From Siphonodentalium dalli (Eukaryota; Mollusca; Scaphopoda; Gadilida; Siphonodentaliidae), in contig CP136061.1 in assembly GCA_032622095.1 (NCBI GenBank), positions 126,864,754 to 126,928,753 of the forward strand: DNA of 64,000 nt, given 5' to 3'. The translations under genes were made by a program, and so were the position numbers. The notes beneath the pieces were generated by a model that was not told where the DNA came from, searched no databases, and saw only the letters and a list, made by a program, of their open reading frames with translations. This document shows positions 1 to 64,000 of this stretch, piece by piece; the stretch's first letter is position 1, and each line of letters begins with the position of its first letter.

Positions 1-1411
1 TATGTTCATTTACGAGATGGGAGTGATCTTGGTCGAAACTGCTGTCTGATAAAGGCGAATACAGCTTTTCAAAATAATTCGCCCAGCCATTAGTAATCTC
101 AGACGAATTTCTCAAGGTTGACCCATCATATTTGAAAATTTTGTTCGGCCTCTTATCTTGATTGCGCCTAGAGTTAAGGATCTTGAAAAAGGACCCTTGG
201 TCCAGTTCAGCGGCTGTGTCAAGTTCGTTATTTCGATCAATCATATATTGGTTACAGCACATTCTATATTCCCGTCGGGAAAGTCTTTTCTGCGCTTTAT
301 AATCTGTATAAGTTAAATCATTTTCACCTCTTGGTCGACCAGCGGAAATCCACTGTCGTCTGCTTGATATCATATTAACATGCAATTGTTTCAAGCGACT
401 ATTCCAGAACGGCTTGAGATAACTTTTATAAGTTTTACGAGGGACAGTCTGATTGGAGGCTAGCAGTATAGCAGCCACAATGGAGTCATATAATGTGTCC
501 AAGTCACTATTATTGACGATTGTGTGATTTGCAGGGAGTATTTCTTTTAAACAACATTGATACTGGCTGATTAAGGTAGGAGCCGCTTTAAATTTTTTCC
601 AATTAAATGTCGGTGTTGAGCTATCGTGTCGCCGGTCTGGTATGTCGCTTGGAACGTCACATTTAAATTGGCATACAATCGGTCTATGGTTCGATGCGCC
701 AGACAATACATCTTCAATAATTTCTGCATATGTGAGAGAAATGTATGGATCAAATTCAGAATAAAATATATAATCAATGCATGAACCCGACCCGTTCATA
801 GTCGGAACATAAGTGTTGCGGTTTCCTATGCAGAGAGAACTTCCATTTACTGATATAAATCTTTTTATAGCCAGAATATCACGCAGGGAATTGTCCCTTG
901 CGCGTGTTTTGGATAGCGTACAATTAAAATCGCCCATAATAATGACGTGACCCAAGTCGAAATATTGATCGATAATATCACGCAGTGCGTTTACATATTG
1001 CAAATGAAAGTCATCGGTATAATTTGTTGATGGCAGGTAAACTTGGAATATGTACAGGTATTCTGAGCCAGGAAGTTCAACTTGGATTCCACATATTCTA
1101 TCGTCTTCGAGTTGTATAGTTGATACGTAAGGATCTAAAATGTCCCTCCATATGAGGGCTACGCCGCCTTTGTATCTCCCACGCTGATGTGGGAGCCTCT
1201 GTGAAAAGTCACACACGACATGGCATTTGTAGTCACCTAACATAGGTTCAAGAATATGATAGTTATGTGTATGGAGCCAGTGCTCACTTATACCCCATAT
1301 ATCTATATTTCTTTCGTGCACCATTTTATTCAAGTATCCACCTGCTAATGAGTCTGAAGAGGTAATACCTGTACAATTCCAAGTGGAGATTGACACCTGA
1401 CCGTAAGACAT
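1..1411 (-). CDS. LINE ORF2, N-terminal part: AP-like endonuclease, runs off the window
   Basis: Second ORF of a non-LTR retrotransposon, which nicks target DNA and, further on, carries the reverse transcriptase. I translated the minus strand from the ATG at 1411; the frame stays open for 470 codons to the window edge. Hallmarks of the endonuclease/exonuclease/phosphatase fold appear in order: WNCTG (Asn12), SEHW (Glu43), GRYKGGVALIW (about 95), MGDFN (Asp161, Asn163), IDYIF (Asp213) and SNHRPI (His242). The residue before the last His is Asn rather than the usual Asp. A WxxYF motif near residue 450 is typical of the linker just before the reverse transcriptase, which lies outside the window. 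The start is 33 bases after the ORF1 stop, the normal two-ORF LINE arrangement. No stop or frameshift was found, so the copy may be recent. The clade (CR1-, L2- or Jockey-like) cannot be settled without the RT. Confidence 0.93.
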   Translation of the reverse strand, partial: MSYGQVSISTWNCTGITSSDSLAGGYLNKMVHERNIDIWGISEHWLHTHNYHILEPMLGDYKCHVVCDFSQRLPHQRGRYKGGVALIWRDILDPYVSTIQLEDDRICGIQVELPGSEYLYIFQVYLPSTNYTDDFHLQYVNALRDIIDQYFDLGHVIIMGDFNCTLSKTRARDNSLRDILAIKRFISVNGSSLCIGNRNTYVPTMNGSGSCIDYIFYSEFDPYISLTYAEIIEDVLSGASNHRPIVCQFKCDVPSDIPDRRHDSSTPTFNWKKFKAAPTLISQYQCCLKEILPANHTIVNNSDLDTLYDSIVAAILLASNQTVPRKTYKSYLKPFWNSRLKQLHVNMISSRRQWISAGRPRGENDLTYTDYKAQKRLSRREYRMCCNQYMIDRNNELDTAAELDQGSFFKILNSRRNQDKRPNKIFKYDGSTLRNSSEITNGWANYFEKLYSPLSDSSFDQDHSHLVNEH

Positions 1412-1444
1412 ATCTGCTAAAGTAGATAATACAATTACAAAAAA

Positions 1445-3439
1445 TTAGAAGCTTTTGTTATACTGGAATTGTCGCCTGTCAAAGTCACCTTGAGATAACC
1501 ATAGGCGACTGTGCACACCGCGAGGCCAGAAATGTTCATCGGTTACCGTCGAGATATCGTCCTCGTGAATGTTGATTCTGGCAGATACTGTATGCTCCTT
1601 CTTACTTTTCATCAAACGCAGAATCGAGAATCGAACTCCAGCTTTCGTGAGAAAGTTTTCAATAGCATTGTCAGTAACATCGTACATCAAATTACTCACG
1701 AATACGCGAGTAGTGTTTATAGGCGTGTTACACTGTCGTCGTGTATTGCTACTTGTGCGTTGTGTGTTTTTGGGCCTATCACCTGGTGATGGGTGCGATC
1801 TGCTGTGGTGTGAATTTTCACGATCATTCCAATAGTTGTTTTGGGCCTTATAGTAACTTCCTTGATTTGAATGTTCAGGTAATGTATTTGCTCGTTTTGT
1901 TTCACGTTCACTCCGTTGTGTTGTGTCTTGGTTTTTTGTGTCATGTCGATTATATCGATCAATCTGATCAGAGTCATTCAAGTCGTCTACTGAAATAGAG
2001 TTATAGGAACTGTTTTTATCAGGTATCGGACTACTGGTAGGATATTTCTGTGAGCTTGTGTCGATTATGTTCTGGTTGAACCACTGTTGTTGGTGAGCAC
2101 ATAGTTGATTAAATCTAGAGTTTATTCCATTAAGAGCTTGTGAGGTGAACTGCTGGAAACTGCATGCGAATTCTCGCGAGAACATATTAAGTTTGTTATT
2201 TAGTTTGTCAATGCATTTTATCTTGTTACAGTCATCAGATTCATTACTTTCCGATATTGGCTCGTCGGGGGCATTTTCCATATTATCTGGTTCATTACTT
2301 AAATGTTCATTTTCATTTGGTGTGTCGTTGGTTTTATTTGTTGTTTCACTGGGTTCTTTCGTTATTTCAGAGTTGTTCTTGTTCATTTTTATCTGCTTTT
2401 TGGGTTTTCCTTTTGCTTTCAGAGTTCCAATATAACCCGTGTTTGAATTGACAACTTTTCTGAGTGATTTGACGTCGTCTTTCGTTGATTCATTGTCCAT
2501 TTTAATTCCACGAATATCGTTTTTGAGTTTTGAGACGCCAGAACATCTCTCGTCGGCTGTGCGGTCTATGTCTAGCTCCATTGTCTCGATTTTTTCTTCA
2601 ACTCTGTCGATTTTTTCCGACATCTGATTTATTATCTGGTCGTTATTATTCATTCTATCTACAAGTTTATTTATCGTCGCGGCTAGTTTTTCCGAGTAGT
2701 TCATATTCTGTTCCTTCATCTCGTGAACTGTTTTGTACAAGTCTGCCAAACTGTGAATCGGTCCGAATTTATTTGTGTCATCTATGGTATCCAACATTTC
2801 TTTTGGCGTCTCGAAATTCTCTTTGTAGAGGGGCACAACATTTATAGCCTGACTGTTGATTTTCACTTTTGGTGCAGTGAGGACGTCAGCAATATGTTCA
2901 ATTTTCTCATCAAGTATACATAACATCATTTGGTAGATATCATGAGAATATTTCACAGCAAGTGACGATTCTCTATCCGTGGACATTTCCCGATTTGCTC
3001 TTCGTTGTTTTAGAGTGCTATTTGGATTCATGTCTATTTTTTCAGATTTTGCAAGCTTCATTATTTCATCGAAGAGTGAAATGCGCATTTCTTTAAGAGT
3101 TGCTGCGCGCCAATTTGTTGATTTCAGAAGCACATCGACGAATATCCCTTTGGGTGTATTTCTAACATATCCAAGCACCCAAGAGAGGTAGGTGCTGAAG
3201 TCCACCGTCAGTGGGCCAGATTCAGTTAATTTTACAAAAGACATCGATAGGTCTGCAGGTTCATTTAAGTTTATTGACGCTAAGTCATCAAGTTTGTTCA
3301 GGACTTCGTCATAGTCAGAAACCCTGTGCATGGGCGGACACTCTCTGTCATCATGAACATACGATGGAACGACGTCGTTAACACCTGGATCGCCTGTCCC
3401 ATTCAGAATTCGATCTGATTCAGTAAGTATACCTTCCAT
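1445..3439 (-). CDS. LINE ORF1, coiled-coil nucleic-acid-binding protein
   Basis: 664-residue ORF1 of the same LINE, expected to package element RNA. Residues about 240-345 form a long heptad-rich coiled coil, the usual trimerisation segment of ORF1 proteins. A low-complexity Asn/Ser/Glu/Lys linker follows (about 345-560, with two NEPDN/DEPISE-like acidic patches). The C-terminal 75 residues (from TRVFVSNLMYDV to GVHSRLWL) alternate strand-helix-strand like a small RRM-type fold and contain FWPRGVHSR, a Trp-Pro-x-Gly-Val pattern I associate with invertebrate LINE ORF1 proteins. No CCHC knuckles are present. The ATG at 3439 is the first in frame and no upstream ribosome signal is needed. ORF2 starts 33 bases downstream. 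The frame is intact. ORF1 proteins diverge fast, so the position beside ORF2 is the strongest evidence. Confidence 0.85.
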   Translation of the reverse strand: MEGILTESDRILNGTGDPGVNDVVPSYVHDDRECPPMHRVSDYDEVLNKLDDLASINLNEPADLSMSFVKLTESGPLTVDFSTYLSWVLGYVRNTPKGIFVDVLLKSTNWRAATLKEMRISLFDEIMKLAKSEKIDMNPNSTLKQRRANREMSTDRESSLAVKYSHDIYQMMLCILDEKIEHIADVLTAPKVKINSQAINVVPLYKENFETPKEMLDTIDDTNKFGPIHSLADLYKTVHEMKEQNMNYSEKLAATINKLVDRMNNNDQIINQMSEKIDRVEEKIETMELDIDRTADERCSGVSKLKNDIRGIKMDNESTKDDVKSLRKVVNSNTGYIGTLKAKGKPKKQIKMNKNNSEITKEPSETTNKTNDTPNENEHLSNEPDNMENAPDEPISESNESDDCNKIKCIDKLNNKLNMFSREFACSFQQFTSQALNGINSRFNQLCAHQQQWFNQNIIDTSSQKYPTSSPIPDKNSSYNSISVDDLNDSDQIDRYNRHDTKNQDTTQRSERETKRANTLPEHSNQGSYYKAQNNYWNDRENSHHSRSHPSPGDRPKNTQRTSSNTRRQCNTPINTTRVFVSNLMYDVTDNAIENFLTKAGVRFSILRLMKSKKEHTVSARINIHEDDISTVTDEHFWPRGVHSRLWLSQGDFDRRQFQYNKSF

Positions 3440-3958
3440 ACTTTTGCTGGATTAATCGTACAGGATAGAAGCCTGTGCGCAAAGTATTGTCACACGATAA
3501 CACAGTTAATGAGTTTAGCCAGTCAGCTGCTGTTGTTTATATTGCGATCATTGGACCGTGCAATTTTCCCACGGCCAAGGTTTGGCTACTACCCGTAGTA
3601 ATAGTGAGTAGAGTTCATTAAACATTATGGACAGCACTATAGGGCTAGACAATGGCGGAAACATAAACAATACAATACCAGTCACTGTTTGAAAATATGG
3701 CGTAAATGCAATCACAAACTGCGACAACTAGAAACGAATAACGTTCCTTCCTAAGGCATCCTGACGATCCAGAGGATGTCCGCAATCACTTGGGACACAT
3801 TAGAAAACGTTACATTGCCACATGGATGAGAAATGATGAATATTATAAGGACATTAAATGGAGCGACTTGTCAACAACTTTACCGGAAGTAATTAACCAA
3901 TTTAAGTCACTTCGGTCGAGATAGTTCAATATTTCTGCAGCTGGATAAAAAATATCAA
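3440..3958 (-). other. Probable LINE 5' UTR and flank
   Basis: Sequence upstream of ORF1. The 5' end of the element could not be placed and no target duplication was found, because the 3' end is outside the window. On the opposite strand an open frame without an early ATG (3742-3924) reads as a plausible 60-residue hydrophilic peptide containing RYIATWMRNDEYY. I do not recognise it; it may be a relic. Confidence 0.4.
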
Positions 3959-4045
3959 AATAAAAAAAAAAAAAATCCCTACCAACCGACCCTACTTTTT
4001 TCGCTCCGTTAGCGGAAACATACAATCTTCTTTTTTTTGGCCTAA
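3959..4045 (+). mobile_element. A-rich SINE/LINE-tail-like fragment (copy 1)
   Basis: Poly-A followed by ATCCCTACCAACCGACCC, a GGAAAC stretch and TTTTTTGGCCTAA. The reverse complement of 59108-59190 shows the same order: poly-A, ATCCCTACCTACCTACC, ATCGGAAACAAAT, TTTTTTGGGCCTAA. Two copies in opposite orientation argue for a short interspersed element. It abuts a second repeat at 4043. Confidence 0.5.
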
Positions 4046-4125
4046 CTAAAGCGTATTTTGAAGAAATGTTGTTGTTGTATCTTGATGGTATGGGGACCGT
4101 CTAATCGGGTGGAGCACCTTTAATA
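4043..4125 (+). repeat. Fragment of the 430-bp family (copy 1 of 3)
   Basis: Begins TAACTAAAGCGTATTTTGAA and ends near GGGACCGTCTAATCGG. Equivalent sequence ends the copies at 28671-29095 and 38140-38610. Only the tail of the family is present here. Confidence 0.6.
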
Positions 4126-4869
4126 AAAAGTGTGTTTGCAGAAGAGTTATATCTCTGTTGACTACACATCTATATATAATACGCATACATTATTTCTGTG
4201 CGTCACTTTATCTATAGATAGCACAGGACACCTTTCGCATCAAGAACTATACTACTGTAATATGACCATACGTAAACGTAATAAAGCCCACGTAGATTAA
4301 TTCCTTATGGCAGTTTGCGGTTCAAAATACATTTATAATAATAACCGCTTTTGATTTATTCCGGTATCGAAATTAGTCGACGAAATTGCTTACACAGATA
4401 CAGGGAAATAATGACATTTCTTCCCGCGTGTTCAAATAGAACTTTCGAAGAGGTGTTGTTTTGTGCGACACTGTTCACATTTTCACAACACGGTATCTAC
4501 TCGATGTGTATACTGGTAACACCGAAGATCTGGTCTGCTTGATAGCGTGGAGATATAATAAATTTACATTACAATATGCTCCATGTTGTGTGTTGAAATT
4601 CGGCAGCGTTGAAAAAATTCACACCGATAGTGTGACTTACAAGTTAATAATAAAGTGATGTGACACATAACCGCACTACATGTGGAGTGATTACAGAGTA
4701 TGCTGTATAGCTCATGATATGTTCTACACAGCTAAGTCATTTAGTCCCAAAATATGCAACGTCTAATCAAATCTGAGATGCAAATGCGTATTTGCATAAG
4801 TTGGAGGGAATTCAGTGAGCACATGGTGACGTCATATAGTATAGTACAGTTCGCAATCTGAAGCAACAA
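4126..4869. other. Unannotated
   Basis: AT-rich sequence. No coding signal, repeat structure or RNA gene seen by eye. Confidence 0.5.
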
Positions 4870-7800
4870 GGCCTGTTACAGTCATGTCGCAAGCATATGG
4901 GTGCTCGTCCCATATCCCAACCCAAGAACACATTGTGGCATTAAGAACTAACCACAATTGAACATAGTGACATTAACGGATTGACAGACCCATGTCATAG
5001 TGTATGTCGCAAGCATATGAACGCATTTGACACTATATCAATATTTGGGATATATACACAAAATCGCACGCGTGTGTTACTGGTGTCAGTATATCGAAAT
5101 GATTGCAATGTGTAAGGACAGCACGTTCAGTCAATACCATAAGTGTTATCCTTACGCGACGCAGGCATGCACATAATCACCAAAATTCACTCATACCAGT
5201 GTCGAGAATATTGTACCCAATTACAGGCTATGTCACAACGTTAAGGCTTTATTTGTTTGTGTGTAGTGCGTTCCTACATTAATACTGTGTACACTGCGCT
5301 ACTACGTCAATAAAGCTATTTTCAGTCAACATATACCAGGATGTGTTGATCAATGTTGCAACCATGTGGGCGCACCTTCCGGAATATCGACTTATCCCAA
5401 CTCTGGAACGCAATGCGAAATTAAGAACTAGCCGCGATTGACTATAGTATACAACTACAGGTTGGACAGACTATGCCATAACTAGTGTATGTCGCACGCA
5501 TTTGGATGCATTTATGACACGATGTCAATATCGCACGCTTGGTATGGAATATACACAAAATCACATGCGCGAGTTACTTTTGTCCGCATATATATCGGAC
5601 GAGTGCAATGGCGTAATGATCGAACAATCAGTCAAATACAAATTTGTATCCTTACGCGACGTATGCAAGTATGTCATAAACTAGCGGCCAGTAACACACA
5701 TATGCGGGGCTGTTAACCACACGTTGGAACGACATATTCTAACTGACCCTTCCCCACGAGTGTATCTACATCCCTGCAATATGGGTGTTGCTTAACACTG
5801 TTTCTTCAACAAAAGTGCAAAATATCATGTTATAAACTCATAGATTTAACCACTCGACCTGGAAATTTTAAGCATTTTCGTGAATATTTGTATTTTTCCT
5901 GCAATATCTGTGCTACTACGTTAATAAAGCAATGTTCAGTCCGTATGCCAGGATACATTGATCAATGTCGCAACATGTGAGTCCCCTTCCGGAATATCGA
6001 CTTATCCCAACTCTTGAATGCAATGAGAAATTAAAAATTATCCACGATTAAACATAGTATACCACTAACGGATTGTCAAACTATTGTCATATTATATGTC
6101 GTACGCATATGGACGCACCTGACACGATATCAATATCGCACGCTTGGTATGGAATATATACACAAAACCGCGCGTGTCAGTTACTGTTGTCAGTATATCG
6201 GACGAGTTTAATGGCGTAGGATAGCACAATCTGCCAAAAAAACATTATTGTTCTCCTAAGAGACGCACGCAGGAGTGCCATACATGTACACTATCCGGCC
6301 AGTAACACAAATGTGGGTCTGTTTACCACACGCTCGACCGATTTATTCTAACTGACACTTCCCCACCGATGTCTCTACATCCGTGCAATATGGATATTGC
6401 CTAACACAATTTCTTCAATGGAAATGCTCAATTTCAAGTAAATAGGCATATATTTAACCATAAAACCTGGAAAAGTTAAGCATTTTAGTGACTTCATTTG
6501 TATTTTTCTTGCTATAATTACCATATCTGCTTAAATTTAATACAGACACCAAACAACATCAGCACCAACATTCAGTCATACCAGTAGTCGATATTAATGT
6601 ACCCAATTACTGGTTATGTAACCATTTTTAGGGCTTTTTTTTGTTTTTTTACTATACTTTGTACACTGTGCTACTACGTCAATAAAGCAATGTTCAGTCC
6701 ATATGCCAGGGTACATTGATCAATGTCGCAATCATGTGAGCGCCCCTTCCGGAATATCGACTTATCCCAACTCTTGAACGCAATGAGAAATTAAAAATTA
6801 TCCACGATTAAACATAGTATACCACTAACGGATTGTCAAACTATTGCCATATTGTATGTCGCACGCATATGGACGCACTTGACATGATATCAATATCGCA
6901 CGCTTGGTATGGAATATATACACAAAATCGCATGCGCGAGTTACTGTTGTCCGCATATCGGACGAGTGCAATGGCGTAATGATCGCACGATCAGTCAAAT
7001 ACAAATTGTTATCCTTACGCGACGTATGCAAGTATGTCATAAACTAGCGGCCAGTAACACACATATGCGGGGTTGTTAACCACACGTTGGAACGGCATAT
7101 TCAAACTGACCCTTCACCACAAGTGTCTCTACATCCCTGCAATATGGGTGTTGCTTAACATTGTTTCTTCAACAAAAGTGCAAAATATCAAGTTCTAAAC
7201 TCATAGATTTAACCACACAACCTGGAAATTTTAAGCATTTTCGTGAATATTTGTATTTTTCCTGCAATATCTGTTTAACATTTTAATGATGGGAGCTGCA
7301 CTGTTGCAGCATTAAAGACCATGTGCCAGTGCCTTCTCTTATATAGGGACTAGGGAGCCTCGTACATGTAAAAGAATGCGTTGGCACAGGGTTTTCGCAC
7401 TATTTCCGGAAACTCCAGTCATGAAAGTGTTAAATTTAATAGACACCAAGCACTATCAGCATCAAAACTCTGCATAGCAGGTAGCGTCGAGAATAATGTA
7501 CACAATTACTGGTTATGTCACAATTCTAAGGCCGTATTATATATTTTTAATGCGTTCTTACATACCGTATTTACACACTGCGCTGGTACATCGATAAAGG
7601 ACTTTCAGTCTATATTCTAGGACGCGTTGATCAATGTCGCAACCATATGGGCGTCCCTTCCGGAATATTGACATACCGAACGCTGGAACGCATTGTGAAA
7701 ATAAGAAATAGCCACCATTGAATTTCGTACCACTAATGGATGGACAAACTATTTCCATATGGTATGTCGCAAGCATATGAACGCACTTGCCACCATATCA

Positions 7801-8600
7801 ATATCACTCGCTTGGTATGAACTATGTTATGCAAAACCGCATGTGTGTGTTCATGTCGTCAGTTTATCTGACAAGTGCAATGGCGTAATGATAGCTTGGC
7901 CTGTCAAATACACTTCCACGATCGCAGGAATTTCATAAACATTCCGCAAGTCCACCCCACATCTTAACATCTTTGCAAGGTGTGTGTTCCTACAATGGAA
8001 TCGCGAAATTACAAGTTAAAAACTGAAAATTTTAAGGATTTTAAAGCAATTGTTTGTAATTACCTGCTTAAATATAACTGACACCACAACCCATCAATAT
8101 CAAACCACAATCATACCAAGTAGAGCTGAGAACAATGCAACCAATTACTTGTATACCACAATGGTAAGGTTGTAGTTTTATTTTGGTTATACTGAGTTAA
8201 TACGTCAATCGTTTTCCACTGCACTACTAAAGGATCTTTCAGTCCGTATGTCAGGACGTGTTCATCAACATCACAACCATATGGGCACACCTCCCAAAAT
8301 ATTGAAACATCAGAAATTACCAAATTAGTAGACTCATGTCATAGTGTATGTCGCAAGCATATGGATGCATGTGCCACTATAGTGACTATACCAATGTGAA
8401 ACGTTGGTAAGAAATATATACACACAACTGTGTGTGTTCCTTTCGTCAGTTTACCATACGAGAGCAAGGGCGCAAGTTAAGCACAATTTTCTGCACGAAG
8501 AGTGAAATACCATAGAGATGTGATATTCTTATGGGATCGCATGAGTTTCATAAACTTGCGACCAGTAACACTGGTGTATGTTCTTTCTTTGAGTGTCTAA
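4870..8600 (+). repeat. Degenerate repeated modules, about six copies
   Basis: Two linked modules recur. One carries TATGTCGCACGCATATGGAC (about 4883, 5003, 5487, 6096, 6855, 7761 and 8347). The other carries ATCAATGTCGCAACCATG and CTTCCGGAATATCGACTTAT (about 5350, 5960, 6720, 7630 and 8270). A third, with CCAATTACTGGTTATGT and TACGTCAATAAAGC, precedes most copies. Spacing between modules is 484 to 906 bases, so this is an irregular array with internal insertions rather than a clean satellite. Copies differ by roughly 10-25 percent by eye. No open frame is conserved between copies. Confidence 0.8.
7323..7387. repeat. Short inverted repeat inside the modular array
   Basis: GTGCCAGTGCCTTCTCTTAT and an inverted partner ending AAGAATGCGTTGGCAC pair around a 20-base loop. 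The same palindrome occurs at 10696-10768 and, weaker, near 11150-11190, so it is a small dispersed hairpin family. Confidence 0.55.
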
Positions 8601-10660
8601 TTGAACATAACAATTGCTGTTTGCAGTCATGTTTCATGAACTTATATAGCTATAGTAGTATATAGTAATATATGTATAACATTATCCACTCTAGACTCAC
8701 AAATTTACAATTAAAATATATAAGCAATGAATACACGTACTAATTAATTTAATTTACTTTTTTCAACTAACGTTCCACGCCAAAGTGAGAGTCACTCGTA
8801 TTTGCTGTATAAGGAAGGCACTAAAAGGGATCATGCTTTATTGATACATATGTAACCTTCATATCACCTTCATTGTTATGTCGGATTGAGTGTAGTTGGG
8901 GTTACAACTTATTGAAGGGACTTCATATTGAAGTTATTGAACGTATCATCATATTTTGTTTTATTTTGACGTTCTTATGACTTTACAAGTATTATATTTG
9001 ATCTGCAAGTTTGCATAACCTTCAATCAACACAAACGTTTAACTGAGAAGTCAATCCATTTTTGGTGGGGGTAACATACATGTAGATGTGGTAGGGAGGC
9101 CCAAACACAATCATATTGGCCTATTTGTATTTATTGCACACACTGTCCCCTGGAACATAACAAACGTGGCTAGAATGAAAAAATACCAACCGGTATCTCA
9201 TTCTAATAACAATATACCCCACTGTTGCTTGTCAAACTGGTGAATTTGGATATAGTTCAAAATAATATGATCATATTGTTGGCACCAATATTTTATTAAT
9301 CAGAAGGCAATAATATCACACAGGAGTCTTCATGTCTTTTTTATTACACTTTCTGTTAGACATACAGACACCTTCAAGTGTAAATCATGGCACTTTCCAA
9401 ACGTAATAGAACGAGATTTACATTCTTCAGAATTCAAGCAGTGTATATTTTCCTTAGAACAAGTGGATCAATACCCTGTACTTTCATACGATGTTTTGCA
9501 CTGGAGAAATAAATACACATCAGCTTCCTGTACATAGTGAATTCCTTTGTGACATCAGGTCAAGAATCACTATAGCGTGTACACAAACTACACATGGATG
9601 CCTCCATCCCAAAAGTATCCATTGCACAAATGACTACGGTACCTCAAATATAAGTTAGAATAGATGATGTGTTTCCTGCTATCCTGTTTTCTCATCACTT
9701 CCTTCTAGTATAATAAGGAAGCTGAAATTGCAAATTATTAAAAATTTGGGTCCTTGGTGTTGATATTGTCTTTGTGTGTGCAGAACATTCCACCATGAGA
9801 GCCCACATAAAATACTGGATTTGACCTTTGTGTCATCATAGTCACGATACAACAGTTCCATTTAATCTCTGATCGTGAATTTTACACCTGTCCAAGTAAA
9901 TTGTCTGATGCCTTTTGGAAATGTATTCAGAACCAGTAAATGTCATATCACAGAGTTGAACTTCTGATAGTTGATCTACGGTAGTTTGTGTGATAAGCAG
10001 GATGTAGATCCGAAATATCCCTGAAAATAGAACATAAAACACTTTAAGTACACAATAATACATATACAATACAGACATGATTTTAACAAGTCTGGTTGCA
10101 CAACTAATCAATTGATCAAGTGTATGCTGCATTGTAAGTATTATGGCTTCTTTTCAGGAAGTTTGAACTGTTAAATAAAAGGAACGACTACAGTCCTTTC
10201 TTTTGATACTGAGCGGTTTGGACTACTGAATACAACCTTGTAAATTTTTGCTCACATCTAATTTAATATTATTGCTGTCAACATTAAAAACAACATTAGT
10301 AACTACTAGCTGGGATACCAGGAGTTTGCTTTAATGAGGGTTAAATAATTATTGCGCCTACATGTCATTCAAGTTAATTATCAGTGTCTCTTTGAGTTAA
10401 CTGGTGTAAACCGCACCTATTCCATGAGACACCTGGGAAAGGTCCCCCTACAACCATCCATATATTCTAAGCTGATGATAAACGCTCTTTATTGCTAATT
10501 ATTAGTGCCACTTAAACTCATCTGAGAACCACAGCACCTATCCCACGACAATCCGTGGGTCAAGTTACAGTACCCCTGTGTATTAATTTTCCTACATATA
10601 TCGATTATCTTCTAAGCGGATACTGCTTCTAAGCTGATGCTATTTATTAACCTTTTCCTG
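8601..10660. other. Unannotated intergenic sequence
   Basis: AT-rich, with no repeat family I could match elsewhere. On the minus strand an AG-like acceptor (TTTTCAG near 10021) precedes a 60-codon open stretch to about 9844, but no donor or recognisable domain supports an exon. Confidence 0.4.
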
Positions 10661-10800
10661 ACTGGAGCTTCGTGAAATTTTGCGAAAACCCTGTGCCAAT
10701 GCATTCTCTTATATATGCGAGTCGCCAATAGGGTGCATTTCATACTAGTATAAAAGAGAATGCATTGGCCCAGTCCTTCACAGGAGATGGGAGCGATTGC
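10660..10800. mobile_element. Hairpin element related to 7323-7387
   Basis: Arms 10696-10715 and 10749-10768 (CCAATGCATTCTCTTATATA and its inverse, one mismatch) sit inside a larger imperfect palindrome. GACTGGAGCTTCGTGAAATT also resembles, in inverse, the flank of the 7.3-kb copy. Non-coding MITE-like structure. Confidence 0.6.
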
Positions 10801-11089
10801 TCTCGCACCTATAATTACTCGCAATTTTTAATTCGCAGGTGCCAAAATTTGCACTCGTCCGCTTGTCAAAATGTTCATGGTCACTGTAATAGTTGATTAA
10901 ATATTGAATTTTTAGAAGATACATTTATAACCTTTCCCATCTCAGTTAAATTATGGGCATGTGAAAGTTTAACTGGACATATGTCTATCCCACAATGACA
11001 TTTTGTTTGTGAAAAACCCATGCAACGATTATATTACCCTTGTCTTCTGATCTAATGTACGAGAGAAAATAAGTGCTCTCTCTGTGTTT

Positions 11090-11230
11090 TCCTTGTGGGA
11101 AGGACTGCAATGGCCTAATAATATTTACTTTGATCTTGTAAGCCAGGGAGCATCGCATATATAAGAGAATGCTATGGCATAATATCTTTTATAATGCTGC
11201 ACCGCAGCTCCAATCATGATGGGGTCAATC
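11090..11230. repeat. Third, weaker copy of the same hairpin family
   Basis: ATATAAGAGAATGCTATGGC followed by GCAGCTCCAATCATGATGGG matches the arms of the 7.3- and 10.7-kb copies in part. Boundaries uncertain. Confidence 0.4.
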
Positions 11231-11990
11231 ATCTTCTAGTATCTTTGTTAATATGCTTGTGGATTATCAGCGTTGGCCATGTGTTCTGTGATAGAACCAT
11301 TATTTAAACAGTTGCTACTATGATGCTAATAAGACATTTATCTTTCATGCGAAGTTTGCAGTGGTAACTTAAAATGGTTGAGTTTTAACATGTATGTTTC
11401 CATGATGACTGCGATGAACAGTGCCTTGTCATTGGGGATCAGTGCCTACTGAGCCACTGACCATGGACATGAGAAGATAAATTTACTTTTAGAAAAGTTC
11501 TCCTCTTGCAAAACAAAAGCAAAACAATGTAAATGTACTCGCTCTCACTGATCGGTTAGCTGACTAAACGATAAAAGAATTGAAAGACAGACAAATTGGG
11601 TTTGAACATAACCACAAATCATGTAGCGATTTCGCATTCAGTAAGTTAATCCATTTTATGCCTCAGCTTACACGTGGATAGGGATAGGCCTACACAGGAA
11701 ACCGAAAATATGCATGGTTAACTCATGACGGAAAGCTTGATGAGCATTTACATGATACTTGCTTAATGTGTAGTGTTTTCACGATGGACTTGTGTTTAAA
11801 ATTGTGTTGTATTATAACAGGAAGACGCAAAAGTGTGTAACAGTAAAGTTCGGCAAAAATTATCGCTGTCGAGGAAACAAATTAGGTTTGAGGTCCTGAA
11901 TCAGTCGAAACATGGATATTTTTCTTTGGCTTTTTATATGTACCGGTACATGCAGTACACTTACATGTACCCTGCTGGACAAAACAAGTG
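11231..11990. other. Unannotated
   Basis: No coding or repeat signal supported by eye. Confidence 0.4.
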
Positions 11991-11994
11991 TCCA

Positions 11995-12535
11995 CTTAAC
12001 CGCGGTGCGGTTAGCATTGCCACTGCAGCCGAAATGCAACTACACCGCGGTTCCACCGGCTACTCTCAGGTGCCGAATAACAGTGTCAGCACGATTATTA
12101 ATTTTGAAGAATATTTCCAATGATCACTATTATTTGGCATTGAGACATGGAGTGAAATTGCCATCACTATTATTATTTTCAGCATAAATCACCATCCATC
12201 ACTATTATTAGGCCATCACGATTATTAGGCACAGGAGAGTAACTACTGTTGGGCCGCGGTGTACTTGCTGTTCGGCCATGGTGTAGTTGCCGCGGTGTGC
12301 ATTCATTAAACTGAAAAAAGACGATACAAACCAGAAATCTGACCACGGTGTACATGCCCTTCGGCCGGGGTGTAGTTGTCTTTCGGCTGTGGTGTACTTG
12401 CCGACTGAAAGTTGCCGTTTGGCCGCAGTGTACTTGCCGTTTGGCCATGGTGTACTTGCCGTTCGGCCGCGGTGCTCAACTGCAGTTACAAACTCGGACA
12501 CCGCGGCCGAACAGCAAATACGCCGCGGTGCCAAT
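11995..12535. repeat. GC-rich minisatellite with 22-bp unit, flanked by inverted units
   Basis: The clearest units are GGCCGCAGTGTACTTGCCGT (12421-12442) and GGCCATGGTGTACTTGCCGT (12443-12464), each 22 bases in full. Degenerate units run from about 12248 to 12480. Units in the opposite orientation (ACACCGCGG, CGCCGCGGTG) lie at 11997-12060 and 12499-12534, making the block roughly palindromic. Long open frames on both strands here follow from the unit composition, not from a gene. Confidence 0.75.
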
Positions 12536-12890
12536 GGACACATATTTTGTCCAACAGGTACAATGTATGTTGTGTACCTGTATGGCGGTTCTCAAATCTA
12601 TCTTCAACATCAATTAAGAACTGTGTCTGTAGCTGCAAGCGTGAATTTAAAACTGAGTGAAAAATAATAATGTTCATATATTTAAATATGAGCGAGGGAC
12701 TATTAGTCTATTTTATCACATAATTTGCCCATAAAAGCAGTTTCATAATTATCGATAAGAGACACGTTTAATATCAGCGCGTGCGATGACGTCACATCGT
12801 TCTTCAAATGACTTGCGATCGCTGCGGTTTTCATCGTTGTTTTCGATGGAGATTTCGCATTGCTTCGCGTTTATTTGATCATGTGATAAA
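12536..12890. other. Unannotated
   Basis: No supported feature. Confidence 0.4.
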
Positions 12891-12895
12891 AAGTA

Positions 12896-13036
12896 TCTCA
12901 CACTTGTCCTATTTTATACGTAATTTATCAACCTCGCCCACTAAATTCTATTTGAGCCTCGGTAAACCTCGGCTCAAATGGACTTTAGTGAACTCGGTTG
13001 ATAAATTCCGTATAAAATAGAAACTCATGTGAGATC
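12896..13036. mobile_element. Hairpin MITE, about 140 bp
   Basis: Arms of about 62 bases (TCTCACACTTGTCCTATTTT and inverse) fold around a short loop at TCGGTAAACCTCG. Pairing is about 85 percent by eye. The same design occurs at 19394-19541, 29882-30009, 47567-47691 and 58628-58758. Confidence 0.7.
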
Positions 13037-14240
13037 CTCTATATAATATTACTAAAAAGGTTGAAAATATATTATATTATTATAATTATAATAGCTGGAT
13101 CCAAGATAGAACAGTTTCAGCTGCGGTATTTCCTTGCCATCATGTTTAACTTGAAGTTGAATTGTATCAACATACCGTACTACTACTAGTAGTGGTGAAG
13201 ATGAGGCCATTTTGGTATTGCAATTTTGCAAATGATCACTTTAGACTTAGTTTTTTACCACAATACCAGAATTTTTACTCTGACAAGTTTCAAAGCAAAC
13301 TGTTAATATTAATACACTGCACTCAGCACTGTAGTGTACGGCAGACTATTGTATTATTCCATACTTTCTCATCAGGTTTATCACCGTGAAAGCCATTTTA
13401 CCATCGCCGTGTGTCAGTGTTCTATCATTCGACAAGTTAACAATGCGATCAAGGTCGACTTCGAACAGCTTCCGTTTTGACTTTTGTATAAATAAATTCT
13501 GGTCGCAGTTACTAGCACCCTTGACAAAACATTGTTCATAAATTAATTTTGTTGTTGTGTACATACTCACTACTCAGAGAAGGTAGATACTTGGTTCGTT
13601 CAAATTTTAATTTCAAAATTTGTTGCAAGAGTGAATCGTGGAATTATGACTTTGAACCCGAGGAGAGACTCAGCCACTGAGTCAGCGAGACTTAGATAAG
13701 TTAGAACTTAGAAGTTAGAGTCAATCATCAATCATTCAATGGACGGTAAATAAATCACTCTCAGTCTCACTCTCAGTCTCACTCTGCCCTCGCCTGGAAA
13801 GTGGAATTGGTGAATTTGTTATATTCGCGGTCAAACAAGGCGTATATATCTATTATATATGCTACATCCGATACTGATCATGTACATGTACATGTACCCA
13901 CCTTGTATATCATAATGTAAGCAGGTTTTTCTCGTCCACCTCGTGTGTGGTAATTGGTAATTCGTGGAAATAATAATCCGATGTGGCGATTTTCATTTGT
14001 TTGAATAGCATCACTTGCCTAACAACCGTCCGCGAGTAACCTTAATTCTGATTGGTTAAGATGAACGCGATCATCCAATCGCTGCATATGTGGCTCGGAA
14101 AGACGATACAAAGAGTTCAATAGGGCATGTCAAAAGTTCAAAGAGCGTGTCAAAGGTCAATTTATTTTTGGAAACATATTTTTTCGTTTAACAGTATTGT
14201 AGATTCTATGCTCTCCCAGCGTCGAGTGTGTATACGCAGT
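13037..14240. other. Unannotated; one CACTCTCAGTCT microrepeat
   Basis: About three tandem copies of a 12-base CACTCTCAGTCT unit lie near 13757-13790. Otherwise nothing supported. Confidence 0.4.
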
Positions 14241-14249
14241 ACTTACGCC

Positions 14250-17200
14250 TACGTGGGCTTATAAACAAAAGAACCGGGCGGTCCCAATGTTCTTTTTGTT
14301 TATATACCATTTTGTCGGATTTTGAAGGATTAATAACACCGGCCGGGGTCGAGCGAGCGAGTAACATTTTCTAGGTTGACCTCGTGGGGTATGTCGCTAT
14401 GTTATAACGTCGAGATATAGTGTCCACGGGCCCATGGGGCCGCCCGGGCGGTTCCAAGGTTCTTTAGTTTATACACTATTTTACCGGCATTTGAGGGGTT
14501 AATAACATCGGCCGTGGACGCGTCAACGAGTCAATACATGGAATTAACACTCAGGTGTATTGCACTACCGAGAATCACCAAAATAATCAGTCTGAAAACA
14601 CACGAAGACACCAGTAATCACCCAGGCTCTTTTAGCCAATATCGGCATTTGTGGGGGGTTAATATGACCGACCGGAGACGAGCGAGCGAGTATATTTTTC
14701 TATGTTGCCCTCAGGTGGCATGTCGCTACGTTATAACGTCGAGATATTGTGTCCACGGGCACGTGGGGCCACCCGGGCGTTCCGGGCGTTCCGGGCGGTC
14801 CCAATGTTCTTTTTGTCTATATACCATTTTATCGGATTTTGAGGGGTTAATAACGCCGGCCGGAGTCGAGCGAGCGAGTACCATTTTGTATGTTGACCTC
14901 GTGGGGTATGTCGCTACGTTATAACGTCGAGATATAGTGTCCACGGGCCCATGGGGCCTCCCGGGCGGTCCCGGGCGGCCCCAATGTTCTTTTTGTTTAT
15001 ATACCATTTTATCGGATTTTGAGGGGTTAATAACACCGGCCGGAGTCGAGCGAGCGAGTAACATTTTCTAGGTTGACCTCGTGGGGTATGTCGCTGCGTT
15101 ATAACGTCGAGATAGTGTGTCCACGGGCACGTGGGGCCACCCGGGCGGTCCCGGGCGGTCCCAATGTGGTCCCAATGTTCTTTTTGTTTATATACCATTT
15201 TGTCGGATTTTGAGGGGTTAATAACACCGGCCGGGGTCGAGCGAGCAAGTAACATTTTCTAGGTTGACCTCGTGGGGTATGTCGCTACGTTATAACGTCG
15301 AGATATTGTGTCCATGGGCACGTGGGGCCACCGGGCGGTCCCGGGCGGTCCCAATGTTCTTTTTGTTTATATACCATTTTGTCGGATTTTGAGGGGTTAA
15401 TAACACCGATCGGGGTCGAGCGAGCAAGTAACATTTTCTAGGCTGAACTCGTCGGGTATGTCGCTATGTTATAACGTCGAGATATTGTGTCCACGGGCAC
15501 GTGGGGCCACCCGGGCGTCCCAATGTTCTTTTTGTTTATATACCATTTTGTCGGATTTTGAGGGGTTAATAACGCCGGCCGGAGTCGAGCGAGCGAGTAC
15601 CATTTTGTATGTTGACCTCGTGTGGTATGTCGCTACGTTATAACGTCGAGATATAGTGTCCACGGGCCCATGGGGCCTCCCGGGCGGTCCCGGGCGGGTC
15701 CCAATGTTCTTTTTGTTTATATACCATTTTATCGGATTTTGAGGGGTTAATAACACCGGCCGGAGTCGAGCGAGCGAGTAACATTTTCTATGTTGACCTC
15801 GTGGGGTATGTCGCTACGTTATAACGTCGAGATATTGTGTCCACGGGCACGTGGGGCCACCCGGGCGGTCCCGGGCGGTCCCAATGTGGTCCCAATGTTC
15901 TTTTTGTTTATATACCATTTTGTCGGATTTTGAGGGGTTAATAACATTGATCGGGGTCGAGCGAGCGAGTAACATTTTCTAGGCTGACCTCGTGGGGTAT
16001 GTCGCTATGTTATAACGTCGAGATATTGTGTCCACGGGCACGTGGGGCCACCCGGGCGTTCCCAATGTTCTTTTTGTTTATATACCATTTTGTCGGGTTT
16101 TGAGGGGTTAATACCACCGGCCGGGGTCGAGCGAGCGAGTAACATTTTCTAGGTTGACCTCGTGGGGTATGTCGCTACGTTATAACGTCGAGATATTGTG
16201 TCCACGGGCGCGTGGGGCCACACGGGCGGTCCCGGGCGGTCCCAATGTGGTCCCAATGTTCTTTTTGTTTATATACCATTTTGTCGGATCTTGAGGGTTT
16301 AATAACACCGGCCGGGGTCGAGCGAGCGAGTAACATTTTCTAGGCTGACCTCGTGGGGTATGTCGCTATGTTATAACGTCGAGATATTGTGTCCACGGTC
16401 ACGTGGGGCCACCCGGGCGGTCCCAATGTTCTTTTTGTTTATATACCATTTTGTCGGATGTTGAGGGGTTAATAACACCGATCGGGGTCGAGCGAGCGAG
16501 TAACATTTTCTAGGTTGACCTCGTGTGGTATGTCGCTACGTTATAACGTCGAGATATTGTATCCACGGGCACGTGGGGCCACCCGGGCGGTCCCGGGCGG
16601 TCCCAGTGTGGTCCCAATGTTCTTTTTGTTTATATACCATTTTGTCGGGTTTTGAGGGGTTAATAACACCGATCGGGGTCGAGCGAGCGAGTAACATTTT
16701 CTAGGCTGACCTCGTGGGGTATGTCGCTATGTTATAACGTCGAGATATTGTGTCCACGGGCACGTGGGGTCACCCGGGCGGTCCCAATGTTCTTTTTGTT
16801 TATATACCATTTTGTCGGATTTTGAGGGGTTAATAACACCGGCCGGGGTCGAGCGAGCGAGTAATATTTTCTAGGTTGACCTCGTGGGGTATGTCGCTAT
16901 GTTATAACGTCGAGATATAGTGTCCACGGGCCCATGGGGCCGCCCGGGCGGTCCCGGGCGATTCCAAGGTTCTTTTGTTTATACACTATTTTACCTGAAT
17001 ATGAGGGGTTAATAACATCGGCCGTGGACGCTTCAACGAGTCAATACATGGAATTAACACTCAGGTGTATTACACTACCGAGAATCACCAAAATAATCTG
17101 TCTGAAAACACACGAAGACACCAGTAATCACCCAGGCTCTTTTAGCCAATATCGGCATTTGTGGGGTTAATATTACCGGCCGGAGACGAGCGAGCGAGTA

Positions 17201-17310
17201 AATTTTTCTATGTTGCCCTCAGGTGGCATGTCGCTACGTTATACCGTCGAGATATTGTGTCCACGGGCCCGTGGGGCCGCCCGGGCGGTCCCGGGCGGTC
17301 CCGGGCGGTA
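14250..17310. repeat. Satellite array with 170/191-bp monomers and a 361-bp higher-order dimer
   Basis: Monomers share ATATACCATTTTGTCGGATT, GAGGGGTTAATAACACCGG, GGTCGAGCGAGCGAG, CCTCGTGGGGTATGTCGC and CGTTATAACGTCGAGATA. The ATACCATTT landmark falls at 14304, 14471, 14821, 15001, 15192, 15371, 15540, 15721, 15912, 16082, 16273, 16443, 16634, 16804 and 16981. From 15721 on, spacing alternates 191, 170, 191, 170, 191, 170. The long form has an extra GGTCCCAATGT-type insertion of about 20 bases. GC-rich CCCGGGCGGTCCCGGGCGGT links join the AT-rich cores. Open frames crossing the array follow from the periodicity and are not genes. Confidence 0.93.
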
Positions 17311-18376
17311 ATTAGTCACACCCCATAATAATGATAATATAATAAATCGATCCATGTATATAGCACAGTATACAGTGAACTTGTTTGAATGCATACACTT
17401 TACATAAATTATTACCTCCGTTACCACCATTGTCAATCCCATTGAAATTTGAATTGACACTCGTAGTGAGTACTCTTTAAACACGTGATATGTGCGTAGC
17501 AGGCATGGTACGAACGACCTTGCTCAATGGTCGCAACTTGGCGCACAATTTGAATAGCGTACAATTCGACCAAGCCACTAATGTGTGAAACTCATATTAG
17601 ACCAGCGGCCGGCTGCGAACTCATATCGATGTGTTGACAGCAACTCAAATTGGACCAAGTAGCTGATATGCGGAACCGCTTTTGGTTCTTAGTATGGTTC
17701 TTCATATAACGTTTTTGGTTCCTCATAGGACACAAATTACCGGAAAAAAATTTGGTTCTTTGATGACGTAGGTCTTCAATTTTGTTGATTAGAGTCCGAA
17801 TATGGTTCCATATATACGGTACGTTCCAAACCCCATTTTAACAATTATACCCCACTCGAAAATTCCTGATATTGCACCATATAACGCCTTACTAAATGAG
17901 ACAAATGGTTCATTTTTCATCCATGTCCTCAAACTAAATGGTTCGCAAAATTTCCGTCACCGCATCATCTTCAATGTTAATAAACATTTCCGTTAGTTTG
18001 CGGAACAAGGTTTTAGAAAAAGTGCTGCCATAACTGTGATACGTAAATTTACGGGCGACCGTAAATATATATTTATGGTCCTGCTCTTAAAATAGATACT
18101 CGGAATTTGAAAAATTAGCATTTAAACAGCCATTCCGTACTTCTACACAATTCACTGTATTTGCCAGAACTAGGTTTTAATAAGGTCATTCCGCATTTTT
18201 ACGTAGTGCGTCTATTTGGGTTTGAACTTGCCAATTTACTTGACTTGAACTATCAGGGTTGTGTATAGAACCAAATGGTTCTGAAAAGAACCAATATTGG
18301 GTTTTTTACTGATAGTGTGCCCAACGTACATGTACATTAAGATAAAGCCTCTCATTTTTAATTTGGTACGTAGACG
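17311..18376. other. Unannotated; scattered AAATGGTTC words
   Basis: No gene seen. GGTTCTTTAGTATGG-like words recur between 17680 and 18310 without a fixed period. Confidence 0.4.
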
Positions 18377-18894
18377 TTAAAGATAAGGGCGGCGTTGGCG
18401 GTGGGTATGCTGTTAAAATATTCAGCTCCGTCAAAAACCGCCATAAACAGAAAGAATAGTAAAATATAGACAGTTCTTATACCAATCAGAAATATGGCAT
18501 AAACAGTATGTTAATGTCAAATGTTTTCCTTTGTTATGTAAACAAAAGTAAAAAACGTTACAGAACCTGGCTTTTGTTTAGATCCGGATATGGTAAACAT
18601 AAAGAGCGTTATTTGTTACTGTTTTCCTGATATGGAAATAATAAAGAGCGTTTATATGATTTGTGTGTGATTAACCAATATAATTGCGCTGTGTTGTGTA
18701 AACAGAAGCAAAACTTCTGTAACACGAGAAGGTAATTGTTTACGTACACCATCGTACGTCTTGACAATATACTATTTACGCGCTGATTATGTTTGGCATA
18801 TGAACAAAACTAAATATATTTTAATATTCCCTCCGTTGATGGCGATTTGAACAAATATGAATATTTCTGCAACGAACGCCGCCCGTGCCTTTAA
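18377..18894. mobile_element. TTAA-flanked non-autonomous DNA element, family of about 510 bp (copy 1)
   Basis: TTAA at both ends (18377-18380 and 18891-18894). The inner ends are inverted: AAGGGCGGCGTT on the left and AACGCCGCCCGTGCCTT on the right. The copy at 35613-36113 shares the interior, including TATGTAAACAAA, GGTAAACATAAAGAGCGTT and GGAAATAATAAAGAGCGTTT. TTAA duplications suit piggyBac- or Kolobok-type transposases; none is encoded here. Confidence 0.8.
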
Positions 18895-19393
18895 CTATCA
18901 TCTTGGATAATTTTCGTGTACAATCGTTGCTCTCTTGCTACCAAAGTCTCCTTAATATAAAGCCCGTGACGTTTTGATGTTTTGAAGTATGCTCGTTGTG
19001 GTTTCACCCGGTCCGGTTCCGGTAGTCTATACGCTCGATAGAAACGTTAAATGCATTTTATTATATGATCATAAACTTTCTTCTACAAGTCCCACACTAA
19101 GTGATGGGCAAAATAATTTGATAAATCACGATATCTACCTGGTTGGTCTATAAATAGGCCAGATGGGTTAATAACAAAATCACGCGAAGTCATGAGTTAT
19201 TAATAGGAAGTCTTGAAAGTATGTTCATGACAATTAGGTGACGTTTGGTAATATTTTTCACCATACATGTATTGTTTGTTAACTTTTGACTTGTTGAAAA
19301 ACATTGTTGTGCATTTTATGGATTTATATATATGGATCAGTAAGGTAGTTCAGGCCAAATGGGCTTGATACCATTGGTGTATCATATAATAAA
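18895..19393. other. Unannotated
   Basis: No supported feature. Confidence 0.4.
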
Positions 19394-19541
19394 ACACTTA
19401 TTGCATGGTTTCGAGATTGACACGAGGATTTATCATCCCTTGGAAGTTAATATTCACCTCGGCCTGCGGCCTCGGTGAATATTAACTTCCTCGGGTTGAT
19501 AAATCCTCATGTCAACCTCGAAACCATGCAATAAATGTATA
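19394..19541. mobile_element. Near-perfect hairpin element
   Basis: ACACTTATTGCATGGTTTCG runs down to AATATTCACCTCGG, then the loop CCTGCGG, then the inverse arm to CCATGCAATAAATGT. Arms of about 68 bases with few mismatches and one small bulge near CCCTTGG. Confidence 0.8.
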
Positions 19542-19559
19542 ACATGAACCTGGTATGCC

Positions 19560-20196
19560 ACATAATCCACCTGATACAGACCAATGTTACTCTGTAGTAA
19601 TACAAAACTATTAGTTAAAATTCCTCAGTGATAAAGGGTATGTGGCATGCCACGCCAGCCGTTGAGGCATGCCAATATCCCATAATATGTCAAATATAGC
19701 GAATTATCGAAATATGAAATACCACGAAAAAGCGAAATAGGAAAATACAGCGAAATTGCGGAATAAAAAATGCATCGAAATGACGAAATATCGCGAATTA
19801 TGAAATAAGAAATTATGTTTATTAACTAAATAACGGAGATATTTGAAGAAGTGTTTTTGACGAAATAACGGGCATATTTGGAGAAGTTTTTTAAAGAGCG
19901 TAACGCAAACCTCCCGCAAGCCCACCCACCCAAGAGAAGAATTTTACTTATATTTCACCACAGTTGATCTATTGTGGTGTTGTTATTTCTAATACAAATC
20001 GCCGTTATTTCGTAAATATACATTCTTTATAGAGTTATTACCCTGTGGCAATGTTACGATTTTAGCTTGTCAAAGAACATGTGGCATGCCTCAACGGCTG
20101 GCGTGGCATGCTACATACCCTATATCACTGAGGAATTTTAACTAATAGTTTTGTATTACTACAGAGTAACATTGGTCTGTATCAGGTGACATAATC
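19560..20196. mobile_element. 621-bp inverted-repeat transposon with 8-bp target duplication
   Basis: ACATAATC occurs at 19560-19567 and 20189-20196 and immediately flanks the element 19568-20188. The termini begin CACCTGATACAGACCAATG and are inverted over about 107 bases with about two mismatches. They include a palindromic GGCATGCC segment. The interior (19680-20070) is AT-rich with many CGAAAT words and no coding capacity. An 8-bp duplication is typical of hAT elements, but CACCTG is not the usual hAT CAGNG terminus. Related interior sequence lies at 58100-58330. Confidence 0.88.
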
Positions 20197-22380
20197 AATT
20201 ATTGAAGTCGTATCATTTAGAAAAGACAGGTCTTTCATTGACCTATATAGCACAATAAAGAGCGTGCCTCGTTAATCTATTCCTCTTTTTGTAAAATTAA
20301 AAAGCATTTGTCACAAGTCTATTGGAAAATTGAAAATATCTGGAACATTTCTTTTACTTCGGCAAGTCTTTTTTTTTTGAGTATGTGAAGCATTGTGGAT
20401 CAATATTTCGGTTATTTATTGACCCACCTTATCCATCCTTCCAAAATACGTAGACATAATTTAGAGGGCCCGATGAGCCATGTCCGTTTAACTACATGTA
20501 TATGGTCATGTATACAATATGGTCGTCATCACAATCCTGCCGAACATATCCTTCTGAACACAGTATGTAACCCAGATGTTTTGAATGGGTTTGGCCATCA
20601 GTTATATATATGAGTTTGAACCATGTCTCAGTTCGTACCAAGACGTCATCTTTTCATAATCTACTATGGGGAGTAGCTGTTCTTTCCTGTTGACGACTGT
20701 GTCGAAATTTACATTTAACATTTTCAATGTGTAGCACTTTGTGTGTGGTCATGTGTGGTTGTGTTCCACTGTAGCATATCAGTCATAGGCAAGGTACCTG
20801 CTTCTGACGCACAACACAGAAAAACCATTCTGTGACACAACTGGATCGAGTGTTAACGAGGTTGAGAAATTTAACTGTACTCATGTATACCCAATATGCA
20901 TGAACAACATTTTTGGAAGGATATGTATTGATTAACATTTTGGCACTATACATGTTACCACTGGGGGCATCCAAGCCCACGACAGCCGTATCTAACTTCT
21001 ACGCCACAGCAGTCACATGGATAATATACCACAACTGTTCGAAGAAAATAGGGTATGCTGGATTGACAGGATGAGTCAATGACGTCACATGATGACACCT
21101 CCATGAAGGTACAGATGTTTTAAAGAAATACCCAGGTGCTCCTCTGTCCATGGTACTGTACTGGCTAGTTATTCCCAGTTTAAAAGAAATGTTTTCATGA
21201 CCAACACATAGCGAGATTTTAAGTTGTTTATGTTAGGCTGTGAGTCTGTTCTAAAAATGAAAGAAATCCTCTGTATTGGGCAGATGCAGACCCTTGTCAG
21301 TACGGTACAATCCTTCTAATTCGTGGGCGTCTGTTATTCGCTGATTTCGTGGTTTTGTTCAACCACAAACTCAACAACCAAAGAAATAGTTGACTCTTGC
21401 GTTGAATGACCAAAAATCCCATATAAAATACGAGATGGAAATTGAGATCGGGCATAACGTCTGTTTTTGACATGCAGAAATTTATGCAGAAAAACACAGA
21501 AGATGAGGTGAAACGTAATCTTTTTCAATACAATATCATTCACTGAATACAAAATGTATATGCTACATCGTCTAATCTCGGCAATGATAGTTTCTATAAC
21601 AATGAGTTGGTTTCTATAAAAGGCTATTGGTTTATCAGTAACCTCGTGCAGAGTACTATAGACTACACAATACAATAAATACCAACTTGGCCAAGGTTTG
21701 AAATGAAGCTGGTAAAAATTATGGAAATGATCGCGTGATGTGCTTTCGGCACAGGCATATCCTGGGGTCTAATTTTCTAATAGTACAATATGTCATGCAA
21801 CTGCTATTCTCGGACCTGTTGGTGTGCATCAAAATGATATTTGATCCACGAATTCATGTCCAGACGAAAAAGCATTTAGATGACAAACCACGAAAATTGA
21901 TTTAAACGAAATTAAAGCCAATCGCAGAAGAATGGAGCATCCTGAAAAGTCATGGGCTACTGACTGGGTTTTATATAAGAAGAAACTATATTTGACTGCA
22001 AACTGCGGCCACTATTTTTGAACAGACATTGGATACATTTCCATCTCTCTTGATAAATGGTATCCTTTTTCGTGGAAAATATCTTGAATGGGAAAGACTC
22101 AATTTTGTTATAATACATGATCCATTCTAACATACCATCCTCTTATGGTTCAATGTCCCTCATTTTGCAAGAATATGTATATTACTTGAATAATATGATA
22201 AATATACTTTAATGCTTTATTCTATGATTCTGTTTTGCAAGCTCAATGTATGAATATTGATTTCCAGTCCCCATATAAATATGACAGTTAAGAAGCTATA
22301 ATTGTTCAAGTGTCTTAATTCGTTTGTCGAGGCTGTGAAATTTGAACACCAAAAATTCCTTAGAACGAATTATGTATATG
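20197..22380. other. Unannotated; weak dispersed repeat near 20425-20500
   Basis: CCATCCTTCCAAAATACGTAG through GCCATGTCCGTTTAA resembles 41527-41595 (CCATCCTTCTAAATGATGTAG through CGATGTCCGTTTAA), so a diverged repeat is present. No gene supported. Confidence 0.4.
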
Positions 22381-24110
22381 ACTTTATATCACTTTGGTGG
22401 ATATCGGCGATTAAACTAATTCGTATCAATTGTTTCCAATTTGTTTCTCTCATCCAAACGGCACCAATGCGGCGTCTTTAAGTCAAACGATTAGATTCCT
22501 CGTATCACTAAAAATATATTTTATTAATGTTTGTGTCCCTCCACAGACCTCTTACTCGAACGACACCAACTTCTTAAATCTTTAGACCACATAATTAGAC
22601 TCCTGATACTACGGAGATTATTATTTATAAGTTTCGTGGTAATCGGCGACTAAACAGTTTCTTACCTCACCCAAACGGCAACACTTTCGCGTCTTTAAAT
22701 CACACGATTAGATTCCTTGATGGAGAGGAATGTGTATGAATTTGGTGGAAATCGGCGCTAAACATATATTTATCAATTTTAGGGCCTCTCTTCCCTTCGG
22801 CGCACTCCTTGCTCGAATAACGCCACTGCACGTTGATCAGCTTTAAGCCACACCGTTAGACTCCTGATATCATGGAGATGATTAGGTATAAGTTTGAAGG
22901 TAACCGGTGACAAAGCAAATTCTTGTAAAATTTAGTGCCTCCACCCCAAGCTCTCACCCAATTTGGCATCCTTAAATCACACGATTAGATTCCTTGTATC
23001 GTGGGAGAGAATGCGTATCAATTTGGTGGAAATCGCTATTTGTATCATATCTGTATCAATTTATGTGCCCCTCTCCCCTTCTCTGCATCCCTGACTCGAA
23101 CGGCGCCACTCTTGAGAAATTTTTAAACCACATCATTAGATTCATCATAATATGGAGATGATAATATATTAGTTTGGTGGGAATCCGCGAAAAGTTTGTA
23201 CTGGCCCTCCCCTTGTCTGCCCCGATCCCAACAACGTCATATCATACAATTTTAACGCCCGTAAAAAGTTGCCCCTGTTAGAACCATTTGGTGCCAATTA
23301 TATGGTCCCCCGTGAAGTTATATAGAACACAGACAGACATTCGCAAAAATAAGCTCCACATGTGGCGTTTTTAACCAACACGATGTGATTCCTCGTATCG
23401 TTGGGGGAGATAATGTGTTTAAGTTTGGTGGAAATGGCACTAAGCATATTTTTTTAGTTTTGTTGACCCCCTCCCTGTCTCTGAATTAAGCAACGTCACT
23501 TCTGACATCTTTAAATCACACAATTAGGCTCATTATGAAGATGACTACATATGTATATAACACTGGTGGAAATCGGTGACTAAACAAATTCGTATCAGAT
23601 TTTGAGCCCCCCCCCCCCCCTCCAACGTGTTTCACCCAAACGGCACCAATTTGGCGTCATTAAATCACACGATTACATTCTCGTATCACGGAGAAGAATA
23701 TGTATCAATTTGGTGGAATCGGCGCTAAAAATAACACAACTTTTGACATATTTAAACAACACAGTTAGAATTCTGATATCACGGAGACTATTTATAAGTT
23801 TCGTGGTAATTAGCGACTAAACAATTTGTTATCAAATTTAGTGCCCCCCCCCCCCCAATCTCTCACCAAAAACGGCTCAAATTTGGCGTCTTTAAATCTC
23901 ACGATTAAATTCCTTGTATCATGGAGAAGAATGTGTATCAATTTGGTAGAAATCGGCGCTAAACATATTTTACGGTGCACCCCTGACTCGAATAACGTCA
24001 TTGTTAGCTTTTTAAGCCAAACCATTAGACTCCTGATATCATGCAGATGATTATGTATACGTTTGGTGGTAATCGGCGACTAAACAAATTATTATTAAAT
24101 ATAGTGCCCC
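22381..24110. repeat. Degenerate dimeric satellite, about 235-275 bp per dimer
   Basis: Two alternating monomers. Form A carries TTTGGTGGTAATCGGCGACT (about 22400, 22635, 22900, 23177, 23567, 23804 and 24065). Form B carries TTTGGTGGAAATCGGCGCTA (about 22742, 23023, 23426, 23711 and 23945). Both share TCTTTAAATCACACGATTAG and CTCGAACGGCGCCAC-like words. Spacing varies, and one A-to-A step is 390 bases. Poly-C runs of 13-14 bases interrupt at 23607 and 23844. A further A/B pair lies at 25860-26180. Confidence 0.85.
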
Positions 24111-24330
24111 CCCACCAGGGGGGTCGGAAAAAAGTGCCATGACAGTAGGCTGAAATTTTTTTTCCGCCTTTTGGGTACCCACCACCCCCCTATTTGAAGG
24201 AACAAATATTTTTTCCAATTTCATGCGGGGTACCCACCCCTTTTTACCTCCAAATCCAGCCAAATCACCCCTTATTCGGGGTTTCCGCTATAGCGGCAGG
24301 GGATCCCTTTTTGGGCCCCATTTCCCCAGT
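24111..24330. repeat. G/C-run-rich block with GTACCCACC repeats
   Basis: TTCCAATTTCATGCGGGGTA with following CCCACCC and TTTTTACCTCCAAAT recurs at 24938-24988 as TTCCAATTTCATGCATGGTA, 728 bases away. Similar G/C-rich blocks occur near 26190-26490 and 42060-42610. Confidence 0.55.
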
Positions 24331-25800
24331 CAATTTTCCCCTTCTGTCATACCACAGGACATATTCCATATGATAATGTCTACAGGTATAAAGATGTTTA
24401 CTTCTCAATTTCGTTGGGACAGTACTAAGAAATTTAAATAGTTGACAACTTATTTGATTTCTAGCGAGAATACACTCGGACCGATCTAACACGAACTGAA
24501 GAAGTGATCAAACCGACATCGATATAGAACACATGCTTTGGAGTCCGCTAGTTACATTGCTGTGGTTAGGTTATAAAAAATGACCGCCGGTAATTTAATC
24601 ATGTTATATTCCGGTACAATATGCATCCGAACTTTCTGCCGAGTCTTGAATAGTGGCCGTTTACTTCAACGGGCGTGTTTCCATATACAGCAATTAATTT
24701 TTATCTAATAACTTGTCTATGTTTTAAAGTTATTGCGATTGATAGCATAGTAACAGGTAGAAAATGGACGCAAAACGATCAGCGAAACTACTCTCTGTTT
24801 CTTCTATTGGCCGATAAAATTAAAGTAGGTCCACTAGTGTTTCCACGACATTGAAAACATTGACTGCATTTTCCCTCGGCAGATACAGGACCCGTTCCCC
24901 AAAACCTAGTGGAAAGCCTGCCTTATTTGACGGATTTTTTTTTCCAATTTCATGCATGGTACCCACCCACGTTTTACCTAAAAATATGTAGTCTCACAAC
25001 ATTTAGGCTTGGTATTTGTTTCAGTTATAAAGTCTGAGAACAGATAAGAATCGTATAAACCTGCAGCACCCATTGTTATCCTGTTTGTTTTTGTTTATCA
25101 ATTGACTCATGACTTGTAAACAAGTTATATGAAAATTTTACCATATTTCCAATGCTTGTCTGTAATCACTTCAAATACTGTATCGAAAATATAAAATAAA
25201 AATTTAGGCAAAACATTTATGCTAAATAGTAATGGACCCACACGATCTTATACCATCTGACAACATAGCGTTTAACAGATTGATCAGCATTCATATGGCT
25301 TTGATGTAAAATTGTGTAAAAAAAAATAAAAAAAAATAATAATAATCTGGATGTGGCTTTAAATTGCATTCAATACTTTGTAGCATGATGAGGTTTCCAT
25401 GTTTGCCTCTTATGCTGTCTGATCGGGTCTAATGAGTAAACATTAATGATATAAATAAAATAAATAGCTTTATTTATTTTTATTTACTTTAATCATGGGT
25501 GTCATAATTGTCCATTTTCATCTTGAACCAGTGGCGTTGGTATACTTGACAATATGATCTGATGCAAAAGACGAAATTGTGAGTGTTGGTTTGTAACCGG
25601 GATTTCTGAGAAGCATTATGCCTATATCCACACTAACTACCCCCTTAAGCCCTGACATAAGTGTCATACATACTATAATAATGATGCTGAACACTTTGAG
25701 GCAATTATATTGCAGAAATGTTGTAGGAGGAAAAAACTGTGACCACTTGGACAAAAGTTACTTTTTACGCGGCTGAACCACCCACCGCCGCGGCCTACTG
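24331..25800. other. Unannotated insert between satellite blocks
   Basis: Apart from the 24938-24988 repeat there are only A-rich tracts (25318-25345) and an AT palindrome near 25455-25490. It separates two blocks of one satellite, so it may be inserted DNA. Confidence 0.4.
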
Positions 25801-25819
25801 TATGGAAAAAAGGTGAATG

Positions 25820-26180
25820 ACCCCCCCCCCACCCCTGCCCCCACCCCATCTCAAACCAAACGGTACCAATTGGCGTCTTTAAATCACACGATATCGTGGG
25901 AAAGAATGGGTTATCAATTTGGTGGAAATAGAAATATTTTTATCAAATTTGGTGCCCCTCTCCCCTTCCGTGAACCCTGACTCGAGCGGCGCCACTATTG
26001 GCATCTTTAAATCACATAATTAGATTCCTCATAGCATGGAGATGATTATGTAAAAGTTTGGGGGAAGTCCGCGACAAAATATGGTTTCTGCCCCTCCACC
26101 TTTTCTGCCCCTAGAAACAACAGTGTCACTTTAGAAATTTCTAACCGGCACCATTATCTTCCTCGTAAAATGTTACTGGT
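25820..26180. repeat. Second block of the dimeric satellite
   Basis: C10 at 25821, then TTGGCGTCTTTAAATCACACG, TTTGGTGGAAATAG (about 25919), CTCGAGCGGCGCCACTATTG and GGGGGAAGTCCGCGACAAA (about 26060), in the same order as the 22.4-24.1 kb array. Confidence 0.75.
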
Positions 26181-26185
26181 GACCG

Positions 26186-26490
26186 GGGGGATTTTCCGGG
26201 CGCGTATGTCGGGGTGGATGCATGCATGGGTGGTCGATGGGACCAACCAAAAATGTTTTCCGCAGCTCAAACATTTTTGTTTACTGTTTTTTAAATGAGT
26301 TTGGCTTAAAACACCTTAGAATAACAGGGGGATTTTCCGGGCACGTATGCCGGGATGGGTGGGTGGTCAATAGGACAAACAAACATTTTTTTTCAAAAAT
26401 GGTCGGGAAAAAACTGCCGAAAACGGAAAATATTTTGGACCCGGGACAAGGGTGTGTCATAACCCCCCCCCCCCCCCCCCCCCCCCGGTG
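26186..26490 (+). repeat. G/C-run repeat family, copy 1 (ends in C24)
   Basis: GGGGATTTTCCGGGCGCGTA, GGTGGTCGATGGGACCAAC, GAGTTTGGCTTAAAACACC and AACTGCCGAAAACGGAAAAT, closing with a 24-base C run at 26463-26486. The inverse of 42060-42215 and 42440-42605 contains the same blocks, so it is a dispersed family of unknown type. The first two blocks are partly duplicated internally (26186 and 26330). Confidence 0.7.
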
Positions 26491-27527
26491 ACGTAAAATA
26501 ATTCATTCGTGGCAGTGACTATTGTGTGAAACACTCGAGCGCAATGCCCTGCCTCTCGTCAATTAGTTCACGTCACCAGTTCAATCAAGTGATTACTCTC
26601 TATATAATGGCAGGACATACATTTATAATACAGGGCTTATGAATGTGCAACCATGGTTAGAATGGAATTTCCTCCCGGACAACATGATCTTCGAAGGACA
26701 CCGACAACACTCACCTGTACAACACATAAGTTTCGTGACATGTATATGTCTGTATGCTGATCAGTATCGCATCACGATTTTTGCCTACGCATGGAAATCT
26801 ATAAAGGTATAATTCATGAGAAAAAAAATATTTTCGTGAGTATAATACAGTGGTCAATTAGGGTTGTGCTAATGGTGTGCTGACTTTTCATCCTCATCAC
26901 GAATGCCGTGGGCGACACTTATCTATTTCGATAAGCGCGCATAATTATTTATGCTCCATTTGTGTTTGTTTACTTAAATCGTATTTTTCCGGCGAATCGT
27001 GAGGTCATCGTCACCTCTTGTCTCGCTCGTCCCACACACTCTAATTTAAGGTCACGTTAGATTTAAGTACGAAATTCGTGTATGTGAAAATTACTACAGA
27101 TATATGAAAATTCATATTCGAAATAAATTACATAAGGGTTGCACAAGTCTATAAACCTCTTGGTTGATGCGGTAGCAAATTATTTGGTTAGTGAAGTCCC
27201 GTTTGATAGTTGATCTGACAATAATAAGGCCCACACAAATATCTTTGATATTTGTCAGGTTGGAGCGTATCAGTGGTCTCAGTTTGTCTTCGCCACCGAC
27301 TATACTATTTATACATGTCCGTACACGTTGGGTCGATGCCTATATATAGCCATGTATAGGGAGGGGGACTCTAAGTGTTTAGCACTTGTCCTCCACCCTC
27401 TTTGCTTGAATATGTACTTTGTTTAAACACATGTATGTATGAGCAAACAAATATGTTTAATCCAGTCATGTGTAGGTTTGTCACCGTAAAAATATGTGAT
27501 TTATCCCGCCGAGTGCATATCCATAGC
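26491..27527. other. Unannotated
   Basis: No supported gene or repeat. Confidence 0.4.
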
Positions 27528-28586
27528 ACTACAATCAGGGACGTGGCTAGAGGGTCTCCGCTGGGGTGTCCACCTTGGGAATTTCCAACTGCACCCCTTG
27601 AGTCGGAATCACACCAACACAACTTTTTGCATAATTCCATTTGCACCCCCTTGTACCTCATGCTCAGGCCTAATTTCTTATATATTCATAAGCCATGCTT
27701 CTATTTTCCCAGTATGAGAACATTAAGATATTTTAACCTGAAAATTGCCCCAAAAAAAACAACTAGTGATCTAATTCCAGACAAATGCACACAGCTACCG
27801 ACAACAGACCAGGAAACACCGGGCCGACCATGGTTGTTCGGCCCGGTGTGAGAAAATTTTGAAAACTATACAAGAAAATCGCAAATCCTAGCATCTAGAC
27901 TGGCCTCAACTGAAGCTTTCCTAGTGTTGGAAATTTCAAACCTCATGCTCCCCCTCAGGTTGGAAAATTCTTCAACTGATGACCATTTATGTCTACAAGT
28001 TTGACCAAATGTAGTAAAATATTGTTTTGCTAAACTAATTAGCAGTTTTGTATTGGCCATGTGGATGGGGCAATGACACACCGGGCCGACCATGGTTCGG
28101 CCCGGTGTGCGAAAATTTTGAAATCTGAACAAGAAAATCGCAAAATCCTAACATCTAGACTAGCCTCAAGCCTTCCTACTGTTGGAAATTTCAAACCCTA
28201 CACCCCCACTTAGGTTGGAAAATTTCCAACTGATGACAATTCCAATGACAATGTTGACCAATTGTATGACAATATTGTTTTCTTAAATTAACTAGAAGTT
28301 TTTGACTGGCCACGGGGGAGGGACCAGGACACAAGCTTTCCAAGTGTTGGAAATTTCCAACCTGTCACCTCCTTAAGGTTGGAAAATTTCCAACTGATGA
28401 CCATTTCTGTCAAAATTTTTGACAAAAAATAGGAACATATGCAAATATTGGTCGAAAAACAATAAATTCCCCCAATAAATTGTTTTTACCTGAAATTAGG
28501 AATTTCCAACTATTGAAAATATAGCTCTCTGCTGGGGAGAGACACCCCCCACACCCCCCCCCTTTAGCCACATCCCTGACTACAAT
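27528..28586. mobile_element. Non-autonomous hAT element, 1043 bp, with 8-bp target duplication
   Basis: ACTACAAT at 27528-27535 and 28579-28586 flanks 27536-28578. The left end starts CAGGGACGTGGCTAGAGGG and the right end is the inverse of CAGGGATGTGGCTAAAGGGG. CAGGG termini with 8-bp duplications are the hAT signature. The interior has no transposase. It holds about two and a half tandem units of about 262 bp, each with a strong hairpin (27816-27849 and 28078-28108, core CACCGGGCCGACCATGG) and repeated GTTGGAAATTTC/GGTTGGAAAATTTCC pairs. Confidence 0.9.
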
Positions 28587-28670
28587 TAGTACATAGTAAC
28601 ACACAGGTTTCACGTACGTTGTCCTAAACCTGGCGATCATACATGTTGCGAACTGAGTAATAAAGATGCA

Positions 28671-29095
28671 TTTTCCGAATTAACGCTCCTAAATTACTTT
28701 TTCTTTGGCTTCGGGGGTAAAACAGTCGAGTCGAGGAACCCACCCATCAAAGCTTAGAATGATCAGATATCGATTTTTGAAGTTTGTTATTTCTCGAGAT
28801 GTGCAATTATTTGTCGCCCAGAAAAACGTCGTAAAACGGACGGTCTCGGACAAAATTGCGGATGAAGATGGATAACTCTAAAATCAAGTGATAATACGGC
28901 CATATTTCGTTGAACAAAATGTTGATAAATAACACGTTTTGGGAAATTTTATACCATTCATAGTTGACAGCCGTTAGCATTATTTTGTTGCAATTACTCG
29001 ATTCTGATAACTAAAGCGTATTTTGAAGAAATGTTGCTGTTGTTGTTGCTGTTGTTGCTGTTGATGTTGTTGTTGTTGTTGTTGTTGTGTCTTGA
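28671..29095 (+). repeat. 430-bp repeat family, copy 2, ending in a GTT microsatellite
   Basis: Opens CGAATTAACGCTCCTAAATTAC and continues GAGTCGAGGAACCCACCCAT, GATGAAGATGGATAACTCTA and GTTGAACAAAATGTTGATAA, as does 38140-38610. From 29031 the tail becomes (GTTGCT/GTTGTT)n for about 60 bases, where the other copies have a single GTTGTTG. This looks like microsatellite growth from a 3' tail. The Asn-rich open frame here is that repeat. Confidence 0.8.
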
Positions 29096-29880
29096 TTGTG
29101 TTTTCTCCTTGAGTAATATGCGGAGGGTTATATTTACGAGGCGCAAGCCGAGTGAAAATAATCCTCGCATCTCACGAGAGAAGAAAACCCGTGCGTTACT
29201 CATAGTAACTCAGAACAGTTGACTGTTGTGTTTTTTATATTTTCTATGACAGTTTGTCACGAGCCAGACCACAAGCCTGGACTTAATACGTTCTTAAACT
29301 ATCACATCGCCAGCCATTTGTGTTAAAATAACGCGCAAATATACCGAATGACACAAAACTTGACACCAAGACGCAGTGCTGAGAGTAGGATAACATCTTG
29401 AGAGTAGGATAACATCTTGAGAGTAGGATAACACGTTCGGTCTTCTGGGAGTGGGGACATGATTTATATTTTGATGCAAACTACATGTTCCTGCTCAAAC
29501 AGCTAACGACATTCATGGTAAAACACTTTCCTCGTGATGTACATCGTGGTATTTTGTTTCTTTTGGTATAGAGAGATGATTCGCCTTGTCATTCGTATCG
29601 AATTAACGATGAATGTCAAACGTGTAACATTAATTCCCCAATTGCCACTTTATAAAATATGTTTGTTGGGAAATATCGAACATCCTGAGCATACAGCACA
29701 AAAATAAATATCATGCAGATCTTCAACACCAAACATATAAAGCAGGTTTTCTTCGTCAAACAAATCGACCAATAAATTAAAGACCATTCGAATTTCAGTC
29801 GTTTATCTGACAAGTGGCTATTTGCATTTATATGTTGCATGTATGTCTTGCCATATACATACACTACTCGTTTAATATAT
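29096..29880. other. Unannotated; one 19-bp triplicate
   Basis: GAGAGTAGGATAACATCTT is present about three times in tandem at 29382-29435. No gene supported. Confidence 0.5.
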
Positions 29881-29881
29881 A

Positions 29882-30415
29882 GAGTCCCCAGTGTATAGCG
29901 GAATTTACAAAACGTGTCCAGTTAATTAGGTATGGACCGAGCCTTTGGCGAGGTCGTAACCTAATTTACTGGACGTGTTTTGTGAATTCCGCTATAACTG
30001 AGGACGAGTTGTAGATTCTATTTAATACATTATCCAAAACCTCGACAAAACATATACGTGAATCAACAAATGGGACGCGAAACTAACATCGGCTCATATA
30101 AGGCATGCGATGATGTATCTACGCGTTGTTTGTCCGCGTACAGAATAGTCCCAGATAAACAAAAACTCTTTGTCGCATTTAAAGGCGTATATGTTATGAC
30201 ATAACTTTTTCGAACTCTTTATTCATTATAGTTTGTTCGAAAAATATTGGAAGCCATAGTATTTTGAGATGTAAAGAACGGAATGTAAACAGACGACAAA
30301 CCGGAAGTCAAAGGTCACCTGGCACTATTTCCTGTTATTAACATTTAATATCACAATTTATAGAATGGGTTTATTGAATCGAATAAGGGTAGGATCATGT
30401 AATAAAACGCAGGAC
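29882..30415 (+). mobile_element. Hairpin-led element, copy 1 (uninterrupted)
   Basis: Starts with a hairpin (29882-30009: GTCCCCAGTGTATAGCGGAA, loop CCGAGCCTTTGGCGAGGTC, inverse arm). Unpaired sequence follows, including GGGACGCGAAACTAACATCG, AGTCCCAGATAAACAAAAAC, TCATTATAGTTTGTTCGAAA and GAAGTCAAAGGTCACCTGGC. 58628-60612 is a second copy in the same order, split by an insertion. No coding capacity. Confidence 0.8.
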
Positions 30416-31254
30416 GCGTATCCGCGTTCTAAGTGCAACTATATATCTATCGAACGCGAAATGACTGAAATCGACCCTCGAAATTAGTGACGTTTTTTTG
30501 TGCAAATTTACATCCTTGCGTTAGCCGTTTTAACGGGAACTTGTAATTCGCAACCTGCCGATTGTTAGTTTTCTTCGTGTAATCGGTTCTGCTCGGCCTG
30601 CGAAGGTTTGAGGAGATTGATTATAAACAAACTGAGCATTTATATTTTATTTCATATTGTTCTGTAACAAACGTTTACGGTGAATGCTCCAAAATGGTAT
30701 TCTATTTTCAATAATGGAAACCGTAACATATGACGTACATGTACGCGTGACTATATTTCGTACATATATAGGCCTATAAACGTAAGTTATTCATTTCTTT
30801 CTAACGTGGGTACTTGTATCATCTTCCGCCCGTGCCTTAAACAGCCATTTATGGTAGAGATGTATCGCAAACACAAGGATAGAGTTACGACTTCATTAAG
30901 CTAAGTTGTCGTCATAAATTTTGTTTAAGGCCACAATTCGTTTCGCAAAAATGACAGCGACGAGTATGATATCTGAATTGGACAATGCATGCATGGCTAA
31001 TCACCAAATAATTGGTTTGAAAAATCAAATGTTATACAATTAGTTCAACCTTGTCTTCAGTGTGAAATTTTCAGTTTATAGCTTCACACATATTGCTGAA
31101 GTTTGAGAGACGCCGCAGCACTCACTTTGTCGTCACATTCCAAAGTGTGTGAAAAAATAAGTAAATGATTGTATGATAGAAAATTATAATTGTTCCGTGA
31201 TTCAGAGAATGATACAAGTTGCACGTAATTAATTTAAAATAAACATCGGACCGT
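30416..31254 (-). other. Possible 3' UTR and downstream flank of the EF-hand gene
   Basis: Directly downstream, on the minus strand, of the TAG at 31257-31255. The nearest clean AATAAA on that strand is at 30651-30646, about 600 bases past the stop. A processing site there would be plausible but is unproven. No other feature. Confidence 0.3.
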
Positions 31255-31562
31255 CTACTCCTCATTCTGTAACTCCTGCAATAACTCCTCTAGTTCTTCC
31301 AGTCGTCCATCCATTGTTCTTTTACTCGGTCCATTTCCATTTCCGTTGTTATTGCCGCCATTTTCGTTACCATTTTCGTTAGCATTCTCTTCTCCTTGGG
31401 CGCTGTTCTGTCCATTGCCGTTTCCATTGCCGTTTCCATTGCCGTTTCCACTCCCGTTTCCGTTTCCGCTGCCGTTGCCATTTCCGTTTCCATCGTCTTC
31501 GTCTGGAATACCACCATGTCTCACAATAGCTGCTGCCAGTTTCAGTCCCAATGGTGCTCCGG
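31255..31562 (-). CDS. Secreted EF-hand protein, exon 4 (last): Asn-Gly run and acidic tail
   Basis: Final coding exon of the gene that starts at 48379. The acceptor is TTTAAATAG before 31562. Its first two bases complete a Ser codon with the T left by exon 3, and the frame then runs 101 codons to TAG at 31257-31255. It begins GAPLGLKLAAAIVRHGG, short and amphipathic, then DEDDG. An alternating Asn-Gly/Ser-Gly run follows, encoded by a GGAAAC/GGCAAT hexamer repeat (about 31410-31490). After an Asn/Glu-rich stretch and a small basic patch, an acidic leucine-rich helix ends in LEELLQELQNEE. Asn-Gly runs are known from some molluscan shell-matrix proteins; similarity here may be compositional only. 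The acceptor tract is modest and further exons could lie in the 11.3-kb intron before it. The short reading from the TTG at 31551 is not a separate gene. Confidence 0.72.
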
Positions 31563-33950
31563 CTATTTAAATGGAAAGCAATGTGGTATCATTCGATTAG
31601 TTCCTGTCATAAAAGGTTGATTATTTCTTTTTCTCGTAAGAAGAGCAACCAACGATGGTGCAAGGGTGATGGGTGATGGGGGTGCCGAAACATTTCCAGG
31701 ATACAAGGTCCGGGTGGTTGGGTGGTGCCTGAGAACCCCCCGCCTCAATCGAAGATGTTTCCAACGCCATGTAATTTGTGCTCCAAACCCACGTTTAAAG
31801 ACAAATTATGAATAATAAAATTAATATAAATGTATGTGATTGTGTGTGAGCTGTGAATACGATACCACCAACCCCATACCATAAAGGATAGTATTGTTAT
31901 TGTTTGGTGTTTATGAAATGTCGGAATGTTATATTATGTCCATTTACAGTATCAAGGTCTACTCAATATGTGTTCTTTTATGACATGATATCACGGGGTT
32001 GTCCGGCTTCTGACGAGGAAAACATTCTACTGAAAAAAAGCCATTCCATCAGTTATCACAGGTTTTCATCGTCGTATTTGACCTTCAATTAGAAAACAAA
32101 TACTCATCATTGTTAAGCTAACAACTTTTGATTTCGGGATTCCAATTTCTGTCATTGCAAAGAATACATGTAATTTGTTTGTGCATGCTCTTCAAAATTT
32201 TAATTATTATTTTTTATTGAAACAGACCATAGATGGAAAATTATAATTAAAACAACTACTGGGAAGCATACTACGCAGAAGACCAACGTTGTTGTTTCAG
32301 CCAAACCTTGGCTGTTTATTTCACAGGAGTTTCTGGGATAACCTGTGTGTCGGCTCAGAACATGCGTGCCAATTGAGGAGAACACGCGAAGGATTTGTGT
32401 AAATGTTAGCCCAAACGACATTTCGAAGTAACGACTGCTTTGTTGTTTATTTCGAGGAATAATACCGCATCATATGAATTCAGCCCAAATATATTGACAG
32501 GTGTCAAGGGTCAAACTCAAAACTGAGCAATAAAAAACTAATATTAATAAATACCGAGTATATTTAATTTAACGCCAATGGGTCGTTTATGTGCGTTCAA
32601 GAGTGTATTTATGCCTAAAGCAAAGTGAAATAACGATCTTAAAATGAATTGGCCGGTATATTGTATTAGTTATCAGGGTTACCAGGGTCGTAGTTGCATA
32701 AATTACAATATAGTTTATGTTTATGCTAAGATAACTTGATCGGTATTGAGGTTAACACATATCCCATATATGGACATTCCAAATATGGAAAGTGACGTGC
32801 GCAAAATATAGCTGTGCATCGATATCGGTTATCTGGGTCAGATATATTTATAGCGTCGAAGCGAAGAAATGTCAAATTCCTTGTCTGGATACGCGTCTTA
32901 TTCTCACGTATACCGTGTTTATATCGGTTTTATTCTATGTGTTGTTGTGTATTGTATTACTTTGATCAAGGTTGCGCTTTTGTTATTCTCACAAAAGGTA
33001 AATTTGATGCGTGTTTACATTTCAAAATTTCGTCGGCCATGTACAGCTGTACAGTAACACTGAATTCCACATTCCTGAATTACGAGACTAATTGATCGAA
33101 TGAGGTCAATTTTTCGCATATAACAAGACACGTATATGTTATTCTGGACAATTCTGTCGAGTGCCGAATCTCATTTCGCATTATTTTCGTTTTTATCGAA
33201 AAATAATCGTTCTCTAGCTATGCCTATGGACCATGTAAATTTTTTTCAACCAAAAAAAATTCATTGTTTTGCCAATTTCAAGCTAGTTGATAGCATGGTC
33301 ATGGTATAATTTGGCCTAGCGAGTGTCGGTAGACGTTTCTTGAGTGTGCACAACAAATTTTGGTCCCAACGAAGCAGGCTAAAATCGTGAAATTTGTCAA
33401 TATTACTTTGCGTGTGAAGAAAATATTCATTTAAACTTCCAAAATTGGTTGAAATATGCTCAACAACATTCAGTTGAATGGTGACATTATTTATAGTCAC
33501 CGACTAACTTCCACGATGAATCAAATTTGTTTTTATTGGTGACAATTATGTCGCGAGAGATAAAAATGTTAATTTTTTTAAGAAAATGTTAAATTTTAGC
33601 TCATTTTAAGACTTTAATTGCTTGTAGATTGGTGTTAATTATCTTTGTCAATGATGTCATGTCACGCTTGTTAATAATTCATTTGTTCGGAAATACTTAT
33701 TGGGGGTCGAAATGTATAAAATTTAACTCCCACCACTTCCAAAAACAACACCGATAAACAATAACACTCTATAACACGCTATTTATTGTCCTGATATCAG
33801 TGATATAAATGAATGCCTAAAATTAGTATTATCCTGAAATAAATTTATGCCACTTTGGCGAACATGGGAACCACGGTACAATTTATGCCATTTAGGCACA
33901 CTTCAGAGTGAAATCAGGGCTTATATTTCGGCGAGAATCCAAATCTAGAT
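31563..33950. other. Intron 3, 3' part: unannotated
   Basis: Within the 11,289-base intron between exons 3 and 4. AT-rich; no exon, repeat or RNA gene could be supported. Confidence 0.45.
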
Positions 33951-34027
33951 TCTCGTAAATATTCTCGCAAATTACCCTGAATTCTCGTGAAAAAGTATAT
34001 ATGAATTCTCGCAAAATCAGATGAAAT

Positions 34028-35025
34028 ATATGCCCTGGAAATATAGCAAATCGTTTAATGCTTTAGAATTTTGGTTTTCGGAGATTTATATATATGCTTC
34101 AAGACATATTATGGACTTGTTATGGACTTTTTCGGGTGCGAGAAATTGATAAGTTAGTGCTCAGGCACTTTGCCAACCTGGGGAATGTTATCATTCTACT
34201 AACATCACTGAAAATTTCCAAAAAAATCTGCCACACCACTTCATAGAGAACATCGTCTGAACTACTCCAAATTGTAAATATTTACATCTCGATTCGGGGC
34301 GCAACTATCGGCTATAATTAAACAAAAATGATTTTGCCATCTAGAGTCATTGCATTTAACTAATATATAAGAATGATGTTGTGTATCATCCATTTGGATT
34401 AATATTCGTAACGAATAACTACTTTGAGAAAGATTATTCTTAATTTCTATTCGATCACTCTGCCCGGTGTCTGCCGGAGTGTTTCACATCACTTTAATCA
34501 AGGAAGACTGTTCAGAAAAACTGCATTTCAAGAAATCGTTTAATGCTTTAGAATTTTGGTTTTCGGAGATTTATATATATATGCTTAAAGACATATTATG
34601 GACTTGTTATGGACTTTTTCGGGTGCGAGAAATTGATAAGTTAGTGCTCTCGCACTTTGCCAACCTGGGGAATGTTATCATTCTACTAAAATCAACACTG
34701 AAAATTTCCACAAAAATCTACCACCCAACTTCATAGAGAACATCGTCTGAACTACTCCAAATTGTAAATATTTACATCTCGATTCGGGGCGCAACTATCG
34801 GCTATAATTAAAAAAAATGATTTCGCCATCGAGAGTCATTGCATTTAACTAATATATAAGAATGACGTTGTGTATCATCCATTTGGATTAATATTCGTAA
34901 CAAATAACTACTTTGAGAAAGATTATTCTTAATTTCTATTTGATCACTCTGCCCGTTGTCTGCCGGAGTGTTTCACATCACTTTAATCAAGGAAGACTGT
35001 TCAGAAAAACTGCATTTCAAGATCA
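34028..35025 (+). repeat. Tandem segmental duplication, period about 485-489 bp, holding TTAA elements
   Basis: TCGTTTAATGCTTTAGAATT starts at 34051 and 34536; AGGAAGACTGTTCAGAAAAA at 34501 and 34990. The copies are about 95 percent alike by eye. Each contains a member of the 375-400 bp TTAA family (34101-34497 and 34585-34986). The first copy has lost its left TTAA (TTCAAG). Near identity points to a recent duplication. Confidence 0.9.
34585..34986 (+). mobile_element. TTAA-flanked element, 375-400 bp family (copy 2 of 5)
   Basis: Bounded by TTAA at 34585-34588 and 34983-34986. Left end TTAAAGACATATTATGGACT, right end GAGTGTTTCACATCACTTTAA. The interior contains ATCGTCTGAACTACTCCAAA, TTTACATCTCGATTCGGGGC and ATTGCATTTAACTAATATAT. 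Other copies: 34101-34497, 47110-47484, 51095-51470 and 61865-62247, all in this orientation. Only short, weak terminal inversion (TTAAAG and CTTTAA). Non-coding; mobilised in trans if at all. Confidence 0.85.
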
Positions 35026-35089
35026 CCAAACAACTTTCCTTTTTAGGGCCACCACATCTTTCCAAAGATGTACTTCTTCCATTTTGCTA

Positions 35090-35320
35090 TCAAAGACCGA
35101 AAAATGTCGTTAAACTACAGATCCAAATACCCACTAAGGGCCCCTATATCTTGAAATATTAAAGACCGAGAATGTCGTTAAACTATAAAGACCGAAAAAT
35201 GTCGTTAAACTAGAGATCCAAATACCCCCTATATCTTGAGATATTATAAAGACCGAAAAATGTCATTAAACTATTAAAGACCGAAAAATGTCGTTAAACT
35301 AGAAATCCAAACATCCCCAT
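35090..35320 (+). repeat. AAAGACCGAAAAATGTCGTT minisatellite, alternating long and short units
   Basis: Five units start AAAGACCGAAAAATGTCGTTA near 35092, 35162, 35189, 35249 and 35276. Lengths alternate, about 27-28 bases and about 60-70 bases. The long form adds GATCCAAATACCCC and CTATATCTTGA. Confidence 0.8.
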
Positions 35321-35612
35321 CCCCTATTTTTTTTAGACAATTAGTAACGAAATATGTCGTTACACCATTAATAGATAATTTGTGTTTATGAAAGTCTGGC
35401 ACCCATTAGCAGTTTGTTTTCAGTACATTTTAATATTCATTGGAACGTAAACAATTATTCGCTGCCTTTCGTTACTGGTTTCCTCGACTCAAATATTTCT
35501 CACTGCTCAATACTTCAATACTTATAATTAAAAAAAATGTTCTGTGTTTTGTGTCACTTCTTAATAGCATTATGTATTCTGCTATTGACAAGAAACAAAG
35601 TTGCAGTATACT

Positions 35613-36113
35613 TTAAAGGTATACGGAAGGCCTTGGTGGGTATCCTGTGAACATATTTCCACCTGTCAAAAACCGCTACAAACGAAAATAATATTCAAAT
35701 ATAGACATACTTTGTTAATATACAAATGAGAAATATCTCATAAACAGTATGTTATTGTCGTAAATTTGACGATTGTTATGTAAACAAAGCGTAAAAAGTT
35801 ACTTTCTTGGTGTTTCTTTATATTATGATGGTAAACATAAAGAGCGTTCTTTGTTGCTCAATTCCTTATTTGGAAATAATAAAGAGCGTTTATACCATTT
35901 GTGTGTGATTAGCCAGTAGCATTGTGGTGCCTTCTATAACAAAAATCAGACTCTTGTTTAGGTAAAATTTAGTAGGTCTTTATGTGAGCATGAGGTTTAC
36001 GCGATAGTGATCGTATATTTGAACCAAAATGTATGCGTTTTAATATTTTTCTGTTTACGGTGTTTGGAACAAATATGAATATTTTCGACAACTAAGCCCC
36101 CTCGTCCCTTTAA
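35613..36113. mobile_element. TTAA-flanked element, about 510 bp family (copy 2)
   Basis: TTAA at 35613-35616 and 36110-36113. Shares TGTCAAAAACCGC, CATAAACAGTATGTTA, GGTAAACATAAAGAGCGTT, GGAAATAATAAAGAGCGTTT, TTTGTGTGTGATTA and GGAACAAATATGAATATTT with 18377-18894. Terminal inversions are eroded, so this copy is older. Confidence 0.78.
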
Positions 36114-36950
36114 TATAATTAATATAACATCCCTCATCCAATAATCTCCAAATTGAATATCTAATTTCAATCCTAGTTACACGTCACGCCGCCCGTCATC
36201 ATTTGCCAATTGTACACCCTTTTTTTGCTGCTGCTGCAACTGTTCAATTTCTTTAAAAATTATTGAAAAAATGGCCCTCCCGCCCGCCGACATTTACTTC
36301 TGATTTTTTTTTATCATCGGTCCGCACCAAAATTGAGCACACGTCCCTATATAATATACCTATTTAAACCGAGTATACACGGTGGTGTAATAGATCAACC
36401 GTTAATTTAACCGTTTAGGTAGCATATTTCCACGTATACGTTATCACGACAAATCCCTGCTGATCTGTTATTAATGAACCAAACACTTAACATGTCAACA
36501 CACTCTGGCCCGCCAATGCTACAGTGTATAAACGTAACGGGGCAAATATGCACATTATATTGGCAGCTAACGAGAGCATTCACCATGGGCAATCTGCTCA
36601 CCCCTTTTAGCCGATACGATAGAAACTAAACGATTTGTTACTTCTAATTACCCGTACTTAATTACACAGTCTTATTAAAACCAGACCTAATTTTCATTAC
36701 TTTCAAGGTAAGGAAACCTTGGTCTAGTTATTACTAGACTGTTAATTACACTACTTGCGTGTTAATAAAGTACGACCCCATTACCACTAAAGGTGAAACA
36801 TGGGATTTAGAACATTAATATTCACTCTTACATAGTTCCACATTCAAGGTGTAATCGTATGTCAGTTGTAACGTTGTGAAACTGCAACCGAACTGAATTA
36901 TTCTATGCTAAATAGTTCATGGCTGACCTGATGCATGCATCTTAGTTTTC
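36114..36950. other. Intron 3: unannotated
   Basis: No supported feature. Confidence 0.4.
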
Positions 36951-36959
36951 TTGTATTTA

Positions 36960-38130
36960 ATAACTGGAAGGTTGAAAATCCTGAAGTGTTCTTATCGTGA
37001 ATGGTAAAATTCTTGAAACTATAGCCAGTTTAATTTATCTTGGTGTATTGATGGCAAGTTACGGTAAATTTAATCTATTGTATAAGACAATTGCGCAGGA
37101 CGAATATAGAGCTCTTCACATGCTATATGGAATAATATGACCATACGCGCTTGCGTAATTAACGAACCACAGCTAAAACACACGCATAAGCTAGGATATA
37201 TCTGTGTATTTTTTTTAATCCTATAAAATAACTTCATAGATTCGTATTCCCATCAAATATGATTAACTTAGGCCTTATATCGTGGTGTGATTATGATATA
37301 TTACACTCCAGACATGTACAAGGGTTCATCGACAGAGTGGGTTCTATAGCAATTTCGTGTATAAATTAGGTCAATCATATCATACATCAAGGCATGTGAG
37401 AAATCAGAGATTCACAATGCAAACAGACTACGAGCTCACCGACTCAGACTTAAAACTAAATAAAAAACTTTTAAAAGCCATTCCTTTTGAACAAATTATT
37501 ATAGAATATAAACTACGAACATCAAACTGAAAGTATTCAAAAGTCAAGACTGTTGGTTGTTGTCTAGATGGGAGTATTTTACTGAAATTAACAATATATT
37601 ATTGACGCTGTGTGCGCAATCCGATTGAGATGTACGAAGAAGCTGGTCAATTTCATCATGTTCACTTCATTCATAAAATGTCATCATGTCGATTTCAACG
37701 AAACTCCACGAGCAACGTCATCATGTAGCTTTCACCATCGATCGAATTTGCGATAACCTGAATGTATCTTCTGCTTTATTCACCACTTCCGTTGGATCAG
37801 TGTTAAGCTATGGTTGTGAAGTATGGGGATTTAGTGAAGTATACAGATATAGAAATACTTCATAGAAAATTGTGTAGATATCTCTTGAAAGTTAAGTCAT
37901 CAGCAAACAACGACGCCGTGTTGGGAGAGTTAGGTCAATTCCCCCTTCAAGTAGCGAGGTTGGAGATAATATTCAAATTTGGGCTTCATTGAAAAAAGGA
38001 TAAAAATTCTCTGACTTATGCTAACTTTGAATTATTACACAGAAATGTTGATAGTGGTTTATCTCACCGCGGCTATATTTGGGCATATATTTTAGAAAAT
38101 ACACTGGATAAACTTGGTATTGGATACATG
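36960..38130 (+). pseudogene. Dead LINE reverse transcriptase, 3' part of ORF2
   Basis: Decayed reverse transcriptase relic. At 37003-37137 the frame reads VNGKILETIASLIYLGVLMA then GKFNLLYK and ALHMLYGII, stopping at TGA. It matches the NGxxLE...YLG thumb region of LINE RTs. At about 37755-37848 another frame reads VGSVLSYGCEVWGF, the well-known YGxExWG motif. A frameshift then leads to DIEILHRKLCRYLLKVKSS and GELGQFPLQVARLEI (37847-37989), the usual C-terminal H..FC/GELGxxPL block. After one TGA the frame continues as LTYANFELLHRNV to about 38160. Unrelated or unaligned sequence separates the two parts (37140-37600). Whether it belongs to the 1-3.4 kb family cannot be tested, because that copy lacks this region. 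It lies antisense to the host gene, in intron 3. Confidence 0.8.
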
Positions 38131-38139
38131 ATATTACAG

Positions 38140-38610
38140 ATGCATAATCCGAATTAACGCTCCTAAATTACTAGTTCTTCGGCTTCGAGGGTAACAAATA
38201 TTTTATTCGAGTCGAGGAATCCACCCATCAAAGCTCAGAGTGATCAGATGTCGATTTTTGAAATCTATTTGTTTTCACCACCGATAATTTTACAGTGGCC
38301 CCAGTAACAGTCGACGAGAAGACGGTCTCGGACCAAATGGCGGATGAAGATGGATAACTCTAAAATCAAGTGGCTTTTTTGTGTCAGATATTGGACAAAC
38401 CGGCAAAATTCGTTGAACAAAATGTTGATAAATAACAGGTTTTGAGAAATTTTATACTATAGTTGACTGTGGTTAGCATTATTTTTTGGGCTATTAATTG
38501 AGTCTGCTAACCGAAGCGGCATTTAAAAAAAATGGTTGTTGGAATCTGATGATATGGGCCGGGACCATCGTATCGGATTGAGGAGCTTTTAAACTATTCA
38601 TTTCGCCATT
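38140..38610 (+). repeat. 430-bp repeat family, copy 3
   Basis: CCGAATTAACGCTCCTAAAT, GTCGAGGAATCCACCCATCA, GCGGATGAAGATGGATAACT, AACAAAATGTTGATAAATAA and a TAACCGAAGCGGCATTT tail match copy 2 at 28671. About 75-80 percent alike by eye. The tail continues as in copy 1 (GGGACCATCGTATCGGATTG). Confidence 0.8.
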
Positions 38611-41600
38611 ACACGGTCAGCATATACAGCTTTGGCTGGTTTCTAAAGAAAAGCCTACAAAAGATATGTTTTTTAACAGAATTAAATCGAAATTTGAATT
38701 CGAAACTTACTATCCGTGATTAAAAACCCTAAATTTCGTGTCACTTATAAAATTTAGAGTAAGCGCTCATAATTTGACTAGTTATGAAGGGCGATACAGT
38801 GCGATTGACGTGTCTTCAAATGTTGTCAGCTTAAATCAGTTTAAAGTTAATATCATGTATGTTTTGTTACTTGTGCATGCATGTGTCCTCGTTTCGCTGA
38901 TTTGCGCCGTAAATATTTAAATCCGAATAACTGTCGTTGCATGATCAACTGTCGTTAATACGAAAGGCTGTTTGCTGTTATGAACCCAGTCATATACGTA
39001 TGGCCGCAGGCCCCTTCGCCGCTAAATAAAGGCTCCGGAATGGAGCATGTTTCAGTTAGTATCTATAGTAATAACGTAAAATATCTTGATTGTTGCGTTC
39101 CATATGTGCATGCATATATGTGATATGCTGTGGGTTGGGGAGGGGAGGAGAAAATGCAGTATTTTCCTATACGCTTGGTGCATGTGGTGTCGAGAAGGGT
39201 ACCCCAGTGGTGGATCGTCAGGACTGATGCGACCTTTTTATCGATGTCACATCCAGCTATATATAGCTATAAAGTGCATGTATATGTATCCACCCCAAAA
39301 CTACTATTATTTCATTGCCTGCTCTTTATCTGGAATATCCCAAAGATAAATATCTCAATATTATCCCATATGCACTACTTGTGCGATAACCATTACGTGT
39401 TGTGTTATAACACCTATTTGTATATGCAAAAAAATGTATGCATACATTTAAGCAGTAATAAACTATTCATTAACTTGGCGACCATTTGGTCATTACGCCA
39501 TATTTGGGTATATTCTGTGAAGGTTTTTTTTTTGGCGTGTGATAGGAACTATGAGATAGGAACTATGGGAAAATATGATTAGAAACGTACTTGGGTATTT
39601 TCGTACTCGAACTATGTAACGAAGATTGTGGTCTGATTATTATTCTGCATGCTATTTCGTGCATTATTCACTAGCATGTAGTGTAATGATGTTAATTTGA
39701 TATACAACCCCAAAAAATCGATATTATTATTTTACTTTAGTAACAAGGGGCGTACTCGCAAAATGCGTACCGGTTAGACTGTTTGCAGGATGTGTGTATT
39801 CGCGCGCGGATATATATAGAATGCGAAATTGTGTGGAACGGATGTTATATCGAGGAATATGGCACGTAGGGGGCTCGTTTTTTGTGTCTAACGAAAGGCC
39901 GTTATTCGCCCCAACCAAATATATTAACCCCGCCACTGACCGGACACCAGGAGTTTCATTATTCGGTCGACGACTGACCTACCATCAAATTGTCGAAATC
40001 AAGGCTGCAGCGTTAGTTTAGTTTGGAAGTCAGATTAAAAAAAAAATTCACATGCTTTCTCACCAAGGACACACGATACACACATACAAAAGCAATTACA
40101 TATAATCGACTACATAGCCGTTTCCAATATACACATTTTTGTTTAACACTAGATTACAGCTCCAATATATTTTATATATGCCCATTAATATGATCTTGAG
40201 GGCACTTTCTGACTATGGTTTTCTTGTCTATAGTCGGGGCTAGTCACACGGTAGAGAATGACTGTGACGCGGGTAATATGCGGATATGAATGTTAAACCT
40301 TGTTGATTAAGTTTAATTATAGTTGAGTTTTGTTCAACCATAAATATTTCTGTTGCTTTTCATGGACCAACATAGTTGATATTTCATCTCCATTATAGTT
40401 TACATTTCATCTCCATTATTATTTAACACTTTCACTGTCTTTGTTTGCCATATCCTGCTATTTTTCATCTTTTTAAATCAAATTTAAATCAGTTGGGGCG
40501 GGTACCCAACTGCCCTTGGAGAAAAACAACTTGCGTTGAAGTGGTGGATGTTCGAGATCTGACAAGAAAACAGCTTGCGTTTCTGGGGTGGAGGGTCCCA
40601 AAAATTAATTTAAACGTTGTATCCTGAATTTTTCGGACTCCCCCATCCCGACCCCATCCGAATTGGGTACATATCACACAAAACTGGTGGGTGGTTGGAA
40701 AGCCTTAATTAGGACACGCAGGACCGTCTGCAACCATTTTTTTAAAATCCCACGCAACCCGCACCTGCACATATGCATGTATGTGAGTGCTAAGAAAATA
40801 TGCTTTGTTTTCTGAACATCGTTAATGTCTCTTTTTGAATTTGTAACGTTTATCACACAGTGATCTTTATATACGTGTACAGATACTAACAACCGCATTC
40901 CAGTTTGAACCGGCGTAAACACAAACTGTTTCTTGTCATTATACCGAAAGAGCACATTCCGCCTGATCGAGTTTTATGATGGTCTCGGTTACATATTGCA
41001 GAAACCTTTTGCTTATTGTCCACACCGCCAATGTATAGTGCATATGTAAAGATTTTGTTTGTGCGTAATTCTTTGATAAGTTTTAGCAGTAACGTATTTA
41101 GTTAAGCATTGGCGAAGCGTAACATAAAACGATCTTTATTTCACATTCTGACGAATACATATGTGGCGTTGCCTTTAAGTGATAACTTATATCACTCCAA
41201 TGAAAGTCCGTGGCGGTCTGAAGTCTATATACATCGCGTCCGGTTCTTGGGATCGAAATAGGTCGATAAATATCTCAGATAATTCTATGTGGATTTTATG
41301 TCGCAGAAATACTTATGTCATTCTGCGAATTCATAAAAATCGCGTCAGAAACTGTTCTTCAGTGTGCATCAATAAAGAGCATTACTTGTCTTTCTATGCC
41401 TAATATGTTAAAACAATAAAGAACGTTCATCTCATTACTGTGCGAGGTCACTGAAAACAGCTCTAAAATTCTATGACTTTTTCAGAGTATACACGTTTAA
41501 CACATGTAGATCGATAATTCGTGCATTTATCCACCTATCATATCCATCCTTCTAAATGATGTAGATTCAAATCAACGATGTCCGTTTAATTTAGCATTAT

Positions 41601-42055
41601 TTAGTATACGACGCTCGTACAATAACGATATAGATTTACGGGTAAAGTAGATAAGATAAGTTTATTGGCAATTACACCCACACGAGGCCGATGACACAAC
41701 ACAAATAACAGAATTAAAATTAAAAAATTATCATGTTTGTTGTTGAAAATCTGGTGTTTCACACCTTTTGTGATAAAAAGAGACTTCTGAAGAGTCTTCT
41801 GAAACACGACACATGATCAGCCCTAAAGGCCCATTTAATTTTCTAGTCACATATTTGTTTATAGTGCCTTAATATACTGTTTTAATTACAATATATCACA
41901 TAAAATATGATTAAAATACAATAATTCAATACCATTTGGAACGTTTGTTTCTCAGAAGGTGCCCTTAAAATAGCTGAAATCATATAATTATCCCCCCCCC
42001 CGTTTCGCTCCCAGAATGCAACATAATTCAAATTAAGATATAGAGTTATTCCCCT
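38611..42055. other. Intron 3: mostly unannotated, with diverged repeats
   Basis: Fragments of dispersed families only. 40185-40240 (TATGATCTTGAGGGCAC, CTGACTATGGTTTTCTTGT) recurs at 56828-56890 and inverted at 54236 and 58535. 41527-41595 resembles 20425-20500. 41821-41945 (TAAAGGCCCATTTAATTTTC) resembles 56042-56165. AATAAAGAGCATTACT and AATAAAGAACGTTCAT lie at 41370-41430. No exon was recognised, but exons as short as exon 3 would be easy to miss. Confidence 0.5.
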
Positions 42056-42059
42056 TTCA

Positions 42060-42606
42060 TTCAGGGGGGGGTCGGAAAACAAATTCAGGCACGTATGCTG
42101 ATTTTTTACTTTCGACCATTATTGTGACCCACCCACCCCCGCGTCCAAATTTTTTTCCGTTTTCGGCAGTTTTTTCCGACCATTTTTGGACACCCACCCC
42201 CCCTATTAACACTAAAACAGAGATTTGCGGGGGGAATTCACTGTAAACAGCTGTATATGAATTTATGTGTATACTATTAGTCATGGATGTTAACATTGAC
42301 ATGTAAATAGAAACGAGTCATTTTGTGGTCATTCGGCCAAAAAAAAAACATGGCTGCCAGCGGCCATCTTGGATATCAAAATTCAATCCATCTGCATGGG
42401 CTACAGGCTATACTGTTTGTCTGATCATCATGAAATTTGTCATTTATGTTAATATTGACATATAGATGTATTTTAAGCCAAACTCATTGCAAAAACAGTC
42501 AAAAAGACTTGCAGGAAAAATATTTTTGAGTTGCGGAAACAAATATTTGTTGGTCCCATCGACCACCCACCCACCCCGGCATACGTGCCCGAACCCCCCC
42601 CCCCGT
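42060..42606 (-). repeat. G/C-run repeat family, copy 2 (inverse orientation)
   Basis: The inverse of the 26186-26490 family in two pieces. 42060-42215 holds TTCGGCAGTTTTTTCCGACC; 42440-42606 holds GAGTTTGGCTTAAAATAC (in inverse) and CATCGACCACCCACCCACC. A non-matching insert with a GGCTGCCAGCGGCCATCTTG motif separates them. Confidence 0.7.
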
Positions 42607-42851
42607 TTCATTGATAAATAATAGATCAATACAGTCCAGATGAAACTTAAGCACAGAAAACACATCGATACCTCAACAAAAACAACATGTTCACAGTCAA
42701 TTACACCGAATAAGTTGATAGTACAATGTTTTGGAGCTTCCTCTTTCAAACGGTATATAATATGGCCTATATTTTATATCATGTGATCTGGTGGTTCGAA
42801 AATAAAGTGGGCCTTTAAAACTATCACAAATTATGTGTTGCATGTACTCAC

Positions 42852-42908
42852 ATTCTTCGCCTTCATACAGGAATGGAGCGGCTCTGAATTCCGCGAGATC
42901 TATACCTC
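42852..42908 (-). CDS. Secreted EF-hand protein, exon 3: second half of the EF loop
   Basis: A 57-base exon with an excellent acceptor (CTCTCTTTTCAG before 42908) and donor (GTGAGT from 42851). Its first two bases complete a Gly codon with the G left by exon 2. The frame then reads GIDLAEFRAAPFLYEGEE and leaves one T for exon 4. Joined to exon 2 the EF-hand loop becomes DTNSDGGIDLAE. That has Asp, Asn and Asp at loop positions 1, 3 and 5, Gly at 6, Ile at 8, Asp at 9 and Glu at 12, all consensus calcium-ligand or structural residues. The following EFRAAPFLYEG is the exiting helix. A chance fit of phase, splice sites and loop is very unlikely, which makes this the best evidence for the gene model. 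Confidence 0.85.
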
Positions 42909-45534
42909 CTGAAAAGAGAGAGAGTATCAGCGATAAACTTAGTGGCCCGATTCATCATCTCCATGAATTCTCCCATTCAGTTATCAAAGTATACATTGGA
43001 ATTGTCTATTCTTCATTTGGATGGATGTTTTGGTAAAATAAGGAGATGACAGACAGAAAAAGCAGATAATACAAGAACAGAGTGATTCATATTCATTGTT
43101 GGGAAATGTTCAAATGATAACTTTTTCATGACACTTCTCCGATACGCGACATGCGGGTTGTACCCCACTAGCAGGAGAACAATAGAAATCACATCATAAG
43201 TACTCCATTGGGCGTACTAGGGTTATGCATGTTTACCGCATCAGAGTTTTCTATATGTGGTGTAGTGGACATGCTGCTGTTATTGGCATACAATGTGCAT
43301 ACGTTATACAATATCATACGACATTTACATCCGACAAAGATACCACGTATTGTAATGTAATAGATAATTGATTATAGTAGTATGGTGGTTATCATAGAAT
43401 GATAGAATATAATTGGCTGATATTTATTAATGACGCCAACAGAAATAAAGTTATCTTCCGTGTGATTCTAATCGCGTCAGCAATATTTGGCATTGTAAAC
43501 ATATTAGCCACTGGTTGAGTGATCATGGCGGCTAACTGTCTATGATGTGTGCGTGCCCTGCTGAATTGCTGTGATGCGTGTAGGGCAAATTGATGCTGTT
43601 GATGAAAAAGTACCTGATTATTAGTCAGAGGTTACAGGTAAGTCACGTCGTAAATGGAATCAGGATAGAGGTGTTAAGACAGTTATTTATAATCGGCCAC
43701 CAATTTTCCCACATACATGTATCTTCTGGAATGATAATACACACTTTTTATATTATCATATAATCTATTAGTCCCACTTTAAGTCATCTGAGATCAAAGG
43801 TAAGTAAGTATTCTCAGATCAGCCATTATTCATGGATGGAACATGAGAAGATGCGTCTGTGCCACGCCATTCCCCAGGTCAGGAGACCCACCTGTAACAA
43901 TTTTCCTGCACAAGGAATGTGTATATAATTTGTTATTTAATATTATTAATTATTATTGCCCCTTTAAGACATTTGATGTCAACTGGACCTATATAATAAG
44001 ATTTCCCGGGTCAAATTACCCATATGTGCAAATTTGCAGCTCCGATGGTCCAGCTGTTTCTGTGTAAACAATTAGTCGATAAAAGCCAATTGCGACAGCC
44101 TTTCAAGTTTGATACTGTGTGTCGCTAGTAGTCCATCATGTGGCGTCACATGAAGGGGGATTAACGATTCAGACTGCATAATCCATAATTTAATATTCAA
44201 TCTCACGAATCGGCATAACTTCAGTTACGGGCGGCCTATCACAACAAAAATTTTCGACAACGCACTCAGTGTATTAGCTCACATCGATAATGACTGAGAA
44301 ATTGCACCGGTGTAATCCTTTAAATTACAAAAAAATATTAATCATTAATCATTAGCTTTTGACCTCGTCCATTATCTTTGACCTCGTCTAGTATTGGGTT
44401 GTAGGGGGTGATCCCATAATATATCTATATAAATGTCAAGTGTTTGTGAGTGAGAGTGTGTGTGTGTGTAACTGTCACGATTTTGGCGCGTTTAAAACGA
44501 TATCACCCTCATGTCAGATGGCGCCCAAATGTTGACCATGTCCTGGGCACATATTAGAATACGATATGCTAATTTCAGGCCAATCGGTACTAGACAGTCT
44601 TAGAAATACCGAGTTTCCCAAAGGTTGCCAAGACGATATTTTTACTGATATAATGCGGCACCTTCTCTAAAATATAATGTGGTTTCAGCGGGTCCGTCTA
44701 AATTTCGTACAAATTCCGCGCGCCGTATGTCGGTTTTCTTGATATTGTTATCAGCAGTGCAGTGGTAACAATATTTTCCTGCAAGCCATGTTTGTAATTC
44801 GTCATTTTTACATCAGACGACTTGAAGTGGCATAGGCCTATATGAGCAACAAAGAACGTCCCTTGTCAGCTTAGAAATATGTAGAAAAATTGGTACGCAT
44901 TGGTCACATGGCCATGACAATGCCATGGGATAGGCGCATTTGACCTCATATGACTTAAAGGGGACTGATAGATTACATCATAAAATATATTAAAGACGGT
45001 TTATTATCAGCTCAGATAAAATGTGGGAAAATTGGTGGACAGAGGTAACATGACACGGGAAATGTCACGGTGTATGTGCCGATGTCCTCAAATGACTTAA
45101 AGAAGCATGAATAATTAGCAACTTAAAGAGCGTTTATTATCAGGTGAAGCGTATTATTATTCACACAATGTGCCTGCATGTCATGTTTGTCGTCCGTCAT
45201 TTTGACGGACAAGCCCCTAGTTTACATATAAATAGCGAGTATTTGTGATAACATATTCATTGCAAAAGAAATTGAAATGATACATACAATCCATATAATT
45301 CGTGAAAGCTACTGATTGTATATGTATGCATGGAGACTTTTTAATTAGTCTAACAAAGTGGCCACACCTCTCATTTCGAACCGCATTGTCGGATGGAGCG
45401 CCTTATACTAAAAATATATACTACTTCTCAACTTTGATGACTTCACTTATTGGACATCCGACCGATCGGACGAAGACCCTCTAGTCATGTCCCTGAATCG
45501 ACAAAAGGAGAGGCTACAGTCATTTTCAACTTAC
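42909..45534. other. Intron 2 (2,626 bases)
   Basis: GT at 45534 to AG at 42909, minus strand. Contains a (GT)n tract near 44455-44470 and TTAAAGACGGTTTATTATCAG/TTAAAGAGCGTTTATTATCAG at about 44990 and 45123, the latter pair flanking a 140-base direct repeat with GACTTAAA. No further exon recognised. Confidence 0.7.
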
Positions 45535-45709
45535 CATCGCTGTTAGTGTCGGCGTCCGCGAAAGCAGCCTGAGTGTCTGGTGTGTCTTCGGCGTTGTTAG
45601 CCTGTCGGAAGCAGTCATAATCAATCTTTTTCGGTCCATCGGTTTGTTCGCCACACGTTGCGACCCATGCGTTGAAATCTAGCGGCAATGGCAGGACTTG
45701 GCCTCCATT
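45535..45709 (-). CDS. Secreted EF-hand protein, exon 2: degenerate EF-hand and start of the canonical one
   Basis: Exon of 175 bases with a strong acceptor (TTTCTTTGTAG before 45709) and consensus donor (GTAAGT from 45534). Exon 1 ends in phase 0 and this exon starts in phase 0. It reads NGGQVLPLPLDFNAWVATCG, then a first, degenerate EF-hand (EQTDGPKKIDYDCF: the I-D-x-D-C-F core is kept, but Cys stands where the bidentate Glu should be). The entering helix of the second hand follows (DTQAAFADA), then DTNSD, the first five loop residues. The intron falls after the first base of the next Gly codon. Two Cys (exon residues 19 and 33) could pair in a secreted protein. The in-frame reading past the donor to 45485 is intron. 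EF-hand pairs normally work together, so this hand probably binds calcium weakly or serves structurally. Confidence 0.83.
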
Positions 45710-46007
45710 CTACAAAGAAACATAAAACTGGTAGATTGTGATATGAATTTGAGACAAATATGGCATTCGTATAGTCTTGAGTAAACCCAGCTTATCTATC
45801 GATCAGCTGCGGGTTCGATTGTCTGAAAAAATAACAGGAACCCCATTATTTTCAAAACGTATTGATTTAAACCTATATATTGCACTTGATTAACAGGATA
45901 CAGAGACTTGGGGAATGGCGGACAAGTTCCCAAACCTAGATTGAACCTCAGCTCCCTTCAATCGCATTTAGAATGTGTATAACAACGTGGTATGGTAAGA
46001 ATAATAC

Positions 46008-46222
46008 GCCTTGGCACTGCGTCTGGGCCACATTGGTTCCATCCAGCCCCGTGTCGTTTTTTTAATGCTACAGGTCAAAGGTCTGGAGTAGCATTCCATA
46101 TATGACCTTTTGAATATTCATGAATTCCATATATGGAATGCTACTCCAGAACTTTGACACGTAGCACTAAAAAACGGAACGGGTCTGGGTGGATCCAATA
46201 TGGCCGCGACTCAGTGACAATG
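46008..46222. mobile_element. 215-bp palindromic element
   Basis: Arms of about 95 bases meet around 46110 (GGTCTGGAGTAGCATTCCAT and inverse, loop TTTTGAATATTCATGAA). The outer arms (CATTGGTTCCATCCAGCCCC) pair less well. Foldback MITE type, in intron 1. Confidence 0.75.
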
Positions 46223-47109
46223 CGTATTAAATTCAATCAATTTTGCATGATGTGTGGATGCATACGAGGAAGTATATTATAAGTCACAAGGCGATTGATT
46301 GCCGGATACGGTTTCATGTGAGGCGAAGTTAGATAATCTCGCTGCGCCTCACGTGACACCGTAGCTGGCAACTATAAGAGTATTGTAACGCCTTTATCAT
46401 GCTTTCCATGAATTACCGGTACGAAGTTTATTAGATTTTACTAATCTAAACGTGCTGCCTAAAAAAACTAACTGTATATATGATCATATGTGGCTATTAA
46501 ATTACGAAACGTCACAGTCACGCGCCATGGACATAGAACGTCAGCGCGCTCAGTCAATGGCTATTCATCTGAAATTTGATAACATATATAGTTTGATAGT
46601 TAATTTATGCGACTTCGTCAAATATATCAGATGCAGGTATTGGTACATGGTACAATGTTTTAAGGTCGTAGAAATTATTTCCGACAGATATTAATTTTGT
46701 CAAAAATACACCATATATATGCACGAGACGGCAGAGTTTCAAGAAAACCCCATATGAATCCATATCCCCCCGGGGTGTCCGTATGGGATAGGTGACAATC
46801 AAGGTGAACCTAGTGTCCCTTCATATTCGGCTAGTAGTTCTACATTCTCATTGGTCAATCTACTAGGCCAGCATGATAAACATGTGTGTTATGAGTTATA
46901 AACGGTATATGGTATTAATAGTGTGCATGGTTTTGGAGGCGTGTGCCACCGCACCACCCCAATGTAAGGACGATGGACTTGCATGTTATATATTATATAT
47001 TATATTATATTATATATATTATCCAATAGACCCCACAAATGCAATAACGACACGTAGATTTGTGTTTACCCCCCCCCCCCCCATCATTTCAATCACACGC
47101 ACCCACCCA

Positions 47110-47484
47110 TTAAAGACATATTATGTACTTGTTCGGGTACGAGAAACTGATAAGATAGTATCCAGGGGCTATACCAACTGTAGGAATTTAGCATTCTACT
47201 AACATCACCGTAAATCTGAAGCAAATTGACTGTACCACTCCATATAAAACATCGTCTGAACAACGCTCAATTGTTAATATTTGCTTTTCGATTCGGAACG
47301 CATCAATCGGCGATAAAATGACGAAAATTATATCGCCATCGAGAGTCGCTCATTTAATTAATATATACGAATGATGGTGTTTATTGTTAATTTGGATATA
47401 CTATTTGTAAAAATACCTACTTTGAACAAGATTAATCTACATTTCTATTTGATCACCCTACCGGAGTGTTTCACATCACTTTAA
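47110..47484 (+). mobile_element. TTAA-flanked element, 375-400 bp family (copy 3)
   Basis: TTAA at 47110-47113 and 47481-47484. Ends TTAAAGACATATTATGTACT and GAGTGTTTCACATCACTTTAA, with matching interior (CATCGTCTGAACAACGCTCA, TATATCGCCATCGAGAGTCG). Preceded by C14 at 47069. Confidence 0.85.
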
Positions 47485-47566
47485 TGTGTTCTCCTGATAT
47501 ATCATATTTATATCCATGTATCAGTATTAAATTAGAAATGTGTAATGTGCATGTAATATATAGAGA

Positions 47567-47691
47567 GGATATCTAATGAAACGCAATTCTATACGAAATG
47601 ATTTAACCGAGTGCACTAAATTAGATTCGAGTCGAGCTATAGCGGACGAGGTTAATACATTTCGTATATAATTGCATCGAACTTGAGATCC
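47567..47691. mobile_element. Hairpin element in intron 1
   Basis: GCAATTCTATACGAAATGAT pairs with ATACATTTCGTATATAATTG. The loop region holds CGAGTCGAGCTATAGCGGACGAG. Same architecture as the other CGAG-loop hairpins. Confidence 0.7.
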
Positions 47692-48145
47692 ATTTTATCA
47701 CATAATCACATTTTAGCAAGGAAAAACGATATCGAAACGACTGGGGTTAAAATAAATTAATATTGATTCTCTTATCATAACCAAAGAGGAAGTAAATACA
47801 ACATTACTTCAAGAAAAATATAGTTCCATTAACTTTTAAAGGTGACTGTTCATGTTGACAAGATTGTTCAACAACCCTTATCATGCATGGTTATATCACA
47901 GTCAACACTAAATAGCCCAATATAAATTGAATATCATAAATATATTCTAATTAGCATGATAATAATATTCCGACATCATTGCGGTAAGCACGTACGTCGC
48001 TGTGTGTGCCGATAATACACGAGTGTCTTACTAAAAATATGAGACCGGATTTAGGGGCTAATTATGTGATAATTATATTTACTCAATTATACCAATATCT
48101 ATATGTGATTAAATTAATCTGACTTGATCTGTTCAAACTACATAC

Positions 48146-48379
48146 GTTTTCGAATCCACGTTCCGCTGCAGCTAAGTCCCTCTTCTTGCGTCCGCTGCAC
48201 ACTCTGCTCTTTACATATTTGCATACCCCATTATTACAAGTATACTTCCATACATTTTTGCAGACCCAATCAACAGCACGTCTAATCCAGCGAGTCCTTA
48301 TACCCCAAGATTGAGCCTCATGTGCGCAAATCAAGACGACAAACAACACAGCAATAGTCTGAACAGACACAACCTTCAT
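48146..48379 (-). CDS. Secreted EF-hand protein, exon 1: signal peptide and basic four-cysteine segment
   Basis: 78 codons from ATG 48379 to a GTATGT donor at 48145, phase 0. Residues 1-24 are a signal peptide (hydrophobic core IAVLFVVLICA, cleavage expected after AQS). The secreted segment starts WGIRTRWIRRAVDWV, basic and amphipathic with several Trp. Four Cys lie at 40, 48, 53 and 61, spaced C-x7-C-x4-C-x7-C. SGRKKR at 62-67 is a good furin-type site, so a 43-residue basic peptide (25-67) could be released. DLAAAERGFEN then leads into exon 2. An upstream AG (ATTTCAG, 10 bases before the ATG) suggests a separate 5' UTR exon. Reading past the donor adds a meaningless 20-residue tail. The peptide resembles host-defence or signalling peptides only in general character; I do not recognise the family. 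Confidence 0.78.
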
Positions 48380-48585
48380 TTTGGTGGTTCTGAAATGATA
48401 ATGTATTCCTTTATTTCCTCCAACGATTGAGAGTAAGTATACCCATACACATGGAATTCAAATCATTTTGGCTGCATAGAATATAAACACTCTACACAGA
48501 ATGATAACTATAAAAGTATAAATTAACTACGGAAGACAATTGCGGTCACATTAAACCATATAGAACAATATATTATGTTATCACG

Positions 48586-49140
48586 TTTGTGTTTAAACGC
48601 AATAAGTTTTGTGTTTAAACACTATAGTATAGAGGGTACAACGTATTCCAATTAAGTTGTAGCTATACCTGCAGTTTTGCGTTTAAACACATTAAGGCTA
48701 GTGTTTAAACGCAATGTAGATGGGACAACCCATATCGATGACACTGTAGCTATGTCATGTACATCCATAAAGCACCATAGCTAGGGGTCCGAATAGGGAC
48801 CCACGTCATATTGCTCAGTCCTATTGACCGATTTCGGTCAGACAAAGTGTGACCTAGGGTGGCCTCATTACAACCTTTCGATCCCACCCACCCCCAATCC
48901 AACACCCCACCTAATCCAAAATGGCCGCCGCACACGTGGGTTCAATCCGTCCCAAATGGCAGCCACCCAAAAGCAACGCACGAAGAGACTAATTTCTGGT
49001 GCTTTATCGATGTATATAGCCCACATTTAGCTACAGCGTCATTGACATACTATTGCGCGTATACGCGAGACTTATTGAGTTTAAACGGAAAACGATTGCG
49101 TTTAAACAAAAGCAAAACTATTGCGTTTAAACGCAAAACT
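48586..49140. mobile_element. Inverted-repeat element with seven GTTTAAAC sites
   Basis: GTTTAAAC at 48591, 48613, 48681, 48703, 49079, 49100 and 49125, four on one side and three on the other of a 370-base middle. Inner inverted arms at 48736-48777 and 48998-49046 (CACTGTAGCTATGTCATGTA with ATAAAGCACCA, and inverse) support a single palindromic element. The middle is GC-richer. No coding signal or clear target duplication. Confidence 0.65.
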
Positions 49141-50440
49141 ACATGTAGATCTACAGTGCCATTGGCATACATTATTCCCTCTAATTTATTTTTCTACACC
49201 AATGTATTTGTATTCCTTCACAATTTGTTCAATCTGGTAGGTTATGAGAAAATAAGAGCATATGGTTATTACTGTATTGAGTTACATGACCTCAAATATG
49301 GCATTTTATCACGCGAGTTCTGTGTCAGAGGCAAATTTGGCTAAGTCCAATACAATGGAACACACATTTTGTTTGAGAATATTTGATTTTGTTTCATCAT
49401 AGATGCACATATTAATAATTGTTTGTGTTTTATTTAGTGAGGAAATTACTAGAAAGAAGTGAAAAAGTCCTTCAGTTTGGTCTATTTTTTTAACTAATTT
49501 ACCACAAAATACGACATTTGGCTCATTCTGCGAAATTGAGGTCAAGAAATCAGGTAAACTCGCGTAATTGAAGGCACATAACTCGAAAAAGACTTAAACG
49601 AATCTGGGAATGGTTTTCAGTTCTGGATTCAGTAAAGTGAGTACGATACAATTGGTATTTGCAGGACTTGTTTATACATTCATGAAAATCCATAAATTGA
49701 TGATTTGACAAAATTTTCCCAAATTTATTTCACTAAATTCACCAATTTCCCTTTTCCCGATTTTTGCTGATTTTTAGTATGTTGATTATGGAGGGTTTAT
49801 GTACCTATTCCAACAAAAAAATCTGTTTCAATTAGTTCTGGGTAAAAACATAAATGCACTGGACTAAAATTCCGGTTGCCGTGTGTGCCGATGGATTCAA
49901 ATTTTAAATCCAAGATGGCTGATGGCGATCGTGTGTTTTTACGAATTTCAGAAAGAAATGATGGCTCCCAGCTAGAGGTCACCCGAAAATCCATATAAAG
50001 TTTAGCGAAGATCGATGAGGGAGTTAGATGGCCTGTATATGATGTGTCAAGGGATTTAATTATACAAAGAGTGAAATCCATGATGGCCGCTGGCGACCAT
50101 AAATTATTCGGCTCCCATCTAAAGGTGATTCTGTAAATTTTCAACAACAAAAAACCTCGAAAACCCGAAAATCCATATGGAATTTGGCGATGATTGGACA
50201 TCAATGAAATGTTGTATTCACCTTTGTAAATTTTGGGGTAAATATAAAACAAATAAACAAATGTGGATTTGGCAAACAATGGTCCCTTCTTTTTAATACC
50301 GTAAAACGGTAAAAAGCAAGCTTTCGTCCTGATATATGCAACATGAAAAGCTTGTGTTGTCTTACTTCTGAGCGGAAAGATGAAAACATAATTATGATGA
50401 ATTTACAAGACCTCATAGATCATGCCATGAAACTCTACTC
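49141..50440. repeat. Unannotated, then a diverged duplication with ATGGCNGCTGGCGA blocks
   Basis: 49900-50000 (AAATCCAAGATGGCTGATGG, GGCTCCCAGCTAGAGGTCAC, CGAAAATCCATAT) is repeated at 50070-50200 (AAATCCATGATGGCCGCTGG, GGCTCCCATCTAAAGGTGAT). The minus-strand open frame here reflects the repeat and has no recognisable domain. Confidence 0.5.
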
Positions 50441-50444
50441 AGGC

Positions 50445-50853
50445 TAACGCCCGTAGAGATCATATTCCACCAGTTCAAACCCTTGGAACTTTTTGAAGTT
50501 TTGATAGGGAACCTTATGAAGTTGAAAAAATTACGCGGGTAATATATTTCTTAGTTATTTTCTGTTCCTTAAAAATGTACTTCACTGCAGGTGAAGCTCC
50601 AAACTTAATTTAAGTGACTCTGTGAGCAATTTGTGAGCAATTATGGAATTTCTCCTCGGTAATTAATTCAATGTTTATTGCGATATCAACTCAGAAAAGT
50701 CACCGAAAATCATTATCATTATCATTATTAAGGAACAGATAATAACTAAGAAATATGTTCCCCACATTATTTTTTCGACTTTTTAAGGTTCCCTGTCAAA
50801 ACTTCAAAAGTTCCAAGTTTTTGTACTGGTGAAATATGATCTCTACGAGCGTT
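50445..50853. mobile_element. 409-bp inverted-repeat element
   Basis: AACGCCCGTAGAGATCATAT at the left pairs with ATGATCTCTACGAGCGTTA at the right. Arms of about 125 bases continue through CCTTGGAACTTTTTGAAGTT and TTCTTAGTTATTTTCTGTTCC. Sequence at 52286-52390 matches part of an arm. Followed at about 50857-50930 by a 37-base tandem pair (AGTAAAGATTCATGATCTAA). Confidence 0.8.
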
Positions 50854-51094
50854 AGTAAAGATTCATGATCTAAAGACCTCAATAATTTTTAGTAAAGATT
50901 CATGATCTAAAGACCTCAATAATTTTGTTCAGACTATATACAGTGTATATATTAGTATTTCCGGTTTGTATCTACCTATTTTGGTAGCCGGAACGTGACT
51001 AACGTGTCAAATTACTGTGTCTAGTTTAATGCTTGAATTGTACGAATCGCATTCATAAAGTATATGTGTGATGTGCAATAGTCATTTATTGCCA

Positions 51095-51470
51095 TTAAAG
51101 ACATATTATGGACTTGTTCTTTTGCGTGAAACTGATAAGTTGGTATGCAAGCGCCATGCCAACTTGAGGAATGTAGCATTCTATTAACATCGCCGAAAAT
51201 CTCAAGCAAATTGACCATACCACTCCATAGAAAACATCGTGTGAACTACGCTCAATTGTAAATATTCACTTCTCGATTCGGGACGCATCTATCGGCGATA
51301 AATTAACGAACACGGTTTCGCCATCGAAAGTCACTTTATTTAATTAATATAATAGAATGATGATGTGTTTAGTTAATTTGGATATAATATTTGTAAAAAT
51401 AACTACTTTGAGCAAGATTATTCTCCATTTCAATTTTATCACCCAAACGGAGTGTTTCACATCACTTTAA
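51095..51470 (+). mobile_element. TTAA-flanked element, 375-400 bp family (copy 4)
   Basis: TTAA at 51095-51098 and 51467-51470. Ends TTAAAGACATATTATGGACT and GAGTGTTTCACATCACTTTAA. Closest by eye to copy 3 (GATATAATATTTGTAAAAAT region). Confidence 0.85.
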
Positions 51471-52017
51471 ATGCCTATTGTAGACCGAGGTGTTAGGTCA
51501 GAATATATCTTACATTATTCCCGCGAAATACGACATTGAGTACATTCTCTTAAATAATCAACATTTGTTCCCCATTTTCTTTATGAGAACAGCATGCACA
51601 TATCAAACAACAGTTCCAGACATTGTCTGTGTCATGCATTTTGAATATCGGATACCATAGCTGACCCAGACCATGTCTGGAATTTTAGTTTGGCATGTGT
51701 AGTTCTCATATGGGAGTGACTTTAATTGTCAAAGTTCAGCTCAATCGGACTAGTAGTACCGCTTACACTGTCTATAGCAATGCCGTATAAGTCAAAAATT
51801 GCAAAGTTCAGCTCTGGTCTGGAAAACAGGAAAAGCGCGAACGAAATTTCAGTGGGATAGCACGAATTGGACACATGGTGCACCCCTCACGCAATGAACG
51901 AAAATTTATTTGTCTGAAAATTTCTCTGTCGTGAATATCGAATGAATATCAAACGTCGAACTAACTTCTCGCGAAAATCGAATATCGAACTAACTTCACA
52001 CACCTCATTTATTTCCA
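51471..52017. other. Unannotated
   Basis: No gene or repeat family could be supported in this stretch. Confidence 0.4.
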
Positions 52018-52390
52018 TTATGTTATTATTGGTTAATACTTGTTCCTTAATGGTCTATTTCACAGTAATTGAAGATCCCAGATCGAGATTGCATGATTTT
52101 TTTGACGTTTGTGAGCCTATATCGTAATCAATATGAAGTTGAATACCCGGTAAAATTCCACGATTGTCAACGACGCAAAGCAAATTTGGCTCACAAAAGT
52201 CACCTAAATCATTCAATCTCGAGCTGAGACCTCCACATACTGTGAAATATAATGTTAAGGAGCAGTTATTAACTAAAATATGTCTATACACTTGTATTGG
52301 TTTTTTTTTTCATGTTATAAATTTCCCTGTGAAAACATCAAAAAGTTACAATGGTTTGTACTGGTGGAGTATGACATGATTTGCATTATC
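52018..52390. mobile_element. Inverted-repeat element related to 50445-50853
   Basis: ACTTGTTCCTTAATGGTCTATTT pairs with ATATAATGTTAAGGAGCAGTT, and GATCGAGATTGCATGATTTT with AAATCATTCAATCTCGAGCT. Sequence to the right (ATTTCCCTGTGAAAACATCA, GTACTGGTGGAGTATGA) matches the right arm of 50445-50853 and is unpaired here. Confidence 0.7.
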
Positions 52391-52449
52391 TCATATACAT
52401 GTTCAGCTAAGTAATGTGGTAGTCCTGATTCAGGGACTGTATGTTACAA

Positions 52450-52745
52450 GTATATAAATCATAACGAGCTCTTGAAACATCTCCAAAGCTTTCGGCCCAA
52501 TGTCTTCGTCTGTGGAATTGAATTCACCATACAAGTTACATTCTGGCTGCTGCTTCAACAAAATAAAGAGTTATAACGTTGATTCGACAGGTAAACGTTG
52601 GTTGAATCAACGTTATAACTTTTAATTGTGTTGAAGCAGCAGCAAGAATGTAACTTTTAGGGTGAATTAAATTCCACCGACGAAGGCATTGGTCCGAAAG
52701 CTTTGGATATGTTTCAAGAGCTTGTTATCATTTATAACTATATAC
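52450..52745. mobile_element. 296-bp palindromic element
   Basis: Arms of about 135 bases: ATAACGAGCTCTTGAAACAT, CCAAAGCTTTCGGCCCAATG, GGCTGCTGCTTCAACA and GTTATAACGTTGATTC, with inverses. The loop is about TCGACAGGTAAACG. Arms about 88 percent alike by eye. Confidence 0.85.
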
Positions 52746-53222
52746 ATGTTGCTTACCTTAATGAACTGACAGTCTTTCAAATGTAGAAATTTTCTCAAAG
52801 TATTAACGATGATCGTTGAATGAAATCATTTATACCCATCATGTTCACTGACCATGATGGGGTCCCGGATCCCACATCACGCCCGATGTTCTTGTCGCGT
52901 AAATCAACAATAAATTATGAAATAAAATATATATAATCTATGCATGATTAGTTATGCGTCGGTTGCTGGTATGTGATTGCACTCATAAATAAAACATTTG
53001 CCCACAGTGCCGGGGGTAATATGATCGCAAATCTGAAACAAAATTAATAAAGACAAAGGATTTCAAACGAAATACCGGACACCCACTCAACCCGTTTTGA
53101 AAAGTTACTCATGATGTATCAGCAAATTGATTGCCACGATAAGTCGTACCAGGGACAGTGACATAATCAACACGTTCGCCCGAAAACAAAACAAAGAAAT
53201 CCAGTTCGGCACAAATTGAAAG
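52746..53222. other. Unannotated
   Basis: No supported feature, apart from a possible upstream, out-of-frame part of the relic that follows (53162-53231). Confidence 0.4.
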
Positions 53223-53231
53223 TAAAAAGAC

Positions 53232-53576
53232 TTGATGCGGTTGATTTCCATCCTTTGTATATATACACCAATTCTAGCCGACGAAGACCAAACCGATTCA
53301 ATACGCCTAGAACGCGAAAATCATTGGATGGGCGTACTTAAAACATATCTTCCGTTCGGACTTAACATTGACTACAAAGGTGTTTCTCGAAATTTCTTGT
53401 GCTTTCCTCTGATCTACAATCGTAGAAATGTTGAAATCGCAAACATTTTCAGAAAAAACTTTGCATTATTAAACACTAAATTGACCGAGCCTCTCGACAA
53501 ACGGGTTATTATTGCCTACAAGAAAAATCCCAGTTTGAGAGATATGCTCGTTCGATCTAGACTCAGACCTTGATTA
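53232..53576 (+). pseudogene. Retroelement coding fragment (type seen beside GIY-YIG/RT proteins)
   Basis: An open frame of about 113 codons with protein-like composition. It reads RLERENHWMGVLKTYLPFGLN, then FPLIYNRRNVEIANIFRKNF, then KRVIIAYKKNPSLRDMLVRS, ending at TGA. From memory, the ordered motifs RExxWMxxLxTxxPxGLN, an IxxIxxxNW-like block and AYRxxxxLRDxLVRS occur C-terminal to the RT in invertebrate retroelements carrying GIY-YIG-type nucleases (Penelope-like and relatives). A TAA lies just upstream in frame (53223). Another frame upstream is open from 53162, so the fragment is probably frameshifted. The first codon is TTG, so no real start is implied. The exact family is uncertain. 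Confidence 0.5.
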
Positions 53577-53644
53577 ACACGCAGTTCAATTAGCTTTTAG
53601 CTTATGTCAACACCATTATCCTTAGTTTGTGCTCAACACAATAT

Positions 53645-53830
53645 TTTATGTCAATTTCCGACACAACCCAAACAAATTTAGCTAGTTCCATCTTTGAATG
53701 GCAACAATGCTCAACAAATTATTCAATGTCAATTTCCGACACAACCTAACAAAATTGATGTCAATTTCTGACACAACCTAACAAAATTTATGTCAATTTC
53801 CGACACAACCTAACAAAATTTAGCTAGTTC
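53645..53830 (+). repeat. 32-bp minisatellite
   Basis: ATGTCAATTTCCGACACAAC starts at 53648, 53726, 53758 and 53790. The last three are exactly 32 apart. A longer TTTAGCTAGTTCCAT unit flanks both sides. Confidence 0.88.
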
Positions 53831-53885
53831 CATAGAAATAATTACATAAGAAATCGGATTCCGACCTGTGCCCGCGCTCTCCACA

Positions 53886-53960
53886 CTTTCAAAATATATA
53901 TATATATATATGTATATGTATATGTATGTGTATGTATACGTATGCATATATATGTATATG
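53886..53960. repeat. AT/GT microsatellite
   Basis: (AT)n passing into TATGTATATGTATGTGTATG. The Tyr-Ile open frames here come from this repeat. Confidence 0.9.
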
Positions 53961-54295
53961 CCGACACGGTATGGAAACACTTGTCCCTTGGACACTCCAT
54001 ACTTATATGACGTGGCCATCCAGATACATGTACCTAGTGTGCGTGGTGTGGCATGGAATTTGATCTCCACGCCCTATTCAATTCCCGTGCAATTATGAAG
54101 AATCAATTGGTGGCGGGTCATAAGAATAAGTTCTTTTTCTCTTATATTTCTATGTTCCTGTTATTTAATCATTATATTCATGTATATTCTTTTGTAAAAT
54201 CTTCATATTGACTTGGAGGAATAAAAGATATATATATATAATCATAAATGGTAACGCCCTCAAGATCATATTATTAGCCATAAATATAAATTATA

Positions 54296-54545
54296 CCAGA
54301 TCGACCAGTAGTTTTGGGACTTCTTCAGATCGACCAGTAGTTTTGGGATTTCTTCAGATCGACCAGTAGTCATCAGATCGACCGGTAGTTAGGGGACTTT
54401 AGTCATCAGATCGACCAGTAGTTTGGGGACTTTAGTCATCAAATCGATCGATAGTTAGGGGATCGACTTGATTCGCCAGATCGACCAGACAGTGAGTCCA
54501 GTAGTTTGATTTTTTGGAACTTGGTTAGATCGACAAGATAAATAC
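54296..54545 (+). repeat. CAGATCGACCAGTAGTTTTG minisatellite
   Basis: About seven units of 19 to 37 bases, each starting CAGATCGACCAGTAG. Spacers differ (GGGACTTCTT, GGGACTTTAGTCAT). Degenerate units continue to about 54700 as CGCTAGATGGAACAGTAGTTT. Confidence 0.85.
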
Positions 54546-54700
54546 TGCAGCTAGTAGACTATGTCTAAAGGTCGCCAAATCGGTCCTGGATACTTCGCCA
54601 GATGGATCAATGGTTTGTGCATGGGGTTCGCTAGATGGAACAGTAGTTTGGAGGACTTTGCTATATCGACCATAATAATTTGGGGACGTCGCCAACTTGA

Positions 54701-55111
54701 AATGTCGCTAGATGCAACACTGTTCCAAAATGTGAATTACGATTCAATCAAGTGGGTATGAGAGTGACGTATGGGGTGTGCGCCATGTAATCCGGAGTAT
54801 ATTAATCGGTCTGTGGTTATATAGTGATCATGTTTACGACATACATTGATAAATGTACAATTGGATAGAATATATAAGCACTTAAATATTTTTTTTAAGA
54901 CATGGACTGATTATTACCGCCACGCCAGTGGGTGTACACTGGTGTAGAGTTTCTTGTGTTTGAGCGGACGATCGATAATCCTATGGGCGAATGTATTATG
55001 GTTAGGTATTTCGTACTTGAGATAAACCGTTCCGATAGTGACGATAGTCCTACAAAGATTAGCACATGTGTTCACGTCACCGGTGTAATTGTGGAGACAT
55101 ATTTATATTAT
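54701..55111. other. Unannotated
   Basis: No supported feature. Confidence 0.4.
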
Positions 55112-55890
55112 GAAGGTTCGCTATCCCGAAGGTCCACTATTCCGAAGGTTCTCTATTCTGAATACTTGCTATTTCGAAGGTTCATTATTCCGAAGGTTCG
55201 CTATTCCGAAGGTTCTCCATTCCGAAGGTTTTTGTAATTTTTTTAGGTTAATTCTATATTCTAAAGTATTGAGAGGGTTCATTATCACGAAGATTCCTTT
55301 TATGGAGTGTGTGCTCACATCCGAACTGATCCTGCGCGCACACCGATACAGATACAGGAGGAAACAACTCAGAACATTAAATGTGATTTTGTTTTGTTTT
55401 CGCGGGTTTTCTTGAGATTTAATGTGATTACGTGGGCCCATACCTTTGAATTCTTGGCATATAATATGAATGTTGTGGTATATATGGACCATCCAGCATT
55501 GGGATATGACACAGGTACAGTTGACTTAAGTGCTGTTCTGTGCGGGCTCCAATTTGGGGTTCAATTTTATGGGCCCATACCTTTGAACTCTGGACATAAA
55601 ATATGAATATTGGGGGGCATTTCTCTAGTCCGAAGGTTCAATATCCCGAAGGTACACTATTCCAAAATTTCTCTGAATGTTCGCTATTCCGAAGGTTCAC
55701 CAATCCGAAGGTTCGTTATTCCGAAGGTTCTCTATTCTAATGGTTTTTGTTATTTTAAGGTTAATTCAGTTTCTAAAGTATTGAGAGGGTTCATTATCAC
55801 GAAGATTCTTTATATGAAGGAAATAACTTAAAACATTAAATGTGATTGTTTTGTTTTCGCGGGTTTTCTTGAGTTTAATGTCATTACGTA
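55112..55890 (+). repeat. Duplicated block, each copy led by a 16-bp CCGAAGGTT minisatellite
   Basis: Units CCGAAGGTTCGCTATT and variants repeat about seven times at 55114-55232 and again at 55625-55750. Each array is followed by the same unique sequence: TTTTTGTAAT, AAAGTATTGAGAGGGTTCAT, CACGAAGATTC and TTTTCGCGGGTTTTCTTGAG. The block therefore duplicated with its minisatellite at a period of about 510 bases. The second copy lacks about 60 bases near the GGAGTGTGTGCTCACATCC segment. Confidence 0.85.
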
Positions 55891-56254
55891 TGACCTTATT
55901 TCTCATTACATATTCACACCAAGCAGCCCACACAATTGCTATGTTCCCAGCGATTTAATGTCATTACGGGTGACCTAATATATCAATAATCGCTGAATAG
56001 ACGAGTATGAGATGAGCCTAACTGCAATTGTGACTTTGTTTAAAGGCCCACTTAATTTTAGAGTCATTCATTTTTGTTATAGTATATACGGTTTTAATAA
56101 CAATTTATGCCATACAATTTGAATAAAATACTCTAATTCATCACCAGTTGAAACGCAGAATACTTCTATCTCCTAGTTTGAAACACCTTTAAAAAAACCG
56201 CGACAAGTCGTGCGTCGTATATCTAGCAATTAGCAACTAACATGTCCTCTTCGA

Positions 56255-56690
56255 CTTTCCATAGATTTCAACGTAATTTGATACTTAGTGGTATTTGTGT
56301 CCGGGAAGTGTTTGGACGTGACCCCGACCTGTCCTTGACCTTTAAAATTGTCAATGCAACTTCAATTTGGGTAAAACGGACGAATTTCGGCGAAATTTGA
56401 TACCTAGGGATACTTTTGTCCGGGAAGTGTTTTGAATGGGTCAAATCCTGACATCGGAGTGACCTTGACCTTCAATGTGGTCAATCAAAGGTCAAATCTG
56501 GTAAAAAGGATGGATTTCGACGAAATTTGATACCTATGGTTACTTTTGTCGGGGGAGTGTTTTGGACGGGTCAAATCATGACCCTGACCTGACCTTGACT
56601 TTCTAAATAGTCAATTCAAGGTCAAATCGCGCCTTTCTCCGGAAATCTGATGGGAAACAGCCCGGACGAAGTCGGGCCCATCAGCTTGTG
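56255..56690 (+). repeat. Tandem repeat of about 125-130 bp with AGGTCA-type words
   Basis: About three units: GAAATTTGATACCTAGGGAT and equivalents at 56273, 56393 and 56523, then GTCCGGGAAGTGTTTTG and TGACCTTGACCTT-like runs. The array ends in a hairpin with stem GCCCGGACGAAGTCGGGC (about 56660). TGACCT and AGGTCA occur many times. Confidence 0.8.
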
Positions 56691-57923
56691 TAATAAAGAA
56701 GACAGTTTGAAGAATGTAATGTATAACACGAGAAACGGGAAAACTTGAAACATGGAAGTATGCAAATTTCCCACATAAAATTTGAAAGCTACTTTATAGT
56801 ATAATTATATTATAATTTATATTTATGGTTAATAATATGATCTTGGTGGCGTTACCATTTCTGACTATGGTTTTCTTGTTTTCAAGTGACATAAGGTTTC
56901 CCCAATTGTATAGGCACTTTCACATAGAGTGACTGTCACAGTTAATTCACCTTTGTTAAATTCGGATTTCAGAAATCGAGCAAAAGCACATTCCACATAT
57001 AGCTATGGCGGCCTGATTATAACAAATAAAATGACAGAACTGTTCAGTCTAGTCGCATAGAAAGTATACATTGTTGGACTTTTACGCTGCATTTATGAAC
57101 TTTTAGTCTGTCAATTGAATTGGCGATGGTTCGTACAAAGTAGTGAATGTCTCTTGACAATAACCGAACTATGTCTTTAAAGATATGCCGCCTTCCAACA
57201 ATCAATATTAAATGTATGACAAACACGTTGGTTAGTGAGAATTCCGGCAGGAAACATATGTATGTATATGTATCTTACCAACGGCTTTGTGGACTATATA
57301 ACTATTCAAGTGGCGCACAGGTGACCACACTCGTTGTATTCCCAGTTCCTCGATGAGCTGGAAATTCAACAGATTTCATGCCACTTATTTACATGTATAA
57401 ATTATAATAACCTGGACATATTTTCTGAACTGTATGTAGTTATAATGCTGACTTTCAGACGGAGATAATTCGTGAGTCACGTGACATGTTGTTTGATCAT
57501 GAAATATATCTAATAACTAAATTATATTGAGCTATAGATGCACCCTTATGCAAATCAGAAATACAGGAAGATGATATTGTTATCTGGTATAGTCACTGTT
57601 TAACTATTTCTTATATATATTTTTTTTAGGAAAATTGTTCTTTCAACACCAGGAAATATAATTTTTGTAAACGTGTGTCAATTAGCTCAAACGGCATATG
57701 AAATAAATGAAATAAAATATACTTTCTTAGTTAGGTTATGTGCTCTAGCATTTCAATGAACCCACTGGTCAGTTGAAATACATGTATGTAACTATATTTC
57801 TGGATAGTTACATTTTGCCATATTACTAAAGTTCTGAACTTATGTATTAATAAACATAATTTACATGGTATACACGTCATTAAACCAGCTAATACACTAA
57901 GGATTATATATAAAACAATATTT
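56691..57923. other. Unannotated; one dispersed repeat fragment
   Basis: 56825-56892 (AATATGATCTTGGTGGCGTT, TTCTGACTATGGTTTTCTTG) belongs to the family also seen at 40185, 54236 and 58535. Confidence 0.45.
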
Positions 57924-58428
57924 AATCGGGGTTCACGATCAGATAGTTATTGGTATTCAATCTGTGTAACACGTGGCATGCGATGTTAGGATTATATTTC
58001 AAAACGAGTATCCTCATTCCTCATTTACTCCGAAGGGGGATACACGGAGCCAACTATAGCCACTACTAGATATACTTCCTTTTGGAATAATTATATCGAC
58101 TAACTAACGGAGATATTCATAAATAAAAAAAAAATTCTAAAGAGAGTTTAAAAAAAATAGTATTTTGAAATGCGACACCAAACCGCTGTATAGGTGAACC
58201 CACCCACCCAATAGGTGAGTTTGAATTAGCTACGACCAAAGTTGATTACTTGTGGTGTTGTAAACTGTCAAACAAACCTCCGTTATTCAGACAAAAGTAC
58301 GTTCTATATTGGGTTATCGCCCCTCCGATAAACTCATGATCTCATTTCTAAATACAATCCTAACAACCCGTGGCACTATACTCAGATTGAATACCAAATT
58401 AATCGCTATCTAATCGTGAACGCCGATT
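57924..58428. mobile_element. 505-bp inverted-repeat element
   Basis: AATCGGGGTTCACGATCAGA at the left and the inverse TCTAATCGTGAACGCCGATT at the right; arms of about 55 bases. The interior 58100-58330 (AACGGAGATATT, CCCACCCACCCAA, GTTGATTACTTGTGGTGTTG) resembles the inside of the 19.6-20.2 kb element, although the termini differ. Confidence 0.7.
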
Positions 58429-58627
58429 GAGTATCTTTCGCTATTCAATCGTGTGCGTATTAGGTGATTAAACACACGGATGCCGAGATTCCCTTTCATA
58501 TCAACACATTCACTTCACCATATTAATACAAGAAAATCATAGTCAGAAATGGTAACGCGCTCAAGATAATATATTATATACCCATGATTGTAATTATAGA
58601 ATATAAAATATATAGAGGATCGACAAC

Positions 58628-60612
58628 GAGTCCCCAGTTTATAGTGGAATTTACAAAACGAGTCCAGTAAATTAGGTCTGGACCGAGACTTTGGCGAAGT
58701 CCAGACCTAATTTACTGGACGAGTTTTGTAAATTCCGATATAAACTGTGGACGAGTTGTAGATTCTATTTATTACATGATCCAAAACCTCGACAAAACAT
58801 ACTTAATTCAAGAAATGGACGCGAAACTAAGATCGGCTTCTATAAGGCATGCGATGGCGTTTCACGTAACTGTGCGTTGTTCGCCCGCGTATAGAAATAG
58901 TCCCAGATAAATAAAAACTCTTTGGCGTATTTACTTCATTTATAATAAAACACATATGTATATATTAATATCGCACATACATAATTATGATGTGGTGCAA
59001 ACTATATGTCAAAAGATGCCCATGTCAAGCATATTCGCATGCCCTATTTCTATGTGGTGTTCGGTATCCCGAGAAATGAGCAAATGCTTGCAGTACGGAA
59101 CAAGCACGATTAGGCCCAAAAAATAATAATATTTGTTTCCGATTACTATGCCCAAAAAATCCAGGTAGGTAGGTAGGGATTTTTTTTTTTTTTGGTAATA
59201 TTTTTTTATTTTTCCCCCGAACAGTTAAGAAGTGCATTAATGCTTACTCTTTATACTTATGTTAATGTTGTCCATGTATATTGTAAGAAAACAGTTAATG
59301 TAGCACAATAATATGATAAGTATTGTCAATGTGGATAAACAAATGCCTCCCAAGCACTCAACTATGCAGTTCTCTTGTAATTATTCTCTCGGTTTAGATT
59401 GTGGTGGCACATCTTCCCCAGAGCACAATATTGACATATCAACAGGCCCAAGATGAACACCACAATAGGGCTTTTCTATGACTTTATAATAACATAACTT
59501 GTATGATATTAATTCAAACCTCACTTATATATTTGGTCATACACCTCAGGACACACCTCCACTGGCAGGATATCTCACATGCGCCTCAGTCACATTGCAC
59601 ATGGTGTAAATGTCCCTCAGTCTCAGACGCCCCTCAATTGCATTGAAATATAAAGACCCACACCACACTGAAAATGGTACCGGTACCAGAGGCCACACCT
59701 TGACTGAGGTACCACACCTCAGCGCTGATTCAAATTGCCCCCAACTTTGAAGTTCCTTATGCACACTGGCATTGCATGCTTGTAAGTTTTATACACCCAT
59801 ACAAACCAGTAAATAATTCCATGTGCTGTTTTTAAATAGTGCCCATCCCAGAAGGGTGTTTTATATGGTAGACATGCAGTCATATTTATACTGTCTGTAT
59901 CCATACTAGTAACTACGCATGCACACTATGAATCCTTGATTGACTGGGGAGAGGAACTTCAAATTCTGATATAGAAAGTCTACTACATGTATATTGCTCT
60001 CTAACAGATAAGACTTCTTCCAACAAGAGATGATAGTTGAACAAAAAAGATTACCACAGGCATGTTTTAAAGACTGCATATTTATTGGTGAGATTGGGAT
60101 TCATCTGCAACCACAAATGGACATATATGTATTTTGATAGAAGTAAATTGTTTTAAAAAATTCCATCTAAAATGATTGCTGCTTAATGTAAACATAGTAT
60201 ATAGTATATATTTAGCGATATAGGTGTGCTTACGTGCCAATTACATACATTAAACAAAATTTATAAAAAAAAAAAAAAAAAAATTGTGTTTGACTTTTGT
60301 AAATGGTATAATAAATAAATCCGAGGCGGGCCGAAAAAATAGGGGCGGGCGCCGATGATCATCTAGCAATATATTTATTATGGCCTAATGGCGTATATTT
60401 AATGAGATCACTTTTCAAACACTTCACTCATTATAGTTTGTTGGAAAAAATATTGGAAACCATAGTATTTTTAGGGAATGTAAACAGACGCCGAATCGGA
60501 AGTCAAAGGTCATCTGGCACTATTTCCTGTTATTAAACGAACGTTTGATAACACAATTTATAGACTGGCTTTATTGCATGGAATACGTGTAGGATCAAGT
60601 AATAAATTGGTT
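58628..60612 (+). mobile_element. Hairpin-led element, copy 2, split by a 1.45-kb insertion
   Basis: 58628-58758 is the hairpin (GTCCCCAGTTTATAGTGGAA and inverse). Sequence up to 58933 and again from 60389 to 60612 matches 29882-30415 in order. The break falls at TGGCGTATTTA (58923-58933), which reappears as TGGCGTATATTTA at 60389-60401. The copy with no insertion is at 29882. Confidence 0.78.
58934..60388. mobile_element. Unidentified insertion of about 1455 bp
   Basis: Interrupts the element above and so is younger than it. Contains the second SINE-like fragment (59108-59190, minus) and an A18 run at 60267-60284. No open frame gives a recognisable domain. The flanking TGGCGTAT(A)TTTA pair may be an imperfect target duplication. 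Confidence 0.55.
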
Positions 60613-61864
60613 TCACGAATGACCAACTCATAGAATTAGTCGTCTTGCACTTAATATGAGAGTATCCAACAACGTGTGCTCTGATAGCAGGAATTTGTTA
60701 CCATAGACTCGAAAATGTCAGTGCCTTATATCTGTTCCGAGACGTCCATGATTCGTGATTTATACCGTGACAAGTTGAAGAATCTAGACCTGGTCACCCA
60801 TTATGTCTTGAGATATTGTGCAAGAACCTTTTCCACCGTTTCTAGCCTTATACCCATTAAATTTACAAGCACAACCCCTTAGTTTGAACTTGGTCTCCAA
60901 TTTGGTTAATGGGTTGGGGTTGGTACCAAACTTTTGTTTGACACCAAAACGAGCCGTTAACGTAATATATTCTTCGAGAAATGGTCGGTCCCACGCTATT
61001 CAGTTGTGGTTTTGAGGGCTGATATCGACAATTCCTCTCGCTGCAGTCTCATAGATTTAGTTTTATCTGTTGTTTCACAGAGAGGGACTTTCTCTGTGGA
61101 CATGGAACGAAAGTCAGTGAGTAAGTTATGTCCTGCATGGTAATCTATAATGGTTGACAATTGACTTGTCCAACTTGAGTTTGATATCTGAGAGATGTTT
61201 CCTCATGTTGATTATGAGTTCATTTTGGTCTGACCTATATTGATATCTCCATGATATAGGGAAGGTAGTGCTGTCACTGATTTTTACGAAAAATATATAT
61301 AGTCCTATCCCTGATTTAGGGAGTCCAATGGTGTTGTTAAAGGTGCATGTACATGGCAATGTCAGTAATGGGGGTTGAAAGATGGGCACACACATGATAA
61401 AAAGGTAACCAAACTTTCTTATAATCATTTCCAATGTACATGAAATGTATGATATAATTCAAAGTTCCAAATTGTCATCGTTGAAACAGGGATGAGTGTT
61501 GATGAATTAGCACCAAAATTTAGTAAGAATTCTTGTCACCATTTTCCACCCAAACTGATATATATATATGTGTTCCCATGACATATGAATCATACTGGTG
61601 TAGTTTTCCGAGGTGGCACAATTCAGAGCACTTAACACTTACACACATTTTAGCCGATTTTCCAATACAAATTTATAAAGGTGTGTTCCCATGATACGAC
61701 GGGTCAAATAGGATGGCTTTAAAGTAGCTAAAATGGTTCTGCCCTGTCAGAAATGGAGATCGGACATCAGAATTTCTAAAGAAAAGTGTCGCCGACTTCA
61801 CCAAACAGATCTATAGTCATCTCCATGATACAACGTATTTTTATGTTTTAATGATATATATAGT
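60613..61864. other. Unannotated; one duplicated GTGTTCCCATGA segment
   Basis: GTGTTCCCATGACATATGAA (about 61569) and GTGTTCCCATGATACGACGG (about 61681) start two diverged copies about 112 bases apart; CTCCATGATACAACG recurs near 61821. Confidence 0.4.
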
Positions 61865-62247
61865 TTAAAGACATATTATGGGCTTAATTGCTCGGGTGTC
61901 TGAAATTGATAAGTTATAATATAGGAACTATATATGCTAACCTGGGGAATGTAGCATTCTACTACAATCGCCGAAAATTTCCAAGAAATCGACCGTTAAC
62001 AATTATACCACTCCATAGAAAACATTGTCTGAACTAGGCTCAATTGTAAATATTTACATCTCGATTTGGGACGCAACTATCGCCGATAAACTAACACAAA
62101 TGATTTCGTTATCCAGAGTCATTTCATTTAGTTAATAAATCAGAATGACGATATATGTCAAATTGGATTAGTATTCGTAAAAAATATCTACTTTGAACAA
62201 GATTATTCTATTTGATCACCTTACCGGAGTATTTCACATCACCTTAA
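61865..62247 (+). mobile_element. TTAA-flanked element, 375-400 bp family (copy 5)
   Basis: TTAA at 61865-61868 and 62244-62247. Ends TTAAAGACATATTATGGGCT and GAGTATTTCACATCACCTTAA. Shares the CTCAATTGTAAATATTTACA and CTACTTTGAACAAGATTATT interior. Confidence 0.85.
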
Positions 62248-63316
62248 ATATTCATGACTGGCGAACCCGAATCGGGATGGGAGTTGGGACACCATACGGG
62301 CGAATCTTTGCCATTGATATAGAATGCAGAACTATATTCATGCAGCCAAATGCTTATATATATATATATAAGCGAATCGATAGACAACATGTTAAAATAT
62401 TGGGTTACTGTTTAATCAAACTTATATGTTATGTTCACATGGAAATTACACCATAGTTTATAACTTTTCTAATTTAGATCTAGGACCACATATGTGCATA
62501 ATATTTACATAATAATTTACTATGTTATAATATAGGTTGTATATACTGTAATTGATATGTATGTTTAACCGAAATGAAACTTATCTTATCGTATCTTATC
62601 AGCGGACTCCCGGCGTCTGAGCATGCATTTCAGAGTTTGCTTTATGATTCTATCCAAAATTGTTATGGATGTTCAGCGTCACAATGACTTTCCAATCGTA
62701 TTGTTCGCAGATTTAGTTTTCGGTTTGTTCGGTTCTAGAATTATTATCACAGGGACCTTCTAGCCACGTCCCTGCAAAGTCATGATTTAAACTGATTTAA
62801 TGTTTCCATTAATTAGCTGTAAGTTCCGGGCTATGAGTATCGAATAACACAGAATAGCCTATACTATTAATATGACATTAGCACACAAAACACAAACAAA
62901 CATACACGTTTTCGCCATTGCACATGCATCCTCACCCTAAAGATGGCCCATGTGCCGGCTGGCCGAAATATAATGATGATATTTTCAAGCAGAAACGGTC
63001 AAAAGTATATCATCCGCATCTTTGACATCCCAAATCTGGTTTGGTGACGTCTCATCGCATGATCGATCCGCGTCTTTGACACCCGAAATTATGATACTTG
63101 ATCGCGGATAGTATTTTTGCGAACCGCTCTGTAGGCTAGACAAATTTATGACTAATTAAACATATATTTTTCTATTGATACACGCATTATCCAGCGTCAA
63201 TGGCTGGTAACTATGTTTCAAACGAACTATACCTAACGTAAAAAAGTGTCTACTATTTATGATAAAATCGGAAATGAGCCGGAATTTCCATTAATTTATC
63301 GGGATGAGAGCAAGCT
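62248..63316. other. Unannotated; isolated hAT-like terminus at about 62757-62774
   Basis: TTCTAGCCACGTCCCTG is the inverse of the CAGGGACGTGGCTAGA end of the 27.5-kb hAT element. No partner end or target duplication was found, so it is a remnant or chance match. A TA microsatellite lies at 62355-62371. Confidence 0.4.
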
Positions 63317-63589
63317 ATGGTCGCTATCACATTGAGGGAACATTCCGCTGTACGAAATTATGTTTTGAATATTGGATATCACCATTCAACTGGGAGATAT
63401 ATAGATTCATCTGATGGAAGATATGTTCATTTATCAAAACCGCATGGTTTGAATGATTTGGCGACACCTTCGGATTTGGCGATATCACGTGAACGGGGGC
63501 GAAGTTACAGAGTTGCAGATACTTCTGAGTGCGACTTGATGTGGTATTGGAAACAACAGGTATTATCTGACGGGTCCGCTTGGTAAATT
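63317..63589 (+). other. Open frame of 89 codons, unrecognised
   Basis: ATG to TAA with fairly even composition (MVAITLREHSAVRNYV to QQVLSDGSAW). No signal peptide, membrane segment or known motif. Could be a chance frame or a retroelement relic; no splice context supports an exon. Confidence 0.2.
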
Positions 63590-64000
63590 ATAAAATGTTG
63601 CAATAAATATATTAAGGACTATGGAATCTCAAATTTCAAAAAATTCAAATAAAATAAAAAATAAATAATAAACAACTTTTAGCCGTATTCAAGCGTGCCT
63701 ACATGCTAAACAAGCTAGATAAAGCACCATAATTGATACTTTTGACACCAGAAACTACAAGCGTATCCCAATTTTAAGACTTCGAAATTTTTTGTTTCCT
63801 CAGTTTTAATGTAAACATGTGTCATAAATTGGCCCAAATAAAACATCTCATGGATATCTACCAGATGGCAGGCAGATCACAACACAGTGAATATCTTGAT
63901 TAGATTAGTCTGTCTGACACATAAACAGCAACCGACCACCCCTCTGACTGGATTATGTGACCAGGAAAGCATGGATGTCCACTAGAACTGATCTCTTTAC
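63590..64000. other. Unannotated
   Basis: AT-rich; A-rich tract at 63637-63672. No supported feature. Confidence 0.4.

What the first reader, a model, noticed from the sequence alone, without database searches (positions are those of the whole stretch)
31255..48379. A four-exon secreted EF-hand gene assembled across 17 kb
Exons at 48379-48146, 45709-45535, 42908-42852 and 31562-31255 have AG/GT borders and matching phases (0, 1, 1). The spliced EF loop DTNSDGGIDLAE has every consensus ligand. No single exon shows the domain, and the 57-base exon 3 is invisible to ORF finding. The architecture (signal peptide, basic Cys segment, RKKR site, paired EF-hands, Asn-Gly run, acidic tail) is not one I can name.
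Basis: partly seen in the sequence, partly recalled or inferred. Interest (0 to 1): 0.85.

Follow-up and report, generated by a model that had tools for sequence, protein, structure and literature searches.

The report
Peptide precursor with calcium-binding carrier domain
The gene is real and belongs to a large animal gene family in which one conserved calcium-binding carrier domain is attached to many different small, cysteine- and tryptophan-rich secreted peptides; the peptide in this copy looks like an antimicrobial peptide.

Summary
The four coding exons are real: borders and phases (0, 1, 1) check exactly, giving 257 residues. A duplicate on another contig keeps all four open, and three diverged paralogs there keep all four in order, including the 57-base exon 3.

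It resembles mytimycins, mussel antifungal peptides (PMC8004829), but lacks their 10-16 Cys. "Paired EF-hands" is half right: loop 2 is canonical, loop 1 is degenerate with a Cys pair.

The EF exon was read at 24 places in the genome. Attached peptides range from six-Cys cationic hairpin-like ones to 9-16-residue one-disulfide ones, 5 of those 6 before G-KR (amidation signal). The mature segment has the highest Ka in 6 of 10 pairs compared; Ka/Ks above 1 was not shown.

Best reading: a modular secreted-peptide family with an EF-hand pro-domain, this copy probably antimicrobial. No expression or activity data. New variant of a known kind.

The parts
48308..48379 (-). Exon 1, signal peptide MKVVSVQTIAVLFVVLICAHEAQS (residues 1-24; cleavage after AQS by the -3/-1 rule, recalled; no signal-peptide predictor was run)
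   Evidence: similar signal in C4 paralogs g29, g34, g376
48191..48307 (-). Exon 1, candidate mature peptide WGIRTRWIRRAVDWVCKNVWKYTCNNGVCKYVKSRVCSG (residues 25-63), charge +8, 4 Cys spaced 7-4-7, 4 Trp
   Evidence: counterpart varies widely between paralogs
48179..48190 (-). RKKR (residues 64-67), furin-type cleavage site; RKKR, RKRR, SKRR, RRKR, KRKR, ARRR or KR in paralogs
48146..48178 (-). Linker DLAAAERGFEN, end of exon 1, phase-0 donor GTATGT
45535..45709 (-). Exon 2: degenerate EF loop 1 with a Cys pair (C..IDYxCF) and the first half of EF loop 2
   Evidence: W, C, C, F, A, F, A, D, G invariant in the 10 rows aligned; read at 24 places in the genome
42852..42908 (-). Exon 3 (57 bases): second half of EF loop 2 plus FRAAPFLYEGEE
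   Evidence: also in the C4 copy and, as 57 bases with both splice sites, in L009-L012 and L023
31255..31562 (-). Exon 4: APLGLKLAAAIVRHGG segment, acidic Asn-Gly run of variable length, conserved GEENANENG..GPSKRTM, then acidic tail RLEELEELLQELQNEE, TAG
   Evidence: 3 synonymous, 0 nonsynonymous differences and one in-frame 6-base indel against the C4 copy
48390..48400 (-). Probable splice acceptor (tatcatttcag) of a non-coding 5' exon, ending 10 bases before the ATG
   Evidence: inferred, no transcript data
29696..51740 (.). Segmental duplication shared with C4:164306147-164325999 (five main blocks, 91.1, 97.6, 95.1, 97.9 and 99.7% identical); window-only stretches at about 32.3-36.9 and 38.8-40.9 kb, and C4-only stretches. 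The right end is the end of the C4 stretch fetched, not of the duplication

Best explanation
This is an intact gene for a secreted peptide precursor. Shown by sequence: signal-like N-terminus, short cationic Trp/Cys-rich peptide, RKKR, then an acidic pro-region with one canonical EF loop, one degenerate Cys-ended loop, an Asn-Gly run and an acidic tail; about two dozen EF-exon loci in the same genome; mature segments that differ more than the rest in most informative pairs. Inferred: the precursor enters the secretory pathway and its pro-region binds Ca2+ there; the negative pro-region (-25) masks and helps fold or pack the +8 peptide; a furin-like protease cuts after RKKR; the freed peptide folds as a disulfide-laddered hairpin (C1-C4, C2-C3) and acts on microbial membranes. 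Members with short one-disulfide peptides, mostly before G-KR (an amidation signal), more likely make signalling or toxin-like peptides from the same carrier.
For: Exact gene model. Intact second copy. Collinear four-exon paralogs. EF exon read at 24 places, window included, with 9 invariant residues in the 10 aligned. Candidate first exon (signal-like start, Cys/Trp peptide, basic site, phase-0 donor) in 16 of 23 other loci, a partial one in 1 (L024), none found in 6. Mature Ka highest in 6 of 10 pairs, e.g. signal/mature/EF 0.039/0.446/0.026 (g376-g34) and 0.143/0.671/0.057 (C5:46.28-C1:230); Fisher p 4e-12 and 2e-10 on these two, chosen for contrast. Charges: mature +8 (window, g29), +11 (g376), +15 (g34, basic end included); window pro-region -25. 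Mirror-symmetric Cys spacing 7-4-7 here and in g29, and 3-3-4-3-3 in g376 and two first-exon candidates of L033 (one with an extra N-terminal Cys); the window frame equals this minus the partner pair Cys2 and Cys5. Mytimycin precedent (PMC8004829, passages).
Against: No transcript, peptide or activity data. AlphaFold2 on the lone 39-residue peptide gives a helix at 6-18 and only a short hairpin about NNGV (pLDDT 73.5, pTM 0.40), not a ladder hairpin; no meaningful PDB fold match (2 matches, best E 7.7). Ten of 14 mature peptides charge-counted lie at -2 to +3, so the family as a whole is not antimicrobial by composition. Mature Ka is not highest in C1:228-C1:22 (0.024; signal 0.076) or window-g29 (0.320; EF 0.408); two pairs are too similar to tell. 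In the two contrast pairs mature Ka/Ks is below 1 (0.446/0.568, 0.671/0.766), alignments there carry gaps, and Ks is saturated in most segments of the window's comparisons with g29 and g376, so positive selection is not shown. The window-C4 copy differences in exons 1-2 are all three nonsynonymous. The EF-hand scores just under Pfam's cut-off here. The mature peptide's only Pfam match is a sub-threshold alpha-conotoxin precursor hit (E 0.015). Symmetric 7-4-7 spacing alone has chance 0.053.
Confidence: 0.7

Rival explanations
1. The product is a neuropeptide or hormone; the EF-hand region is the pro-part of a prohormone, as in the snail HCS2 gene (title seen in reference lists only) or nucleobindin/nesfatin.
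For: Five of the six short-peptide members carry a one-disulfide peptide before G-KR (LCLFNWGSC[TN]FNFHFG-KR twice, QGDCGGWWSSCG-KR twice, QSQSCSWWSTCHG-KR). Precedents: Bogdanov 1998 title in reference lists and the NUCB description in PMC9004410 (passages).
Against: The window peptide is +8 and 39 residues and ends SG-RKKR; its C4 relatives g376 and g34 are also strongly basic with very different mature parts. No receptor or tissue data either way.
Confidence: 0.17
2. A structural calcium-binding secreted protein (shell or mucus matrix), the Asn-Gly run and acid tail being the working parts.
For: Asn-Gly and acidic low-complexity tail of variable length; secretion-type EF-hand protein.
Against: Does not explain the recurring basic cleavage site, the varying Cys/Trp peptide or the members with 9-16-residue peptides.
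Confidence: 0.07
3. A toxin-like secreted peptide used against other animals (venom or deterrent mucus).
For: Conserved signal and pro-region with a variable Cys-rich product is typical of toxin families (recalled); weak PF07365 match (E 0.015, below cut-off).
Against: No gland expression data; the match is sub-threshold; strong positive charge and Trp/Arg pattern fit membrane-active peptides better (inference).
Confidence: 0.05
4. A chance assembly of exons or a decayed duplicate.
For: It lies in a segmental duplication with large intron insertions; no expression data.
Against: Both copies open throughout; exon 4 differences all synonymous or in-frame; the same four exons in diverged paralogs.
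Confidence: 0.02

Closest known systems
Mytimycins (mussel antifungal peptides, order Mytilida; PMC8004829)
   Same: Signal peptide of about 23 residues, mostly cationic Cys-rich mature peptide, dibasic cleavage site, acidic C-terminal extension with EF-hand, non-coding first exon, multigene family with variable disulfide arrays (passages seen)
   Different: The described mytimycin has a 54-residue mature peptide with 12 Cys, the group 10 core plus up to 6 accessory Cys, and the paper reports restriction to Mytilida; here 39 residues with 4 Cys, an EF domain split over two exons, an Asn-Gly/acidic tail exon, and relatives with very short peptides
Beta-hairpin antimicrobial peptides (tachyplesin, polyphemusin, gomesin, protegrin, arenicin; PMC4410394, passages seen)
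   Same: Short, basic, aromatic, with Cys placed symmetrically about a 4-residue turn (tachyplesin spacing 3-4-3 is recalled)
   Different: Wider spacing (7-4-7), an N-terminal Trp/Arg extension, EF-hand pro-region; fold not shown
[quoted passage not shown]
   Same: A peptide precursor gene that also encodes an EF-hand region (title only)
   Different: Described in the title as encoding neuropeptides in giant interneurons; that this title is the HCS2 gene is recalled; sequence not available here, no comparison made
Nucleobindin/nesfatin precursors (PMC9004410, passages seen)
   Same: Signal peptide, dibasic sites and EF-hand motifs in one precursor
   Different: Leucine zipper; conserved EF part reported; no Cys-rich variable N-terminal peptide described in the passages seen

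Membership tests
Mytimycin | Signal peptide + cationic mature peptide + basic cleavage site + acidic EF-hand extension | tested here: met
   against PMC8004829 passages; signal peptide judged by eye
Mytimycin | 10 conserved (up to 16) cysteines in the mature peptide | tested here: not met
   4 Cys in the window peptide; 2 to 7 in the 14 relatives counted
Mytimycin | Non-coding first exon | tested here: inconclusive
   acceptor-like site 10 bases before ATG; no transcript
Mytimycin | Sequence homology of the EF-hand extension to mytimycin's | not testable with these tools
   no eukaryote protein collection on hand
Mytimycin | Host in order Mytilida | not testable with these tools
   genome unnamed: 2.23 Gb in 9 contigs
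EF-hand domain | 12-residue loop with all Ca2+ ligands | tested here: met
   DTNSDGGIDLAE; PF00036 E 2.9e-5 but 23.8 bits vs cut-off 25.4; paralog g29 above three EF-hand cut-offs
EF-hand domain | Both loops of the pair bind Ca2+ | tested here: not met
   loop 1 (CGEQTDGPKKIDYDCF) lacks the ligand pattern and has Cys at both ends
Beta-hairpin antimicrobial peptide | Mirror-symmetric Cys pairs about a tight turn | tested here: met
   7-4-7 here and in g29, 3-3-4-3-3 in g376 and two L033 candidates; chance of symmetry 0.053 (4 Cys) and 0.005 (6 Cys)
Beta-hairpin antimicrobial peptide | Two-stranded hairpin fold | tested here: inconclusive
   AlphaFold2 without alignment: helix 6-18 plus short hairpin, pLDDT 73.5
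Beta-hairpin antimicrobial peptide | Antimicrobial activity | not testable with these tools
   needs bench test

The most novel reading that the evidence does not exclude
One EF-hand pro-domain serves as a universal, calcium-binding carrier for a whole genome-wide set of unrelated-looking secreted disulfide peptides, from six-Cys cationic hairpins to 9-16-residue cyclic Trp peptides mostly carrying an amidation signal, so that new bioactive peptides arise by changing or replacing the single first coding exon while the carrier exons stay fixed; at one locus two different peptide exons lie upstream of a single found EF exon and may be spliced alternatively.
Probability: 0.5. Interest if true: 0.75.

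Novelty: new variant of a known kind. Interest (0 to 1): 0.62.

Why it matters
EF-hands in antimicrobial precursors were reported for mytimycins, with their function called unknown (PMC8004829). A second, much more varied family makes that question testable: what does a calcium-binding pro-domain do for so many different peptides? It also shows a source of diverse disulfide peptides that exon-by-exon annotation can miss, since the peptide exon carries no family signature above a Pfam cut-off (2 mature peptides scanned) and one coding exon has 57 bases.

Tried and rejected
Molluscan hemocyanin (PF14830) and hemerythrin (PF01814) were searched to place the organism. Neither matched; the first rang in none of its 14 controls, the second only in prokaryote controls (7 of 14), and exon-split genes can be missed, so the phylum stays undetermined. 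A family-profile search of the genome was not possible. In one search the EF rows for window-C4 copy, window-g29 and window-g376 were dropped because of a frame slip in my script; one search repeated them in the right frame. PDB sequence matches with E up to 0.039 all lie in the Gly-Asn run (residues 175-227) and were rejected as low-complexity; the first EF-hand match there has E 0.074. Foldseek on the peptide model gave nothing useful. A shell-matrix reading was set low because of the short-peptide relatives. The 664-residue ORF at window 1445-3439 has no Pfam match above cut-off. Papers: "mytimycin-like" 0 papers; the four phrases EF-hand propeptide, pro-domain, prodomain and calcium-binding propeptide 0 papers. 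In the capped listings I saw no title or abstract start describing this family; most of those papers were not opened, and only the open-licence library is covered.
Full report
Observation. Introns are 2436, 2626 and 11289 bases, all GT-AG. The product has 257 residues. Pfam sees one EF-hand at residues 125-147 (PF00036 E 2.9e-5, 23.8 bits against a cut-off of 25.4).

Independent support for each exon. The gene lies in a duplicated stretch: window 29.7-51.7 kb matches C4:164.306-164.326 Mb in five main blocks of 91-99.7% identity. Exons 1-3 lie in a 97.9% block and exon 4 in a 97.6% block, with window-only and C4-only insertions between. The C4 copy is intact: six coding substitutions and one in-frame 6-base indel. 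The three substitutions in exon 4 are synonymous; the three in exons 1 and 2 are nonsynonymous; exon 3 is identical. Three more diverged genes in the same C4 region (g29, g34, g376) have exon 1, exon 2, a 57-base exon 3 and exon 4 in the same order; exon 4 of g34 lacks the first segment. A fifth C4 gene (exon 2 at 164131.7 kb) has a similar tail frame at 164124.0 kb (E 0.04; read, splice site not examined). Exon 3 with both splice sites was read in 5 of 20 loci, L009-L028; the other 15 held 0.6-1.2 kb downstream, too little to tell. A pyrimidine-AG site shortly before the ATG, in 13 of 18 first exons printed, this one included (by eye), suggests an untranslated first exon.

The family. Four protein searches of the same genome found the exon-2 domain at many places; the tool scores only its best candidates, so counts are lower bounds. 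I fetched and read 23 besides the window. L028 is the weakest member (E 0.39 to 1.27) and L024 has an aberrant N-terminal half. At least four further matches were not fetched (C7:134.125, C7:91.78, C4:164.08, C7:7.05). The first ten aligned share W, C, C, F, A, F, A, D and G. In these ten, EF loop 1 is degenerate with a Cys at each end; the first half of loop 2 reads Dx[DN]xDG in nine, DTTRNG in L017. The second half, with Glu12, was read in the window, its copy, L009-L012 and L023. Upstream of the 23 other loci I found a candidate first exon in 16, a partial one in L024, and none in the DNA held for L023, L025, L027, L028, L035 and L036. Candidates of the dispersed loci were picked by a hydrophobic start, a phase-0 GT donor and a basic pair, then by eye, so some may be wrong; their mutual similarity inside subfamilies argues that most are right.

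What the first exons encode. C4 cluster: W/R/C-rich cationic peptides of about 35-53 residues before RKKR, RKRR or SKRR. C5:46.28, C2:58 and C1:230: 32-33 residues, 2-4 Cys, charge -2 to +1. C9, C8, C3 and C1:132: 9-13 residues with one Cys pair and two Trp, three of the four ending in G-KR. C1:228 and C1:22: LCLFNWGSC(T/N)FNFHFG-KR. C7:95: a His-rich peptide. C7:134.155 (5 Cys) and two candidates above the gene at C4:164.13 (6 and 7 Cys) before RRKR or KRKR. Charges of 14 peptides counted run from -2 to +15, ten of them from -2 to +3.

Rates. Ten pairs were compared by segment (EF rows with the window redone). Mature Ka is the highest of the segments in six: g376-g34 (0.446; signal 0.039, EF 0.026), C5:46.28-C1:230 (0.671; 0.143, 0.057), C5:46.28-C2:58 (0.573; 0.106, 0.135), C9-C1:132 (0.334; 0.138, 0.090), C8-C3 (0.171; 0, 0; nine codons) and window-g376 (0.558; 0.318, 0.316). 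It is not in C1:228-C1:22 (0.024; signal 0.076, EF 0.037) or window-g29 (0.320; signal 0.207, EF 0.408). Window-C4 copy and C9-C3 are too similar to tell. Fisher tests on the first two pairs, chosen for contrast, gave 4e-12 (mature against all the rest) and 2e-10 (mature against signal and EF, linker left out). Ka/Ks of the mature part is 0.79 and 0.88 in these two, so the result is faster change, not shown positive selection; gapped alignment of short peptides also inflates it.

Cys frame. The window peptide and g29 have spacing 7-4-7. g376 and the two candidates above C4:164.13 contain 3-3-4-3-3, the same frame plus one symmetric inner pair. C1:230 lacks both outer Cys that C5:46.28 and C2:58 have. 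Loss of Cys in symmetric pairs is what a ladder of nested disulfides would give. Random placement gives mirror symmetry in 5.3% (4 Cys) or 0.5% (6 Cys) of cases. g34 and C7:134.155 do not fit the frame fully. Against it, AlphaFold2 on the lone peptide prefers a helix for residues 6-18. The pairing is inferred, not shown.

Mechanism. Shown by sequence: secretion-type start, basic cleavage site, +8 peptide, -25 pro-region with one full Ca2+ loop, conserved tail with a second basic pair (PSKR). Inferred: Ca2+ binding in the secretory pathway, masking and packing of the peptide, furin-like release, membrane activity. My confidence is about 0.97 for the gene model, 0.85 for a processed peptide precursor and 0.6 for an antimicrobial role of this copy.

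What is known. Mytimycin precursors have the same order of parts; the paper reports 10 core and 6 accessory Cys in the mature peptide, restriction to Mytilida and an unknown role of the EF-hand (PMC8004829, passages). The Cys test fails here, so I do not call this a mytimycin; it may work like one. [quoted passage not shown] Nucleobindins join EF-hands and peptides (PMC9004410, passages). With the searches named in Tried and rejected I saw no description of the present family in the open-licence library.

Noticed in passing
L033 (C4:164138001-164147000), minus strand, 1965-2153 and 3433-3639: Two different candidate peptide-coding first exons (both containing 3-3-4-3-3 Cys, ending in KRKR or RRKR at a GT donor) lie upstream of a single found EF exon (C4:164131.7 kb): possible alternative first exons, or a second gene whose EF exon was missed.
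   Followed up: partly
L021 and L022 (C8:136.43 Mb, C3:284.62 Mb): Two loci whose signal and EF core codons are identical but whose mature peptides differ (QGDCGWLWC vs QGDCGGWWSSCG), suggesting change focused on the peptide.
   Followed up: partly
L024 (C2:191.07 Mb): EF exon with an altered N-terminal half and a partial first exon: possibly a decaying family member.
   Followed up: no
window 14642-17024: Tandem array of a 191-base unit, about 13 copies.
   Followed up: no
window 34048-35022: Two 489-base tandem copies inside a stretch absent from the C4 copy of the gene; related sequence (75-85%) occurs elsewhere in both copies.
   Followed up: no
window 1445-3439, minus strand: 664-residue open frame with no Pfam match above cut-off (weak coiled-coil-type matches); perhaps a mobile-element protein.
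   Followed up: partly
C4:156.2-156.7 Mb and C4:186-187.7 Mb: Dense clusters of matches to the EF-hand pair model PF13499 over its cut-off; the genes were not examined.
   Followed up: no
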